Shown one piece after another: positions 1-57,069 of a stretch of DNA of 57,069 bases. The notes beneath the pieces are model-generated. The model saw only the letters and a program-made list of their open reading frames with translations, was not told the origin of the DNA and did no database searches. Each line of letters opens with the position of its first letter. The first letter of the stretch is position 1. The DNA is taken from positions 1 through 57,069 of the forward strand of contig NZ_JAGHQU010000018.1 in assembly GCF_017744135.1 (NCBI RefSeq), given 5' to 3'. The position numbers and the translations under genes were made by a program. The DNA comes from Endozoicomonas sp. G2_2 (GTDB taxonomy: Bacteria; Pseudomonadota; Gammaproteobacteria; Nevskiales; Salinisphaeraceae).

Positions 1-89
1 ACGCGGCTTCAAGCAACTCGCCGATGTCATTGATGGCATCCAATTCATCGACGGAATAGACGAGCGACAACTCAGCAGGAAAGCCGCCT
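1..89 (+). CDS. 3' part of a small ORF entering at the left edge
   Basis: An open frame runs from base 1 and ends in TAG at 87-89; its last residues are GIDERQLSRKAA. If the window is circular it joins in frame to the ATG at 57053, giving a 35-residue product. A ribosome-binding-like GAAGAGG lies upstream of that ATG. The sequence after the stop (CACCAGATTTGACAG, 108-122) resembles an IS terminal sequence, so this is probably a fragment of a transposable element. I cannot name the family with confidence. The alternative is that both ends of the window are contig breaks inside copies of the same IS. Confidence 0.35.
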
Positions 90-100
90 AGCTTCTTTCC

Positions 101-316
101 TCATACACCAGATTTGACAGTAACTCTGCGACTGGCGGTTTCGCCTTCAAAGCCCAATTCTTCATGCATGCGACGTGCGCCGATCACACCATGCTGATCC
201 GCATGAATAGAGCGGATGCGCTTGAGAAGCCGCCTGTTGTCTCTCGCGCGCGCACTGGGCTGGCGAGCTCGCCAGTCGTAGAACCCGCTGGGTGAGACCC
301 TTAAGCAGCGGCACAT
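101..316 (-). pseudogene. IS3 transposase orfB, N-terminal fragment
   Basis: The first ~60 residues match the start of IS3-group Orf[18 protein letters not shown] is the typical opening helix-turn-helix region, followed by [23 protein letters not shown]. The DDE integrase core is absent because the frame runs out into foreign sequence near base 110. In intact IS3 elements OrfA and OrfB are joined by programmed frameshifting. This copy cannot make transposase by itself. Confidence 0.75.
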
Positions 317-363
317 CAGGCGTACGGGATACTGGTTGCGGCCACACTCGATCGCCTGATATT

Positions 364-657
364 TCAGGACGATTCCTTGGCGAAGAATGTGGCCGCGTCG
401 CGTAAAAAATCCCGTTCCTTTTTGAGACGGGCATTCTCGCGCTTGAGCCTGGCAATCTCTTCGTCGCGCGGCGTGCCGGTACCACCAAAGGCCACAGCAC
501 CTGACTGCTCAAGCTCTTTGCGCCATCGACCGAGCATCCCGGCCCCAAGCCCCAATTCGCGGGCCACCTGCGCCAGCGTGACCCCGGGTTGGCGGGTCAA
601 CTCGACCGCCTCGCGCTTGAACTCCGGGCTGTATCTTCTTCGCTTAGACATAAACAC
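364..657 (-). CDS. IS3-family transposase OrfA
   Basis: A 97-residue protein (or 95 from the internal Met). It begins with the [17 protein letters not shown] motif of IS3 OrfA proteins, then an HTH-8 fold ([21 protein letters not shown]) and a C-terminal leucine-zipper-like helix rich in E, R, K and L ([20 protein letters not shown]). OrfA binds the IS ends and dimerises. Length is normal for the family. Its downstream orfB partner is truncated, so the gene is probably non-functional for transposition, although the protein could still bind DNA. Confidence 0.85.
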
Positions 658-699
658 TCCTTCGGCGCATTCTGCACCTTCTCTGAAGTGTCCGTGCTA

Positions 700-1697
700 G
701 CGGGTGCTAACCCCTTGCAGGCTTCAACGTTTACGACGTCTATGCCTTCATAGCGACTGCTTTCGTACGCCATGACTAGCAGTTTGCGAAGCAATCTTGG
801 CAGGCCACCGGTTAGGCGCCACAATGCGGCGGCGTCTCCGCATGCGTCGATTTGGAAAACTTCTGGCGCAATGCGCACATAGCCGGCTATGAGCGCTCGC
901 CAATCAGGCGAGTTCGAGTCATCTCTGTCCAGGTGAAGGACGCGACTCAGTAAACGATGCCTATCTTCTTGATTGCGTTGTTTCAACCGATGAATGAGAC
1001 TGTAATTCGCCGCAAAGAGAAGGGGTACGCCTAGCGCTCGCAAACTCAACAACATACGCGTTACGAGCGTATTCGCGTTTGAACCCTGGCTAACGAACTG
1101 GAATTCATCCGCGGCGATTAACGCCAAACCGTTCCGATACGCAACGTGTTGCAACATCTGTTGCATCGCGGCCGCATTCTTACCCACGCTCCGAGGTGCG
1201 CCCGCCTGGAGTGCGACCTGTTCCAACATCGGTTTGACGGATGCAGTTGCGGATAACTGGAGGCGCCATGCGGCTTGCATGGGGAAATCCGCATGATGTT
1301 CATCCACAGGCAGCAGTTCGTCAGTCGGCAACACGCGAACGAGCGCGCGCAGCAACTCGCTTTTGCCGACGCCAGCGAGCCCGGTGATACAAATTGGCTC
1401 GATTGGCGACGGCGGTAGTGACCCGGCATATAGCGTTGTGATGAAGTCTTTCCGGCTCGCGTAGCGGGCGCTGATTCCCGCGGATGCGCAGCGCAAAATT
1501 GACGCGATGTGGCGAGCAGCGTTCTCCGAAACATGGTAGTGATTGTCGAACGCCTCGTTGAGTCGAGCGATTGCGTCAAAAGTCGCAAGCTCATCCAAGT
1601 TCCGAAGAGTTTCCGGTGTCAATGCCGCCCGTGCTCGAATGTGATCGAGGTTCGTACAGTTTGCTAGGCGTGCGATCCACGGGTTTACAGTGCTCAT
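700..1697 (-). pseudogene. tnsC: TnsC/TniB-like AAA+ transposition ATPase, 3' truncated
   Basis: This is the target-complex ATPase of a Tn7-like element. In Tn7 it links TniQ/TnsD-marked target DNA to the TnsAB transposase. Walker A is GLAGVGKS (about residues 106-113) and Walker B is LALIAADE (191-198). A sensor-type Asn lies in LLFAANYSL, followed by the GGLPRLLRKLL helix typical of TniB/TnsC. ATG overlaps the tnsB stop as ATGA (1694-1697), so the two are translationally coupled. The natural sequence ends around residue 330. From there to the stop at 597 the frame reads IS3 sequence, so the C-terminus, which in Tn7 contacts the transposase, is replaced by about 35 foreign residues. Confidence 0.85.
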
Positions 1698-3003
1698 CGT
1701 AGAGGCTCGTGCTTGACGCTACGCCGCACCTTGGCTCGCCCCGGCCGCCTTTGAGTGCGGTCGAACTCTGCGCCTAGCTGTTTTTCAAACTCAATGTCCC
1801 CATGTAGGCGCGCCGCGCGCTTGTTCTCCGCCTGAGCCGCCTTGGCTGCACTGATCCGCCGACCATGGGCTTGCAGCTCGGTTAGCGATAAGCGCAATTG
1901 ATCGGAATCGTCGCAAAACGGCAACTGCGCCTCCACCTGATATAGGCGACCCTCGAGATTGATCCAGGCGTGGCGCAGGCACATCGGTAGGCAATACCCC
2001 TCGATACTGCCAGCGCCCGCTTGGGAGCTCAGCACATCGTCGTCGCCTTCGGCCAGGATGAAACGCAGATGGTTCAGTTTTATCCCGTTGCGGTCGATAC
2101 CGAAGATAACCGGTTGCAGAAACGTACGAACAGCGTGTTCGAAGGTCATGGAGCGGCCCGCTTTGCGGCCACGTTCTTCCAGGTATGTCCAAATGGCCAT
2201 GGGATTGGCGCGCACGTTGGCCGCGGCCATTTCAGGAGTCAGACGGGCTGACGCGTCGCTTCTATGGTTATGTTGAACTGCTCGCCAAAGCTCCTGACGA
2301 GCGAGACCCACCGGCGACAATCGGCTCACTGGATGGGACGGGGCCTCGGCATTCTGGTCGCCGCGTGGATGGGATGACTCGACGATGGATTTACTCTGCC
2401 CAGAATAGGCCGGCGATAGTTCGCGGAACGGCACCTGTTCGGCAAGAGCTGCGCCCGAGCCTGGTCCTCGATCCGTGATGAGCGTTGTCATCAACCCGGG
2501 AGACGGCACCTCGAACACACCAACATCCAGACCAAATAGCTCCAGGTATCGTCGTAGACCGATGGCTGCACAAAAACAGGCTGCCGCGTATGCGGCCGCC
2601 GCCTCTCCCCCCAGGCTGAATCCGATACCGAACTGCGCCCCGGATACGGTATCGATCAGTTTTACTGTCACAACCCTAGGCAGCGGATTGCCAGCCAGAT
2701 CTGACGGGTGACTATTCGACCAGTAGCCGTCAGACTCCACGCGCTCGAGCAGATTGGCCGCATGCTGTGCATAACGGCCACGCGACATCGCCCGGTTGTT
2801 GCGAACCCACTCGGGGCCACGGCGATCGACCTGTATTTGCGAGCGCCCAATTGTTTTTGACAACTGGTACTCATACTGCCGAAATGTCGGAAAGGGCTTT
2901 CCATCAGGCTGATAAATTTCAAAACCGCCATCAGACCGCTTTGCAACCTTGCAACCCCAATCTCGCCGCAGTGCCGTGACATGTATTTTTGACAGGGGCG
3001 CAC

Positions 3004-3954
3004 CTAGGTGTGTAAACCCACCACATTGTTCATGGATAAGCCCAGGCGGCTGATCGGTGGTTTGTGCTTCAGGCTGGCATGGGGTCGGTGCCAGTTGTAG
3101 TCATGCAGCCAGTACGGCAGATAGGCCGCGCGCTCGTCGGCGTTCTGATAGACATGGGCATACGCCCATTCGTGTAGCGCGGTCTGAATCCAGCGTTCGG
3201 CCTTTCCGTTGGTACGCGGCCGGTAGGGCTGCGTGCGCCTGTGCTTGAGTCCGAGTCGGCGGCAGGCCTTGGCAAAACGGCGGGACCGATAACAGGCCCC
3301 GTTGTCGGTCAGCACGGCTTTGAAGCGCACGCCCAGACGGCGGTAGTAACGCAAGGCCGCCATTAGCGCTCGGACCGCGCTGGCCGCGGTTTCGTCCGGC
3401 CAGATCGTGGCGTGCGCGACCCGGCTGTGGTCATCGATGGCCATATGGACATAGTCCCAGCCGGCACCGCGGGACTTGCCGCGTCGATCGCCCGTGACGC
3501 GATGGCCGGGGCGCGTAAAACGATTCACTTTCTTGATATCCAGGTGCAATAGATCGCCCGGCGCGGCGTGTTCGTAGCGCTGCGCAGGCTGTGAGGGTTC
3601 AAGCGCCGATAATCGATTCAAGCCGGCGCGTTGAAGCACGCGCGCAACCGTCGCGCGGGGCACGCCAGTCTGACGTACGATCGCGCGATAAATAAGCCGT
3701 TGTCGGCGCAACCGGATAATACGGGTGCGCTGCGCTTGGCTCAGCCGGTGCGGACACCGTCGCGGTCGACAGCTCCGGTTGGCCAACCCGGCCCAGCCTT
3801 CGCGTCGATAGCGATCCAACCATTTGTAGACGGTGCGTGGACTCACGGCCATGGCCTGGGCGACATCAACGGGTCTGAGTCCTTGTTCGATCACGCGCCG
3901 CACCAGCACCTGTCGACTGTGCGTCGTGAGTCGCGCATTCTTGTGCGTGTTCAT
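3004..3954 (-). CDS. IS481-family transposase
   Basis: A 316-residue protein with an N-terminal helix-turn-helix (PVDVAQAMAVSPRTVYKWL), a second HTH (RQTGVPRATVARVL) and an rve integrase domain. The DDE residues lie in LLHLDIKKVNRF, VLTDNGACYRS and NGKAERWIQTALHEWAY. It catalyses cut and insertion of its own element. The stop codon TAG is created at the right boundary: it falls in the duplicated target CCTAGG, so translation ends just outside the IS. Full length for IS481. Confidence 0.93.
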   Translation of the reverse strand: MNTHKNARLTTHSRQVLVRRVIEQGLRPVDVAQAMAVSPRTVYKWLDRYRREGWAGLANRSCRPRRCPHRLSQAQRTRIIRLRRQRLIYRAIVRQTGVPRATVARVLQRAGLNRLSALEPSQPAQRYEHAAPGDLLHLDIKKVNRFTRPGHRVTGDRRGKSRGAGWDYVHMAIDDHSRVAHATIWPDETAASAVRALMAALRYYRRLGVRFKAVLTDNGACYRSRRFAKACRRLGLKHRRTQPYRPRTNGKAERWIQTALHEWAYAHVYQNADERAAYLPYWLHDYNWHRPHASLKHKPPISRLGLSMNNVVGLHT

Positions 3955-4041
3955 CCGGGTCGCTCCTTAGGTCTGACGGATTTCAGCACCCATCAGCTTC
4001 AAGGCTTGCGGCTCGGATGAACAATCTACTGAGAGGTCACA
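3009..4041 (-). mobile_element. IS481-family insertion sequence, complete
   Basis: The element is 1033 bp with ends TGTG...CACA, flanked by a direct 6-bp duplication CCTAGG (3003-3008 and 4042-4047). The two ends share imperfect inverted sequence, including GATTGTTCATC or ATTGTTCATG about 20-30 bp in. Size, TG/CA ends and one transposase ORF fit IS481. The clean duplication and the restored tnsB frame show a simple insertion into the Tn7-like transposase gene. Confidence 0.88.
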
Positions 4042-4702
4042 CCTAGGCGCCGATAGCGGCGATACGTCTCGACGATGAGCGCCTGATCCTGCTCCGAAAG
4101 CCGGGGCGCGTTCCGAGTCGCCCGCCGCTGCGATGGTCGACCAAATGGCCGATCGCCGGCACCGTGCGCCTTGCGCTCCCAATGCCCGATCCGATGGTAG
4201 GTCGGTGAGAGCGCCACGTCATTAAAACCAAATAGCACGTAGGACACGAACCAAGTGCGAAAGCGCATTCGATTCGCACCAGCCGCTCCTGCATAGCGGT
4301 TCAGCGTTGCTATCGGGTCATCGGTCTCAAGAATCTCCTCCCATCGATCAACGGCGGGGGCGAGTAGTCGAAGCCGACGCTCAACGCATTGGGTATTCGC
4401 AGCGGATCTGCTTGCGCGGTCGACTTGTCGATCAGCAATGTCGTTTAGCCAAGGGGGCAACGCACTCTGAACCGCCGCGTCGTGAATCGCTCTCGAGAGC
4501 AGGCCACGCTCAAACTCATCGCGGTCCATCGCGAGCATATATGGGCGCGCGACGAGACCGTTCGCCGCCCGACCGGGCTTCGTCGGTACGAACCAAACGA
4601 GTAGTACGCGACTGCGTCGAGCTTGGCTGGCGAGAAAATAGTACGTGCGATCATCCGTCAACGGCCCGTACCCGCCGGGAGCGATCAGCTGTTTACCGAT
4701 AT

Positions 4703-5695
4703 TCATACGGTGGACCGACAGAACCAATCGCCATAACGAGCGAGTGCGTCAATTCGCTCTGGACGGAGCGGCCGGTCAAACAGAATGCGGCTGAATAGAT
4801 CAACCCGAATCTCTCGGGCCCAGATCGCTGCTAATAGCGTGTCGCGAAACTGTTCGAAATCGATGCCGTATTGCCAGCTCAATTGTTCTAACAGTGTGTG
4901 CGGCGCGACATCCGATCCCACTATGCTCTGGCAGCGACCGACAATCTGTGCACGTACTGTCGCAGGGAGGGGTGGCCGGCTTTGCGCCGAAAAAATATCG
5001 CAGAGATTGTTCACGAGCTCCGGCGGCAATTCGCTGCCGGCGATCTCATACGTCGGAATTCCGGCGCGGGCGTAATACGTCCGCTCAATGGCGTGGCGGG
5101 CGACCGCGGCCCTGTTTGCCCGCGTAGGGCGTCGCTCCGTGTAGTCGTTTAGCCGACGTGTGAATTCCACACGCGCCGACTTGATATTCCAGTTCACGCA
5201 ATATGCGCTCGCCCCAGGCACCGCGGGATCAATAAACAATAGAAAATCACCCACCAACGGATGTGGCATCCGGCGTCGCACGCCGCCCTCATCCACAAAC
5301 GACAGCCGCGGGTGCATCGCCTGGTAACCGAGTTGCTCCGCGACCGGCCACGTGCCGGGCAAAGGGGGAAGGTCGGCTACGACGCCCTTTGACGGATGAC
5401 CGTGTAGCGGATGAGGCGAGGGCCCTGGGTCCAGAACTCTCTGCTCGTGGATATCGAAAACCTCCGGATTATAGAGCGCCAGTAGGACCACTCCCCGCTC
5501 AGCCAGCGATAAAAGATGAAGGGCCCGGTTTAGCTTGTGCGCGGCGTGGATAATAGTCGGGCGCGACCCGCGCGGCGCTTCTTCTCGGACGGCAAGGATG
5601 GCCGGCTGATAGCGCTCGCCCCAGGCTGGGCGATTCGGTGGTTGTCGACTGTAGTACCGTTCGACGCGACGAATGGCAGGGCTCTTTCGCAACAT
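4703..5695 (-). CDS. tnsA: TnsA-like transposon endonuclease
   Basis: A 330-residue homologue of TnsA, the restriction-endonuclease-like partner of TnsB that cuts the 5' strands so the element moves by cut and paste. The catalytic layout is visible: E67 in LLSLAERGVV, D150 in HPLVGDFLLF and K172 in CVNWNIKS. This matches the E...D...(Q/N)xK pattern of Tn7 TnsA, with Asn in place of the usual Gln. The C-terminal third (DTLLAAIWAREIRVDLFSR) resembles the winged-helix TnsA C-domain that contacts TnsC. It is the first gene of the tnsABC operon, with an ATGA overlap into tnsB. The gene itself is intact, but its partners are broken, so the module cannot move without help in trans. Confidence 0.85.
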   Translation of the reverse strand: MLRKSPAIRRVERYYSRQPPNRPAWGERYQPAILAVREEAPRGSRPTIIHAAHKLNRALHLLSLAERGVVLLALYNPEVFDIHEQRVLDPGPSPHPLHGHPSKGVVADLPPLPGTWPVAEQLGYQAMHPRLSFVDEGGVRRRMPHPLVGDFLLFIDPAVPGASAYCVNWNIKSARVEFTRRLNDYTERRPTRANRAAVARHAIERTYYARAGIPTYEIAGSELPPELVNNLCDIFSAQSRPPLPATVRAQIVGRCQSIVGSDVAPHTLLEQLSWQYGIDFEQFRDTLLAAIWAREIRVDLFSRILFDRPLRPERIDALARYGDWFCRSTV

Positions 5696-5748
5696 ACTGC
5701 GCTCCTAATGGACGACACCCGTTGCCGGGCTGCTACCCGAGGCGCAAA

Positions 5749-5898
5749 GTGAGCGCAATAAGCCGCTTCGAAGCACTTGACATCAGTGCTTCGCTGCCGG
5801 AATATCAGCAACGTTCCGCTCCACTGGAACCGATTCTGGAAGCCTGCAATCGCGTCAACGGTTGCGGGCTTCTGCGTTTTACGCCTCGATATTTCTAG
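5749..5898 (+). CDS. possible 49-residue protein in the tnsA-xre gap
   Basis: GTG at 5749 follows a GAGG ribosome-binding-like sequence. The frame stays open to TAG at 5896-5898, converging with and slightly overlapping the xre gene end. The product begins VSAISRFEALDISASLPEYQ and has no recognisable family. A 14-codon ORF (ATG 5709) ends in a TGA that overlaps this GTG. This may be chance; the palindrome at 5769-5793 lies inside it. Confidence 0.2.
   Translation: MSAISRFEALDISASLPEYQQRSAPLEPILEACNRVNGCGLLRFTPRYF
5769..5793. promoter_or_regulatory. 9-bp inverted repeat upstream of tnsA
   Basis: CGAAGCACT and its exact complement AGTGCTTCG are separated by TGACATC. The dyad lies about 75 bp upstream of the tnsA start, in the only gap between tnsA and the xre-like gene. 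It is a plausible operator for that regulator. It could alternatively be an RNA hairpin in the tnsA leader. Confidence 0.45.
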
Positions 5899-6143
5899 TG
5901 CTCCGGATTCACACCTCCCGGACCGGCTCGTATAACCGGGTCATCATGTGGCGAGCCATTCGAAACCGGCGCCTCTTTCAGGCCCAGCGCCACGGCGACG
6001 CGATACGACTCCCCACGGCGTGCTGCGCTCCGCCCGGATAACACCGCATAGACGGTCTGGCGCGTGAAGCCCCTCGCGTCGGCCCACTCGCCAATAGCGA
6101 CGCCATTGCGCACAAACCACTGCCGCGCCTGCTCTAGGTTCAT
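5895..6143 (-). CDS. small HTH DNA-binding protein next to tnsA
   Basis: An 82-residue protein. Residues 10-50 form an Xre-like helix-turn-helix (VAIGEWADARGFTRQTVYAV), followed by LSGRSAARRGESYRVAVALG, a signature of short phage/plasmid DNA-binding proteins. The C-terminal 25 residues are Gly/Pro-rich and probably disordered. It reads in the same direction as tnsABC and away from tniQ, so it may regulate both. Xre-type regulators are known beside some Tn7-like elements, so this role is inferred from position. Confidence 0.7.
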   Translation of the reverse strand: MNLEQARQWFVRNGVAIGEWADARGFTRQTVYAVLSGRSAARRGESYRVAVALGLKEAPVSNGSPHDDPVIRAGPGGVNPEH

Positions 6144-6346
6144 TCAACTTTAATAACCCATACGACCCTACAAGGCAACAAAATTTCGTATATTTTCGAA
6201 CTGATTTATAAGTTTTTGTAAAAGCTGATATATCTAGTTCTATTCTCGCGCGCGCAGCGTGTGCGCTGTGGCGGCCGTCACAAATCGCGCGATTCACCGG
6301 CCAGCAACCAGTATCCGTCGAAGCCCCGACGCGCTATAACAGGACA
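6144..6346. promoter_or_regulatory. divergent promoter region, xre/tniQ
   Basis: This is a 200-bp gap between divergently transcribed genes. It contains an A+T-rich block (about 6160-6245) such as TTTCGTATATTTTCG, in strong contrast to the GC-rich surroundings. It should hold the promoters for the HTH gene (leftward) and tniQ (rightward). I cannot fix individual -35/-10 pairs, and no terminal inverted repeat of the transposon is obvious here. Confidence 0.4.
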
Positions 6347-8128
6347 ATGGTGCAAATCCCGTTCGATTTCGGCGGTCCAGTCAGCTGGCTACCAGACGAG
6401 ACGTTATACAGTCTCGTGAGCCGTATTCATCGTTTGGCTGGCCACGCGCGCGCAGGGGATACGTGCGAGCTGTTATTCGGCCATCGACAGGCAGGCTCAC
6501 AGCACGATCTACCCTGCAGGATCGACGAACTGTGCCGACGAACACGCGGCAATTTCGGCCCGGCACGACACATCATACGGCGTCGAACCCTGGCCGCGTA
6601 CTACCTGCCCATGCTCGACGCAAGAACAGCAAGCACCACGATCGCGACAATGCGCGGCCCCTGTATGGGTTCGTTAAAATATAAACTCGGGCTGCTGACT
6701 AGCGGCTTTGGGGCAAGCCATCCCCTACGCGCTTGCCCCACCTGCATGGCTGAAGATGTCGCTCATCATGGTGTTGGCTACTGGCATCGAAACCACCAGT
6801 GGCCTGGCGTTTGGTATTGCAGCTCGCATCGATGCGCTTTGCTCGCTGCACACGTAAAACGCGATGCGATCTCTCGTTTCCAGTGGCTGCTACCCACCGC
6901 AATAGCACCAGATGCTTGGCGCGGTACGGCCAAAGACGCCCGGCTTGATGATCCGACGGTGATCGAACACGGCCTGGGAATGGCTATGATGGCGCAATCT
7001 CTCGCGGCGCTGCCCTATAAGACGCCTCTCATAGCGAACCGCTTGGCCAATACGTACAAGGCTGCTCTCGTCGAGCAGGGACTAACCCGCAGTGGGGGAC
7101 GTCTGCGTATCAAACCCTTTGGAGGCGAGCTGTCTCGGTTTGTCGCCCCTCTGCGTCATCTGCCGGACTTGAGCGCACTGCCCGCTACCGCAGACGAGGC
7201 GGTGTCGCAGTTCACTCGACTGATTCGAAGACCCAGTTCGAAAGCTCACCCACTTCGCCATTTGGTCATGGCGATGTGGCTGTTCGGATCCTGGAAGGCG
7301 TTTTATAAAGCGTATACAGCCAATGAACCGACGACTGAAACGCTATCGAACACCGGCCGCGCCGCTCTCCGCACGAAAGCCGATGAAGTCCAGCAATCGG
7401 AAACCGTACGAGCACGTGCCAACGCCTTGGTGGCCTATGTGGCCTCAACCGGCGCTAGCGCCCGTGCCGCGGCGCAAAGATTCAGTGTCGACACACAAAC
7501 CGCGATCCAATGGTTGGCTGCCGGCGAGATCACGATACGCCGTCGCCCGAAGAAACTGTCGCCAGATCTAGAGCGACGCATCATCGTCGCGCTTGAAGCG
7601 GGACAATCGAATCGTGAGATTGCGGATCAGGAAGGCGTATCCATAGCGACCGTCGGACGGATCTTGCGCTGTGACACGGACCGAATTGAGCGATGCCTCC
7701 AAACGCGCCGCCAACGCGCCATCCGCACGCATCGTCATATATGGCGTCGATTGCTTGCAAAAGGCCGTGGATTGAGTCCCCGGGCGGCCCGCCTTGCCGA
7801 GCCGGCTACTTATGCGTGGCTTTACCGCAACGACCGTGCCTGGCTCCTGAGTGAGAACGACAGAACACGTCTACCATCAGCGGGCAACAACCGAAGACTG
7901 GATTGGGATGCGCGTGACCGCGATTTCGCTCACCGCATAGATGAATACGCCCTCGAATCAATACGTCAATCGACAACCCGGGTAACCTTTCGAGCCTTGC
8001 TACAGCATGTCGATGGCCTGGGCGCTAAACGACACAGTCTGCATCGCTTACCCCTTACCGTGAAATCAATCGAGCGTGCGCTAGCGCATCAAGGTCACAA
8101 ACCACAATCTAAGCTGATCGATGATTAA
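6347..8128 (+). CDS. tniQ: TniQ/TnsD-family target-site selection protein
   Basis: A 593-residue protein. The N-terminal TniQ domain opens with LPDETLYSLVSRIHRLAGH. The zinc finger is C130-P-T-C133 ... YWHRNHQWPGVWYCSSH with C158 and H161. The long C-terminal half carries an HTH (QSNREIADQEGVSIATVGRI) and a TnsD-like region (YAWLYRNDRAWLL). It is longer than Tn7 TnsD (508), so I expect sequence-specific target binding rather than a minimal CRISPR-type TniQ of about 400 residues. In Tn7, TnsD binds the attachment site and recruits TnsC. It is divergent from the xre-tnsABC block. The gene looks intact. The target is unknown; no glmS or tRNA target is present in the window. Confidence 0.85.
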   Translation: MVQIPFDFGGPVSWLPDETLYSLVSRIHRLAGHARAGDTCELLFGHRQAGSQHDLPCRIDELCRRTRGNFGPARHIIRRRTLAAYYLPMLDARTASTTIATMRGPCMGSLKYKLGLLTSGFGASHPLRACPTCMAEDVAHHGVGYWHRNHQWPGVWYCSSHRCALLAAHVKRDAISRFQWLLPTAIAPDAWRGTAKDARLDDPTVIEHGLGMAMMAQSLAALPYKTPLIANRLANTYKAALVEQGLTRSGGRLRIKPFGGELSRFVAPLRHLPDLSALPATADEAVSQFTRLIRRPSSKAHPLRHLVMAMWLFGSWKAFYKAYTANEPTTETLSNTGRAALRTKADEVQQSETVRARANALVAYVASTGASARAAAQRFSVDTQTAIQWLAAGEITIRRRPKKLSPDLERRIIVALEAGQSNREIADQEGVSIATVGRILRCDTDRIERCLQTRRQRAIRTHRHIWRRLLAKGRGLSPRAARLAEPATYAWLYRNDRAWLLSENDRTRLPSAGNNRRLDWDARDRDFAHRIDEYALESIRQSTTRVTFRALLQHVDGLGAKRHSLHRLPLTVKSIERALAHQGHKPQSKLIDD

Positions 8129-8313
8129 AGCGCCGGCTGTGACGGCTTTAGAGCCAAGGCCGTTCTCCCATTCGTTCGAATATCAGCGCTTAGTTGCCGG
8201 GTTTGACGCCATTGCCGCAGACGGTTGCGGCCCCTCATCGATGAGGTACGTCGCACTTCCACAAGCGCGCTCACGCCCTTCTCGATCTCTACCGCGGGCT
8301 TTGTGAACCGAGT

Positions 8314-9531
8314 CTAAGCGGTATCAAAATGATCGTCTGGTAGCGTCGGGCGCGCGTCCGACACGATTCTCTGCGCGCACTGAACTAGTGGGAATTTGCT
8401 GCTTTGGCGGATCAGAGACTCAACGCAGTCGTAAGAGATCTGATGGCGCCGGCATGCGTCGTACAGAGACTGTCCATCGTAGAAATCGAGCACGGCGGTC
8501 ATAAGGCTAGCGGTCGCCAGACCTGCCAGATTCGGTGCGCCGCGACGCTGGAGCTGTCCAGCTACGACGACCCGACTTTTTGCCAGAACGAGTGCGGTAT
8601 GACTGTAATTGCCATGACACTCGTAATACGCACGCATGAGCGCATTGGAAGGCACGCTATTATCAGTGCGAGCACTGCTCGCAGGGCTATCTTGGCGAAA
8701 ACACTGCGCCGCTTTATCAACATGATCAAACAAGACGGTCGACAACAGACATAGTCGTGGAAGCCCGCAATCTACGCCTAGTAGCGCGCGTTCCAATGCT
8801 TCGCCGACGTCGCATTTCCGCCCGTCGATCGCTGCTAACAAAGCCTCGATCTCTTGAGCATCACTCCGTTCTTGGACGTACCGAGCAAACGGCACGACAG
8901 CGAATTGCTTGCCCTTATGGCGCCTAGCGATCTCGACCGCGCGGTGTCGGAGCCGCGCCAGCGCGGTCTTGCCATCCACTTTAGCGGGGAGCCTGCAGGC
9001 CAAGGTTCTCAGTAATGCGGCGTACCGCATCGTAATACACGCGCGAGAAACGCTATGGTGCGCGCCGTGATCGATAACCGGCGGACCCGTTAATGGCGAC
9101 GCCCGGGTTACCGAAAGCTGACACTCATGTTCGACGCAAACTTGTACACCCGGTGCTTGATGAGGGGCTCTCCAGTACGCGAATCCAAACTCGGAAAGGT
9201 CCTGCTCGAGGCAGGTAGTACAAAATCGATAAACACCTAGCTTAGAAGCGACCACGTCAGCGCCTAGTGTCAACGTGGACAGATCTTTGTCATTGGAGGC
9301 GCGCCTTAGGAAATTGGCGCAGGTATGATCGACCAATAGCCGAGTAACGGACGTCCCAAACCCATCAGCCACCGCAGTAATCGATGGATCGACCGTTGGA
9401 AACAATCGCCTGAATAGCGGTTGCACAGAAGGCCGCTCAGGAACAGGCAGTCCATTTAAGCGGGCCATACGGCCCAAGGCGCCCGTGAATAGTTCCTCCG
9501 GCAGTAACCGCGGCACGATCAAACTGGTCAT
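8314..9531 (-). CDS. second, divergent TniQ-family protein
   Basis: A 405-residue protein with a TniQ-type N-terminus (LLPEELFTGALGRMARLNGL) and a zinc finger C104-T-T-C107 ... FAYWRAPHQAPGVQVCVEH with C132 and H135. The C-terminal part has helical, HTH-like segments (YSHTALVLAKSRVVVAGQL). It is only distantly similar to the 593-residue TniQ and is shorter, nearer the size of accessory or CRISPR-associated TniQ proteins. It converges with that gene and is translationally coupled to the upstream HTH gene by a 4-base overlap at 9528-9531. It is probably a second target-selection subunit. No CRISPR genes are present. Confidence 0.8.
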   Translation of the reverse strand: MTSLIVPRLLPEELFTGALGRMARLNGLPVPERPSVQPLFRRLFPTVDPSITAVADGFGTSVTRLLVDHTCANFLRRASNDKDLSTLTLGADVVASKLGVYRFCTTCLEQDLSEFGFAYWRAPHQAPGVQVCVEHECQLSVTRASPLTGPPVIDHGAHHSVSRACITMRYAALLRTLACRLPAKVDGKTALARLRHRAVEIARRHKGKQFAVVPFARYVQERSDAQEIEALLAAIDGRKCDVGEALERALLGVDCGLPRLCLLSTVLFDHVDKAAQCFRQDSPASSARTDNSVPSNALMRAYYECHGNYSHTALVLAKSRVVVAGQLQRRGAPNLAGLATASLMTAVLDFYDGQSLYDACRRHQISYDCVESLIRQSSKFPLVQCAQRIVSDARPTLPDDHFDTA

Positions 9532-9860
9532 CGACTACGACTCCCGGTATGCCGAAAAACCGCGAGGGCATCCAACACGCCGGCGATCCGGCGCGCACCG
9601 GTCTCAGTTCCATCCCAGCATTCATCTAGCGCTGTATTGAGTATCTGCCGGCCGGCGGCAGCCTCATCCTCATGCGCACCGCAAACGAATTCACACATTC
9701 GCTTGTAAACACGAGAACGACTCGGCAGGTCACGCGCCAGCAGACGCGACACCTGTCCCTGATCGCAGCCGACCGCTCTCGCAATATCCGCCTGACGAAG
9801 CTCACGTTGACGCATTCTCGCGCGAAGTGTCGCAGGGGCAATCTCGTGACGTAGAACCAT
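9528..9860 (-). CDS. Xre-family HTH protein coupled to the second tniQ
   Basis: A 110-residue protein with a Cro/CI-type helix-turn-helix at about residues 12-50 (RQADIARAVGCDQGQVSRLL) and a C-terminal helical part (ILNTALDECWDGTETGARRI). Its stop overlaps the start of the TniQ-family gene, so the two form an operon. The start lies just below an A+T-rich block with two ATATGCATAT palindromes, suggesting autoregulation. This resembles the regulator-plus-TniQ arrangement of some Tn7-like elements; the function is inferred. Confidence 0.7.
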   Translation of the reverse strand: MVLRHEIAPATLRARMRQRELRQADIARAVGCDQGQVSRLLARDLPSRSRVYKRMCEFVCGAHEDEAAAGRQILNTALDECWDGTETGARRIAGVLDALAVFRHTGSRSR

Positions 9861-9861
9861 C

Positions 9862-9902
9862 GATATTATATATGCATATTTACATATGCATATACAATAT
9901 CT
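9862..9902. promoter_or_regulatory. A+T-rich operator/promoter with paired palindromes
   Basis: Two copies of the self-complementary decamer ATATGCATAT occupy 9870-9879 and 9884-9893, separated by 4 bp. They sit immediately upstream of the Xre-family gene that reads leftward. The pair is a good candidate for cooperative binding by that protein. Composition drops sharply here compared with the flanking DNA. Confidence 0.55.
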
Positions 9903-10461
9903 GATGTGATCAATCTTGTCTCGCGCTCGCCTCCCTATGCGTAACGACGATCCGACGGTGCACGTACTGCTCGTAGCGAATTCGATGCGGCGGGCCGACT
10001 CACTAGCTTCTGTAGCGACTATCCCTCTGGTTTTGGTAGCGTTTCAAGTCAGAGTCCAAGTTCAGCTGGCTGCTTCTGCGGCCATTTGGACTCTGGATCG
10101 CAGCGCCACTAAAACCCGGGGGAGGGTCGGCAGCTCAACGACCTGGCCGAGCGGCGATGAGCTCCGAGGCGCGTACCGTTCGCCACCCGCAAGCAACGAT
10201 TCCATGTAAAGATCAGGTCGGTCCGCGCGCTCAGAAATTCCGCATTGATGTAATGATCGGTCCCGACCAGAAGCGTTTTGCCGTTACGGTGTAAGGATTC
10301 GATCGTAGGCCACGCGCAACACCAGCACTATGTATCGATCGTTCCTTCTAAAGATCGTTTGGCGCGACTAGTGACTGCACCTCGGTCACCGCCTCTCCAA
10401 ACTCTTCAAATACACCTTCCAGACTTTTCGCTGACCTAAGCGATGTTTTCAGAACGCAGCG
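9903..10461. other. 550-bp gap with decayed leftward coding sequence
   Basis: No intact gene is visible. On the minus strand 10134-10313 reads as protein-like sequence (KTLLVGTDHYINAEFLSART) ending in TAG. A second short minus-strand stretch ends at 10348 (EGVFEEFGEAVTEVQSLVA). The two are in different frames with no start codon, so I read this as the remains of one or two genes. I cannot assign a family. Confidence 0.35.
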
Positions 10462-11271
10462 ATGCCTATGCCGTTCCGCACACTCCAGTTTCCACGCCTG
10501 CGCCACTACACTGCGTCGCTGTTGCTGGCGCTCAGTGCGGCGCCCGTATGTGCAGGATTACCCAATGTGTCGGCGATGGTCGCAGCCGTGCCCAAGCAGG
10601 CACTGGAAACCGATGTCCTCGTGATCGGCGAAAACCATCGCAAGGCGGGCTCTCATGCGTTCACCCTGGGCCTGATCAAACGCGCGATCAGCTCGGATCG
10701 CTGCGTTCACTTCGCACTGGAAATCGGCGCCGATCAGACGGCTGCTTGGCAGGCGCTGTCAAACAAAGAACAGAGCACGCCTGCGCAGTTATCCACGATT
10801 CACGATAGCCCGAGCCTTAGGGCACTGCTTGCCGACACCGCCGAACTGAGCCGGCGCGCGTGCTTAAGGCTTGCCGGGGTTGACGTGGCAGAGGGCCAAA
10901 ACGCGCCACAGCCCGGCGGACGCGACGCCTTCATGGCCGAAGGGATCGCGGACCTGGCGGACCCACGGGTACTGACCATTGCCCTGTTGGGCAATAACCA
11001 CGCCCCGCGTCATGTGGACTGGAATTTCGACGAACCCGGGCAATCCACAACGCATTACCTGGACGCGCGAGGGCTGGATACGTTCGTGATCGTGCAGGAC
11101 TGGAAAGCCGATAGGCGATCACCGCGGATGTTCACCGAGGACACACCGGAAGCCGTGCAGGCCTTCAATACGCTGCAATCGCATCGAAGCGTCATACGAG
11201 CGCAGTCATTGTCGCGCTATGCCGACGTATTGATCGTCTGGCCCGAGGAACTCGCTTTCAACACGCCGTGA
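10462..11271 (+). CDS. ChaN-like (haem-binding/TIKI-EreA fold) exported protein
   Basis: A 269-residue protein. It starts with a signal peptide (RHYTASLLLALSAAPVCAG, cleavage probably after VCA). Motifs of the ChaN/TIKI/erythromycin-esterase superfamily follow: VLVIGENH, CVHFALEIG and TIALLGNNHAPR. Members include iron-regulated haem-binding lipoproteins and metal-dependent hydrolases. His and Glu in these motifs are the expected metal or haem ligands. There is no lipobox Cys, so the product is probably periplasmic. It stands alone between remnants, with its own strand direction. The substrate is not known. Confidence 0.6.
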   Translation: MPMPFRTLQFPRLRHYTASLLLALSAAPVCAGLPNVSAMVAAVPKQALETDVLVIGENHRKAGSHAFTLGLIKRAISSDRCVHFALEIGADQTAAWQALSNKEQSTPAQLSTIHDSPSLRALLADTAELSRRACLRLAGVDVAEGQNAPQPGGRDAFMAEGIADLADPRVLTIALLGNNHAPRHVDWNFDEPGQSTTHYLDARGLDTFVIVQDWKADRRSPRMFTEDTPEAVQAFNTLQSHRSVIRAQSLSRYADVLIVWPEELAFNTP

Positions 11272-11309
11272 TCACTGAGCAATCGAAGCGTGCTACAGCC
11301 ATCTCTCAA

Positions 11310-11365
11310 TATACACAATTATCGGGTACCCCGATAATTATCGGTATACGCGATAATCGTGTATA
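11310..11365. promoter_or_regulatory. nested palindromes built from ATTATCG half-sites
   Basis: Four 7-bp half-sites alternate in direction: ATTATCG at 11318 and 11336, CGATAAT at 11332 and 11351. They give a perfect 14-bp palindrome CCGATAATTATCGG (11331-11344) and an outer 15-bp arm pair (11310-11324 with 11351-11365, one mismatch). It lies after the ChaN-like gene and about 140 bp before a microprotein gene. It is probably a protein-binding site for repression, partition or recombination. Confidence 0.5.
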
Positions 11366-11507
11366 TCGGCCGCCGTTTGGTCGGCACAAGCATCACATCC
11401 GAAAGCTTCTGCCATGGCCGTGCTGTCGCGTACGGCTGACCCCATATATGACTTGATTGAAGTATCATTCTTTCTTGAAGCACTGATCAACAATCGGAGA
11501 ATGGATG

Positions 11508-11606
11508 ATGGCTGAATACGTGCCTGCTATCGCTCTGCTTGGCGGCGCCGGCGTCGTTCTTTACGTCGCCTGGATTTTCGGGCGCCACGCATCGAACGAC
11601 CGATAG
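11508..11606 (+). CDS. membrane microprotein, paralogue 1 (32 aa)
   Basis: The ORF starts MAEYVPAIALLGGAG, continues with a hydrophobic span to VLYVAWIFG and ends RHASNDR. It has one transmembrane segment of about 20 residues with a Trp and a positively charged C-terminus. GGAGA (11496-11500) is correctly spaced for the ATG at 11508; an adjacent in-frame ATG at 11505 is possible. Two paralogues lie at 12382 and 14900, and the 21-bp leader TTGAAGCACTGATCAACAATC is shared with paralogue 3. It is too short for standard gene callers. The family is unknown to me; a small membrane toxin or a small subunit of a membrane complex would fit. Confidence 0.7.
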   Translation: MAEYVPAIALLGGAGVVLYVAWIFGRHASNDR

Positions 11607-11689
11607 AGTCTCGATTCGGTCACCAAACCCCGCCATCGTGCGGTTTGTCTTGCGATTTCAACGCTCAACGACGCGATCACCGAGCTTGA

Positions 11690-11863
11690 ATGACGCCGTG
11701 GCCCCGTCGCCGCCATGAAAGCGTCTTCTCGAAAACCCGCGTGCGCGGAATGATCCGCGGTATAGGTCACGGGATTTTTCCGAAGGCGTCCGCCGTCGCT
11801 GTCCGCGCTCTTGGCGCTTCGAGCCTCGGCATGGCGTTCCTATTCGACGCGATACAGCCGCAT
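11690..11863 (-). pseudogene. RES-domain toxin remnant
   Basis: The gene starts MRLYRVE at 11863, overlapping the antitoxin stop as TGATG, then hits a stop codon at codon 8. Further on, in the same frame, GGRLRKNPVTYTADHSA matches the GGRWN...PVVYTA core of RES toxins. The rest is missing. RES toxins degrade NAD+ and pair with Xre/ParS antitoxins. Here the toxin is clearly dead while the antitoxin is whole. Confidence 0.7.
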
Positions 11864-12324
11864 CAAGCATCGACTCCGTGCATCGCCCGCCCCAGCACCT
11901 GCTCGACCCATTCGGTACCGCTTTCGGTATCGGCCAGCGTGATCGGGGCTTCGTCTTCGAATACCGGATTCGGGTTAGTGAGCCAGTGCAACGCATGATC
12001 CCGGTTGCCGAACGCCTCTTCCGCAAGCGCGATGATCTTCGCTGCGCGCAGCACGGCTTCGGAAACCGGCTTGGATAGCCGCTTGGATTTGCTCTTGCCC
12101 GCCGATATCAGCGTCGTGCGCGGCACGACTTGATCGAACAGGCGATTCGGTACGCCGCAATGCTTGCGAGCGTACCGGGCGCAGGCCACAGGCAGGCCTG
12201 TCCGGATCACCTGCCTTACCTTGGCGGGATCAGCCAGCTCTTGGGCAGACAACGGTATGAACCGCTTGCCGCCCAACAGGGCGAGCGTGCGTTCACTTTG
12301 GCTGATCTCGACGTTCGCGCTCAT
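11863..12324 (-). CDS. Xre/MbcA/ParS-type antitoxin (DUF2384)
   Basis: A 153-residue protein. The first half contains the Xre-like DNA-binding region (GKSKSKRLSKPVSEAVLRAA), and the second half the toxin-binding DUF2384 domain (EEAFGNRDHALHWLTNPNP, then the acidic C-terminus). It would neutralise a RES NAD+ase and repress its own operon. The partner gene directly downstream (TGATG overlap) is a pseudogene. The antitoxin may therefore persist as a solitary regulator or protect against related toxins. Confidence 0.85.
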   Translation of the reverse strand: MSANVEISQSERTLALLGGKRFIPLSAQELADPAKVRQVIRTGLPVACARYARKHCGVPNRLFDQVVPRTTLISAGKSKSKRLSKPVSEAVLRAAKIIALAEEAFGNRDHALHWLTNPNPVFEDEAPITLADTESGTEWVEQVLGRAMHGVDA

Positions 12325-12381
12325 CGCCCTACCGCACTGCCAATATCGTCATTATATAGGTCGACACTGAGAGGACAGACC

Positions 12382-12477
12382 ATGGCTGAATACGTGCCTG
12401 TCATCTCTCTGCTGAGTGGCGCCTGCGTATTCGTGTACGTTGCGTGGATATTCGGGCGCAACGCATCGAACCTCTGA
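12382..12477 (+). CDS. membrane microprotein, paralogue 2 (31 aa)
   Basis: The product begins MAEYVPVISLLSGACVFVYV and ends AWIFGRNASNL. It matches paralogue 1 at 22-23 of 31 positions and has the same single hydrophobic span, WIFGR motif and Asn-rich tail. A GAGAGG ribosome-binding site lies 8-12 bp upstream. It lies divergent from the antitoxin gene start (12324). Conservation of residues around the Trp argues that it is translated rather than random. Confidence 0.7.
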   Translation: MAEYVPVISLLSGACVFVYVAWIFGRNASNL

Positions 12478-13162
12478 GCGCATCTCGGATCGGCTTCAAA
12501 ATCTTGCGATCGAATATATTGCGCTGTGTAAGAACACGTTGTTCGTGCCTCGCTATCATTCCGGGCGTCGCCTAACGCATGAACAGATTCGGCATGATTG
12601 ATCACGATCGGACGACACAATTGCGCCACGAAACCAAACTTGCAGGGCTGACCGGACCTGGCCGCAGTCATTGGTCCCTATACCCGCAAGCTCGTGGGTT
12701 GCTTGATGCAGCCGCTCTGGGTCGTGAAATCATCCTGCTGGATGCGCTACTGATGGTCCTGATCCCAGGGTGGATGACCTGATCGGCGAAAGGTCGTCGA
12801 ATGCCGTGATCGAGGCCCCCGACTCTTCGCTCGGCCGATCCATCGGGCGGCGGGACCATGGCCCCTGCACTTTGAATCGGCGAAACGCGCCTCACGGGAC
12901 GAGCTGCCTGAAGTCAAACGCGTCAGCGGCTGACGCCCCGTGTCGGTACGACCCGAGGTCGAGCGCTAACAGGTCGAGGTGGCATCGGGGAATCGCGGCT
13001 GAGCGCGAGCACCGACTCTCGGCCTTACCGCAACACGTCACGCATGCTCGCGTGTTCGGCTAACTCATCACGTCTCGCGCGACTTCTGACCTCATGGCGC
13101 GTGCGTCGGCCGTCTATCAACCAGTCCGGCGTGTGCGACACCGCTGAACAATATTTACAATT
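12478..13162. other. 685-bp gap without a convincing gene
   Basis: Only short frames are present. The best, 12579-12782 (+), has no family resemblance, no ribosome-binding site and no partner. I see no hairpin terminator or array. It may be decayed plasmid sequence. Confidence 0.4.
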
Positions 13163-13224
13163 TTGACAGTGTTTATTGCACGGTGAACTATACCGATGTC
13201 AGACGTACCAAGGAGGTAGGGGTC

Positions 13225-14154
13225 ATGGCATCTCAAAGTGTAAGTGACCGCGGCCATGAATTGACTTCATGGCTTGACTCCCAGTTCGCCCGACTCGATG
13301 AAGACCGGCAGATATTGATCGGCCGGTTGGTCATGATCCTCGTCGCGGAGAATCTCAGTCATAAGGCTGACGCTGTGACACAGGCTGCCCGGACTCCACG
13401 AGACCCCATGGCGGTGGGCGCGGTTCAGCAACACAGCGAATTGATCGCTGAAATCATGCGTCTTGAAAAGCGCATGAACCCGCCGATGGGACAGGAAGTG
13501 GATTACCTGGCGTCGACGAACGCGCCGGTCATCGCGTTCTTCGATCTGGGGCGCAAGATGCAGGCCGACATGCCCCGGTCGGCAGCGTCCGGGGCCCTCA
13601 CCGACCTGACGTATTCGACCCAGCGGCCGGGTCAGACGCCGCTAGATCGCGCCTTTAAGATCATAAAGACAGCTGTATCCCGCGTAACGTCCGAGCCAAC
13701 GGATGGGCCACACGACAATATCGGGCCGGGCTTTCTCACACGCGAGCAGGCGCAGGGGAAACTGGATGCACGAACGCAGCCACCTGACCCGGCGGCGACT
13801 CAAGGTGAGCAGATGCTGTCCGCCCGAGAGATGGCCGATTACCTGACGGCCTCGCATACGACGATCTACAACCGGTACAAGGCCGGTCGGATCATCGGCC
13901 TGTCGCAAGAAGTTGGCGGCGTGGTCTTTCCCAGGACACAGTTCGCCGCCGACGGTGGGCCACGCGGCCCGACCTGGTTGCCCGGCCTGGACAAGGTGGT
14001 CGCGATTCACGGTAACGGCTGGCCGGCATGGCTGTGGCTGAACAGCCCGCGCGACGCGTTTGATGGCGAGTCGGCCCTGGACCGGCTGCGTGCCGGCGAT
14101 CATGTTCCGGTCATCAACGCGCTCAACCGCGAGGAAGATGGGGCCTTCGGGTAA
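13225..14154 (+). CDS. plasmid-type HTH protein with DUF2384-like C-terminus
   Basis: A 309-residue protein. The ATG at 13225 is chosen because a near-perfect AAGGAGG (13210-13216) sits 8 bp before it; an upstream GTG at 13183 is less likely. The N-terminal 80 residues are helical, the middle is low-complexity, and an excisionase-like helix-turn-helix follows (LSAREMADYLTASHTTIYNR). The C-terminus is WLNSPRDAFDGESALDRLRA, resembling the toxin-binding end of Xre/ParS antitoxins. A TTGACA lies at 13163. Its last ~20 codons are duplicated at 15029. It is either an antitoxin-like regulator or a plasmid maintenance protein. Confidence 0.6.
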   Translation: MASQSVSDRGHELTSWLDSQFARLDEDRQILIGRLVMILVAENLSHKADAVTQAARTPRDPMAVGAVQQHSELIAEIMRLEKRMNPPMGQEVDYLASTNAPVIAFFDLGRKMQADMPRSAASGALTDLTYSTQRPGQTPLDRAFKIIKTAVSRVTSEPTDGPHDNIGPGFLTREQAQGKLDARTQPPDPAATQGEQMLSAREMADYLTASHTTIYNRYKAGRIIGLSQEVGGVVFPRTQFAADGGPRGPTWLPGLDKVVAIHGNGWPAWLWLNSPRDAFDGESALDRLRAGDHVPVINALNREEDGAFG

Positions 14155-14303
14155 TGGCGGCGTACGATGCGCATGCGTGCCAAGAGATTGTGCGCGATTA
14201 CACACTCGATGAATGCTTCGCACCTGGTCTACGCGTCTATCGCGACGCATTTCCCGGTGTACCGGTCAACGTGGTCATCCTCACGGTGCAGGCGCCGGGT
14301 TGA
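14154..14303 (+). CDS. 49-residue ORF coupled to the HTH gene
   Basis: The start ATG overlaps the preceding stop as TAATG. The product begins MAAYDAHACQEIVRDYTLDE and ends TVQAPG. Position suggests the toxin half of a toxin-antitoxin operon, but the protein is short and I see no RES motif. It may be truncated. In the duplicated copy at 15060 the start codon is destroyed (ATG to ACG). Confidence 0.4.
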   Translation: MAAYDAHACQEIVRDYTLDECFAPGLRVYRDAFPGVPVNVVILTVQAPG

Positions 14304-14371
14304 GTGTGGGCGGCTACCCTGCGCTGTCGATTCATGCCACGGCCGTTAGCGTGAAGCCCACGTGAACGGCG

Positions 14372-14578
14372 TCAAAGGGAAAGATAAGCTGGCCTTACTT
14401 CGGAAGCTGGCGCTGGCGTTCGCGCCAGGTCGATCAACGTTTCTATACGGATGAGGCGTTCGGTGTGGGTCGTTACCGACGGATGCAACTCGTCCACTTC
14501 GGCGCGCAAGCGATCGACGCGTTCGGTTACAACGGTCAACTCGCGTCCGGCCGCGAGCAGGTTCTGCCATACACTCAT
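14372..14578 (-). CDS. small coiled-coil protein
   Basis: Starts MSVWQNLLAAGRELTVVTER at 14578 and continues as an amphipathic helix (VDRLRAEVDEL) followed by RLIRIETLIDLA. About 68 residues. The neighbouring upstream gene ends at 14581, so the two look like an operon. Similar short heptad-rich proteins occur on plasmids and prophages, but I cannot name a function. Confidence 0.5.
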   Translation of the reverse strand: MSVWQNLLAAGRELTVVTERVDRLRAEVDELHPSVTTHTERLIRIETLIDLARTPAPASEVRPAYLSL

Positions 14579-14580
14579 CG

Positions 14581-14742
14581 TCACGCTCCGATCAGCTGTG
14601 AGACGCCAGCCATAGCCGTCATGCCCGAACCACCTGAATCAAAGTGCAAGAGCGCAATGGCCTTCGCGCCACTACCGCCGGTGGAGCGCACCAAAGAGTT
14701 GATCGCGACGCTGCGTGCGTTGATCTTGATGCTGTGCGTCAT
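14581..14742 (-). CDS. small conserved-looking hypothetical protein
   Basis: About 53 residues from MTHSIKINARSVAINSLVRS, with a GAGAGA-like ribosome-binding sequence just upstream. An alternative start at 14772 would add ten residues. The product is Gly/Ser/Ala-rich with a weakly hydrophobic C-terminus. It ends 2 bp before the coiled-coil gene. Function unknown. Confidence 0.45.
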   Translation of the reverse strand: MTHSIKINARSVAINSLVRSTGGSGAKAIALLHFDSGGSGMTAMAGVSQLIGA

Positions 14743-14899
14743 CTCGTTTTCTCTCATCGCATGGCTTGTCACCGAAGGCCCATCTGCCAGCCCCCCTACT
14801 CATGGTTGCTTGGCGCCATCGTGCAGATTGGACCGCTCTATGGCATCTTCATGCTGTCGTTTCTTCTTGAAGCACTGATCAACAATCAGGGGACGGATC

Positions 14900-14998
14900 A
14901 TGGCTGAATACGTGGTTGAATACGTGCCCATCATCTCTCTGCTCAGCGGCGCCGGCGTCTTCTTGTACGTGGCCTGGATATTCGGGCGCAACGCATAG
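14900..14998 (+). CDS. membrane microprotein, paralogue 3 (32 aa)
   Basis: Begins MAEYVVEYVPIISLLSGAGV and ends FLYVAWIFGRNA. It has a small internal duplication (EYV repeated) and ends two residues earlier than paralogue 2, because TCG became TAG. The old tail and stop are still legible downstream. The 5' leader including TTGAAGCACTGATCAACAATC is shared with paralogue 1. One transmembrane span, positively charged at the C-terminal end. Confidence 0.7.
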   Translation: MAEYVVEYVPIISLLSGAGVFLYVAWIFGRNA

Positions 14999-15028
14999 AA
15001 TCTCTGAGCGCGCCTCAAATCATTCCGG

Positions 15029-15098
15029 TTATCAACGCGCTCAACCGTGAGGAAGATGGGGCCTTCGGGTAACGGCGGCGTACGATGCGCACGCGGGG
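15029..15098 (+). repeat. duplicated 3' end of the HTH gene
   Basis: About 70 bp nearly identical to 14112-14181: the codons for VINALNREEDGAFG, the stop, and the start of the following small ORF. Point changes kill that ORF's ATG. It lies directly after microprotein 3, as the 14.1 kb copy lies after microprotein 2 and the HTH gene. This suggests a segmental duplication followed by deletion. Confidence 0.75.
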
Positions 15099-15339
15099 CC
15101 GGGCTTGTTCGAGCTGTGTCCAACTCGGCGGCAGCGTGTGGTCGATCGCGTTCATCACGACCGCGTCATCGGATCCAATACACCGCTCGTTTTTTCACAC
15201 CTCGGAGACGCTGCCATGGTCGATACGACACTCGTACTCAATGGCGACAAACGGATTGCGGTCCGATAACAACCGTTCGGACGTCGCCTTTCCTTTAATT
15301 ACTGGCACTTGTAGAAAGTCGCATCCTCTACCAACGCAC

Positions 15340-15585
15340 CAGAACGACACGACACCATCTGTGAATCTCGCAGACACAACGGCGCAAAAACCACGTCGGC
15401 CCTCGGGCAAGAAAACACGATGGTATCTGCAGGAACCGCAGATGCTCACCCGTCACCCCAGCCGGTCGTGCAACGTCACACAACATGATTCGATTTGCCC
15501 TGATCGCAGACCACGGTCTTCTAGCGCACGCTTTATCCCTACGCGGAGAACACAACCGTGCCTGCACCATCTACAGAACTAAAAG
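15340..15585. repeat. dyad array A (four elements, 68-bp period)
   Basis: Dyads start at 15357 (ATCTGTGAATCTCGCAGA), 15425 (ATCTGCAGGAACCGCAGAT), 15493 (ATTTGCCCTGATCGCAGA) and about 15561 (CCTGCACCATCTACAG). Intervals are 68, 68 and 68 bp. An A/C-rich box such as GAAAACAC or GAGAACACAAC precedes several dyads. The array matches arrays at 47.8 and 52.7 kb element by element, but no CoiA-like gene follows here. About 350 bp on either side hold no convincing gene. Confidence 0.7.
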
Positions 15586-16168
15586 CGTTTAGAGAGCGAG
15601 GCCGAACGCCGGATATGTCCCGCGCGAGGCAGAGAAGGCGACGACAGTCTCGCTGAACGTTTGCCATCGTAGTAAGACGGTGCGGCCCCGATAAGACCGC
15701 TATGGCGAATTCAGTTATGAGCTACGTTTATAACTTGGTAGTTCATGTTGTGCGGTCACGGCGCGTCACCCGATTACGTTCATCGACTCGTGTGCGCATT
15801 GAGCCGGCACGTACAAGACAAAATGTCAGGCACGCGTAAGGGAAGCGGCTTCGCAGACAATACGCACGTCGGCAATTTCAAGTACAACTCGCGCCGAGTC
15901 TGGTGGGCAGCCCCGAGTTCGCCACTACGTGACCCGCCAGCGCAATGAGAATGAGGCCGTCGCAGGTCGCGAAACAGAGCAGATACGTGCGCAGGCCCGC
16001 GACGAAGCGCAGCAACATGTCGCGGCACAAGAGCGCGCCCATGAACGCATCCATGCGGCGGAGATGGAATCAAAGGGCCTGGCAGAGTCGATCAAGGTCG
16101 TCGAAGGTGAACGTGACCATCAGATCGAAAAGCTCGCGGCGATCTCGCAGGAGTTGGAAAGTAACCGG

Positions 16169-17728
16169 TCATTCCCCGACGTTATTGCCAACGCGATCGA
16201 TATCAGATTGCATGGGATTGTCGGCGAAGTGGTCTTTCCATAGCCGCGGGGTCAGTTCGGCCACCCGACTGGCCGGATGCACGCCCACGCGCTGGAGCAC
16301 GTCGACCAGATAAGTGTAGGGATCGACGCCGTGCAGCCGGCAGGTGCTGATCAGGCTCTGGATGATGCCGACGTGTTCGGCGCCGACCTCGGACCAGCAG
16401 AACAGCCAGTTGCGCCGCCCCATCGGGATCGGACGCAGTCCGCGCTCCAGATGATTCGTGTCGATCGGCACATCCGGATCGGTCAAAAAGACCCCGAGCG
16501 CGCCCCGGCGCTCGAGCGCATAGGCGACGGCCTTGGCCAGCGGATGTTTCGGCTCCAGATCCAGACGCTGGCACTGCACATCGCACCAGCGCCAGAAGGC
16601 GCGCACCGCGGGTTCGCTGTGCTGCGAGCGCGCCGTTTGCTTAGCCAGGCCTTCGAGGCGTTTGTCTCGGATCTCGGCTTCGACCCGATAGATCTCGCCG
16701 ATCAGCGCCAGCGCCTGCTGGGCCTGCGGATCACTGTCCAGCGCGCGTTCGAAGTATCGTCGGGTATGCGCCCAGCACTGGGCGTGGGTCACGCCCGGGC
16801 GGTTGTCGGCATAGCGCGCATACGCGCCGTAGCCGTCGGTGATCAGCGTGCCGGTAAAATGATCGGCCAGCGTGGCTTCGATATGACTTCGTGCGCGCGT
16901 CGCGGCAAACGTGAAGCTGATCTCGTCAGCGTCGCCATACAGCGGCCAGAAGTAGGCGGCCTTGAGTTGGCCGGCGCCGGCGCGCCCGGCCTTGATGGGT
17001 GTTTCGTCCATGGCCAGAACCCGGCTTTCGAGCACGTGCTCCAGCTGCGCGGCATGGATCGGCGACAGCAAGGCCGCGGTGCGACCGACCAGCTGGGTGA
17101 GCGTCGCGCGCGCCAGCTGGATGCCGCCGGCGGCCAGACGCTGATGCTGGCGATACAGCGGGATATGGAACGCGAACTTATCGACCAGCATCCCGGCCAG
17201 GAAGCTGGCGTCGGCCAGACTGCCGGTGAAGATCGCGCCGGGTACGGGCGTGGTCTGCGGCGTGGCGCTATTCCGCGGCTTGATCACCGGGGCCCGGTAT
17301 TCCAGTACTTCGTAACTGGCACGCCGCTGGGCCAGGCGGAAGGTGCTGTGGGTGGCGATGACTTCGCCGTCTTCGAGGCCTTCGGGGGGTGCAACGTCGA
17401 TCACGCGCACGGGCACGGAATCGTCAAAGCGTAGGCCGGTGTCGTTAACCGCGCCATTGCGTGTTTTCTTGCGGCGTGTGATCTCGACGGCTTCGGTTGC
17501 CGGCGGCGCCGGCGTATCCTCGATCAGGCCCGTAAACAGGCTGGCCTGGACCGCCGGATCGATTTCGACGCGCTTTTCCGACTTGGCGCCGAACAGCTGA
17601 CGCTTGAACCAGTCAAGCTGGTGCTGGGTGGCTTCAAGCTGTGATTCGACCGCGGTCAGACGTTCACGCAGCGCGGCCATATCCGCGAGCGCATCGTCGT
17701 ATTGCTGTGCCGGAACGGTCGCGGTCAA
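16169..17728 (-). CDS. tnpC: IS66 transposase TnpC (copy 1)
   Basis: A 519-residue DDE transposase of IS66. The N-terminal leucine-zipper region is followed by the IS66 zinc-finger/HTH region (LDWFKRQLFGAKSEKR). The catalytic core has VLAMDETPIKAG, TLITDGYGAYARY and THAQCWAHTRRYFERAL. The C-terminal domain has DTNHLERGLRPIPMGRRNWL, and the final SRVAELTPRLWKDHF is typical of IS66. Full length. The last gene of the tnpABC operon. Confidence 0.95.
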   Translation of the reverse strand: MTATVPAQQYDDALADMAALRERLTAVESQLEATQHQLDWFKRQLFGAKSEKRVEIDPAVQASLFTGLIEDTPAPPATEAVEITRRKKTRNGAVNDTGLRFDDSVPVRVIDVAPPEGLEDGEVIATHSTFRLAQRRASYEVLEYRAPVIKPRNSATPQTTPVPGAIFTGSLADASFLAGMLVDKFAFHIPLYRQHQRLAAGGIQLARATLTQLVGRTAALLSPIHAAQLEHVLESRVLAMDETPIKAGRAGAGQLKAAYFWPLYGDADEISFTFAATRARSHIEATLADHFTGTLITDGYGAYARYADNRPGVTHAQCWAHTRRYFERALDSDPQAQQALALIGEIYRVEAEIRDKRLEGLAKQTARSQHSEPAVRAFWRWCDVQCQRLDLEPKHPLAKAVAYALERRGALGVFLTDPDVPIDTNHLERGLRPIPMGRRNWLFCWSEVGAEHVGIIQSLISTCRLHGVDPYTYLVDVLQRVGVHPASRVAELTPRLWKDHFADNPMQSDIDRVGNNVGE

Positions 17729-17760
17729 ACGCCTGATTCCTCATCGGTTTCAAGTCATTA

Positions 17761-18123
17761 TTATACCCGATTCAGTGCCCTTGAAACGCCCGGATGCCAA
17801 CGTTTGCGGTGTTTTTTGATCACCAGATCCAGGCCTTCGATCAGCCCCTCAAAGGCGGTGTGCGATAGCGCTACGGCCGGCGATGACGCCGTGCGGTTGA
17901 TGCCGAAGCGGCCGGCTTCCAGACGCTTACTCCAGACACAATAACCGCCCGCCTCGAAGTACAGGCATTTGAGCTGCGTACGCCGACGATTGACGAAGAC
18001 AAAGCCCTGGCCGCTCAGCGGATCGCTGCCGAGTTCCCGACGCACCATCGCCGCCAGCCCGTCATACGAGCGACGCATGTCGGTCGGCTGGGTACACAGC
18101 CACAGCGTGGCCGGCGTTCTCAT
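17761..18123 (-). CDS. tnpB: IS66 accessory protein TnpB (copy 1)
   Basis: 120 residues from the ATG that overlaps the tnpA stop (ATGA, 18120-18123). IS66 Orf2 signatures: CTQPTDMRRSYDGLAAMV, LSGQGFVFVNRRRTQLKCLY and YCVWSKRLEAGRF. It is needed for IS66 transposition by an unclear mechanism. It has no relation to the RNA-guided TnpB nucleases despite the name. Confidence 0.93.
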   Translation of the reverse strand: MRTPATLWLCTQPTDMRRSYDGLAAMVRRELGSDPLSGQGFVFVNRRRTQLKCLYFEAGGYCVWSKRLEAGRFGINRTASSPAVALSHTAFEGLIEGLDLVIKKHRKRWHPGVSRALNRV

Positions 18124-18404
18124 GGACGACGCAGGCGCAGGCATACGCCGTCGCCCAGATCCAGTTCGATCGTCCAGCCGCTGTCGGTATTCCCCGGCTC
18201 ATCGGCCAGCGGGGCAAACAGGGCGGACGGTGTCGATACAGGCGCCTGACTCGTCCGCAGACGCCGCTTCCAGTGTTGAAATGAGCTTTTGGACAGACCG
18301 CGCTCGGCGCAGAAGGCGACCTGGCTCTGGCCGCTCGCGGCTTGGGCATCAATCAGCTGCTGCCATTGTTCGGGCGTGTGTTTCTGGCGCGGCGAATGCG
18401 ACAT
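18120..18404 (-). CDS. tnpA: IS66 accessory protein TnpA (copy 1)
   Basis: About 94 residues starting MSHSPRQKHTPEQWQQLIDA. It has a helix-turn-helix (SGQSQVAFCAERGLSKSSFQ) and the acidic C-terminus WTIELDLGDGVCLRLRRP of IS66 Orf1. It probably binds the IS ends. It is translationally coupled to tnpB. Confidence 0.9.
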   Translation of the reverse strand: MSHSPRQKHTPEQWQQLIDAQAASGQSQVAFCAERGLSKSSFQHWKRRLRTSQAPVSTPSALFAPLADEPGNTDSGWTIELDLGDGVCLRLRRP

Positions 18405-18768
18405 GGCGATGACTCTCGGGGTGATGGCGGTGAGAGTCACCATAGCTAGCGCGTACTCAGGCGAGAATAACGTCTTCGTTTAACCGCTTACGTTGGAAAC
18501 GGCGTTGACCCGCCGCGACGAGGTCACGGCACAGCTGGAGATGTGCGTGGCCGAACGTGCGACCGCGCAGACGCTGGCCACGGAGCGTCAGCGCATAATT
18601 GACCGGCTGGAAAAGGAACGCGCCGCGGCCGCGCGGCGAGCATCAAGGAAACATACGTGAGCATGAGTCCGATACGTTCGCTGAAATCCGCAACTGTGTT
18701 TGGCCCGATTTTATCGCCCGCGTCTGGCCGGTCGGACCTCTGATAGAGCTGTTATTTTCTCTCAGGTA

Positions 18769-19050
18769 TCAGCCAAAAAGCGTGCTATGTGATCCGAGTC
18801 GTGCCAACCGAAGCGTGTGATCATCGGCGCTCCAGTAAATCAATAGCAAATCGGGTTTGATATGACATTCACGATAGCCTGCCCAGTTGCCACTTAGGCT
18901 GTGATCGCGATATCGAGCAGCCAAAGGCCGGTCCGTGGCCAACGCCGTCAACACAGCCTCGAGCATCTTATCCAGCGTGTTCCGATGCTTTCCCTTGGCT
19001 TCTCGCTTGTAATCGCGTTTGAAGGCGGACGATCGCTCAATCGTCCGCAT
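18769..19050 (-). CDS. yafQ: YafQ-family mRNA interferase toxin
   Basis: 93 residues of the RelE/YafQ fold. Features: FKRDYKREAKGKHRNTLDKM at the N-terminus, RYRDHSLSGNWAGYRECHIK with the conserved His and Arg, PDLLLIYW, and the terminal RLGSHSTLF typical of YafQ. The toxin cleaves mRNA in the ribosome. Its 5' end overlaps the antitoxin gene by 14 bp (19037-19050), the usual DinJ-YafQ arrangement. Both genes look intact. Confidence 0.93.
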   Translation of the reverse strand: MRTIERSSAFKRDYKREAKGKHRNTLDKMLEAVLTALATDRPLAARYRDHSLSGNWAGYRECHIKPDLLLIYWSADDHTLRLARLGSHSTLFG

Positions 19051-19306
19051 GCAGGTCGGCCATCAGATCATCGACCGTTTCAAAGCGCCTCCCCTTGCCG
19101 GCCTCAAGCTCGGCAATGGCCTCGCGTGTTGTGGCAGTGGGCACCTTTACATCAAAAGGCAGACGATGCTCGTCAGCGACCCTCAGCAGCAACAAACGAA
19201 TCGCATCAGAAACAGTCAGTCCCATGGCCTCAAGCGCTTCAGAAGCGCGTGCCTTTGTATCCTCGTCAATACGGGCGCGCACATAAGTGTTGGCAGTGCT
19301 CATCAC
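19037..19306 (-). CDS. dinJ: RelB/DinJ-family antitoxin
   Basis: 89 residues. The N-terminal ribbon-helix-helix (NTYVRARIDEDTKARASEAL) and GLTVSDAIRLLLLRVADE are classic DinJ. The C-terminal tail binds YafQ. It is the first gene of the pair and is preceded by a dyad operator. It stabilises the replicon or island. Confidence 0.93.
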   Translation of the reverse strand: MMSTANTYVRARIDEDTKARASEALEAMGLTVSDAIRLLLLRVADEHRLPFDVKVPTATTREAIAELEAGKGRRFETVDDLMADLHADD

Positions 19307-19334
19307 AAGAGTCCGTTAGTAACCTTACCAATAC

Positions 19335-19355
19335 TGTAGTCCTTTTGTGACTACA
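19335..19355. promoter_or_regulatory. operator dyad of the dinJ-yafQ operon
   Basis: TGTAGTC and its exact complement GACTACA are separated by CTTTTGT. The dyad is centred about 40 bp upstream of the dinJ start. Position and symmetry fit a binding site for the ribbon-helix-helix antitoxin. Confidence 0.6.
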
Positions 19356-19435
19356 TATTCAACCGAAACGTTACCGATTCGCGCGATGTGTCCCGTTTCA
19401 AGCGTTGACCGATTTCACATGTTTGGATTTGCCTC

Positions 19436-19873
19436 ATGTTCATTGCACTACTTATCGTGACCTTTGGCCTTGCGCTGGCCACGAGCGCGGTCGTTGCACG
19501 CCTGTTCAACGGCTCGATCACCGGCATCATGGATCTGATCACACCCGGCAAGATGGCCAGCTCGTGGCGCCGCTATCTTTATTTCGCGATCTGTGTCGTC
19601 GGGGTTTCGGGCGGCGTGCGAATCGACCAGATCGAGCGCTATATCACACCCCAGCTACGCGAGACGCAGGCGCTTGCGCTCACAGGCGATCGCTGGATAC
19701 TCGAGGTCTATCGCACGCTCATCGGGACACTGTCGAGCATCGCCTGGCTGCTGCTCGTGTTCTTCGTCGTCGCGCTGGTCGTATATGTGATCAAGCGCGG
19801 CCTCGAGCTGCGCGCAGGGCATCGGGACGCCGAGTCCGCGCCGAATGCGAGCGATGAGGCGCGGAAGTCCTGA
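19436..19873 (+). CDS. inner-membrane protein of unknown function
   Basis: 145 residues with three hydrophobic spans: residues 2-24 (FIALLIVTFGLALATSAVVA), about 45-62 (YLYFAICVVGVSGGVRI) and about 98-120 (AWLLLVFFVVALVVYVI). The charged C-terminal tail is rich in Ala, Glu, Asp and Arg. The predicted topology leaves the tail in the cytoplasm. I recognise no family. Confidence 0.6.
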   Translation: MFIALLIVTFGLALATSAVVARLFNGSITGIMDLITPGKMASSWRRYLYFAICVVGVSGGVRIDQIERYITPQLRETQALALTGDRWILEVYRTLIGTLSSIAWLLLVFFVVALVVYVIKRGLELRAGHRDAESAPNASDEARKS

Positions 19874-19941
19874 GTCTGCGAAATCGATAGACGGGAGATG
19901 AGCACGTATGCTCGATAATCCGATGACACGGAAATGGCCTG

Positions 19942-20178
19942 ATGGATAGTCGCATCTACAGGATACTCAGCGTCGCCAACGCGATGAGTGCCAGTCGCGG
20001 TTCTGATAAGGACTGTGCCTCCACGGGTGAGCAGATTGCGGGTGCGATCGTCGCAGGGCACCATGAATGGGCAGGTTTCACGGATAGTGATGGCTACAGC
20101 GATACCATTGCCATGATTGGGCGACTGGGCCAGGAGTGGTTCGAAATCGCCCGCCAAGCGCAAGACACCTCTCGGTAA
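19942..20178 (+). CDS. small hypothetical protein
   Basis: 78 residues, starting MDSRIYRILSVANAMSASRG and ending QEWFEIARQAQDTSR. Hydrophilic with no motif I know. It could be a fragment. It faces the truncated molybdoenzyme gene, and the two 3' ends are close. Confidence 0.3.
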   Translation: MDSRIYRILSVANAMSASRGSDKDCASTGEQIAGAIVAGHHEWAGFTDSDGYSDTIAMIGRLGQEWFEIARQAQDTSR

Positions 20179-20354
20179 TTGTCACCCGTCTGACTCGAGG
20201 ACAAGCCGCGAGATTTGAGCCCGGCGGGCGTGTCGGACAAACGATAAGCGCCGTACGGCGAGACGTTCGCCCCAGGTGTCGGTGTCGAAAACATGAGACC
20301 GGGAGTATTCCTTAACCCGTTCGCAACCGTCCGCGGAAACGGGGCAGAACCCCT

Positions 20355-20810
20355 AGGATTGCCGGCTCGTTCGAGATTTCGCCCGGCACTGTCCGTGCCC
20401 GGCGTAAACCAGGCGCCGGTTGGCAGAATTACTACGCCAGGCATCAACGTGTCGCTGACGGATACGCCGACCAGACAAGCGCCGCGCTCGTTGAACAGCC
20501 GAGCGATATCACCCTCGCAAAGTCCGCGACTCCTGGCGTCTTCTACGGCGAACGTGGCGATTTCGCATCCGTCGATCTTATCGGCCTGACTGTCGCCGAC
20601 GCTATCGAGTTGGCTATGGAGGCGGTTCGCCGGCTGCGGTGACAGCAGGTAGAGCGGAAACGGTGCCTCACGACGACTGCCAAGCCATTCCGTAGGCTCT
20701 ATCCATGATGGATATTGTGAACAGTCGTCATACCCGAAGCCAGCAATCTCATACGAGTACAGCTCAATGCGGCCGGACGGCGTGCTTCGAGGGTGAGAAC
20801 CCGTTATCAG
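20355..20810 (-). pseudogene. molybdopterin oxidoreductase (BisC/TorA-like), C-terminal fragment
   Basis: About 150 codons match the molybdopterin-dinucleotide-binding domain of biotin-sulfoxide/TMAO-type reductases: TPSGRIELYSYEIAGFGYDD, YLLSPQPANRLHSQLDS, EGDIARLFNERGACLVG and LPTGAWFTPG. Everything N-terminal (about 600 residues with the cofactor core) is absent, and the last ~20 residues after AGNP are replaced. It is a gene fragment without function. Confidence 0.8.
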
Positions 20811-20922
20811 GAACAGCACGTCTGCCAACGGCGTTGCACTCGGCGCTCTACATCGATCGTATCTGTAGCTAGGGCACCAACCGCGACATCGCTGAAAGAC
20901 TGACCGCCCTGGCGTGCGGCGT

Positions 20923-21480
20923 TCAAGAATACGCGAAACTAGACATAACCTCATCTGTACTGACGACTTTGCAAAACTCCCCGTTTAAGCTAGCTAAATT
21001 AATTCGATGGATTTGTTCAGCAGTAATTGACTCGCCCCTTATGTCCTTTCGATCAAATGTCGCGGTACTGTCGGCAACCAGCCGAACCGTGAAGCCAAGA
21101 TCACTTGCCATGCGTGTCGTGGTCGAAACACAATGATCAGTCGTAAATCCGGTGATTACGAGCTTTAATAAGTCATTATCGCGAAGGTATGCTTCTAGGC
21201 CCGTGCCTAGAAACGCGTTGTGGACAGATTTTGTGAAAACGACTTCATCGTTTGAGGGTGCGGTTTCGGTCTTGAAGGCATATCCTGGCGAGTCCGGATT
21301 GAGAGGTGAGTCTGGGTTGGCGGATCGGTGTCTGATGTGAATTATTGGTAAGTTCCTAGATCGCCATAGCTGAAGTAAGTTGGCCATGTTCTGTTCGGTT
21401 GAAGAATTGTTGCGTGTGCCCCAAATAGCATCGTCGAACGCATTTTGAACGTCGATTAGGATCAAGGCGGTGTGGTCCAT
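20923..21480 (-). CDS. isochorismatase-like cysteine hydrolase
   Basis: About 185 residues from MDHTALILIDVQNAFDD, where the family normally begins; an upstream Met would add 14 atypical residues. The catalytic set of the superfamily is present: Asp in LIDVQNAF, Lys in FTKSVHNAF and Cys in GFTTDHCVSTTTRMASDLG. Members hydrolyse amides or vinyl ethers (nicotinamidase, isochorismatase, and so on); the substrate is not evident. It is followed on the same strand by the molybdoenzyme fragment and preceded by a DJ-1/PfpI gene. Confidence 0.85.
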   Translation of the reverse strand: MDHTALILIDVQNAFDDAIWGTRNNSSTEQNMANLLQLWRSRNLPIIHIRHRSANPDSPLNPDSPGYAFKTETAPSNDEVVFTKSVHNAFLGTGLEAYLRDNDLLKLVITGFTTDHCVSTTTRMASDLGFTVRLVADSTATFDRKDIRGESITAEQIHRINLASLNGEFCKVVSTDEVMSSFAYS

Positions 21481-21540
21481 AATTTTCTCACTTGGGTTCT
21501 TGGCTAGAAACGCGAAATCCATCGACGCGTAACCAAGTCA

Positions 21541-22230
21541 TCACGGATTGTTGCGCAATGCACCGAGCTTTTCGGCTTGGCGCCTCAGCGACAAAAGGCG
21601 GCGGTCCAGATCGGCTTGAACAGAGTCGCGGATTTCCCCAGGCGCAGTTGTAGGCAAGCCGGCGTTGAATGGCGGACAGGGGCTGTATTCCAACTGCAAT
21701 TGGATCCGTTGTGCGACTTCGTCGCCGAAAATAACTGCGATCAGTGTGAGAGCGAAATCGATACCGGCCGTTACGCCACCACCGGTCACGAGATGGTCGT
21801 CGCAAACCACGCGTTCTGCGACCGGCGTGGCGTCAAAGCAAGTCAGCATATCTCTCCACGCCCAGTGACAGGCCGCTCGCCTACCAACGAGCAATCCGGC
21901 AGCGCCCAGAATCAGCGATCCGGTACAGACTGACGTGACGTATTTCGCACGGGCCGCCAATCGCCGGATCGAAGCCATGAACTCGGCGTCTTCAGCCGCG
22001 TCCAGGCACCCGAAACCGCCCGGCACACATAGGATGTCGCAGGCCTCGATATCACTCAGATCTGTCAGGCCCGAGAGCGTGAAACCGTCCAGCTGAATCG
22101 ATCGGGCCTCTTTCGAGGCCACAATCACCTCGCACCCGGGACATCGGCTCAGGAACTGATGCGGACCGGCAAAATCCAGCGGAGTGAGGCCGGGGTATAT
22201 CGGAAAGACGGTCTGGACGGGTTGAATCAT
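21541..22230 (-). CDS. DJ-1/PfpI family protein (isonitrile hydratase-like)
   Basis: 229 residues. The nucleophile elbow is SVCTGSLILGAAGLL, with Cys near residue 101. CDILCVPGGFG supplies the oxyanion region, and AACHWAWRDML and TGGGVTAGIDFAL are typical of the InhA/GlxA-type branch. It lacks the AraC domain found in the neighbouring divergent GlxA-type regulator, so it is probably the enzyme or sensor counterpart. About 60 bp separate its stop from the isochorismatase start; the two are likely co-transcribed. Confidence 0.85.
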   Translation of the reverse strand: MIQPVQTVFPIYPGLTPLDFAGPHQFLSRCPGCEVIVASKEARSIQLDGFTLSGLTDLSDIEACDILCVPGGFGCLDAAEDAEFMASIRRLAARAKYVTSVCTGSLILGAAGLLVGRRAACHWAWRDMLTCFDATPVAERVVCDDHLVTGGGVTAGIDFALTLIAVIFGDEVAQRIQLQLEYSPCPPFNAGLPTTAPGEIRDSVQADLDRRLLSLRRQAEKLGALRNNP

Positions 22231-22314
22231 GAGCGCTTACCTACGCCGAGCTTTTGAAGCACGTTAGCGCTGTCGGTGCTAGGCTGAAACGACGTATTTC
22301 CCTCTTTTTCAGCC

Positions 22315-23271
22315 ATGCCGCATCAAGTCGGCTTCTTTATATACCCCCGGTATCAGATACTCGATCTCGCCGGCGCGATGTCGGTGTTTCAGACCGCTGG
22401 CGCGCTGTCGGCGGACGCTGTCTATCAGCAGCGGGTCGTATCTGCGGTCGGCGGCCAGATCGAAAATAGCGCGGGCCTCGCAGTGGAATCCGATCGTCTA
22501 CGCTTCGATACCTTCTTCGATACGTTCATCGTCGTGGGAGGCGGCAATACCGATGTGGTCACGCGGCCCGACCAGCAATTGATCCGGCGGATCTGCGAAA
22601 AAAGTCACCGCGTGGCAAGTGTCTGTACGGGCGCGTTCATTCTGGCCGCCTCCGGCCTGCTCGATGGCCGACGGGCCACGACCCACTGGGCCCGGGTGGC
22701 GGAACTGAGAAGACGTTACCCACGAATCAGCGTCGAACCCGATCCGATCTTCATTCGAGACGGTCAGATCTGGACATCGGCGGGCATCACATCGGGAATC
22801 GACATGGCGCTTGCGATGGTTGCCGAAGATCACGGCGATGATCTCGCTCGCGATATCGCGCGCGAGCTCGTGGTCTATTACCGGCGACCCGGCGGCCAAT
22901 CTCAATTCTCCGGAATGGCCGAATTAACGCCCGAGTCCGAGCGCATCCAACGTGTCCTGGACCATATCCGCACACACCTCCAGCTGCCGCTGAAAGCCCC
23001 CGATCTCGCCGCCGTCGCGAACTTGAGCCCCCGACAGTTCGCGCGTGTATTCCGTCGCGAAACCGGAGAAACGCCGGCAAAAGCAGTCGAGCGGCTCCGC
23101 GCCGAAGCAGCACGCCAGCGTATCGAAAAGCACGACCGCCCGATCGAGCAGGTCGCGATCGATATCGGGTTCGGCGACTCAGAGCGCATGCGTCGTGCGT
23201 TCATACGCTGGTATGGCCTGTCACCCCAGACGATACGGCGGGCCGCGCGAACACATACCAAGCCTCGTTGA
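22315..23271 (+). CDS. GlxA-family transcriptional regulator (DJ-1/PfpI + AraC)
   Basis: 318 residues. The N-terminal DJ-1/PfpI domain spans about 5-190 (VGFFIYPRYQILDLAGAMSV, SVCTGAFILAASGLL, WTSAGITSGIDMALAM). An AraC HTH domain occupies about 215-315 (LAAVANLSPRQFARVFRRET, IGFGDSERMRRAFIRWYGLS). Such regulators sense small molecules through the PfpI-like fold. It is divergent from the DJ-1 gene, 84 bp apart, and likely controls it. Confidence 0.92.
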   Translation: MPHQVGFFIYPRYQILDLAGAMSVFQTAGALSADAVYQQRVVSAVGGQIENSAGLAVESDRLRFDTFFDTFIVVGGGNTDVVTRPDQQLIRRICEKSHRVASVCTGAFILAASGLLDGRRATTHWARVAELRRRYPRISVEPDPIFIRDGQIWTSAGITSGIDMALAMVAEDHGDDLARDIARELVVYYRRPGGQSQFSGMAELTPESERIQRVLDHIRTHLQLPLKAPDLAAVANLSPRQFARVFRRETGETPAKAVERLRAEAARQRIEKHDRPIEQVAIDIGFGDSERMRRAFIRWYGLSPQTIRRAARTHTKPR

Positions 23272-23479
23272 AAACCAGCGTTAGCAGGATGTCTTTCACG
23301 TTTTATAGATGTAAGCTGCATCTATCAAAGCAGAGCGCGCCGGCTCGTGACGACATGTCACGGAAAAGCATTTCACCCTGTTCCCGATCTGCGATCGCTG
23401 TACCGTGACGAAGCGGCACAACATCAGACCTACATTCGATGCGCGCTGTTGTGCTTCTATTTTTAATCGGAGATTGGCA

Positions 23480-24427
23480 ATGAAAGTGGTCGCGTTTGAT
23501 GAGTTCGGACCTGCAAGCAATCTTCGCGTCGTAGAGCATCGCAAGCCGAGCTGCGACAGCGAGGAAGTGCTGATCAAGACACGCGCTGTCAGCGTTAATC
23601 CGGTAGACGTCAAAACTCGCCAGGGTGGCGCCTTGGCGAGCAAGTTACGCGCCCACCTGCCACTCGTGCTCGGCTGGGATATCGCCGGCGATGTCGTCGA
23701 AGTGGGCTCGAATGTAAGAGATCGATTTACCGAGGGTGACGCCGTCTTCGGCATGATTTGTTTCCCGAATCCGCCCAATGGTTATGCCGAATACGTGGCG
23801 GCTCCGGCAAGTGATATTACCCTTGTACCCACCGGCATAAGTTATGAAGCCGCGGCGGCATCGACGCTCGCTGCTCTGACCGCTTGGCAAGCCTTTACGC
23901 ACTTTGGCCATCTCCGAAGCGGCGATACGGTTCTGATTCACGCGGCAAGTGGCGGCGTCGGCCATTTTGCCGTGCAGATAGCCAAGCACCTTGGCGCAAA
24001 TGTCATCGCCACCTCGTCGGGCCGCAATAAAGCGTTTGTCGAATCCCTGGGGGCCGATCAACACCTAGACTACAAGTCCGTGAATTTCGAGGAGACGCTG
24101 AGCGATATCGATTTTTGTCTTGAAACTCAGGGCGGTAAGCACTTCGAAAGAACCGTCAAAGTCATGCGGCGCGGGGGGACGATTGTCAACCTGCCATCGG
24201 GATTAGAGGAAGACGCCAAAAACGCTGCCGATACTAAAAAACTCCAAGTCAACTACTTCATGAATGTCTTTCCAAGCGGCAACGACATGTCCGAGCTTGC
24301 CAACCTGCTTGGCGACGGCGTAATTACACCGCATGTGTCGAAAGTATTCGATTTGAGCGAGACCGCTTCTGCCCATGAGCAGATCGAAACTGGCCGGACC
24401 GTCGGAAAGATTGTGATCCGACCGTAA
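23480..24427 (+). CDS. NADP-dependent quinone oxidoreductase-like MDR enzyme
   Basis: 315 residues starting MKVVAFDEFGP, with CGGAGA 7-11 bp upstream. The GroES-like N-terminal half (VNPVDVKTRQGG, LGWDIAGDVVEVGS) is followed by a Rossmann domain (VLIHAASGGVGHFAVQIAKH, the AxxGVG nucleotide-binding motif). The C-terminus ends GRTVGKIVIRP. No catalytic-zinc Cys motif is seen, so it belongs to the zinc-free quinone reductase branch. It follows the GlxA-type regulator by 200 bp. Confidence 0.88.
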   Translation: MKVVAFDEFGPASNLRVVEHRKPSCDSEEVLIKTRAVSVNPVDVKTRQGGALASKLRAHLPLVLGWDIAGDVVEVGSNVRDRFTEGDAVFGMICFPNPPNGYAEYVAAPASDITLVPTGISYEAAAASTLAALTAWQAFTHFGHLRSGDTVLIHAASGGVGHFAVQIAKHLGANVIATSSGRNKAFVESLGADQHLDYKSVNFEETLSDIDFCLETQGGKHFERTVKVMRRGGTIVNLPSGLEEDAKNAADTKKLQVNYFMNVFPSGNDMSELANLLGDGVITPHVSKVFDLSETASAHEQIETGRTVGKIVIRP

Positions 24428-24794
24428 GCTCGCCTCAGCTTCATCTCAGCGTTACGACATACGCCAAGAACGCGCGTAGTTTGCGCAATGATCAAGTAAC
24501 CAGTCGATTCGCATTCGCTTGCCTGGGCCGGGCCGTTACTGCTTTTCTAGCGACACCGCGAAGCTACGGCGACGATAATCCTAGCTTTACGATGCTTTAG
24601 CGACCTCCACCACTGCTTGAATTCTGTATTGGATGACGTGTGACGCGTCATTGGCACACTTAAAGGCGTTTTGGTCCGCGAATGGACGTGAATAATCCAG
24701 CATAGTATGACGGCCTAGAACAGCGGCCTCGAAAAAATTCCGTCATTATTCTACTGAGGCGGTAAGAAGCGAAGATTCTAAATCGATTTCCGCA
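24428..24794. other. 365-bp intergenic region
   Basis: It lies between convergent genes (oxidoreductase rightward, MocR leftward). I see no ORF with support and no strong hairpin plus T-run. Nothing else stands out. Confidence 0.4.
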
Positions 24795-26216
24795 TTAATC
24801 GTCGAATGCTCGCTTGAGCTCACTGACAAGACGAATTGCATCCTCCTCAGAGGCGATATTGGTGAAACCCAGCAGCAGGCCGGCCCGGTCGGTATCGTCG
24901 GCGAACCACGTCGAAAGAGCCTCAACTTTCAGACCGGCCCCTTTCGCTCGCTCAGCCAATTCGACGTCGCGCTCTTCGCCGACGCACCGAGCCAGAAGGT
25001 GCATACCGCCAGCCTGTAGCTCGACAGACAAGCGATCGCTCAGCGCTGTTTGCAGCGCCCGCTGCAGATAGCCTCGACGTTGCGCGTACAAAGCACGCAT
25101 CCGTTTGAGATGACGTGCAAAATGCCCATCCCGTATGAAGTCCGCCAACGCTGCCTGTGGAAGTTGTGGGCAACCGTGACCGTAACGGCTCAGCGTCTCG
25201 CCAAAGCGCACGACTTCCGATGGCGGCACGACGAGATAGGCTAGTCGTAATCCGGGAAATAGAACTTTGCTGAAAGTACCGGCGTAGAGCACCCGACCGG
25301 TCCGATCGAGACTTTTCAATGCGGGAATCGGCCGGCCTCGGTAGCGATACTCGCTGTCATAGTCGTCCTCGACAATCCAAGACTCATTGTCGTTAGCCCA
25401 CTCGAGCAGAGCCTGGCGACGTGGCAGCGTCAAAGACACACCAGTGGGGCTTTGATGCGTCGGCGTTACAACCGCCATCTGCGCACGCTCGGCCTTACTT
25501 CGGCCCAGGTCGACATTAATCCCGCCGTCATCGACATCGATCGGCGTTAAGACCACACCCGCAGCCTCAAGCATATACCGCGCCTGGAAGTAGCCCGGCT
25601 CCTCAAACCAGCTCTCATCACCTTGGCGCAGCAATGTGCGACAGATAAGACTCAGCGAGTCGCAGTAGCCGGCAGTAACGATGATCTGGTCAGCATCGCA
25701 GGCAATGCCGCGAGAAACGCCGAGATAGCCGGCCAGTGCTTGGCGCAAACCAAGATCACCACGCGGATCAGGGTAGCTAAGCAGGCCCGTATCGGACATC
25801 TTGAGACGACGAGTGATCAGGCGCCGCCATAGTCGAATGGGCACTGCGTCTAGTGCAGGCGAACCGAGCTGGAACGGCATCGGTTGTAACCGCCCTACTT
25901 CTTCCGGCTTTTGCGGCAAGTCCTCCGCCGTTTGAGCGACAGCGAGTGGTATTCGCTCAGGAACCAAGTGCGGCGACACAACAGTGCCTGCGGCACCGCG
26001 AGATAGAAGATAGCCCTCGGTGGCGAGTTCCTGATAAGCCAGCTCCACTGTGCCACGCGCCAAGTTGAGCTCGCTCGCCAGCGCGCGAATCGAAGGCACG
26101 CGGTCGCCAGGCCGGAACCGACCAGCGGCAATTGCCTCTCGAAAGCGGTGATAGAGCTGTCGATGGAGCGGCGTATCTAAACGCCGATCTGTGTCCAAGT
26201 GTTCGCGCAAGCTCAT
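24795..26216 (-). CDS. MocR/PdxR-type GntR regulator with aminotransferase domain
   Basis: 473 residues. The N-terminal GntR winged helix (about 12-75) contains GDRVPSIRALASELNLARGT. The fold-type-I aminotransferase-like domain shows VTAGYCDSLSLICRTLL, TPTHQSPTGVSL, IVEDDYDSEYRYRGRPIPAL and the PLP lysine in YAGTFSKVLFPGLRL. MocR proteins respond to PLP or amine ligands. It is divergent from the GNAT/azoreductase/AhpD-like operon and is its probable regulator. Confidence 0.92.
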   Translation of the reverse strand: MSLREHLDTDRRLDTPLHRQLYHRFREAIAAGRFRPGDRVPSIRALASELNLARGTVELAYQELATEGYLLSRGAAGTVVSPHLVPERIPLAVAQTAEDLPQKPEEVGRLQPMPFQLGSPALDAVPIRLWRRLITRRLKMSDTGLLSYPDPRGDLGLRQALAGYLGVSRGIACDADQIIVTAGYCDSLSLICRTLLRQGDESWFEEPGYFQARYMLEAAGVVLTPIDVDDGGINVDLGRSKAERAQMAVVTPTHQSPTGVSLTLPRRQALLEWANDNESWIVEDDYDSEYRYRGRPIPALKSLDRTGRVLYAGTFSKVLFPGLRLAYLVVPPSEVVRFGETLSRYGHGCPQLPQAALADFIRDGHFARHLKRMRALYAQRRGYLQRALQTALSDRLSVELQAGGMHLLARCVGEERDVELAERAKGAGLKVEALSTWFADDTDRAGLLLGFTNIASEEDAIRLVSELKRAFDD

Positions 26217-26303
26217 GTCCCAGTCGAATGAATCGAATTTGGCTCTGTTGCCTAGGTCATTTCGACATCAGTATGTGTCATTCGAGAGCCGGGGCCACAT
26301 CCT

Positions 26304-26750
26304 ATGATTTTTGAGATTGTGCCAGTATTGGACGAGAAAGACTGCCATCGCTGTTTCGAAGTGATGCGTGAACTGCGGCCGCATCTCACGGACGCTACAG
26401 CCTTCACAACGCAGGTTCGACGACAGATAAGCGATGGTTATCAGCTGTATGCCGCTTGGCGCGCGGAAGATGTTTGCGCTCTTCTGGGCTATCGAGTCTG
26501 CGAAAACCTGATGAATGGGCGATTCCTATTCGTCGATGATCTCGTCGTGCATAGCGAACACCGTGGTAGCGGAATAGGCACGCAGCTACTTGGCTTCGCT
26601 CGCAGCAGAGCAATCGAACAAAAATGCCGGCAGTTGGTATTGGATACCGGGTTGAGCATGTCCTTGGCACAACGCTTCTATTTCCGGCAAGGAATGCTCA
26701 CACGAAGCGTGGGGTTCTATGAAAACCTTACGGAAGGGTGCACGCCATGA
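26304..26750 (+). CDS. GNAT-family N-acetyltransferase
   Basis: 148 residues. The acetyl-CoA pyrophosphate loop is HRGSGIGTQLLGFA, preceded by the beta-4 strand FLFVDDLVVHSE. The C-terminal AQRFYFRQGMLTRSVGFYEN is typical. Its TGA overlaps the ATG of the azoreductase gene (ATGA, 26747-26750), so the genes form a coupled operon. The substrate is unknown. Confidence 0.9.
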   Translation: MIFEIVPVLDEKDCHRCFEVMRELRPHLTDATAFTTQVRRQISDGYQLYAAWRAEDVCALLGYRVCENLMNGRFLFVDDLVVHSEHRGSGIGTQLLGFARSRAIEQKCRQLVLDTGLSMSLAQRFYFRQGMLTRSVGFYENLTEGCTP

Positions 26751-27385
26751 CTTGCGCGCTATTCATACATTCGAGCCCCTACGCACGGCACGCCCACGCC
26801 TACCAGCTCGGGCTCGACATACTGGACTACACCCAGCGCGGCGCCCTTCCCGCAACGGTGATCGAGCGCGATCTGACGAGCGATCCACTGCCCCCGCTCG
26901 ATGACAATTACGCCACCGCACTGACAAGCGGGGCGGCCCATACCGACGATCGGTTCGCCTTATCAGAGAAGCTGATCAGTGAACTAGAGTCAAGCGACAC
27001 GCTGCTGCTCGCTATGCCAATGCACAATTTTAGCGTACCGGCGGCGTTCAAACTGTGGATCGACTACGTGGTTCGTATTCACCGCTCATTCACGAGCACC
27101 AAAACCGGAAAAGTCGGACTGCTGACCGATCGTCCGACCACCATTCTGGTCAGCTCCGGCGGATTCCATTGCAGTGAGCATGCCGTGCAGCCGGACTTTC
27201 TATCTCCATACGTGAAGCATGTGCTCGCGACGATCGGCATATACGACGTTGTCTTTCATTATCTAGAAGGCCTGACATCCGGCGAGTCCGCGGTCGCGTC
27301 GGCATTGCGAGCAACCCGGCGCCAACTGCAGAACGCCGGATTACTGGATCGGCACAACGACTACGCTCGACGAGCCAATCGCTGA
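26747..27385 (+). CDS. FMN-dependent NADH-azoreductase/flavodoxin-fold reductase
   Basis: About 212 residues from MTCALFIHSSPYARHAHAYQ. The AzoR-like flavodoxin fold shows TLLLAMPMHNFSVPAAFKLW (FMN and substrate loop), IDYVVRIHRSFTST and LVSSGGFH. Such enzymes reduce quinones and azo or nitro compounds with NAD(P)H. The start is set by the overlap with the GNAT stop. It lies in an operon under the divergent MocR regulator. Confidence 0.88.
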   Translation: MTCALFIHSSPYARHAHAYQLGLDILDYTQRGALPATVIERDLTSDPLPPLDDNYATALTSGAAHTDDRFALSEKLISELESSDTLLLAMPMHNFSVPAAFKLWIDYVVRIHRSFTSTKTGKVGLLTDRPTTILVSSGGFHCSEHAVQPDFLSPYVKHVLATIGIYDVVFHYLEGLTSGESAVASALRATRRQLQNAGLLDRHNDYARRANR

Positions 27386-27439
27386 CGATTGGTTTTCGAA
27401 GGCACTGAATTCACCAGCGAAATCGGTCAAGGAGATCTC

Positions 27440-27871
27440 ATGTCCACCCTACGTCTGCCATACAACAAGCTTTCACCAGGCGCATACCAAGGGTTTCTAG
27501 AAAGCAAGAAAGCATTGGAAAAAAGTCCGCTTGGTTCCAGCATGATTGAATTGGTCAACCTGCGAGTCTCGCAGATCAATGGCTGCGCGTACTGCACGCA
27601 AATGCACTCGGAACTGCTGCGAGAACGCGGCATCGAAAACCAGAAAATCGATAGTGTCGCGGGCTGGCGCGTCAGTAATCACTTTACTGATCGCGAAAAA
27701 GCCGCACTCGAATGGGCTGAATGCTTAACCCATGTAGCGGAAACTGCAGCACCGGAAGAAATTTACGCCCCGCTTAAAAAGCATTTCAGCGATGTCGAGA
27801 TATCCGATCTCACGTTTGGAACAGCGCTTATGAATGCGTTCAATCGTCTCGCAATAGGAATGAGGCTCTAG
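27440..27871 (+). CDS. carboxymuconolactone decarboxylase/AhpD-like protein
   Basis: 143 residues from MSTLRLPYNKLSPGAYQGFL; AAGGAGA lies 6-12 bp upstream. The AhpD signature GCAYCTQMHSELLRERG carries the redox CxxC and the His of the CMD fold. Such proteins are peroxidase or thiol-reductase accessories. It is third in the GNAT/azoreductase operon, consistent with a stress or electrophile-detoxification role. Confidence 0.9.
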   Translation: MSTLRLPYNKLSPGAYQGFLESKKALEKSPLGSSMIELVNLRVSQINGCAYCTQMHSELLRERGIENQKIDSVAGWRVSNHFTDREKAALEWAECLTHVAETAAPEEIYAPLKKHFSDVEISDLTFGTALMNAFNRLAIGMRL

Positions 27872-27888
27872 TGTTATGAGGCGACTAG

Positions 27889-28029
27889 GGAGCTGCTGAA
27901 AAAGTCGTGAAGTTTTCTAAGTGCATGGTTAGGCGGAGATTTCGAAAACGTAAACTCAGCAACTTACGAATCTCGACGACGCTACTTCCTACCGCTAACA
28001 GCTTATTGCGAGAGTTTTTCAGCACCGCC
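27889..28029. mobile_element. 141-bp MITE with IS5-like ends
   Basis: The ends GGAGCTGCTGAAAAAG and CTTTTTCAGCACCGCC (imperfect at two or three positions) form inverted repeats. Both sides carry CTAG (27885-27888 and 28030-28033), the 4-bp target duplication pattern (YTAR) of the IS5 group. No transposase ORF fits inside, so it is a non-autonomous miniature element mobilised in trans. It sits 18 bp after the AhpD-like stop and may act as its terminator. Confidence 0.7.
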
Positions 28030-28033
28030 CTAG

Positions 28034-28360
28034 AGTTGCTTGACCACTGAATGCTTCTGACCAATTGCGATCCTAAACAGAAATTTACGCTTCGGTCTGC
28101 TCCAGCCATTTCGAGTGCATCTTCCACCTACTGACCTTCTTTCGAAAATCAGATGATAGCCGGCTTGACAGCGGCCCGTGCACGCGGACGCATTGAGGCC
28201 GTCTTACGGCGCTATCCAAAATCGATAAGGCGGTAGCCGCCGCTTCAATAAAAGGACCAATTATCACGATGACCCAGACAGCCGGACGTCTCGACTCTGC
28301 CATCTTGACATTACACCGCCATCTTCCTGGCGTTCGAAAGCTGTTTAACGCCTTAGTAGC
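28034..28360. other. 330-bp segment between MITE and IS66 copy 2
   Basis: No gene or structure that I can support. The right edge is the 8-bp target TTAGTAGC (28353-28360) of the IS66 insertion. Before the insertion this DNA continued directly into the end of the E2-E1-JAB gene. Confidence 0.4.
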
Positions 28361-28368
28361 GTAACCGG

Positions 28369-29928
28369 TCATTCCCCGACGTTATTGCCAACGCGATCGA
28401 TATCAGATTGCATGGGATTGTCGGCGAAGTGGTCTTTCCATAGCCGCGGGGTCAGTTCGGCCACCCGACTGGCCGGATGCACGCCCACGCGCTGGAGCAC
28501 GTCGACCAGATAAGTGTAGGGATCGACGCCGTGCAGCCGGCAGGTGCTGATCAGGCTCTGGATGATGCCGACGTGTTCGGCGCCGACCTCGGACCAGCAG
28601 AACAGCCAGTTGCGCCGCCCCATCGGGATCGGACGCAGTCCGCGCTCCAGATGATTCGTGTCGATCGGCACATCCGGATCGGTCAAAAAGACCCCGAGCG
28701 CGCCCCGGCGCTCGAGCGCATAGGCGACGGCCTTGGCCAGCGGATGTTTCGGCTCCAGATCCAGACGCTGGCACTGCACATCGCACCAGCGCCAGAAGGC
28801 GCGCACCGCGGGTTCGCTGTGCTGCGAGCGCGCCGTTTGCTTAGCCAGGCCTTCGAGGCGTTTGTCTCGGATCTCGGCTTCGACCCGATAGATCTCGCCG
28901 ATCAGCGCCAGCGCCTGCTGGGCCTGCGGATCACTGTCCAGCGCGCGTTCGAAGTATCGTCGGGTATGCGCCCAGCACTGGGCGTGGGTCACGCCCGGGC
29001 GGTTGTCGGCATAGCGCGCATACGCGCCGTAGCCGTCGGTGATCAGCGTGCCGGTAAAATGATCGGCCAGCGTGGCTTCGATATGACTTCGTGCGCGCGT
29101 CGCGGCAAACGTGAAGCTGATCTCGTCAGCGTCGCCATACAGCGGCCAGAAGTAGGCGGCCTTGAGTTGGCCGGCGCCGGCGCGCCCGGCCTTGATGGGT
29201 GTTTCGTCCATGGCCAGAACCCGGCTTTCGAGCACGTGCTCCAGCTGCGCGGCATGGATCGGCGACAGCAAGGCCGCGGTGCGACCGACCAGCTGGGTGA
29301 GCGTCGCGCGCGCCAGCTGGATGCCGCCGGCGGCCAGACGCTGATGCTGGCGATACAGCGGGATATGGAACGCGAACTTATCGACCAGCATCCCGGCCAG
29401 GAAGCTGGCGTCGGCCAGACTGCCGGTGAAGATCGCGCCGGGTACGGGCGTGGTCTGCGGCGTGGCGCTATTCCGCGGCTTGATCACCGGGGCCCGGTAT
29501 TCCAGTACTTCGTAACTGGCACGCCGCTGGGCCAGGCGGAAGGTGCTGTGGGTGGCGATGACTTCGCCGTCTTCGAGGCCTTCGGGGGGTGCAACGTCGA
29601 TCACGCGCACGGGCACGGAATCGTCAAAGCGTAGGCCGGTGTCGTTAACCGCGCCATTGCGTGTTTTCTTGCGGCGTGTGATCTCGACGGCTTCGGTTGC
29701 CGGCGGCGCCGGCGTATCCTCGATCAGGCCCGTAAACAGGCTGGCCTGGACCGCCGGATCGATTTCGACGCGCTTTTCCGACTTGGCGCCGAACAGCTGA
29801 CGCTTGAACCAGTCAAGCTGGTGCTGGGTGGCTTCAAGCTGTGATTCGACCGCGGTCAGACGTTCACGCAGCGCGGCCATATCCGCGAGCGCATCGTCGT
29901 ATTGCTGTGCCGGAACGGTCGCGGTCAA
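28369..29928 (-). CDS. tnpC: IS66 transposase TnpC (copy 2)
   Basis: Identical in translation to the copy at 16169: 519 residues, DDE core with VLAMDETPIKAG and TLITDGYGAYARY. Intact. The long frame on the opposite strand (28477-29634) is a shadow caused by GC-rich codon bias. Confidence 0.95.
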   Translation of the reverse strand: MTATVPAQQYDDALADMAALRERLTAVESQLEATQHQLDWFKRQLFGAKSEKRVEIDPAVQASLFTGLIEDTPAPPATEAVEITRRKKTRNGAVNDTGLRFDDSVPVRVIDVAPPEGLEDGEVIATHSTFRLAQRRASYEVLEYRAPVIKPRNSATPQTTPVPGAIFTGSLADASFLAGMLVDKFAFHIPLYRQHQRLAAGGIQLARATLTQLVGRTAALLSPIHAAQLEHVLESRVLAMDETPIKAGRAGAGQLKAAYFWPLYGDADEISFTFAATRARSHIEATLADHFTGTLITDGYGAYARYADNRPGVTHAQCWAHTRRYFERALDSDPQAQQALALIGEIYRVEAEIRDKRLEGLAKQTARSQHSEPAVRAFWRWCDVQCQRLDLEPKHPLAKAVAYALERRGALGVFLTDPDVPIDTNHLERGLRPIPMGRRNWLFCWSEVGAEHVGIIQSLISTCRLHGVDPYTYLVDVLQRVGVHPASRVAELTPRLWKDHFADNPMQSDIDRVGNNVGE

Positions 29929-29960
29929 ACGCCTGATTCCTCATCGGTTTCAAGTCATTA

Positions 29961-30323
29961 TTATACCCGATTCAGTGCCCTTGAAACGCCCGGATGCCAA
30001 CGTTTGCGGTGTTTTTTGATCACCAGATCCAGGCCTTCGATCAGCCCCTCAAAGGCGGTGTGCGATAGCGCTACGGCCGGCGATGACGCCGTGCGGTTGA
30101 TGCCGAAGCGGCCGGCTTCCAGACGCTTACTCCAGACACAATAACCGCCCGCCTCGAAGTACAGGCATTTGAGCTGCGTACGCCGACGATTGACGAAGAC
30201 AAAGCCCTGGCCGCTCAGCGGATCGCTGCCGAGTTCCCGACGCACCATCGCCGCCAGCCCGTCATACGAGCGACGCATGTCGGTCGGCTGGGTACACAGC
30301 CACAGCGTGGCCGGCGTTCTCAT
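29961..30323 (-). CDS. tnpB: IS66 accessory protein TnpB (copy 2)
   Basis: Identical to the copy at 17761; ATGA overlap with tnpA (30320-30323). 120 residues with the TDMRRSYDGLAAMV motif of IS66 Orf2. Confidence 0.93.
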   Translation of the reverse strand: MRTPATLWLCTQPTDMRRSYDGLAAMVRRELGSDPLSGQGFVFVNRRRTQLKCLYFEAGGYCVWSKRLEAGRFGINRTASSPAVALSHTAFEGLIEGLDLVIKKHRKRWHPGVSRALNRV

Positions 30324-30604
30324 GGACGACGCAGGCGCAGGCATACGCCGTCGCCCAGATCCAGTTCGATCGTCCAGCCGCTGTCGGTATTCCCCGGCTC
30401 ATCGGCCAGCGGGGCAAACAGGGCGGACGGTGTCGATACAGGCGCCTGACTCGTCCGCAGACGCCGCTTCCAGTGTTGAAATGAGCTTTTGGACAGACCG
30501 CGCTCGGCGCAGAAGGCGACCTGGCTCTGGCCGCTCGCGGCTTGGGCATCAATCAGCTGCTGCCATTGTTCGGGCGTGTGTTTCTGGCGCGGCGAATGCG
30601 ACAT
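30320..30604 (-). CDS. tnpA: IS66 accessory protein TnpA (copy 2)
   Basis: Identical to the copy at 18120; about 94 residues with the HTH AFCAERGLSKSSFQHW. Confidence 0.9.
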   Translation of the reverse strand: MSHSPRQKHTPEQWQQLIDAQAASGQSQVAFCAERGLSKSSFQHWKRRLRTSQAPVSTPSALFAPLADEPGNTDSGWTIELDLGDGVCLRLRRP

Positions 30605-30700
30605 GGCGATGACTCTCGGGGTGATGGCGGTGAGAGTCACCATAGCTAGCGCGTACTCAGGCGAGAATAACGTCTTCGTTTAACCGCTTACTTAGTAGCG

Positions 30701-33007
30701 TTAGCCTTCTTTCACGATGGCTGTATAGCCGTCGGGCAGACATATTAGCCCGAGTGCTGGCGACTGGATACGATCGCACAGGGTCTCGACGGTTTCATGA
30801 TCGATGGCAGAAGCGCCGCTGTTGCTTAGATGGCTATGCCAAGTCCCCACGCAATAGAGAGTATAACCACTCGACTCGGCATACTCTTCCAAAGCGCTTA
30901 CTAAGCCGCTCCGGCCTAAAATGAATCGCTCTCGCCGCCGTTGGGAGTCTTCGGGCGCATCCAGCACGTCGATGACGGTGATCGTACGGCGCAGACTGGA
31001 CAGTGCGCCAATCAATACGCCGCCAGTTTCCACGCTCGCATGACTTCCAACGTCTTCCTGTATCTTCTCGTGTGCCCGTGGAGATATTCGGATCTGCCAC
31101 TGGTCGTTATTTTCCGGCACGATGACCTTGAAAGGCTTAATCGATTCGCTGGCCCACGCCAAGCTCATGCCATCCTGGCTGGCTTGGCCTAAGTAAAGTT
31201 TACCCTGCTCTGGCAACCGATCAGTTCGCCACTCAATAAGTTTCTGCGACATGGCCGCCGCGAAGAGCGAGATACGGGCGTCGGACATGACGATTGTCGT
31301 CGTGCCGCACCCCTGCCCTACCGCTTGACGACTCATCTGTGATTCATGCTGAAGGAGAAGCTGCCGTAAGCCGTCGTCCGCGCGCGCGAGGGCGTACGCC
31401 TCAAGAGTTAAATCGGCGGTGTTCGGATTACGCTCCATCCCTTCCAACGTCAGAAGCCCAAGATGCCCCTGCCCGTAAAGTGCGCTCTCGATTATCCGGG
31501 CACGCAATTGTTCCTCGGGAATCGCTGCCAACGCTTCACGAACCGCCAGCGATGCGGTTGAATTCAGAATTACAGAGGTATTTCGCGGCACGGAGCGACG
31601 TAACGCCTGTCGGTCATATCGCCAGCCGACAGCGTCTTGCCGTATTGCCGTAGCTGGCTGATCGAGGCCAGCTAGAACCGCGCACATGATATCGGCCTTC
31701 GGTGACAGCCAAGTAAGGCCGTAATCGTCGACTGGAAGTGTCAACGCGTGGCGAGCACTGTTGTGAGGCGACAGGCATTTTTTGTCGATAACCACCTGGG
31801 GCGCAAGGCCAGCACGGCCAAGATGCGTAGCGATCTTAGAGCCGACGCTGCCAGCACCAACTTGGACCAACGGATATATGTCCGCTGGCAGCGCAACGCC
31901 CGATAATTCGGCAAGCAGGTTTTTAGAGATCGCATCGTGTAATGCCACTGGGTAAACAGGAACCTCGATTGAGGGCTCTGATGTGAACTCCTTATCGACC
32001 TGGAGAAAGTACGGGATAAGTTCGATGTCGGAATTCGACCCAAGCACCGTGATAGGGCGTCTGGCCACGAGAATGATGAATAACGGCACCTTGCCCAAGT
32101 CTTGAGCTCGCTTTGAAAGCCGTCGTGACACCAATGAGAGAGCCTCCATTAGCTCTGTGCGGCAGCCATAGTCCGCAGCTCGCCCTGCTAAAGTCTGAAG
32201 ATCGGCAACAGTTTCGGGCTCGTAGCGATCACAAATAATCGGCGCGCCAGTTGATGCTTTCGCCGCAAAAACGAGGACGGTGAGGGTCCGTCCGTGGGTG
32301 ATAGCAGATTGAGCTTGTACAGGCGATTCGACGATCCAGTCCGCCGTCCGCTGATCCAACGGCAAGGCGTTGTCAGTCACGCGGGCCATTAGCAGGAAGC
32401 CTTTATGAGGACGATTGCCTTTCTCCGGCACACACCGCATATAGCCAGTTTCTAAAAAGCTATAACCACCACGGGACTTTATGCGGTTCCGCAAGGCCGC
32501 CCTGTCCAAAACCACTATGTCTTCCAGACGATCACGTCGAACCGGCTCCCAACCGTGGTTAGGATCAATAAGCGTGTCTTTGGCCGCTCGGTGCAGCCAA
32601 TCGACGACCTGATTCAGCAGGCCGTCGATACCTCGGTGGGCAATGAGCTCGCGAGGATCGCCCTCAAAATAACAGGGCTCGGGAGCCTCTTGCTCGGCTC
32701 CAGGTTGGATGTGCGCTAAATTGCGATTAAATTCAGGTCGTAGCGTGACCAGCGGCGCATATTGAGGATACGTCGCTGAAAACATCAGGCGGATAGGCTC
32801 TTCCAGCTTCACGCCGCTTGGACTTTGGCCCTGGGCTCGCCATTGCGTTGGTAAGTTGACTTGTATTAAACAATCAACCTGCGGGAATTCTTTAGTCGAA
32901 TCAGCGTGCACGTTCGCACGAATAACATGAGGGTGTTGCCGTATCCTCGCTAACGCGGCTTGAATAAGGGTCGGGAGCTCCTCTTCAATAACCTGAGCTT
33001 CAGCCAT
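30701..33007 (-). CDS. E2-E1-JAB triple-domain ubiquitin-like conjugation/deconjugation protein
   Basis: 768 residues from ATG 33007, which overlaps the end of the MBL gene (stop 33000-33002). N-terminal E2/UBC-like domain (about 10-150): LMFSATYPQYAPLVTLRPEF, LAHIQPG, then a likely catalytic Cys112 in PEPCYFEGD and the closing helix LLNQVVDWLHRAAKDTL. The middle E1/ThiF-like domain (about 375-600) has the nucleotide loop VQVGAGSVGSKIATHLGRAG, VVIDKKCLSPHNSARH (Asp408, Asn416, Arg419) and a possible thioester Cys567 in GQGCGTTTIV. C-terminal JAB/JAMM peptidase (about 640-768): ETGGVLIG (Glu660) and GTWHSHLSNSGASAIDHET, i.e. HxH-x6-S-x2-D. The family pattern is that E1 and E2 attach a Ubl or target and JAB trims or removes it. 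An anti-phage role is inferred from comparison with CBASS Cap2/Cap3 and Bil systems. Confidence 0.88.
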   Translation of the reverse strand: MAEAQVIEEELPTLIQAALARIRQHPHVIRANVHADSTKEFPQVDCLIQVNLPTQWRAQGQSPSGVKLEEPIRLMFSATYPQYAPLVTLRPEFNRNLAHIQPGAEQEAPEPCYFEGDPRELIAHRGIDGLLNQVVDWLHRAAKDTLIDPNHGWEPVRRDRLEDIVVLDRAALRNRIKSRGGYSFLETGYMRCVPEKGNRPHKGFLLMARVTDNALPLDQRTADWIVESPVQAQSAITHGRTLTVLVFAAKASTGAPIICDRYEPETVADLQTLAGRAADYGCRTELMEALSLVSRRLSKRAQDLGKVPLFIILVARRPITVLGSNSDIELIPYFLQVDKEFTSEPSIEVPVYPVALHDAISKNLLAELSGVALPADIYPLVQVGAGSVGSKIATHLGRAGLAPQVVIDKKCLSPHNSARHALTLPVDDYGLTWLSPKADIMCAVLAGLDQPATAIRQDAVGWRYDRQALRRSVPRNTSVILNSTASLAVREALAAIPEEQLRARIIESALYGQGHLGLLTLEGMERNPNTADLTLEAYALARADDGLRQLLLQHESQMSRQAVGQGCGTTTIVMSDARISLFAAAMSQKLIEWRTDRLPEQGKLYLGQASQDGMSLAWASESIKPFKVIVPENNDQWQIRISPRAHEKIQEDVGSHASVETGGVLIGALSSLRRTITVIDVLDAPEDSQRRRERFILGRSGLVSALEEYAESSGYTLYCVGTWHSHLSNSGASAIDHETVETLCDRIQSPALGLICLPDGYTAIVKEG

Positions 33008-34151
33008 GCGGCAACGGATCTCCTCGTCCGGCATCGCTGGCAATAATCGCCGGTGCCGCGGCTTTTACCGTTGATAAGCAAAGTCCATCGCGATCGACCT
33101 CGAACTCTATAGGCGCAGGCTTGCTCGGCTTCGGCGTTTCACCGGTGCATTTAAACACGCCGGAAACCGGATCAAGAATGTCTTTGTACTCCCGCTTAGC
33201 GCGAGTACAAGGCGGGTCATTATCGTCATCAGTCACTGGTTTGCTGCTGGCGATAATGTGAGCCCCGGACAAAGCCTGACCTAATGCCTCACGTGCATCA
33301 CGGCTTACCTTCGCCCGTTCGCCCCAGTCTCTCCAGCTATCGCGTGATAGCGAGCGCCAAGAGCAGTGGTGCGGTGCTTGCAGAAGATCATACTCGAGCC
33401 ACTCGGTATGATTCGCATGTCGCTTCCACATGCGCTCCCAAATACCAACCCGGGCATCGCCACCAGTTAAGAACCGGCATTCGCCTCCGCTCGCTCGCAG
33501 GTGAAAGCGGAGGACGACGCTGGAATCGTTCTTCGTTAGCGCCGCTTCCTCCTCCTGCAGATCAGGTCCCGGCAACGGTCCGAGCAGACGTGCGGATAGC
33601 CCGGCGTCTCGCTGCCCGTTCACCTGCGAGATCACTTGATCAATCTCGACAAGAATATCCGTAAGATCATTGGTCTTGCCGTGCTCATCATGCCCGAGAA
33701 TCAGAATGCGATCGCCATCACCCACGGTGGCGCCGGCTTCTCGATAGCGTTCGACTCGTCGCTTCGCTTCACGATTAAACGCTCTTGCGTCATCGCATAG
33801 CAGATTAGAAGACGAAGCGCGACGGAAAATGAGCGGCGAGGACCAGACTTCGCGAATCAGTATCTTTCCCTGTCGATACTCCTCAGGCGCGCCCAAATGA
33901 AAGTGCTTCTGCAGTCCTCGACAGTGGTCTTGATCAGGATGACTGAGCAAAAAAGCATCGACATAGGGGTGGTCTTGACCATCACGCTTCAAGCGTTCTC
34001 GTAAGTCGCCAGCGACATCACAGGTCTCATCGTCAGGATCATCAGCAGCTTCGCGAATATTGATGTCGATCAAGATGGTCCGCCCGCTGTCCAGCGTAAT
34101 CAGCGTCATATCGCCATCGCCGACGGGGAAGAAAGTGATTTTCGCAGCCAT
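33000..34151 (-). CDS. MBL-fold (ComEC-type) hydrolase coupled to the E2-E1-JAB gene
   Basis: 383 residues from MAAKITFFPVGDGDMTLITL, with GAGAGG upstream; an earlier Met at 34202 is less likely. Metallo-beta-lactamase motifs: LLSHPDQDHCRGLQKHFHL (HxDxDH, the ComEC-type variant, about residues 71-76), FLTGGDARVG and LQAPHHCSW. Domains of this branch are often nucleases or phosphodiesterases. It is the first gene of the operon, divergent from the WYL regulator, and overlaps the fusion gene by 8 bp. It is a candidate effector or processing enzyme. The extreme C-terminus does not end in Gly-Gly, so it is not an obvious Ubl. Confidence 0.82.
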   Translation of the reverse strand: MAAKITFFPVGDGDMTLITLDSGRTILIDINIREAADDPDDETCDVAGDLRERLKRDGQDHPYVDAFLLSHPDQDHCRGLQKHFHLGAPEEYRQGKILIREVWSSPLIFRRASSSNLLCDDARAFNREAKRRVERYREAGATVGDGDRILILGHDEHGKTNDLTDILVEIDQVISQVNGQRDAGLSARLLGPLPGPDLQEEEAALTKNDSSVVLRFHLRASGGECRFLTGGDARVGIWERMWKRHANHTEWLEYDLLQAPHHCSWRSLSRDSWRDWGERAKVSRDAREALGQALSGAHIIASSKPVTDDDNDPPCTRAKREYKDILDPVSGVFKCTGETPKPSKPAPIEFEVDRDGLCLSTVKAAAPAIIASDAGRGDPLPHG

Positions 34152-34253
34152 CGTTAATACCTCTCGTGCCGCGGAGCCAATTGCCAGAGCCCCAATTACC
34201 AATTACTCTATACATAAAGAAACTAATAGGTCAACTAACTATAGGTACCGCGT
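34152..34253. promoter_or_regulatory. divergent promoter region of the conjugation locus
   Basis: 102 bp between the MBL gene (leftward) and the WYL regulator (rightward), with an A+T-rich centre. It carries related sequences AACTAATAGGTC and AACTAACTATAGGTAC about 15 bp apart and the direct repeat CCAATTA CCAATTA (34193-34206). These are plausible operators for the WYL protein. TATACAT (34209-34215) could be a -10 element. Confidence 0.4.
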
Positions 34254-35129
34254 ATGGAAGCTAAGCATTCCTCCGGCTCGAATATGCGATGGAGCGTTGA
34301 GCGACGCCTTGAGTTCATAGAGTTCCGTCTTTATTGGGAAGGCCGCATTAATCGTTCGGATGTGATGAGTTTGTTTGGTATTTCTGCGCCGCAGGCCTCC
34401 GCAGATTTAAAGCGCTATCAAGAACTTGCGCCCGACAACATGCACTACAGCGGAACTCGTAAATGCTATCTGGCTAATCCAGACTTCAGCCCCGTAATCT
34501 CGCGGGCGAACGCACACGAATACTTGGCGCGTCTACGCTTATTGGGCGAGGGATTACATGGGAACGACGAAAGCTGGCTAGGAGCCGTGCCGGCTTTCGA
34601 TTCGGTTCGGCCACCTACCCGCCAAGTCGAACCACAGAAGCTTCGACGCGTCTTGGATGCAATCCAAGGCCGGCAAGCAATGGAGATTCGTTATCAATCG
34701 ATGTCGCGACCTGAGCCAATTTGGCGGTGGATCAACCCCCACGCTCTCGCATTCGATGGGTTCCGATGGCATACCCGTGCGTGGTGCCAGCTTAGACAAC
34801 AGTTCCAGGACTTCGTGTTTGCACGGATGCTCGACATCGGCGACCTGGCAGCGGTCGAGGGCGATATCCCACAAGACCTTCAATGGCAGCGATTCATTGT
34901 GATGCGGATCGGCCCTCATCCCGAGCTGCAGCCTTCCGCGAGAAGAGCTATTGAACTCGACTACGGCATGACCAGCGGAGAAATGGCGATACGTACGAGG
35001 TTGGCATTGAGCTACTACCTAGAGCGGCAGCTCGGTCTAGACTTTGAAGCGCCGAAAGTCTCGCCCCAGCGCCAGCAAGTCGTACTCCTGAACCGTGAAG
35101 AGATCGATGAGGCGCGAAATACATTTTGA
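34254..35129 (+). CDS. WYL-domain transcriptional regulator (CapW/BrxR-like)
   Basis: 291 residues; an alternative start at 34284 gives MRWSVERRLEFIEFRLYWEG, the usual opening of this family. The N-terminal winged helix (RINRSDVMSLFGISAPQASA) is followed by the WYL domain (AMEIRYQSMSRPEP, INPHALAFDGFRWHTRAWC) and a C-terminal dimerisation part (TRLALSYYLERQLGLDF). Homologues CapW and BrxR repress CBASS and BREX operons and release on phage or damage signals. Its divergent placement implies control of the MBL/E2-E1-JAB operon. Confidence 0.88.
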   Translation: MEAKHSSGSNMRWSVERRLEFIEFRLYWEGRINRSDVMSLFGISAPQASADLKRYQELAPDNMHYSGTRKCYLANPDFSPVISRANAHEYLARLRLLGEGLHGNDESWLGAVPAFDSVRPPTRQVEPQKLRRVLDAIQGRQAMEIRYQSMSRPEPIWRWINPHALAFDGFRWHTRAWCQLRQQFQDFVFARMLDIGDLAAVEGDIPQDLQWQRFIVMRIGPHPELQPSARRAIELDYGMTSGEMAIRTRLALSYYLERQLGLDFEAPKVSPQRQQVVLLNREEIDEARNTF

Positions 35130-35182
35130 AAAAATCCGCTACGGGTGCGCGCTTACTCGAGCATCAATAACTAGGACTTGGC

Positions 35183-35809
35183 ATGGCCACAGACTTGAAG
35201 CGTGAGAATGCTGCGGCGTTAAGCACTATATTATTGGCGACCTTCGCTTCAGTAGCTTTGATAGAAGTCGGGCTCGGTTGGCTGCTCAATAACGCAGGCG
35301 AGCTATCTGAGATAGGGATCGTGGCGCTAGGGACCGTTCTAGCTGGCCTTCTAGCCAACATTGTTCCAGCACGGCTAAAGCACGCGATAGTTTTCGCGGG
35401 GCACCGCTACGCGCTACCTGGACACCGCTGTAATCGACTCTGTGCTAGGGATGCGAGAATCGACCTTTCCTTAGCAACTGAACGCTGGCCGCGACTGTTT
35501 TCTGAACAAATGCCGGATAGCGAGCGCAACCCGATATGGTATCGAGAGATATATAAGCCAATAAAAGATGATCCGGTTGTTAGGCAGGGCCATCGTGCCT
35601 TTCTGCTTTATCGTGACGCTGCTGCCGGTGTGACGCTGCTATTTTTGGCTGCGCTCATCTTTCAGCTCTGTAGCAATTGGATTCCGGCTTGGGGCGTGAG
35701 TATTTGGTCACTCTCGTTTCTATTCGCTGAAGACTTGGCGTTATTGACAGCGGCCCGAATTGCAGGGAATCGCATGACAGTAAATGCGGTAGCACTAGCC
35801 TTGGATTAG
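35183..35809 (+). CDS. multi-pass membrane protein, possible effector
   Basis: 208 residues. TM1 is about 14-36 (ILLATFASVALIEVGLGWLL) and TM2 about 43-62 (IGIVALGTVLAGLLANIVPA). A cytoplasmic central region follows with the conserved-looking pattern HRYALPGHRCNRLCARDARI ... PIWYREIYKPIKDDP. TM3 is about 148-170 (AGVTLLFLAALIFQLC), with a possible TM4 near the end. Two N-terminal and two C-terminal spans around a soluble core resemble membrane-pore effectors in defence loci. It is co-directional with the WYL gene, 53 bp apart. The effector role is inference. Confidence 0.65.
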   Translation: MATDLKRENAAALSTILLATFASVALIEVGLGWLLNNAGELSEIGIVALGTVLAGLLANIVPARLKHAIVFAGHRYALPGHRCNRLCARDARIDLSLATERWPRLFSEQMPDSERNPIWYREIYKPIKDDPVVRQGHRAFLLYRDAAAGVTLLFLAALIFQLCSNWIPAWGVSIWSLSFLFAEDLALLTAARIAGNRMTVNAVALALD

Positions 35810-36020
35810 AGCTTAATAAAAAATTGACTTCAAAACGCAACACCGACTATATCGGCTTGGCCGAGTTATCGGTCGGGGAGGAGTAATCTGTTGCGTTCTG
35901 GCAAGCAACACACGGCAACATAAACGCGCGATCGCGCTGCGCAACATTTTTTGGTTTCAACATGGCTGCAAGCTATAGCGATTTCACATTAGTTAGATCG
36001 CAACACCGTCCGGAGTTGCA
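35810..36020. other. 200-bp intergenic segment
   Basis: It contains the repeated motif CAAAACGCAACAC / TCTGTTGCGTTCT / GCAAGCAACACACG around 35830-35910, which may fold as an RNA hairpin after the membrane-protein gene. No clear T-run. No gene. Confidence 0.3.
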
Positions 36021-36023
36021 GCC

Positions 36024-36260
36024 TTGATCGACACGGTGCCGCTTCGTGTGATCATGCCGCTGTTGCTTGAGAAAGAACTACCGAACTGGCGATGGGCAGA
36101 ACGCGGCGAAACCTGGGAGAGCATGCGGCTCGATTTTCTGGGCGAACCGAGCGGGCGGCTGTCGTCGCTTTTCGTCTCACGGGAATCAGGGCAGGCGATC
36201 AAGAAAATCTGGAATAGCCTGATCAATACGGGGATGTTCGGCGACATCAAAGTGACTTGA
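36024..36260 (+). CDS. hypothetical protein, possibly truncated
   Basis: Starts with TTG, or with ATG at 36054 (MPLLLEKELPNWRWAERGET). The remainder is PSGRLSSLFVSRESGQAIKK ... NTGMFGDIKVT. It reads as natural protein but I know no family. It lies downstream of the putative defence cluster and could belong to it or be a relic. Confidence 0.35.
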   Translation: MIDTVPLRVIMPLLLEKELPNWRWAERGETWESMRLDFLGEPSGRLSSLFVSRESGQAIKKIWNSLINTGMFGDIKVT

Positions 36261-36670
36261 TATAACCCGATGCGAAATAGCGCCATGGCCACCTACGACC
36301 CTGCCCGGCCGAGACCGAACCTCGATCAGTTCGTGCCTCGTTTTAGAATTATCCAGAGTGCCAGGATTATCGCGATCCAAGACAATGAGGACGGCTCCAG
36401 AGCCGCAAGATGGGTCATAAATTCGAGCATATAAGTCTCCTAGTTGCTTGGTATTTTAGTTCGCTAGAGATCGCCTTTCCGCTCGTTTTGAGAACGGCGA
36501 AACACAAGCTCTACTGGTATTTACTTAAATCCAAACTTGAGAAGAATCCGGGCCTATCTTCAAAGCTCTTGAGTCTCAAAAGCAGGCAAAAATGAGACTG
36601 GTGCAATGATGCTGGATACCCTCGTGCCGGAACACGCTGAACGCGTTCAGCATCGTTTATTTCGGACAAA
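36261..36670. other. 410-bp intergenic segment
   Basis: Only short frames; one at 36410-36595 (+) has no ribosome-binding site or similarity. Nothing else seen. Confidence 0.35.
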
Positions 36671-36706
36671 AAAAAGCCGCCACGGGGAATTCCGTAACGG
36701 CTTTCG
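36665..36706 (-). terminator. intrinsic terminator
   Basis: AAAGCCGCCACGG (36673-) pairs with CCGTAACGGCTTT across GGAATT, one mismatch. On the leftward strand the stem is followed by a run of eight T (the A-run 36668-36675 on the plus strand). It terminates transcription coming from the small membrane gene and panB on the right. Confidence 0.75.
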
Positions 36707-36823
36707 CGTTCACTGGCCTATAAAGGCTGCGCTTATAGCTTTGGTTAGTCTGCCTGACTTTACCGTGTAACCGGCAACATCACAAGATAATGGAGGCCCA
36801 GTCGGCTCTCCTTAAGAAGTGAA

Positions 36824-37015
36824 CTAGGGGTTAGAGGCAGACTGGGATTCCGAGTCTGCGTCGTAGTAATAATAGCCCACGATCCGCTCGGCACCGCTGC
36901 GTTGATCGGGCTCATACGTCAAAACGGCTTGAAACGCACTAAAAGCCGCAATGCCGAGCACGATCGCCACGATGACGTAATACAGACGCCAGCGATCGCC
37001 TAGCGTCCGCCGCAA
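36824..37015 (-). CDS. small single-span membrane protein
   Basis: 63 residues: an Arg-rich start (MRRTLGDRWRLY), one hydrophobic span (YVIVAIVLGIAAFSAF) and a C-terminal TYEPDQRSGAERIVGYYYYD. A ~70-bp relative of its 3' part sits at 39167-39236, suggesting a once-duplicated gene. Function unknown. Confidence 0.5.
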   Translation of the reverse strand: MRRTLGDRWRLYYVIVAIVLGIAAFSAFQAVLTYEPDQRSGAERIVGYYYYDADSESQSASNP

Positions 37016-37122
37016 AGTGTCGTCTATTCAAATAATTGCGTTCCCCAAGAAAACGTATGTCGTTACTCATGTAGCTTCTCGAAGAAAATCTTAGTGGACG
37101 CCGGACGAGAAAACTTACGATG

Positions 37123-37998
37123 TTAACCCGCGACCACCGGCGGCTCCTTTCGCTGATCAAGATATTCGGCAAGGCGTGAACGTAATTCTGGATCATCGAG
37201 CGTCGCAGATTGCGCCTTGCCCGGAAAAATCTTGGAAGCGACATCGGCTTTGAACTGCTCTGCAGCACTAACGACGTCTGAGGCTACACTTAAATAGCGC
37301 CGACTGTGGCGCGGCTGGAAGTCGCTAAATAAACCGAACAAATCGTGAAATACCTGAACCTCACCGTCACAGTCGGGCCCCGCGCCGATGCCTATTGTCG
37401 GAATACGCAGCTGCTGAGTGACCGCGTCAGCTATTTCGTTGGGCACGAGCTCTAAAACGATGGCGAATGCACCCGCATCCTCCAGTGCTTTGGCATCCTC
37501 AATGAGCTTGACCGCGGCCTCGAAAGAACGCCCCTGAACTCTCGGCCCACCGAGCGTATGAGTGGATTGCGGGGTATAACCAAGATGGCCGCAGACGGGA
37601 ATACCGATCTGCACGAGACGCTTGACCGTGCCCGCTATTTCAACGCCGCCTTCGATCTTGATCCCGCCGATGCCCGTGTCCTGCATTAAACGGCCCGCGT
37701 TGCGCATGGCATCTTCATGGCTTACCTGGTAAGTCATGAACGGTAGGTCCGCAATAACAAGCGCTTGGGGCGCACCGCGCTTCACCATGCGGCTGTGATA
37801 AATCACGTCGTCCAATGTGACGGCCAAAGTGGATTCCTCGCCTCGTACAACCATGCCGAGTGTGTCGCCTACCAGAATCAAGGGAATACCGGCCGCCTCG
37901 CACATCTGGGCCATGGTGTAATCGTATGCAGTCAGCGAAGCAATTCGCTCTCCTTTTTCTTTCATTAGCAGCAAGCGAGACGGGGTGATTGATTTCAT
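37123..37998 (-). CDS. panB: 3-methyl-2-oxobutanoate hydroxymethyltransferase
   Basis: About 291 residues from MKSITPSRLLLMKEKGERIA. Converts alpha-ketoisovalerate and methylene-THF to ketopantoate, the first step of pantothenate synthesis, in the cytoplasm. Signatures: SLTAYDYTMAQMCEAAGI, LVGDTLGMVVRGEESTL (metal-binding Asp), LPFMTYQ, IKIEGG, GHLGYTPQS, VLELVPNEIAD and TIGIGAGPDCDGEVQVFHDL. Full length (family 260-300). panC is not beside it. It is divergent from a LysR gene with paired repeats between them, so it is probably controlled by that regulator. Confidence 0.95.
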   Translation of the reverse strand: MKSITPSRLLLMKEKGERIASLTAYDYTMAQMCEAAGIPLILVGDTLGMVVRGEESTLAVTLDDVIYHSRMVKRGAPQALVIADLPFMTYQVSHEDAMRNAGRLMQDTGIGGIKIEGGVEIAGTVKRLVQIGIPVCGHLGYTPQSTHTLGGPRVQGRSFEAAVKLIEDAKALEDAGAFAIVLELVPNEIADAVTQQLRIPTIGIGAGPDCDGEVQVFHDLFGLFSDFQPRHSRRYLSVASDVVSAAEQFKADVASKIFPGKAQSATLDDPELRSRLAEYLDQRKEPPVVAG

Positions 37999-38054
37999 CA
38001 AGCTATCCTCGAATATCGTGTGAAGCCGGTAGCCGCAACACTCCATTAAGAGAA

Positions 38055-38093
38055 AACTTAAGTCAATGCTAAGATAAAACTTAAATTGCTAAG
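38055..38093. promoter_or_regulatory. paired direct repeats between panB and lysR
   Basis: AACTTAAGTCAATGCTAAG (38055-38073) is repeated in shortened form as AACTTAAATTGCTAAG (38078-38093). The pair lies in the A+T-rich 110-bp divergent gap just ahead of the lysR start, where LysR-type activators bind. Confidence 0.55.
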
Positions 38094-38108
38094 CTATTTC
38101 TAAGAGCC

Positions 38109-39038
38109 ATGACGCTCGAAGACCTTCGGATATTTGTTGCCGCCTGTGGCGCGGCTAATCTAAGTGCGCTGGCGCGCGAGTTAGGCCGTACCCAATCCTC
38201 CGTAAGCCAACACATCACGCGCTTGGAAAAAGAGTTCAGGGTCGCCCTCATAGAGCGCAGTACTCAAGGCATCCGGCCTACGAAGGCCGGCCGTATCTTG
38301 CGTGAATTGGCACTCGACAGCCTCAATTCAATCGAACTGGCGCGGGAACGAATCGGAGAGCTGGCTCATTCCGAAGCCAAAAAGTTAGTCGTGACGACCG
38401 GCAGCACAACGGTGCGGCATTTTTTGAAAGACACAGTGGTGCGATTCAGGCGCCGCCATCCGGATGTCGACATCCACTTCGTACCGGCGGGCACGACAAA
38501 TCGCTGTTTTGAACTCCTTAAAACGGGAAAGGCCGATCTCGCACTTATCACCACGCAGGACTCTGCGCCGGGTATGGCCACTCGCACGCTCGCAACGCAA
38601 GATTTTTACTTGCTCGTGAACGAAAGCGACGATTTCGCAAAAAAGACGCAAGTACAGATGAAAGAGCTGTCCACGATTCGCTATCTAGGACTCTCCGAAG
38701 GCACCGCCCATCGGCATCTAATTGACCGCGCGGCAGCAGAACAGAACGTTCAGTTGAAAGCCGAGCTCGTGTTCGATGATTTCGACACCGCCAGCGTTTT
38801 TGTGGAGCTGGGATTAGGACATGCAATCGTGCCGGCGGTGCAAGCCTACAACTTTGTCCAAGGCGGTAAAGTTCGCGCGATTCCGGTAGTGGATATTCCC
38901 TCCATTTCTTTTGGTTGGGGTTTCCGGCACGGGAAATACGTGTCATCCCTTGCGAGTGGCTTCGTCGATTTATTTGACCAAGAACTCAGCAAGATGGCGT
39001 CCATTCCTGGCTTACATCTTATTAAAGCGCTGGAGTAA
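38109..39038 (+). CDS. LysR-family transcriptional regulator
   Basis: 309 residues. The N-terminal HTH is LEDLRIFVAACGAANLSALA ... RTQSSVSQHITRLEKEF. The periplasmic-binding-like effector domain spans about 90-295 (KKLVVTTGSTTVRHFLKDTV, GKADLALITTQD, FDDFDTASVFVELGLGHAIV). It is divergent from panB and followed by IS scars. The ligand is unknown. Confidence 0.92.
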   Translation: MTLEDLRIFVAACGAANLSALARELGRTQSSVSQHITRLEKEFRVALIERSTQGIRPTKAGRILRELALDSLNSIELARERIGELAHSEAKKLVVTTGSTTVRHFLKDTVVRFRRRHPDVDIHFVPAGTTNRCFELLKTGKADLALITTQDSAPGMATRTLATQDFYLLVNESDDFAKKTQVQMKELSTIRYLGLSEGTAHRHLIDRAAAEQNVQLKAELVFDDFDTASVFVELGLGHAIVPAVQAYNFVQGGKVRAIPVVDIPSISFGWGFRHGKYVSSLASGFVDLFDQELSKMASIPGLHLIKALE

Positions 39039-39166
39039 AACGCCGCTGTAAGCGGTGGATGCGTTGACCTACATGAGCCAACATTTCGAGACGATAATCT
39101 CGCGGCGTAAATTGAGCCCGGCACTCAGCTGCGCAAAAGCACTCGAAGGTTTAGCCAAAGAGTTAG

Positions 39167-39318
39167 GCCGATCTGCGTCGTAATAGTGCTCGCCCATGAT
39201 CCGCTCGGCACCGCTGCGGTGATCGGGCTCGTACGTTCGGACTTGTCCGGGTTCATTAGACACTTCTAGCCTATGATTGGACTTGTCCGGGCTCATTAGA
39301 CACTTCTGGCCTATGATT
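39167..39318. repeat. gene-tail duplicate followed by tandem IS3-like ends
   Basis: 39167-39236 repeats the coding 3' part at 36850-36925 (TYEPDHRSGAERIMG on the minus strand). A 40-bp unit then occurs twice in tandem (39239-39278 and 39279-39318), beginning GGACTTGTCCGGG and containing CATTAGACACTTCT, which looks like the terminal sequence of an IS3-group element. Only two mismatches separate the copies. Confidence 0.65.
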
Positions 39319-39338
39319 TGAGCATAGGAGAAAGTGCA

Positions 39339-39412
39339 ATGAGCAGTTAGCGAATATACCCCGGAATTCAAGGACGAAGCGGTCCGGCAGCGGGCTGACC
39401 GACCGGTCTGAA
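39339..39412 (+). pseudogene. IS3-family orfA remnant
   Basis: ATG 39339 runs into TAG after three codons. One frame over, SEYTPEFKDEAVRQRADRPV is the opening motif of IS3 OrfA, then a stop. Less than a quarter of the gene remains. It abuts the 3' end of the XRE-cupin gene. Confidence 0.7.
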
Positions 39413-39417
39413 TTGCG

Positions 39418-39957
39418 CTATGGCCGACCAATCAACAATAAGTACCGCGCCTCAACATCGCCCGTGTTGACGATGGTATGAGCGCAATCGGCCGGCAGAG
39501 CCGCTGCGTCGTCCGCGACCAAGGCGACACGATGCCTACCGGATTGGATCTCGATTTGTCCCGATAAGACAATAAAGGCCTCTCTCGTGCCGGTTTCGTG
39601 CGCTGGAAACGGCCCGGCCACTTCCCCCTTAGCAAGCGTATACCGCACGACTTCCGTCCCGCGATACGGGTGTAGCACCGCCTCGCGTAGCACGCCCGTC
39701 TCATTCTGACGCATGGAAACAGTTTGGCCAGCGCGCATGACAGCAACCGGTTCTAGCGGTTGGCCAATAAGCTCAGCGAGCGGTACACGCAGTGCCTCGG
39801 CGATTTGCAACGCGTTGGACAGGCTCGGCGATCGTTCGGCCCTTTCGATTTTGGAGAGGGCGGCACGCGATACCCCGCTTATTTCAGCAAGTTGCGCCAA
39901 AGTGAGACGACGGGTTTGTCGTAATCGCCGAACCGCGATAGCGAAAATATTCTCCAT
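39418..39957 (-). CDS. XRE-family regulator with cupin domain
   Basis: 179 residues. Cro/CI-type HTH (about 8-62): RLTLAQLAEISGVSRAALSK ... SPSLSNALQIAEALRVPLAE. C-terminal cupin (about 100-178): VVRYTLAKGEVAGPFPAHET, SGQIEIQSG and LPADCAHTIVNTGD. Such proteins sense small metabolites. It is divergent from the lactate-permease-type transporter 104 bp away and probably regulates it. Confidence 0.92.
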   Translation of the reverse strand: MENIFAIAVRRLRQTRRLTLAQLAEISGVSRAALSKIERAERSPSLSNALQIAEALRVPLAELIGQPLEPVAVMRAGQTVSMRQNETGVLREAVLHPYRGTEVVRYTLAKGEVAGPFPAHETGTREAFIVLSGQIEIQSGRHRVALVADDAAALPADCAHTIVNTGDVEARYLLLIGRP

Positions 39958-40061
39958 TAGTAGAATTTTTCTCCGATTAGCTATAGCCTGTATGAAGAAA
40001 GAAATCTCTTATCAGAGAAAATTGTGCTACAGCATGTGCCGATTAGCAGCGGTGGATATTC

Positions 40062-41507
40062 GTGACAGCGGTTTGGGCGGCATTGCCGATCATCTTCGCG
40101 CTTTGTGCCGTGGGTTTGTCGATGAAACCAGCCTACGCCGGGACCTTGGCACTTATAGTTGCTGTCATCATAGCGCGCGTATCTTTCGAAGCGGAGCTTG
40201 GTGACCTGCTAGCCGCAGAATGGGCGATGAAAGACGTGATGTTAGAAGTCGCGCTCATCATGCTCGGCGGGCTGTGGCTCAACGCCGTGTTGCAAAAATA
40301 CGGCGTCCAGTGCGCGCTCGGTCACGCCTTGATTGATCGGATGAAGCACCCAAAGCGCGCGCTTTTGTTAGTGGTGCTGGGTATCGTGCCGTTTGCAGAA
40401 TCCGTGACCGGCTTTGGTGTGGGTGCGATCGTAGGCATTCCGCTATTACGCCTGCTAGGGCTATCGCCGCAGCGCGCGGCCATTTGCGGGCTGTTAGGCC
40501 TGGTCAGCGTGCCCTGGGGTTCGCTAGGCCCGGGCACACTGGTCGCAGCCCGCTTGACCGGAATTGATTTTCAGGCCTTAGGCGTGATCAGCGCCCTACT
40601 TTCAGGTCCGGTAATCTTCATACTCGGCATGTTTTCCGTGCTGATTGGACTCGGCACGCAGTGCTTGAGAACAGCTTGGCTCGATCTCTTCTTCAGCGCA
40701 GGAGCACTGTGGTTCGGCATTACTGTCGTCAACGTGACGATAGGTACGCCACTGGCAGGCGTTTTGGGTAGTGCATTCGCCATTGGCGTGTTGTTGACGA
40801 TTGCTCGTCGGGACAACACGCACCCGGGATTGTCACCTTCGTGGCCGACAGCTGCCCTCAGGCCATATGCGCTACTGATCGGCGGATTGCTGGCCACGCA
40901 TCTCCTTCCGGTTTCAAAAATACTTGGAGAGTGGACCCCGCTGGTTGCAAGTCCCGCCACTTGGCTGCTGCTGACATCCGTAGCAAGTCCATGGCTACTC
41001 AACGGTGAACCACCGCATCGGTATTGGCCAAGTGCATACGTCCTTAAACAGTGGCAGCCGGTGGCCATAACGACAATATTGTTTCTGGCTCTCGGGGTCG
41101 TTCTTTCATCCAGCGCCATGAGTCAAACAATGGCCCAGACAGCCGCGCGGTTCGGCTGGATCTACCCGGCGATAGCGCCTTGGATTGGTGGCTTGGGCGG
41201 ATTCTTGACCGGCTCGAATACAGGCGCGAGCGCCATGTTTGCTGCCAGCCAAGCTCAAGTCGCGCTGGCTATCGATTACCCAACCGGGATTATGGTTGGC
41301 CTGCAAAACGTCGGCGCCTCCGCCGTGATCATGGCGGCTCCGCCAAAAGTTGTGATGGCCCTCAATATCGCAATGGCGAGTGGCGACGAAGATACGCAGC
41401 TCGACGAGAATAAACGAGTATCCACTCGCACCGTGATGGGCTATGTGCTCTTGGCGGACGCGTTGGTTTTGGCAAGTTTGTCGATGATTGGCTTGCTCAG
41501 CCAGTAG
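40062..41507 (+). CDS. L-lactate permease (LctP) family transporter
   Basis: 481 residues from a GTG start, with 12-13 hydrophobic spans. Family motifs: VPFAESVTGFGVGAIVGIPL, LVSVPWGSLGPGTLVAARLT and GGFLTGSNTGASAMFAASQA near the C-terminus. It is shorter than E. coli LldP (551) but in range for the family. It imports a monocarboxylate such as lactate or glycolate. The XRE-cupin regulator is divergent upstream. Confidence 0.88.
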   Translation: MTAVWAALPIIFALCAVGLSMKPAYAGTLALIVAVIIARVSFEAELGDLLAAEWAMKDVMLEVALIMLGGLWLNAVLQKYGVQCALGHALIDRMKHPKRALLLVVLGIVPFAESVTGFGVGAIVGIPLLRLLGLSPQRAAICGLLGLVSVPWGSLGPGTLVAARLTGIDFQALGVISALLSGPVIFILGMFSVLIGLGTQCLRTAWLDLFFSAGALWFGITVVNVTIGTPLAGVLGSAFAIGVLLTIARRDNTHPGLSPSWPTAALRPYALLIGGLLATHLLPVSKILGEWTPLVASPATWLLLTSVASPWLLNGEPPHRYWPSAYVLKQWQPVAITTILFLALGVVLSSSAMSQTMAQTAARFGWIYPAIAPWIGGLGGFLTGSNTGASAMFAASQAQVALAIDYPTGIMVGLQNVGASAVIMAAPPKVVMALNIAMASGDEDTQLDENKRVSTRTVMGYVLLADALVLASLSMIGLLSQ

Positions 41508-41630
41508 CTTGGATACAACAAGAACGATGCAGATCACAGGCTCGAAAACGTCTTGTCTCGCCAAGTCATTCGAGAGGGCCACGAGACACATCCGGAATCC
41601 AACGAGACGGCTAGCGCAGCGACGATCCCT

Positions 41631-42515
41631 ATGAACCATGACCACACCACCCGCATGAAGCAACCATCAAGTCATTCGAACCGAATTAACGGCGTAGTGC
41701 TAATGGCGGTGGCCTCTTTAACCGTCCCTATCGTCGATGCGAGTGCAAAATATCTGAGCACGGATATTTCTCCATTTTTCTTAGCTTGGGCACGCTTCGC
41801 AATAGCGGCGCCCGCTTTCGGCGTGTTTTGCAAGCTCCGACGAGGGCATATTCTCTTCACTCGGGACACTCGAGATATTGCAGCAGTAGTCCCGCGAGGC
41901 CTTGCCCTAGTCATCGCCATGACGTGTGTTTTTTTGGCACTCAGAAGCGTTCCGCTATCGACAGCCTTCGGTGGATACTTTATAGGTCCTGTGATTGCCA
42001 CGGTGCTAGCACGCATATTACTTGACGAAACCATCACACGCATTCAGTCCTTTGCAACAGCTTTGGGCTTTCTTGGCGCCCTGCTGGTGCTGCAACCTGA
42101 GATAGGGTTCAGTCAGGGCGAGCTGTTTGCTGCATTAAGCGGGTTAGCTTTCGGCGTATATCTGTTATTAACACGAGAAGCAAGCAAAAGGCTCGGATCA
42201 CTCGATACGACATTGATTACACTCTTGACTGGAAGTATCTGTCTGTTCCCTTTCGCTCTTCGCACATGGCCAGAATTGACCCTGACGAGCTCTGGCCTTC
42301 TGTTGGAAATGGGTTTATTGACTGCGTTCTGTCAATACTTCGTCATTCGAGCGCTCGTCTTAGCGCCGACTGCGGTGGTAGCACCTATCGCTTATCTAGA
42401 GCTAATTTCCGCTTCTCTTCTGGGATTCATTATTTTCGGGAACCTGCCGAGTACGCTAGCGATCGTAGGGCTAGCAGCTATTATTGTCAGTGGCACCATA
42501 TTAGCCAGAAGATAA
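41631..42515 (+). CDS. EamA/DMT-family transporter
   Basis: About 294 residues from ATG 41631 (other Met codons at 41655 and 41703 are possible). Ten hydrophobic spans in two EamA repeats: GVVLMAVASLTVPIVDASAK opens the first, and LFAALSGLAFGVYLLLTREA the second. The end is LAIVGLAAIIVSGTILARR. A metabolite exporter; substrate unknown. Co-directional with the lactate-type transporter. Confidence 0.85.
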   Translation: MNHDHTTRMKQPSSHSNRINGVVLMAVASLTVPIVDASAKYLSTDISPFFLAWARFAIAAPAFGVFCKLRRGHILFTRDTRDIAAVVPRGLALVIAMTCVFLALRSVPLSTAFGGYFIGPVIATVLARILLDETITRIQSFATALGFLGALLVLQPEIGFSQGELFAALSGLAFGVYLLLTREASKRLGSLDTTLITLLTGSICLFPFALRTWPELTLTSSGLLLEMGLLTAFCQYFVIRALVLAPTAVVAPIAYLELISASLLGFIIFGNLPSTLAIVGLAAIIVSGTILARR

Positions 42516-42931
42516 ACGGCAAATGAAACGCTAACGCCGCAGCCACTTATCGACCAAATCTAGCCATGATTGAGGCTTTCAACCAGCATAGGTCAAATAA
42601 ACTATCGTCTCCGAGTTATGATCGACCCATTTCGCGGCATAATAAAATTATTTAACGGTCTAGCGCAGCGTAGGCATAGTTTCGCGTTTGACTCCGCCCA
42701 GAAGATAACTAGGGAGAGGTAAGCCGCACGACTGCCGCCTCCGTCGGATCTATCCCCTTAGCTCGTGAATTGGGCAGACGTGGAATATCTCGGCAACTTC
42801 AACGTATCAAGTCTGGCGCCGGCTTCGATCCGTCGACCATCAGTTCAAATAAAAACTTTTATTCGAAACTGGATCAGCGACGATAGCAACCGCGATCGTT
42901 GGACAAATCACATAATCTAGAGAGGCATTTG
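42516..42931. other. 415-bp intergenic region
   Basis: No supportable ORF. The A+T content rises near 42840-42930 (AAATAAAAACTTTTATTCG), probably the osmC-type promoter. GAGAGG ends 9 bp before the OsmC start. Confidence 0.4.
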
Positions 42932-43408
42932 ATGTCTAGAAAAGGCGAACATAATTATTCCGCGACCGTTATCTGGACCGGGAATTCAGGTGAAGGTACA
43001 AAGCACTACCGCGCCTTCTCTCGCGATCATGAAATTACCTGCGGAAGCAAACCCACAATAAAGGGGTCATCAGATCCAGCGTTTCGCGGCGACTCGTCGC
43101 GCTATAACCCAGAGGAACTCCTGTTAAGTTCACTTTCGGCATGTCACATGCTCTGGTACCTCCATCTCTGCGCAGACTCCGGGATCACCGTTTCGAATTA
43201 TTCGGATCACGCTGAAGGTCGAATGATCGAGACCCAAAATGGCAGCGGTCACTTTGAAAAAGTTTTGCTTAAGCCAGTCGTAAATATTGGTACGAGCGAC
43301 GATAAAGATTTAGCAAAATCGCTGCACGACAAAGCACATTCGTTCTGCTTTATCGCAAATTCAGTCAATTTCGATGTTAGGTGTGAGCCCGAGATTGTTG
43401 TTGGCTAA
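42932..43408 (+). CDS. OsmC-family protein
   Basis: 158 residues from MSRKGEHNYSATVIW, with GAGAGG upstream. OsmC/Ohr fold: YNPEELLLSSLSACHMLWYL carries the first catalytic Cys, and AHSFCFIANSV the second. Members are thiol-dependent peroxidases. Length and motif spacing are normal. It stands alone between IS scars. Confidence 0.9.
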   Translation: MSRKGEHNYSATVIWTGNSGEGTKHYRAFSRDHEITCGSKPTIKGSSDPAFRGDSSRYNPEELLLSSLSACHMLWYLHLCADSGITVSNYSDHAEGRMIETQNGSGHFEKVLLKPVVNIGTSDDKDLAKSLHDKAHSFCFIANSVNFDVRCEPEIVVG

Positions 43409-43660
43409 TGTCCCTCCAGTTGAGCGCTCGAAGCTCGCGCGCTATGAAGATCTTGCACGGCATTCTGCGATCATCCACTTATTCGTTACATGAGTGAGAA
43501 ATGGTGTTAGGGAACCGCGACTGATACCCCTGTTCGTTGAATCGGGCGTCAGTTAGTGGCCATCGCAGAATCACTCCCCCGGCACTTCGCCGACGGTAGT
43601 TCTACGCTAGGCCGTTCTGTAGTCACCTTCCCGAGAATTAATGCAGGTTCAGAATTGGAA

Positions 43661-43800
43661 TTTCCTCGGACCATGAACCGAGGAAGTTCCCCAAAGAAAT
43701 CCCGCTACTCCGACTGCCAGATTCTTGCGATTCTCAAACAAGCCGAAGCCGAAAGCCCGTGCTTGAGCTCTGTAATGAGCACGGCATGAGGTAAGCGACG
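43661..43800 (+). pseudogene. IS3 (IS407-like) orfA remnant
   Basis: ATG 43674 reads SPKKSRYSDCQILAILKQAE, the start of IS3/IS407-type OrfA (KSRFTEEQI..ILKEAE), then stops. A frame-shifted remainder (FYKRRGEYGG) can be followed for another 30 bp. Non-functional. Confidence 0.7.
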
Positions 43801-43833
43801 TTCTACAAACGGCGCGGCGAGTACGGTGGCGGA

Positions 43834-43981
43834 GCGGCGAGGGCCCGGTCTTGCAACGCCGCATCAAGGAGCAGCGCCCCACGTCGCGGTCACACGTCAC
43901 CGCGATAGCTTGCAAGCTCTACCGCCTGCCCGGACGCTAAAGTTCCAACGAAAAATGTGGCAGTGAAAGACCTGGACCCAC
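43834..43981. repeat. 148-bp repeat R2, copy 1
   Basis: Nearly identical to 47622-47770. One strand reads in frame QRRIKEQRPTSRSHVTAIAC and ends KLYRL.GR plus stop, so it may be the 3' end of a transposase. It abuts a truncated lysR here and a truncated pgeF at the other copy, i.e. it lies at rearrangement breakpoints. Confidence 0.75.
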
Positions 43982-43982
43982 A

Positions 43983-44182
43983 GACTGGGCGTCGCCGTTC
44001 TGCATGATTCGCTCGTGCAGCCACACAACTCGCGCGGCGCGCTTATCCAGCCATTCGAAAAAGTACTCGCCGCTGAATACGGCTACTACTTGGTTTATTC
44101 CGAGCGATCAGCTAACCAGCCGAACGTCAGCGCGTTCCGGTCATGGCTCTTGCACGAGACGAAGGCCGGCGAGCCGCCATAG
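43983..44182 (+). pseudogene. LysR-family regulator, C-terminal fragment
   Basis: About 65 codons read LGVAVLHDSLVQPHNSRGAL, then LAAEYGYYLVYSERSANQPN and FRSWLLHET, ending in TAG. This is the end of a GcvA-type LysR effector domain. The first ~230 residues are missing, replaced by repeat R2. Confidence 0.75.
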
Positions 44183-44213
44183 AACCGGTTAGATGCCGCT
44201 CAGATGCAATCGA

Positions 44214-44741
44214 TCACTCGATCGGCGTTGGCAGATGCCGGATCAGCTTATCGAGCAGGCGATCCAACTTCGCCTGTTCTTTTTCGGTGAGCCCGGCTAG
44301 AACACGCGTCTGGTTTGCGACGTGCTCGCCAAGCATCGTATCGATCGTTTCTTTGCCGGTTGCGGTGAGTTGAACCAGCACACCGCGTCGATCCGCCGGG
44401 TTTTTGGCACGCTCGATATGCCCTGCGCGTTCGAGCCGGTCGATCCGATTGGTCACGCCGCCCGACGAGATCATCATCGCTTGATACAACGCGGTCGGCG
44501 TTAGCGCGAATGGCGCACCGGCGCGCCGCAACGTCGCCAGTACGTCGAATTCACCCCCGTTGAGCCCATAGCGCTTGAATAGTGGTAGCAGATGCTGCCG
44601 CTCCACCAACTGTGCCGCTTCGGATAAGCGACCGAGTACCTGCATCGGAAAGGCGTCGATATCCGGTCGCTCGTGCGCCCACTGTTCTGCTGCGATATCC
44701 GCGCGCTGTTCGAGCGAATCACCGTCTATTTGTCTTGACAT
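44214..44741 (-). CDS. MarR-family transcriptional regulator
   Basis: 175 residues with an N-terminal extension. The winged helix is at about 70-150: GLNGGEFDVLATLRRAG, MISSGGVTNRIDRLERAGHI and the wing RAKNPADRRGVLVQLTATG. It is divergent from the MFS gene, 48 bp apart. The start codon overlaps repeats in the shared promoter, indicating autorepression and control of the transporter. The ligand is unknown. Confidence 0.92.
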   Translation of the reverse strand: MSRQIDGDSLEQRADIAAEQWAHERPDIDAFPMQVLGRLSEAAQLVERQHLLPLFKRYGLNGGEFDVLATLRRAGAPFALTPTALYQAMMISSGGVTNRIDRLERAGHIERAKNPADRRGVLVQLTATGKETIDTMLGEHVANQTRVLAGLTEKEQAKLDRLLDKLIRHLPTPIE

Positions 44742-44764
44742 TAAGATACTTTATATTAAGATTT
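44735..44764 (+). promoter_or_regulatory. promoter/operator between marR and the MFS gene
   Basis: TTGACA (44735-44740) and TAAGAT (44757-44762) form a -35/-10 pair with 16-bp spacing for the rightward MFS gene. The repeat ATTAAGAT occurs twice (44740 and 44755) over the promoter. MarR binding here would block both genes. Confidence 0.6.
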
Positions 44765-44789
44765 ATTCGCCGATTTCGCGGAGCTCCCA

Positions 44790-45992
44790 ATGAATACAAG
44801 CCCTGCCTCCCGTACGAACGCGATTGTTTTTTACGCCGCAATCATCTTACTAGGCCTGAATCTTCGACCGATCATGGCGGCTGTTGGTCCGTTGCTGGAA
44901 ATGATGCAAGGCCGTATCGGTCTGACCGATGTCCAGGCCGGGTTGTTGACCACCATTCCAGTGTTCGCCATGGGTGCTGTGGGCTTGCTCGGGGGCGTGG
45001 TTCAGTCGCGCTTGGGCGTGCGACACGCGATTCTGCTGGCCTGCCTATTCATCGCCGTCGGCAACGGACTGCGCTGGCCTTGGCATTCCACCGACGGATT
45101 GCTGATCACGGCGGCGCTTGGCGGCACCGGCATCGCGATCATTCAGGCGCTGACTCCGACCTATATCAAGCAGAGTCCGACCGGCGACGCGGGCCGCGGT
45201 ATGGCGCTGTTTACCACCGGCATCATGGGCGGTGCGGCACTTGCATCGGCGAGCGTCGCGCCAATCGCACAGACGACCGATTGGCCTTTTTCGCTTGCAT
45301 TGTGGGCCGTGCCGGCCATCCTTGCCATAGCCATCTGGTCTGGCGCGACGCGGCGGCATTCGCCCGAACCCGGTGCACGGGCTTACACCCTTCCCTGGCG
45401 GTGCGGCCGTGCCTGGTTCCTGATGCTGTTCTTCGGCATCGGGACCGCAGCCTATACGCTGGTACTGGCTTGGCTACCGCCGTTCTATGTACAGCATGGC
45501 TGGAGCGCTGCCAGCAGTGGGCTATTACTGGGCGGGTTGACGATATGCCAGGTGGCATCCGGCCTGATCCTTTCATCGATCATCACGCGCTTCCCGGATC
45601 GCCGCCGGTTGCTCGCCGTGATCCTTGGGCTGATCTGTGTTGGATTGCTCATGCTGATAATCGCCCCGAACCAACTGGCTATCCCGGCGATCCTGGTGAT
45701 CGGCGTCGCAATCGGGTCGCTGTTTCCGCTGTCGCTGATCGTTTCGCTGGACCATCTGGACACGGCGGCCGCCGCCAGCAGCCTGATGGGCTTTGTTCAA
45801 GGCGGCGGCTATATCATTGCCAGCGCCATGCCGTTGCTGGCAGGTGCGATTCGGGGAATGTTCTCCTCGCTTGATATCGCCTGGCTTGTGATGGTGGTCG
45901 CCCTGCTCGCGCAGATCGCGATGGTGCCGCGGCTTCGGCCCAGCGATCGACTTGAACCGGTGACCTGGACGCTCAAGACAGGTCGTCATTAA
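44790..45992 (+). CDS. MFS transporter, CynX/NimT family
   Basis: 400 residues with 12 predicted transmembrane spans. The family opening is IILLGLNLRPIMAAVGPLLE, with VQSRLGVRHAILL between spans 2 and 3 as the MFS signature loop. GGAG precedes the ATG. The family includes cyanate and 2-nitroimidazole transporters. The divergent MarR suggests inducible efflux or uptake of a toxic compound. Confidence 0.9.
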   Translation: MNTSPASRTNAIVFYAAIILLGLNLRPIMAAVGPLLEMMQGRIGLTDVQAGLLTTIPVFAMGAVGLLGGVVQSRLGVRHAILLACLFIAVGNGLRWPWHSTDGLLITAALGGTGIAIIQALTPTYIKQSPTGDAGRGMALFTTGIMGGAALASASVAPIAQTTDWPFSLALWAVPAILAIAIWSGATRRHSPEPGARAYTLPWRCGRAWFLMLFFGIGTAAYTLVLAWLPPFYVQHGWSAASSGLLLGGLTICQVASGLILSSIITRFPDRRRLLAVILGLICVGLLMLIIAPNQLAIPAILVIGVAIGSLFPLSLIVSLDHLDTAAAASSLMGFVQGGGYIIASAMPLLAGAIRGMFSSLDIAWLVMVVALLAQIAMVPRLRPSDRLEPVTWTLKTGRH

Positions 45993-46515
45993 TACGGCAC
46001 ATCAATAGATAAATGATCGGGTTCATAGGGCGCGTGTGCGACAACGCACGCGCCGCGGCCGTCGGCCGCCAAGCGCTTGAAAATCCAGGACAGACATACG
46101 CCGGCCTTGATTTTCGAGTCCGTTGAAAACGGCTGACCGAGCCAGCTGTGTTTGTGCCCGATTGATAACCCGGCTGGACAGGCCGGAGGGATCGGTAACA
46201 CTCGCGCCCGGACACAGGTCACAGGCCAAGGCATTTCGTGCGGGCCAATCGAGAGCGAATAACCGGTCAGACCCCGCTCAGAGGCCGAGACTTGCAGACG
46301 AGCCGCCTCTGCTAACCGCAATACGTTCACGCAGACCACGAATCTGTGTAATCGATGGAATCCGTGGATTACTCAGAACAACCGGCGCCGCTCAGCCGCC
46401 TAAGACATGCACCAGATCAACGACACCATCCGCCCCAAAGCGGGGCAGACACTATTTAGGTGATTTGCTCACCACCATGAAACCCGGGCGGCATGGCAGG
46501 TATCTACAGCCGAGC
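45993..46515. other. 520-bp gap with a shared 65-bp repeat
   Basis: 46290-46354 matches 52531-52594 (CTGCTAACCGCAA, ACGTTC, GCAGACCACGAATCTGTGT). The rest shows no certain gene. A minus-strand frame from 46339 to 45989 exists, but its start lies in the repeat and I cannot assign it. A small dyad GTAATC...GATTAC follows the repeat. Confidence 0.4.
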
Positions 46516-47364
46516 CTAACGCCGTGTCGCCAGAATAGAAGCGGCTGCCACGGCGATCACGCCGGCCCATTGCGTCACATCGAGCGCTTGGCCGAGCGCG
46601 ACGAGCCCGACCAACGCCCCGATGGCCGGCTCCAGGCTGACGAGCACGCCGAAGACGCCGGGAGACAGACGCCGGATCGCGATCAACTGGAGTCCGTAGG
46701 GCATCACGCTTGACATCACCGCTACGCCCAGACCGACTGCTAGAACCGTCGGTTGCAGCAACGCGGTACCGCCCGCGCCGATACCTAGCGGCAAACTCAA
46801 AAGCGCGCCGACAACCATAACCAACCCGAGCCGGAACGCGGCCCGCTCGCCATGAGCCAGTTTCTTGGACAGCACGATATAGCTGGCCCAGCAGGCTCCG
46901 GCGACCAGTCCGCACGTAATGCCGATCGGTTCCGCCGCCCAGGCGTTGCCGGTCAACGCGAGTACGCCGAGGGCAGCCAGCCCCGCCGCCGCTATATCGC
47001 GTGCACCGCGCGACGCGGACAGTGCAAGCATCAACGGCCCGATAAACTCAAGCGTCGTGGCCATGCCGAGCGGCAGCCGTGATACGGCGGTGTAGTAGGC
47101 CAGATGATGGACACATAGCAGCGCACCACACGCAGCAATCAACCAGCCCACCTGGGCCTCGGGCCAGACGAACGACCGCGTCCAAACGAGCAATACGAGC
47201 GCCGCGCCGGCCAGGCGCAGCGTGACCACCCCTGAGGCGCCGACGAGCGGAAACAACACGGTCGACAAGGCTGCGCCGCCCTGCAGCCCTAGCAAGCCAA
47301 AAACCACGAGCGCCGGTGCCGGTATGCGCGTCCCAGCTTCGGATGCCATTGCTTTCATATCCAT
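46516..47364 (-). CDS. EamA-family transporter, RhtA-like exporter
   Basis: About 282 residues; the start is placed at ATG 47364 (MDMKAMASEAGTRIPAPALV) because everything upstream is charged non-membrane sequence. Ten spans in two EamA repeats, with AACGALLCVHHLAYYTAVSR and LGMATTLEFIGPLMLALSAS typical of RhtA (threonine/homoserine exporter). The end is WAGVIAVAAASILATRR. Probably an amino-acid exporter. Confidence 0.85.
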   Translation of the reverse strand: MDMKAMASEAGTRIPAPALVVFGLLGLQGGAALSTVLFPLVGASGVVTLRLAGAALVLLVWTRSFVWPEAQVGWLIAACGALLCVHHLAYYTAVSRLPLGMATTLEFIGPLMLALSASRGARDIAAAGLAALGVLALTGNAWAAEPIGITCGLVAGACWASYIVLSKKLAHGERAAFRLGLVMVVGALLSLPLGIGAGGTALLQPTVLAVGLGVAVMSSVMPYGLQLIAIRRLSPGVFGVLVSLEPAIGALVGLVALGQALDVTQWAGVIAVAAASILATRR

Positions 47365-47408
47365 GGGCGCTATGGTGCCAGAGGCGCCGCTCGACGCCCG
47401 AGAGGTGA

Positions 47409-47612
47409 TCAGGCCGACCAGATCAGGCTCGCCATCCGCCCAGTGCGCGCGCCGTCGCGGCGATAGGAATAGAAGCGTTTGGCGTCGTCGATGGTGCACA
47501 AACCTCCGCCGTGGATCGACGTGACCCCGGCGCGTTGAAGCCGCGCGCGGGCGAGCGCATAGATATCGGCGAGATATTTGCCGGGCGTGTCGCGGCTGCA
47601 TCCGACGGCGCG
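47409..47612 (-). pseudogene. pgeF: PgeF/YfiH (polyphenol oxidase/purine phosphorylase) C-terminal fragment
   Basis: About 65 codons: YLADIYALARARLQRAGV, SIHGGGLCTIDDAKRFYSYR and RDGARTGRMASLIWSA plus stop. These are the conserved C-terminal motifs of the multicopper-laccase-like YfiH family, including the CT..D and FYSYRRDG metal-site region. About 75% of the gene is missing, cut near repeat R2. It lies 45 bp upstream of the RhtA-like gene on the same strand. Confidence 0.8.
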
Positions 47613-47621
47613 CTATCGAGA

Positions 47622-47770
47622 AGCGGCGAGGGCTAGGTCTTGCAACGCCGCATTAAGGAGCAGCGCCCCACGTCGCGGTCACACGTCACCGCGATAGCTT
47701 GCAAGCTCTACCGCCTGCTCGGACGCTAAAGTGCCAACGAAAAATGTGGCAGTGAAAGACCTGGACCCAC
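47622..47770. repeat. 148-bp repeat R2, copy 2
   Basis: Nearly identical to 43834-43981 in the same orientation (shared blocks GCAAGCTCTACCGCCTGC and GAAAAATGTGGCAGTG). It separates the pgeF fragment from dyad array B. Homologous recombination between the two R2 copies would delete the marR/MFS/RhtA block. Confidence 0.75.
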
Positions 47771-47799
47771 CTTCCTCAGCGCCGCGTCGCGGGGCGTGA

Positions 47800-48075
47800 G
47801 GAACACAACGGGATGTGCGGGTCCCGCAGATATAACGCCCCAAAAAAACCAGCCCTGCACACGGGTTGGATAATACAATCGAATCTGCGAACACAGCAGA
47901 TTCGTAATCATCGCGATGGCCCGTCATGAGTTGTCACGCAACACAGTGCGATTTGCGTCAATCGCAAATGGCGACTGTGCGACCGAGGTATTAACGCGGC
48001 CCGGAAAACACAAATTTGTGCACCACTTCTGAAGAACCAGGGCCAAATACGCTACCACTCGCGCACAAGGACATT
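47800..48075. repeat. dyad array B (four elements)
   Basis: Dyads begin at 47813 (ATGTGCGGGTCCCGCAGAT), 47883 (ATCTGCGAACACAGCAGAT), 47951 (ATTTGCGTCAATCGCAAAT) and about 48019 (TGCACCACTTCTGAAG, weak). Spacing is 70, 68 and 68 bp. A/C boxes precede them (GGAACACAAC, GGATAATACAA, GGAAAACACAA). The bases after the last unit (AAAGCGTCCTACG) match those after array D. No CoiA-like gene follows directly. Confidence 0.75.
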
Positions 48076-48526
48076 TTCGTTTACATAAAGCGTCCTACGG
48101 TCGCACCTGCCGACCTATCCTTCCCGCCGTCGGTCGTCGATTAAGACAGCACCAGCTGGCGATCGAGATCGATGTTGACGCATCCGATGAGCGGTCGAGC
48201 CGAACCGCCTTCGAATGATCGGGCGGATTGGGTATCAGCGCCCAAGCATTCGATTCTTGAACGCCCGATTTACTCGGAGATGCCAATCTGGGCCAGCTAC
48301 AAGGTCTTGCAAACGCGTTCCCTGATGCGCTCTACCTCTGAACGTACAAGCACAGCTCATCGACCGCGTTGCGTCTACCGATAATCCAACGCCTCGTGCT
48401 GAGCCGGCCATCAGGCGCCGAATTGAAACACCGGGCGTCTCCTTGCCGAACTGAGTTATCTGATATCGGTCGCCTGTCCGGCAACACATCGCCTTATGGC
48501 GTCAATCGAAATAACAACCATTTATC
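48076..48526. other. 450-bp segment between arrays B and C
   Basis: Short frames only, none with motif or ribosome-binding site. Possibly decayed coding DNA of a lost CoiA-like neighbour. Nothing else is supported. Confidence 0.3.
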
Positions 48527-48630
48527 GGACATTACTTTTACTTTGATTACCTGAACTTACCGGAATACGAGCGCCGGCTCACCGGACGCGGAAAACACAA
48601 AGCCATCTGCGGATTCCGCAGCTTTAGCCG
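48527..48630. repeat. partial dyad array C
   Basis: 48527-48625 matches the left part of array D (TTTTACTTTGATTACCTGAA, then GGAAAACACAAAGCC and the dyad ATCTGCGGATTCCGCAG at 48613). After one dyad the homology jumps straight into the 3' part of a CoiA-like gene, so a deletion removed the rest of the array and the gene's front. Confidence 0.7.
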
Positions 48631-48654
48631 GCGCGACAAGCGCTCCGGCGCTCG

Positions 48655-48918
48655 CGCGTCGCCCGTGATGCATCGACGTTCGAACACGCAGCCCGAGCAG
48701 CCACCCCAACCGGCCGGTCGTCCCTGTTTGTGGTCGTCGTACTCGGGTTAGACACCACGCAAGACGAAGTCAAACGCCGTCGTCGATATATCACCTCGAC
48801 GCTCGTGATCCACGCACCCGCCTGCATACGGTCGGGACAGGTCCGTTCAGCACATGGGATGGCTCGGCATCGAGACCTGGCTTGAAGCGCTCGACCGTCG
48901 CTATCGGGAGCACCGATG
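48655..48918 (+). pseudogene. CoiA-like gene, C-terminal remnant
   Basis: Reads ARDASTFEHAARAATPTGRS, VVVVLGLDTTQDEVKRRRRY and ITSTLVIHAPA. A small deletion near 48830 then shifts the frame, which continues as VQHMGWLGIETWLEALDRRY. This is over 80% identical in DNA to the end of the gene at 53196. No start or N-terminal domain remains. Confidence 0.8.
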
Positions 48919-49331
48919 GAAGAGCATGGCGCGTGTCATGCGGTCAGCGACACAACGCGCGTAATAAAGCATTGGACGTCCTCGTCGCTCAAGATTAAAG
49001 CCTACGCCGCGCCTGCATCGGGTAATCAGACTAACGTCATCGACAGCCGTCGGGAGCCGAGATGAGCCTGAATTGCGCATTATCGATTGGACTCGCTTTC
49101 ATTGCAGTCACCCGCCTCATAACGCGTTCGAATGTCGCGAACTGCGCCTGACGGACAGCACCGCCATTTTCGATATCTCTGACGTCACGGTGGATGGCCA
49201 AGGCGCGAGATCCCGCGACGCGGCCACATTCTGGATCCAGGGGTCGCATCACGGCTACTGTCACGGCATGATTCAGGCATGGGGGACATTCAAGCAATCT
49301 CACGGGCTGGGCACTTGATGCCGCGGGCGTC

Positions 49332-50345
49332 ATGCGTCACGTAGAGGAAGTCTCACGCGGGCTGGCCTGTGGTTGTCGCTGTACCGACTGCAAAAGGCCG
49401 CTGATCGCACGCAAAGGCGAGGTTCGTGTCGAACACTTCGCCCATCAGGCCGGCGCGAACTGTCCTGCCGACCTGGCGCTCTGGCATGCCGCACGCGAAG
49501 TGCTGCTGGAGACTGCCGCAACGCACGCCGAGACCATGGTGCTGCCCAAGGCCGACCAAGCGCGCCTGGAACCGGCGCCTAAGAACGCGGCTGTGGATCC
49601 GACATCCGCGCAGCAAACGCTGACGACGCGGATACCGATCACACTCGATGCGCGCGTGCATGATGTCGTATTTACCGGTCTGGGCCATCGCCGTGATGCA
49701 CACAGGCACGCGACTGACTGTGCCGGTGCGCTGGTAATCAATCTGCGCACCCTGTCGCCGCAGATCACACGCGGCGCACTCAAGGACGCCATCCTGCGTC
49801 GTGCGCCGCGCACCTGGACGGCGGCACGCCAGTGTGCCTCAAGCCGCGCCCAGTCAACCGAGCAGCAGCCCCACGACCAGCGCGAACTCGCCGCCCACGC
49901 TGAACGCATCTGCGACCAACTCACCCAGCCAGGTCACGCGGGAGCCGAATCACTGCCCTGGCAGGCCCTGCGCGCACGCGCACTCAACAAGCTCGAAGCC
50001 AGCGATGAGCAATGGCGAAGGGCGACGATTGAGCCGCGTATACACGATATTCAACGTCCTGGGACGGCCATCAGCGCGACCGCATACGAATACGCGGCCC
50101 GTGTGGGCACCAAAACGGGCACGGCACGGGCATTGGTGGTTATCGAACTCGGCGAGGACACTCTCAAGGCGGAAAACAACCGGCAGACCCGCTACAAGAC
50201 CCCGACGCTCGTGATTCATGCACCCATGAGCAACCAGGGACACCCCGGTCGCGTCACCCACATGCATTGGCTGCGAATCGATCATTGGCAGAGGGCGCTC
50301 GACGAGCGCTATCAGCCCTTTCAGACCGAGGAAGACACCCCATGA
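49332..50345 (+). CDS. CoiA-like protein 1
   Basis: 337 residues from ATG 49332. N-terminal CoiA-type zinc/nuclease-associated motif: CGCRCTDCKRPLIARKGEVR, HFAH (35-38), then C44 and LWHAAREVLLE. The middle segment ITLDARVHDVVF ... LVINLRTLSPQITRGALKDA replaces the E-x-D-L-S pattern of the paralogue. The C-terminal domain ends TPTLVIHAP ... HMHWLRIDHWQRALDERY. CoiA proteins act in DNA uptake or recombination in Gram-positives; this proteobacterial branch is uncharacterised. Coding-like sequence (NLTGWALDAAGV) continues upstream without a usable start codon and no ribosome-binding site precedes the ATG, so the true start is uncertain. Its stop overlaps a small ORF (ATGA, 50342). Confidence 0.75.
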   Translation: MRHVEEVSRGLACGCRCTDCKRPLIARKGEVRVEHFAHQAGANCPADLALWHAAREVLLETAATHAETMVLPKADQARLEPAPKNAAVDPTSAQQTLTTRIPITLDARVHDVVFTGLGHRRDAHRHATDCAGALVINLRTLSPQITRGALKDAILRRAPRTWTAARQCASSRAQSTEQQPHDQRELAAHAERICDQLTQPGHAGAESLPWQALRARALNKLEASDEQWRRATIEPRIHDIQRPGTAISATAYEYAARVGTKTGTARALVVIELGEDTLKAENNRQTRYKTPTLVIHAPMSNQGHPGRVTHMHWLRIDHWQRALDERYQPFQTEEDTP

Positions 50346-50539
50346 GCCCGTCGTTTCTGCGTCGTTGTGCCGACGCGCCTAGACCTGTGAGAACACGGCC
50401 GTGCGTCGACTGCGCCGGCATGGACGATCGAACGCACGCCCCGGCATTGGTCGTGCCTGTCTCTCTATATAGGAACACGCACGGCGATCATTCGCCACTC
50501 CAGCCGCCTCGTTCGGCGCGTGAAGGAATCCTGCTATGA
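50342..50539 (+). CDS. possible 65-residue linker ORF with CxxC
   Basis: ATG overlaps the CoiA-like stop (ATGA) and its own TGA (50537-50539) overlaps the DUF945 start (TATGA). It begins MSPSFLRRCADAPRPVRTRP and contains CVDC. Double overlap suggests translational coupling, but composition is Arg/Pro-rich and could be an artefact of GC bias. Confidence 0.35.
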   Translation: MSPSFLRRCADAPRPVRTRPCVDCAGMDDRTHAPALVVPVSLYRNTHGDHSPLQPPRSAREGILL

Positions 50540-51924
50540 AACTTCGAGTCATCACCATCGTTGGCCTGACCGTCATCGCTGCCGCCCTGCTGGTCACGCC
50601 CTACGTCGTGGGCCAGAACATCGAAAGCAGTTTCAAGGCGGAGATCGCACGCGCCGACGAGGGGATGGATTTCGACATCAGACTCGAGCGTTACGACCGT
50701 GGCTGGTTCAGCGCCGTGGCCGACGTCACCGGCGCATATGAGGGGCATCGGGTTCGCATGACTTATGACATCACGCATGGACCCTGGCCGAATCTGAATT
50801 GGGCCTCCATCGAGGGTCGCATCACCGACGCCCAGGAGCCCGACGGGCAGCGCATGGCCTGGATGTCCATGTTCGATGGTGACGACGTCGCGGCGTTGAC
50901 GCTCGACTCGACCATTCCGTTCACCGGTGGCATCGACATCGAGCTCTTTTCGCCCGCCGGTCGCGCACAGCTCAACCCGGAGACCCAACTGGTCTGGCGC
51001 GGTCTGACCGGAATGATCAGCCAGCATGGCAACCAGCGCGAGCTCCACATCGACATGCCCGGCCTGAATCTGACGGAGGGCCAGGGCATCGGCAAGATCG
51101 CCGGGATCACGATCGACGGCCATGGGGAGCGCGATAGCGCAGACGCCCCGCTCTGGAACCAGAAATTCGATGTGAGCGTGGCGAGCGTGAGCCTGGACGA
51201 TCCGACGCAGGACGTCAGCCTCAACCTTTCAGCCAGCCTCGCCCATGAAAGCAGCCCGTCTGCCGATGGTCAGACGTACGGCATGAACACCACGCTGGGC
51301 GTCAGCGACCTCACTCTGGACCCCGGCGGCCAGGAAGAGGTCGTCAGGATCAATAGTGCCGCCATCGCCTACCGTCTCGAAGGCTTCGAGACCAGCGCCT
51401 TGAATGCACTGACTGATTTCATCGCAAAGCATCAGGACAACACGCTTGACGAGACGGCGCGCCAGCGACTGCAGCAGATCATAGGCCAGGCGCTTGCCGG
51501 GAATCCGAAGCTCACGGTCGCGATTCCGCGTGTCGATTCGGCCAGAGGACAGATGCAGGCTGAGCTGAGTCTCGCACTGGCACCCAGCTCGTCAACGTCA
51601 CAGGGCACGGCCATTAACGTGGCCGCGCTGATGGACCGAATGCGCCTGGAGGGCAACACGGCCATCGACATCAGCCTCCTGCGCCAGTGGGCGTCGGCGT
51701 CCGGCGAGAACGGCCAAGTGACGCTCAAAATGCTCGACGATCTGGTGGATCAAGGCTATTTCCGTATCCAGAACGAGCAAGTCGCCTCGGACATCCAGGC
51801 CAGTGCCCAGCTGATACGCATCAACGGTCGTGTCCTGTCCGATGCCGAGCGTCGGGCGTGGCTGATGATGGCGTTCGGCGTTCTAACCGGTCTTGATATG
51901 TCCAGCGCAAGCGGCCAGCCGTGA
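50536..51924 (+). CDS. YdgA-like DUF945 family protein
   Basis: 462 residues from ATG 50536, with AAGGA upstream. An N-terminal signal/anchor (VITIVGLTVIAAALLVTPYV) is followed by the DUF945 pattern: GQNIESSFKAEI, LERYDRGWFSAVADVTG and WASIEGRI, with repeated beta-rich periplasmic sequence. The C-terminal YFRIQNEQVASDIQAS ... INGRVLS is typical. It is a periplasmic or inner-membrane-anchored protein of unknown function, widespread in gammaproteobacteria. Confidence 0.88.
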   Translation: MKLRVITIVGLTVIAAALLVTPYVVGQNIESSFKAEIARADEGMDFDIRLERYDRGWFSAVADVTGAYEGHRVRMTYDITHGPWPNLNWASIEGRITDAQEPDGQRMAWMSMFDGDDVAALTLDSTIPFTGGIDIELFSPAGRAQLNPETQLVWRGLTGMISQHGNQRELHIDMPGLNLTEGQGIGKIAGITIDGHGERDSADAPLWNQKFDVSVASVSLDDPTQDVSLNLSASLAHESSPSADGQTYGMNTTLGVSDLTLDPGGQEEVVRINSAAIAYRLEGFETSALNALTDFIAKHQDNTLDETARQRLQQIIGQALAGNPKLTVAIPRVDSARGQMQAELSLALAPSSSTSQGTAINVAALMDRMRLEGNTAIDISLLRQWASASGENGQVTLKMLDDLVDQGYFRIQNEQVASDIQASAQLIRINGRVLSDAERRAWLMMAFGVLTGLDMSSASGQP

Positions 51925-51987
51925 TCGGCGCCGCCCCGACCCTGGTTTTGATCCGCACGTCGCGCCCACACGCGTCAGGGTGACGCC

Positions 51988-52653
51988 ATGACCCAGAGAA
52001 ACGCCGCGGCGTACGCGCTCGCCCCCGGCGCGCTGACCACGCTGCTCACCGGCGCCACCCTGCTCTACCTGCTCTGCGAGCTGGCCTTCAATGCGGCACT
52101 GATCGACGCCGTTTCCGATCATCACGCCGCGGATCTGGAACGGATCGGGCGCCTGCTGGCCGGTTGCGGGGCGGGCCTCATGCTGCTGCGCCTGTTTCGA
52201 CCGACGCGACCCCGCCGCATTGCCGCGACCTTTGCCGCCGGGCTTGCCGCAGGCTATATCGCCCAGTACGCGATTCTCGAGATGGCGCTAGGTTCGGTCA
52301 CGGACCAGCAACGCAAGGATGCGCCCGACATACTGCTGCTCGAGCAGGCGCTTGCCGATCGCATCATCACCCTCGACGGGCTCGATCCGGCAATCGTCGA
52401 GTCACGTGCAGCCTATCTGAGCTTCGTCACCCTGCTCGGCTACACCTCGTGGTCACGCGAGGCCGACATTGCAACGATCGCCGAACACCGCGGCCGGCTG
52501 CGACAGCGCCTCGCGCTGGATCGCGCACATACTTGCCGATTAGCCGCCGCTGCTAACCGCAAGACGTTCGCGCAGACCACGAATCTGTGTGATCGGTCGG
52601 CGATCTCGCCGGACTGCGACATATTGGACGTCACTTTTACTTTGATTACCTGA
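51988..52653 (+). CDS. membrane protein with a replaced C-terminus
   Basis: 221 residues. Hydrophobic spans at about 13-35 (LTTLLTGATLLYLLCELAFN) and 75-97 (AATFAAGLAAGYIAQYAIL), with charged segments between. The sequence is natural up to about residue 180 (LRQRLALDRAHT). From there the frame reads the 65-bp repeat shared with 46290 and array D's leader, so the original end is lost. No family recognised. It lies downstream of the DUF945 gene, same direction. Confidence 0.5.
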   Translation: MTQRNAAAYALAPGALTTLLTGATLLYLLCELAFNAALIDAVSDHHAADLERIGRLLAGCGAGLMLLRLFRPTRPRRIAATFAAGLAAGYIAQYAILEMALGSVTDQQRKDAPDILLLEQALADRIITLDGLDPAIVESRAAYLSFVTLLGYTSWSREADIATIAEHRGRLRQRLALDRAHTCRLAAAANRKTFAQTTNLCDRSAISPDCDILDVTFTLIT

Positions 52654-52930
52654 ACTTACCGAAATACGAGCGTCGGGGCCCGGACGCGGAAAACACAAAT
52701 CCATCTGCGAATTTCGCAGGCCCCGCGGCGTAACGAACGCGCCGCCACCCGCGTCGGATAACATAGCGGGATCTGCGAGAACCGCAGATCCGAACGCGCC
52801 CTACCCACCTTCCGTGCGCGGTCAGGCTACACAATGCAATCTGCGTCGATCGCAGATCCCAACCGTCCGGCGAGAGCCGTTCGAACGGTCCGGAAAAACA
52901 CAGGTGCGTCTGCGACTTCCACAGGACCGG
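52531..52930. repeat. dyad array D (four elements) upstream of CoiA-like 2
   Basis: Leader repeat 52531-52594 is shared with 46290. Dyads start at 52703 (ATCTGCGAATTTCGCAG), 52771 (ATCTGCGAGAACCGCAGAT), 52839 (ATCTGCGTCGATCGCAGAT) and 52908 (GTCTGCGACTTCCACAG). Spacing is 68, 68 and 69 bp. GGAAAACACAA, GGATAACA and GGAAAAACACAG boxes sit 5-8 bp before dyads. Stems are 6-7 bp with 5-base loops. It lies about 200 bp before the coding part of the intact CoiA-like gene. Confidence 0.8.
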
Positions 52931-53195
52931 GGGAGCGGAGTGCGCGACGGCTCGTGTGCGCGGACATCCTCGCTTACGCCAAAACGTCCTACGAAACTCA
53001 CAATGTCAGGCGTGCATTCCTCGCTGGATATATGCGACCCGGCGAAACGATGGAATTGCCGAGTAGAGTGAAATCCCACCCGGCGTTCCTTGCGCAGCCA
53101 TCAACCGCGCCGAGGGGAAACTGAGCCAAGGCGGACTTACCATACCCCGTCATCGAGCCAATCTGACCGGCTGGGCGGTCGATAGCGACGGCCTG

Positions 53196-54179
53196 ATGCG
53201 ACATATAGAGGAGGTGGCACGCGGCCTGGCGTGCGGTTGCTTCTGCGTCGAATGCCAGCGACAGCTGGTCGCCCGTAAGGGCGACATCCGCGTCGCACAC
53301 TTCGCCCATCGCGCGAATACGGGTTGCGAACCTGGCGTGGCACTCTGGCATGCCGCACGCGAGATTCTGTTAGATGCGGCGGCCGCGGGCACACACACGT
53401 TCGCGATACCCACGGGCAATGACAAGCGACTCGGACTGACGCCCTCGAGCCAGCCCCGTGCCCAACGGCCAGCACCTGCGATCACGATCACGCTCAACGG
53501 CCGGGCGCATCAGGTGCTTCTGCGCGGCCTGTCCAATCGACGCAAACCCCGAGAACATGCAGCAACGACTGAGAAGAGACTCGAAATCGATCTGAGCGGC
53601 ATTTCGCCTTTCGAAAGCCGTCAGAGCCTGCGTGACACCATTCTTTACCGGGCACCCCGCCGGTGGCAATCATGCGAGAAACAACCGGCACCCCGCGGAT
53701 CGGCGCCAGAGCCGGCAGACCGGACACAGCCCACGGCTGCAACGCGGCAACGAGCCCAGCTGATCTGTGATGAGCTCACGCACCCCACGGCCGCCAGACA
53801 CCGGGCCCTGCCCTGGCCTTTCCTGCGCGCGCGCGGAAGGAACAAGCTGGAAGCGACAGATGCGCAATGGCGACGCGATACGGTCCAGCCCCGAATCGTT
53901 GAGCTCGTGCGCCCAGGCATCGCTCGCGATGCATCAACGTTCGAATACGCAGCCCGGGCGGCTACCCCCACCGGCGACGCATCCGTGTTGGTCGTCATCG
54001 TGCTCGGGTTAGACACCACCCAAGACGAACTCGAGCGCCGTCGTCGGTATATCACCCCGACGCTCGTGGTCCACGCACCCGCCGATGCATACGCCCGCGA
54101 CAGATCCGTTCAGCACATGGAATGGCTCGGCATCGAGACCTGGCAGGCAGCGCTCGACCACCGCTATTGGGAACACTGA
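53196..54179 (+). CDS. CoiA-like protein 2
   Basis: 327 residues from ATG 53196, paralogue of the protein at 49332. CGCFCVECQRQLVARKGDIR, HFAH and LWHAAREILLD occupy the same positions. The middle carries KRLEIDLSGISPFESRQSLR and YRAPRRWQ, the E-x-D-L-S / AP..W pattern seen in CoiA-like proteins; the C-terminus is TPTLVVHAP ... MEWLGIETWQAALDHRY. Protein-like sequence conserved with the paralogue (NLTGWAVDSDG) precedes the ATG, back to a TGA at 53124, with no standard start codon. Likely nucleic-acid related; array D upstream suggests a shared unit. Confidence 0.75.
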   Translation: MRHIEEVARGLACGCFCVECQRQLVARKGDIRVAHFAHRANTGCEPGVALWHAAREILLDAAAAGTHTFAIPTGNDKRLGLTPSSQPRAQRPAPAITITLNGRAHQVLLRGLSNRRKPREHAATTEKRLEIDLSGISPFESRQSLRDTILYRAPRRWQSCEKQPAPRGSAPEPADRTQPTAATRQRAQLICDELTHPTAARHRALPWPFLRARGRNKLEATDAQWRRDTVQPRIVELVRPGIARDASTFEYAARAATPTGDASVLVVIVLGLDTTQDELERRRRYITPTLVVHAPADAYARDRSVQHMEWLGIETWQAALDHRYWEH

Positions 54180-54561
<382 letters not shown>

Positions 54562-54963
54562 TTACCCCGCCTGAATCTTCATAATTGCCGTTCGCGTCGT
54601 GGAGACTGCATCGGTGATTCGTTCAACATGACGCGGAAGTGTAGATGCTGGTAACGCATCGTGCGGAAACCAGTCGATTGCATCAGCTTCTGCGCCAAGG
54701 CGAAGACTGCCGGCAATTCTCACGCAACGAAAAAGGGACACAAGCACTTGTTGATCAGGTACAGAATAAAGCCCCACCAGCTCTTCGACTCTTACTTGCA
54801 ACCCAGCTTCTTCTTCCACCTCCCGGACAACGGCTTCCCACGGTGCTTCACCAAACTCGACTCCGCCACCCGGCAGATTCCATGCGTCCATATCTGTCCG
54901 GTGGCATAAAAGGACGCGCGAGGCACGATCCTGAACAACTGCAAATGCACCAAGCTTTTGCAT
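54562..54963 (-). CDS. Nudix hydrolase
   Basis: 133 residues. The Nudix box is G-GVEFG-E-APWEAVV-REVEEEAGL, matching Gx5Ex7REUxEExGU, with metal-binding Glu residues in REVEEE. The N-terminal VVQDRASRVLLCHRTDMDAW and WNLPGGG are typical. It hydrolyses a nucleoside-diphosphate-linked substrate; the specificity is unknown. It lies about 50 bp downstream of the GNAT gene, same strand. Confidence 0.93.
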   Translation of the reverse strand: MQKLGAFAVVQDRASRVLLCHRTDMDAWNLPGGGVEFGEAPWEAVVREVEEEAGLQVRVEELVGLYSVPDQQVLVSLFRCVRIAGSLRLGAEADAIDWFPHDALPASTLPRHVERITDAVSTTRTAIMKIQAG

Positions 54964-55012
54964 CTTTCACCAACCCGGTTTCAGACTTTTAGCACCCAGT
55001 CCACCCATCGAG

Positions 55013-55525
55013 TTAGATCAGACTTCGCTTAAAACGCTGCTCGATCAACGGGGTCCCGGAAAATTCGAGCGATTTCTCGGCCCCATCTCGCGCCATCCCC
55101 TGCGCCTCATAAAAACTAGTCGCCCTGACGTTAGTACGCAAAACCCACAAAGCTAGCTCGGTATAATCTTCCTCACGAAGTAGTCCGCAAGCGTCCTCGA
55201 ACAGTGACTTGCCAACGCTGGAGCGCCATGAGACGGGCTCCACATAGAGCGCGTAAATTTCGCCGGCGTAAGGGCGCAATTCAGCGTCACGCGCTTGCCC
55301 AAACGCGATGAATCCACAAACAGATTCTTCATGGACGGCAATCATGACATGTGCAGCCAGGTTGCTTATAACGCGCTTCCATTCGGATTGCTGATGCTGG
55401 ACGCGCATACCGTCGAGATAGGGCTGCGGGACGATTCCCGCATACGCGCGCTTCCAACTTATCACCTGTACTTCGGCGATCGCGTCCGCGTCTAATATCG
55501 TAGCCTGTCTGCGGACAGTCAGCAT
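55013..55525 (-). CDS. GNAT-family N-acetyltransferase
   Basis: About 170 residues from MLTVRRQATILDADAIAEVQ; an upstream Met at 55597 would add an atypical leader. Motifs: VISWKRAYAGIVPQPYLDGM, GEIYALYVEPVSWRSSVGKS (acetyl-CoA loop, with SSVGKS in place of the usual RGxGxG) and NVRATSFYEAQGM near the C-terminus. The substrate is unknown. Probably co-transcribed with the Nudix gene. Confidence 0.85.
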   Translation of the reverse strand: MLTVRRQATILDADAIAEVQVISWKRAYAGIVPQPYLDGMRVQHQQSEWKRVISNLAAHVMIAVHEESVCGFIAFGQARDAELRPYAGEIYALYVEPVSWRSSVGKSLFEDACGLLREEDYTELALWVLRTNVRATSFYEAQGMARDGAEKSLEFSGTPLIEQRFKRSLI

Positions 55526-55794
55526 ATAGCAAGAAAATTTTTCGTCAGTTCCATGATGCTTGACACTACATTGCCGTAGCGCGGCAGAAACCTTCAAGGT
55601 CAGCTATTGGCCGTAATCGGACATAGAGAACATTTATCAGGTTTGCTGTCTTCGGCTCTCGATGATGAGCGGCTGAATCCAAGACGGACCACTAACCTGA
55701 TTTGTTCGTACCAACACATTCACTTGTTTGTGGACGGTCACGAATGGCTGGACTCCAAACAGGTGTGCTACTCCATGTTAGGAGGCGGTTGGAT

Positions 55795-56652
55795 TTAGAC
55801 AGCCCGAATCGCGCTGCGAATGGAGTCAGCCGTTCGATTGATAGGCATCGAGCACACACCTGGCGCGTGGCATACAGTGATGGAGAACATAGGCAAGGTT
55901 GGCAGCCCCGAGTCGGACGCAAGCACTTGAAAGTCTGATGGAACCACGGATTCCAGGCAGACAGTTATTGCCACATCCCCGGCGACTGAAGCCATGGCGG
56001 CTTCGAGATCGCCATGCTCGAATCGGTGAACCCATGGAATGTTGTTCTTTCGGAGTGCCTCGAAAACCGAGGTACGGAATACACATCGCTCACTGACAAG
56101 CGACAGCGGCAACGGTCGCCTCTTGTAGGCCTGACCGCCGGGACCGGCGACCCAGACTAGGCGTTCTGAGATCAATCGATTTTCATTCGCGTCATCCCCG
56201 GGGGCCTCCAGAACCGACACATCGATATCGCCCGAAATCAACAGTGCTTCGAGCTCGGAAGAAGTGCCGCTGTGTATCGACAACTCGATGTTCGGATCGG
56301 TCGTCGACAGCGACGTCAAAATCGAAGGCATGTAGCGGCGAATGAGATCGCAAGGAATGCCCAGTCGTACGGGGTCGGCTTCCTTATAGCCTGCTGTTTC
56401 GGCGAGAAAACGATCATTGCGCTCTATCATTTCTTCGGCGTAACGCAACAATCGGGTGCCGTCAGGCGTCAGTTCTAATCCGTGATGATGTCGGTGCAGC
56501 AGACGTTGGCCCAGAAACGCTTCTAGGCGTTTGACCTGCTGACTCACGGCGCCCTGCGTCAGATGCAGCGCATGGGCCGCTTTGGCCATACTGCCGTAGT
56601 TCACAACCGCAGCATAGCTGCGCAGAAGACGAATCTCGAGATTCTGTGGCAT
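55795..56652 (-). CDS. LysR-family transcriptional regulator
   Basis: About 285 residues from MPQNLEIRLLRSYAAVVNYG. The HTH is SMAKAAHALHLTQGAVSQQV KRLEAFLGQRLL, followed by an effector domain (PVRLGIPCDLIRRYMPSILT, SELEALLISGDIDVSVLEAP). The target gene is not evident; nothing intact is divergent from it. Full length. Confidence 0.9.
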   Translation of the reverse strand: MPQNLEIRLLRSYAAVVNYGSMAKAAHALHLTQGAVSQQVKRLEAFLGQRLLHRHHHGLELTPDGTRLLRYAEEMIERNDRFLAETAGYKEADPVRLGIPCDLIRRYMPSILTSLSTTDPNIELSIHSGTSSELEALLISGDIDVSVLEAPGDDANENRLISERLVWVAGPGGQAYKRRPLPLSLVSERCVFRTSVFEALRKNNIPWVHRFEHGDLEAAMASVAGDVAITVCLESVVPSDFQVLASDSGLPTLPMFSITVCHAPGVCSMPINRTADSIRSAIRAV

Positions 56653-56689
56653 CGCCTTGTCCCGAGGCTTTAGCAAGCCTAATAGCACC

Positions 56690-57069
56690 TATTATAAACA
56701 TTCGATTTTCGTGCGCGCTTGCACGTTACAACATCAACCCTGTTCAGGCTCTTAATTAGGGGCAAGTGAGGTGGGCGTTGCTGATAATTCTCGTCTTGGT
56801 CGCTACCGCTCGCCGGCGAAGCGAGGGCGTCGGCCACGGCATCAGGCACCCAATGTGTGGGGCAAAATTAAGTTGCTTTCGGTATTGCGACCAGCTTGGC
56901 CAGCCTGGGGCGCCAGCTGGCGTGGGCTGGGCAGTTTTTCACGGGAGCTACGCTCATTTCTGGTGTATGAGCGATTGAAGGAGGCGGCACCCACCTGCTG
57001 AAATTAGTAAGACCAATCACTGATTTCAGACGACAGAAGAGGTGCCACCACCATGCGAGACGATACGAC
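56690..57069 (+). mobile_element. terminal region resembling an IS fragment
   Basis: No gene is complete here. A frame ending at 57001 reads VWGKIKLLSVLRPAWPAWGA ... FLVYERLKEAAPTC. Then comes GAAATTAGTAAGACC, AGAAGAGG and an ATG at 57053 whose frame runs off the end and, on circular closure, continues in frame into 1-89. I read this as part of an uncertain transposable element whose other end is at about 90-130. Confidence 0.35.

Follow-up and report, generated by a model that had tools for sequence, protein, structure and literature searches.

A complete 6A-MBL locus in Endozoicomonas sp. G2_2, with its MBL hydrolase as the likely conjugated protein

The window analysed here, a stretch of 57,069 nucleotides from Endozoicomonas sp. 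G2_2 (contig NZ_JAGHQU010000018.1), contains a complete 6A-MBL system, which is a known kind of locus and not an oddity. Four genes were confirmed between 30701 and 35809: an E2-E1-JAMM fusion (cap2_3) and an MBL hydrolase on the minus strand and, divergent from these on the plus strand, a CapW-type repressor (capW) and a membrane protein. By analogy with CBASS, the MBL is likely to occupy the seat of the CD-NTase, with the membrane protein as effector. Together with the mechanistic steps set out below, we consider this explanation of the locus probable. The features of the region are as follows.

28361..30691, minus strand: IS66 element, a neighbour outside the system (100% identity over 2331 bp to 16161-18491; TnpB_IS66 1.3e-30)
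30701..33007, minus strand: cap2_3, E2-E1-JAMM fusion with predicted conjugation and deconjugation in one chain (NCBIfam NF058523, E 2.3e-167)
30776..31114, minus strand: JAMM/JAB isopeptidase domain, about residues 632-744, with E660, H724, H726, S733 and D736 (PADLOC JAB 1.4e-15; all five invariant in 19/19)
31193..31900, minus strand: E1/ThiF-like domain, about residues 370-605 (borders approximate), with nucleotide loop 384-390 and Cys567 (profile against solved Cap2 7to3, E 1.7e-12; invariant residues)
32501..32947, minus strand: E2-like domain, residues 21-169, with Cys112 at codon 32672-32674 (Pfam PF14457 Prok-E2_A 1.9e-24; C112 invariant in 19/19)
33000..33007, minus strand: 8-nt overlap of MBL stop and cap2_3 start (sequence)
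33000..34151, minus strand: 6A-type MBL hydrolase, 383 aa from ATG 34151, ORF extending to TTG 34202 (NCBIfam NF058524 1.6e-130; catalytic residues 52/52; Foldseek ComEC)
33003..33065, minus strand: disordered MBL C-terminus (residues 363-383) that closes with Pro-His-Gly, the proposed conjugation tail (pLDDT <50; Gly/HG conservation)
34152..34253, no strand: divergent promoter region between MBL and capW (one promoter-like match, one imperfect palindrome)
34254..35129, plus strand: capW, HTH-WYL repressor of the CapW/BrxR family (phmmer against S. maltophilia CapW 7tb6, E 5.2e-73; BrxR 7t8k, 3.5e-46)
35183..35809, plus strand: 208-aa four-segment membrane protein of the 'mem' family, proposed effector (matches proteins from 8 further 6A-MBL loci in phmmer, 6e-17 to 2e-8)

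Identity of the system

Both enzymes match the pair curated by NCBI as the anti-phage system '6A-MBL'. The fusion enzyme scores 558 bits against NF058523 (6A-MBL_cap2_3, cut-off 320) and the adjacent MBL 435 bits against NF058524 (cut-off 220), which bears out the suggestion of a defence-type locus made in a sequence-only reading of the same DNA. The two proteins, the gene order and the domain order are those of 6A-MBL; the visible definitions of that system list two genes, whereas the neighbourhood in the window adds the CapW repressor and the membrane protein. The term 'anti-phage' is NCBI's label, and the literature searched, with subscription journals and preprints mostly outside its reach, yielded neither a paper behind this label nor one that uses the name '6A-MBL'. 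The order E2, E1, JAB within one chain is that of operon type 6a of Iyer, Burroughs and Aravind (2006), as given in row 6a of the accessible part of PMC1779556.

The combination of an all-in-one fusion with an MBL partner had been called unusual in the sequence-only reading, but with type 6a and the curated 6A-MBL pair it is not unusual in kind, though uncommon. Proteins above the cap2_3 cut-off occur in 6 of 398 genomes of the phylum and 7 of 369 of the class (the genome itself counted in both), and a cap2_3 search gave one locus in viral contigs and no match in a phage collection. The operon is rare, mobile and of the immune type. For comparison, 53 non-redundant 6A-MBL loci were used, which were picked by Cap2_3 similarity and hence are not independent. 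A comparison of neighbourhoods, which had been proposed as a check, showed recurrent partners and regulators at these loci.

The locus resembles type II CBASS in its E1-E2 enzyme, related to Cap2, in its JAMM enzyme and, by analogy, in a conserved C-terminal Gly on a partner enzyme, here the MBL. It differs in having an MBL hydrolase for the CD-NTase and in the fusion of the JAMM domain to E1-E2 in place of a separate Cap3 isopeptidase (the Cap3 model scores 19 bits, its cut-off being 200). Bil and Bub systems also bring E1, E2 and JAMM activities together in immune-type operons, a likeness that the window shares; it differs from them in the fusion of these enzymes in one chain and in the lack of a recognised, dedicated Ubl gene. 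As had been noted from the sequence, neither a CD-NTase nor a Ubl is recognised, which now holds for the four locus proteins and 20 flanking ORFs (flanks: Pfam, 1e-6). In the accessible part of PMC10097602, the C-terminal Gly/Ala of cGAS is conserved only when it is accompanied by full-length Cap2 and Cap3.

The Cap2_3 fusion enzyme

Cap2_3 has 768 residues from ATG 33007, the numbering of the sequence-only reading, or 780 from TTG 33043. The E2, ThiF/E1 and JAMM domains that had been read in this single chain are all upheld by family matches and invariant catalytic residues. Pfam Prok-E2_A lies above its cut-off; the single-domain models ThiF (0.015) and Prok-JAB (0.0057) lie under theirs, and the E1 and JAB domains are assigned because the PADLOC models (E1-E2 2e-18, JAB 1e-15) and the NCBIfam model, which covers residues 73-766 of 780 (2e-167), carry them. 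The kinship with Cap2 also stands, since solved Cap2 is the best match of the family profile across the E1 part. In an alignment of the window protein with 18 chosen relatives, a set that excludes the most divergent Cap2_3 proteins, C112, the G-x-G-S-x-G-S loop, C567 and the five JAMM residues are invariant (19/19). In some of these divergent proteins, L052 for example, a clear E1 cysteine motif was not picked up by a simple pattern scan.

The MBL hydrolase and its His-Gly tail

The ORF of the MBL spans 33000-34202, with a GAGAGGT sequence ahead of its probable start, ATG 34151. Translational coupling to cap2_3 had been claimed; the 8-nt overlap is present and makes such coupling plausible. 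Residues H71, D73, D75, H76, D232, H261 and H262 are present in all 52 non-redundant 6A MBLs. The assignment as a ComEC-type protein agrees with Foldseek, which places the MBL model closest to the ComEC MBL domain 9ic4 (3.2e-13). This nearest fold suggests a nuclease, for which a membrane partner would be needless.

The tail of the 6A MBLs is variable and disordered and then closes on an almost constant C-terminal His-Gly. In a first set of 44 non-redundant MBLs, HG was found in the last 9 residues of 42, whereas 2000 shuffles of the tails gave 1.6 on average and never more than 7; in the wider set of 52 the same positions contain Gly in all, HG in 44 and H/A-G in 49. No description of this tail was found in the literature searched, in which subscription journals and preprints were mostly not covered. 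This pattern, with its absence from the second MBL family described below, mirrors cGAS in type II CBASS and makes the MBL itself likely to be the conjugated protein. The sequence-only reading had listed the MBL as one of three possible substrates, and this guess has gained comparative support from the tail; we infer both the identity of the substrate and the conjugation chemistry.

Regulation

The CapW/BrxR-like WYL repressor has been recognised correctly: the HTH-WYL protein is homologous to CapW over its length, with S. maltophilia CapW as the nearest solved chain (residues 6-286 of 291), and its gene is divergent from an immune-type operon. No convincing operator was found in 34152..34253, which holds one 9-nt imperfect palindrome; on the MBL side, one promoter-like match at 9 of 12 positions lies within 34100-34300, where 0.4 would be expected. 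Type II CBASS is regulated by CapW or CapH/CapP and Bub shares regulators of the DNA-damage type, according to the accessible part of PMC13373217. Of the 53 loci, 15 have a WYL regulator and 10 one of the CapP type, none has both, and one of each kind, compared with solved CapW and CapP, matched.

Membrane proteins and patatins as partners

The protein noted earlier as a multi-pass membrane protein has 208 residues and indeed four hydrophobic segments. Its 'mem' family is found at 11 of the 53 loci, the window included; the gene lies behind a WYL gene, as in the window, in two Acinetobacter plasmids and beside one in opposite orientation in a Xanthomonas plasmid. Restriction-modification genes were observed near three of the plasmid 6A-MBL loci. 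Other membrane-protein or patatin families occupy the slot at most remaining loci. Of the 53 loci, 49 carry a partner of this kind, either small membrane protein or patatin phospholipase, which adjoins the operon at 48 and, as a patatin, is fused to Cap2_3 at one; in many loci the partner gene overlaps the cap2_3 stop by a few bases, and at 8 it lies on the regulator side only. Two loci (L038, L100) have full-length cap2_3 and MBL and no recognised partner. This distribution suggests a regular association of 6A-MBL with a membrane protein. CBASS effectors likewise include membrane-attacking and patatin proteins. No credible fold match was found for the mem protein, whose model is poor (pLDDT 67), and homology of the two main membrane families, 'mem' and 'RARmem', is not detectable (hhalign probability 6%).

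A second MBL family beside the same membrane proteins

A distantly related MBL family (phmmer 4e-5), four tested members of which match the PADLOC candidate PDC-M48B, has HG in the tail in 0 of 17 members, a final Gly in 1 and Gly in the last 9 residues in 2, a contrast between families that is partly one of ancestry because the two are only distantly related. A cap2_3-type enzyme is mostly not nearby; the 6A operon adjoins at 4 of the 17 loci, and one further record, from Burkholderia arboris, has it elsewhere in the record. Membrane families of the 6A-MBL loci adjoin this other MBL at 14 of 17 loci, and by one common rule a neighbour with at least two hydrophobic segments accompanies 15 of 17, as opposed to 6 of 29 control ORFs. 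PDC-M48B thus shares with 6A-MBL a ComEC-like MBL beside the same membrane-protein families, and differs in its distant MBL family, without the His-Gly tail and usually without cap2_3 nearby.

As a tentative extension, which may well prove wrong, modules of an MBL and a membrane protein could form an immune family of their own, paralleling CBASS in two grades: a grade of two genes, an MBL of the PDC-M48B kind with a membrane effector, and a grade primed by conjugation, the 6A MBL with Cap2_3 and shared effectors or a patatin. In the latter the hydrolase, although it lacks a ubiquitin fold, would itself be a ubiquitin-like modifier via its His-Gly tail, and its conjugated form would control the membrane effector.

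Proposed mechanism and alternatives

CapW would repress the operon as long as no single-stranded DNA is exposed; once DNA damage or infection exposes it, MBL and Cap2_3 would be made. The E1 domain would adenylate the C-terminal Gly of the MBL, which would be carried as a thioester by Cys567 and Cys112 before the E2 domain attaches it to lysines on its targets. The JAMM domain may trim residues past the Gly where present and also remove the MBL again. Conjugation would prime the MBL in the way that cGAS is primed by Cap2 in type II CBASS, and the primed hydrolase would trigger the membrane protein, so that the inner membrane is damaged and phage growth stopped. The target that the MBL cuts and the switching-on of the membrane protein are the least certain parts of this scheme.

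Cap2_3 might instead conjugate a Ubl encoded at an unlinked site, ThiS or MoaD for instance, with the MBL as target or independent enzyme. This was suggested for such operons in 2006 (section 16 in the accessible part of PMC1779556), and the E1 domain does match ThiF and MoeB profiles weakly, far under their cut-offs; yet the scan of window proteins recognised no Ubl, and the His-Gly tail, kept in the 6A MBLs and absent in the other family, makes this reading very unlikely. The membrane protein could also be a passenger. 6A-MBL would then consist of two proteins, with the MBL as a nuclease effector that conjugation directs, consistent with the two visible components named by NCBIfam and with ComEC as the closest fold. 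We give this little credence in view of the partner genes at 48 of 53 loci and the one fusion, many overlapping the cap2_3 stop, and of the shared membrane families beside the other MBL.

A stress-response or addiction module, in which the membrane protein is a toxin restrained by MBL and conjugation and phage defence is secondary, would fit the presence of DNA-damage type regulators, which Bub operons share without demonstrated protection in the accessible part of PMC13373217. The anti-phage label given by NCBI and the restriction-modification genes near three plasmid loci argue against such a module, which we regard as unlikely.

The 2006 survey, in the accessible part of PMC1779556, did not settle which protein is attached by the 6a conjugating enzyme or what role the MBL plays, and no later answer was found in the literature searched. 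The conserved His-Gly and its absence in the distant sister MBL turn this question of the 6a substrate into a one-residue experiment. If the preferred CBASS-like mechanism is true, the MBL would join cGAS among enzymes that behave as ubiquitin-like modifiers although they lack a ubiquitin fold, and a set of membrane partners used in common would tie 6A-MBL to CBASS and to an unnamed defence candidate under a single logic. The His-Gly tail pattern of the MBL, the recurrent membrane or patatin partner and the shared membrane families beside the other MBL appear to be new, none having been found in the literature searched.

Surroundings of the locus

The IS66 element is inserted 1 nt beyond the cap2_3 stop and is flanked by an 8-bp target duplication, TTAGTAGC, at 28353-28360 and 30692-30699. 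We rejected the possibility that its insertion had pushed out a third gene downstream of cap2_3, because the duplications are exact, no third-gene ORF was recognised in the flank between 28352 and 27871 (inspected by eye in separate pieces), and 8 of 53 loci have their partner only on the regulator side. One flank gene occurs in 4 of 14 genomes of the genus (own included) and copies of the other flank gene elsewhere have only 39-45% identity; from the distribution of these two genes, the surroundings of the locus therefore look accessory.

Genes of the locus and their relation to known systems

All four genes proposed by the sequence-only reading are borne out, and an insertion sequence lies beside them:

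30701-33007, minus strand: fusion protein cap2_3 (E2-E1-JAMM; 768 aa, ATG at 33007), overlapping the MBL gene by 8 nt
33000-34151, minus strand: MBL (383 aa, ATG at 34151)
34254-35129, divergent from the MBL gene: WYL regulator of CapW type
35183-35809, strand as CapW and downstream of it: membrane protein of 208 aa (working name mem)
28361-30691: IS66 copy, 1 nt past the cap2_3 stop, with TTAGTAGC on either flank (8-bp target duplication)

The IS66 copy is identical to a second one at 16161-18491 (100% across 2331 bp); two identical copies together with the target duplication mark this insertion as recent, and it breaks none of the four genes.

The fusion matches the NCBIfam model 6A-MBL_cap2_3 with 558 bits (cut-off 320) and the MBL matches 6A-MBL_enzyme with 435 bits (cut-off 220). 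The locus belongs to operon type 6a as defined in the 2006 survey (PMC1779556), where it usually consists of two genes: one encodes E2, E1 and JAB modules in a single protein, the other a specialised MBL. The earlier suggestion that it is unusual for such a fusion to have an MBL partner therefore holds for rarity and not for kind, since the pair is named in NCBIfam and appears as type 6a in the survey. Counting the window's own genome in each, the family cut-off was exceeded in 6 of 398 genomes sampled from the phylum and in 7 of 369 sampled from the class. Among 72,556 plasmid records, 34 gave a match at 1e-20; 14 of these plasmids are conjugative, 8 mobilizable and 12 non-mobilizable. Another genome of the window's genus (G003, locus L054) has its own, much diverged 6A operon, with 25% identity over part of cap2_3 and a patatin-like gene upstream. 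On an Acinetobacter soli plasmid (L115:292-3762), the annotation splits the cap2_3 and MBL genes into pieces.

The fusion enzyme

Residues C112, C567, E660, H724, H726, S733 and D736 are invariant in 19 of 19 aligned cap2_3 sequences, namely the window's and 18 hand-chosen relatives, the most divergent ones being left out; in some of these, such as L052, no E1 cysteine motif stood out clearly in a crude pattern search. The E1 and JAB assignment rests on NCBIfam and PADLOC models, as the single-domain Pfam matches to ThiF and JAB fall under their cut-offs. Against solved structures, the family profile matched Cap2 best (1.7e-12), and with its JAMM part it matched the peptidase chain 9ild (2.7e-5) and N11-like proteins (0.002). 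In one relative (L056:5969-9505), a patatin-like phospholipase is joined to the Cap2_3 C-terminus, giving 1178 aa in total. Two close relatives, L041 (G099, 43% identity) and L053 (G513), are without an MBL; at L041 a piece resembling an MBL tail lies in frame ahead of cap2_3.

The MBL and its C-terminal tail

The metal-site residues H71, D73, D75, H76, D232, H261 and H262 are invariant in all 52 non-redundant MBLs. A first set, in which a simple rule placed an MBL at 68 of 81 loci, comprised 44 non-redundant sequences including the window's (<90% identity). His-Gly occurred within the last nine residues of 42 of them, and as the very end in 29; when the last 40 residues of every sequence were shuffled in 2000 rounds, the mean was 1.6 and the maximum 7. 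A profile-based rule widened the set to 80 MBLs, 52 of them non-redundant. Here the last nine residues contain Gly in 52/52, His-Gly in 44/52 and His or Ala followed by Gly in 49/52, with a final Gly in 35/52; of the eight that lack His-Gly, three extend past a Gly and the other five finish with RAG, TQG or TYG. Past residue 359 the tail runs for 20-41 residues, among which Ala, Gly and Ser are abundant. In CBASS, the C-terminal Gly/Ala of the cGAS enzyme, which makes a thioester with Cap2, is described as conserved only where Cap2 and Cap3 are full-length (PMC10097602).

The model of the window's MBL is confident (mean pLDDT 85), falling below 50 in loop 199-204 and tail 363-383. A Foldseek search placed the ComEC MBL domain nearest (3.2e-13). 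Other hydrolases of the MBL fold came next, among them PNGM-1, AIM-1, yeast PDE1, RNase J and PhnP; these matches do not decide between a nuclease and a phosphodiesterase.

Some 6A loci (L035, L040) and the membrane-protein search brought up another ComEC-like MBL, about 356 aa long, here called the second MBL. All four members tested match the PADLOC candidate PDC-M48B over full length, and similarity to the 6A MBL is only distant (best 4e-5). Among 17 non-redundant members, none has His-Gly in its tail and one has a final Gly. It adjoins a 6A operon at 4 of 17 loci (L035, L040, L047, L063); cap2_3 was not found at the other 13, five of which were covered for only about 1.5 kb each side, and one of the 13 has a far-off 6A operon in the same record.

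Membrane and patatin partners

The 81 loci with full-length cap2_3 reduce to 53 non-redundant ones, and their partners fall into the families RARmem, mem, YEY, DUF6338-like and patatin (working names except patatin and DUF6338). A partner-family gene lies just downstream, on either strand, at 40/53 loci and solely on the regulator side at 8/53 (mem in the window, L111 and L112; RARmem at L035, L097, L101 and L071; patatin at L054). Neither position is occupied at five: L056 has the patatin domain fused to Cap2_3 (1.2e-18), the sequence of L060 ends 55 bases on, L041 has lost the MBL, and L038 and L100 are the two loci left, with no partner recognised. In a first search, the window's mem protein was homologous to proteins at eight other 6A loci. 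The mem gene follows the WYL gene, as in the window, on plasmids of Acinetobacter ursingii and Acinetobacter soli; on a Xanthomonas citri plasmid it adjoins the WYL gene in opposite orientation.

The same families adjoin the second MBL at 14 of 17 loci (7 RARmem, 5 mem, 1 YEY, 1 DUF6338-like), in addition to which L119 has an overlapping mem ORF. L108, L109 and L113 were found through the mem protein and are thus biased; among the ten loci retrieved by searching with the second MBL (five new matches, L117-L121, and five hand-picked from 43 plasmid records, L122-L126), eight have a partner-family protein, or nine with L119. By a like-for-like rule, a neighbour with at least two hydrophobic segments lies within 500 bp of 15/17 second MBLs, against 6/29 other ORFs from a subset of the loci. 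The suggested link between MBL and membrane protein is one of gene neighbourhood. L108:3916-5618 and L109:3769-5627 are two-gene modules of PDC-M48B MBL and mem, with no cap2_3 in the stretch examined, and are candidates for a stand-alone system. The DUF6338-like protein at L124:4592-5281, next to a second MBL, is a membrane protein with similarity (1.2e-4) to the PADLOC model of Csx27, a type VI-B CRISPR accessory.

Regulation and a possible mechanism

A WYL protein is present at 15/53 loci and a CapP-type peptidase at 10/53, never together, and neither was found at 28/53. Solved CapW is nearest to the window's WYL protein; a Methylocystis pair is nearest to solved CapP (1.2e-56) and to chain 7t5u (1.3e-15), listed as a helix-turn-helix protein and presumably CapH. 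The remaining regulators were assigned to a class solely by their resemblance to these proteins and to a small number of other seeds. Four 6A loci (L032, L033, L086, L094) have a gene with a nucleotidyltransferase domain after the WYL gene.

A CBASS-like mechanism is the best reading: the operon would be regulated, the enzyme would be primed by conjugation through its own C-terminus, and the partner would attack the membrane. The locus is not CBASS, however, because an MBL holds the place of the CD-NTase. A relationship between MBL operons and type II CBASS has already been published (PMC13373217); the open-licence papers searched yielded nothing on the MBL tail, on the effector pool or on the second MBL as a parallel.

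Other features of the window

The following genes, at 597-9531, are what is left of a Tn7-like element or belong to one:

597-1697: AAA_22 ATPase
3004-3954: IS481 transposase
6347-8128: TnsD/TniQ
8314-9531: second TniQ

A DUF945 protein lies between two proteins (49332-50345 and 53196-54179) that have the N-terminal domain of CoiA. The gene at 37123-38046 is a second PanB-like gene; the genome has another copy, 43% identical, on its contig C30.
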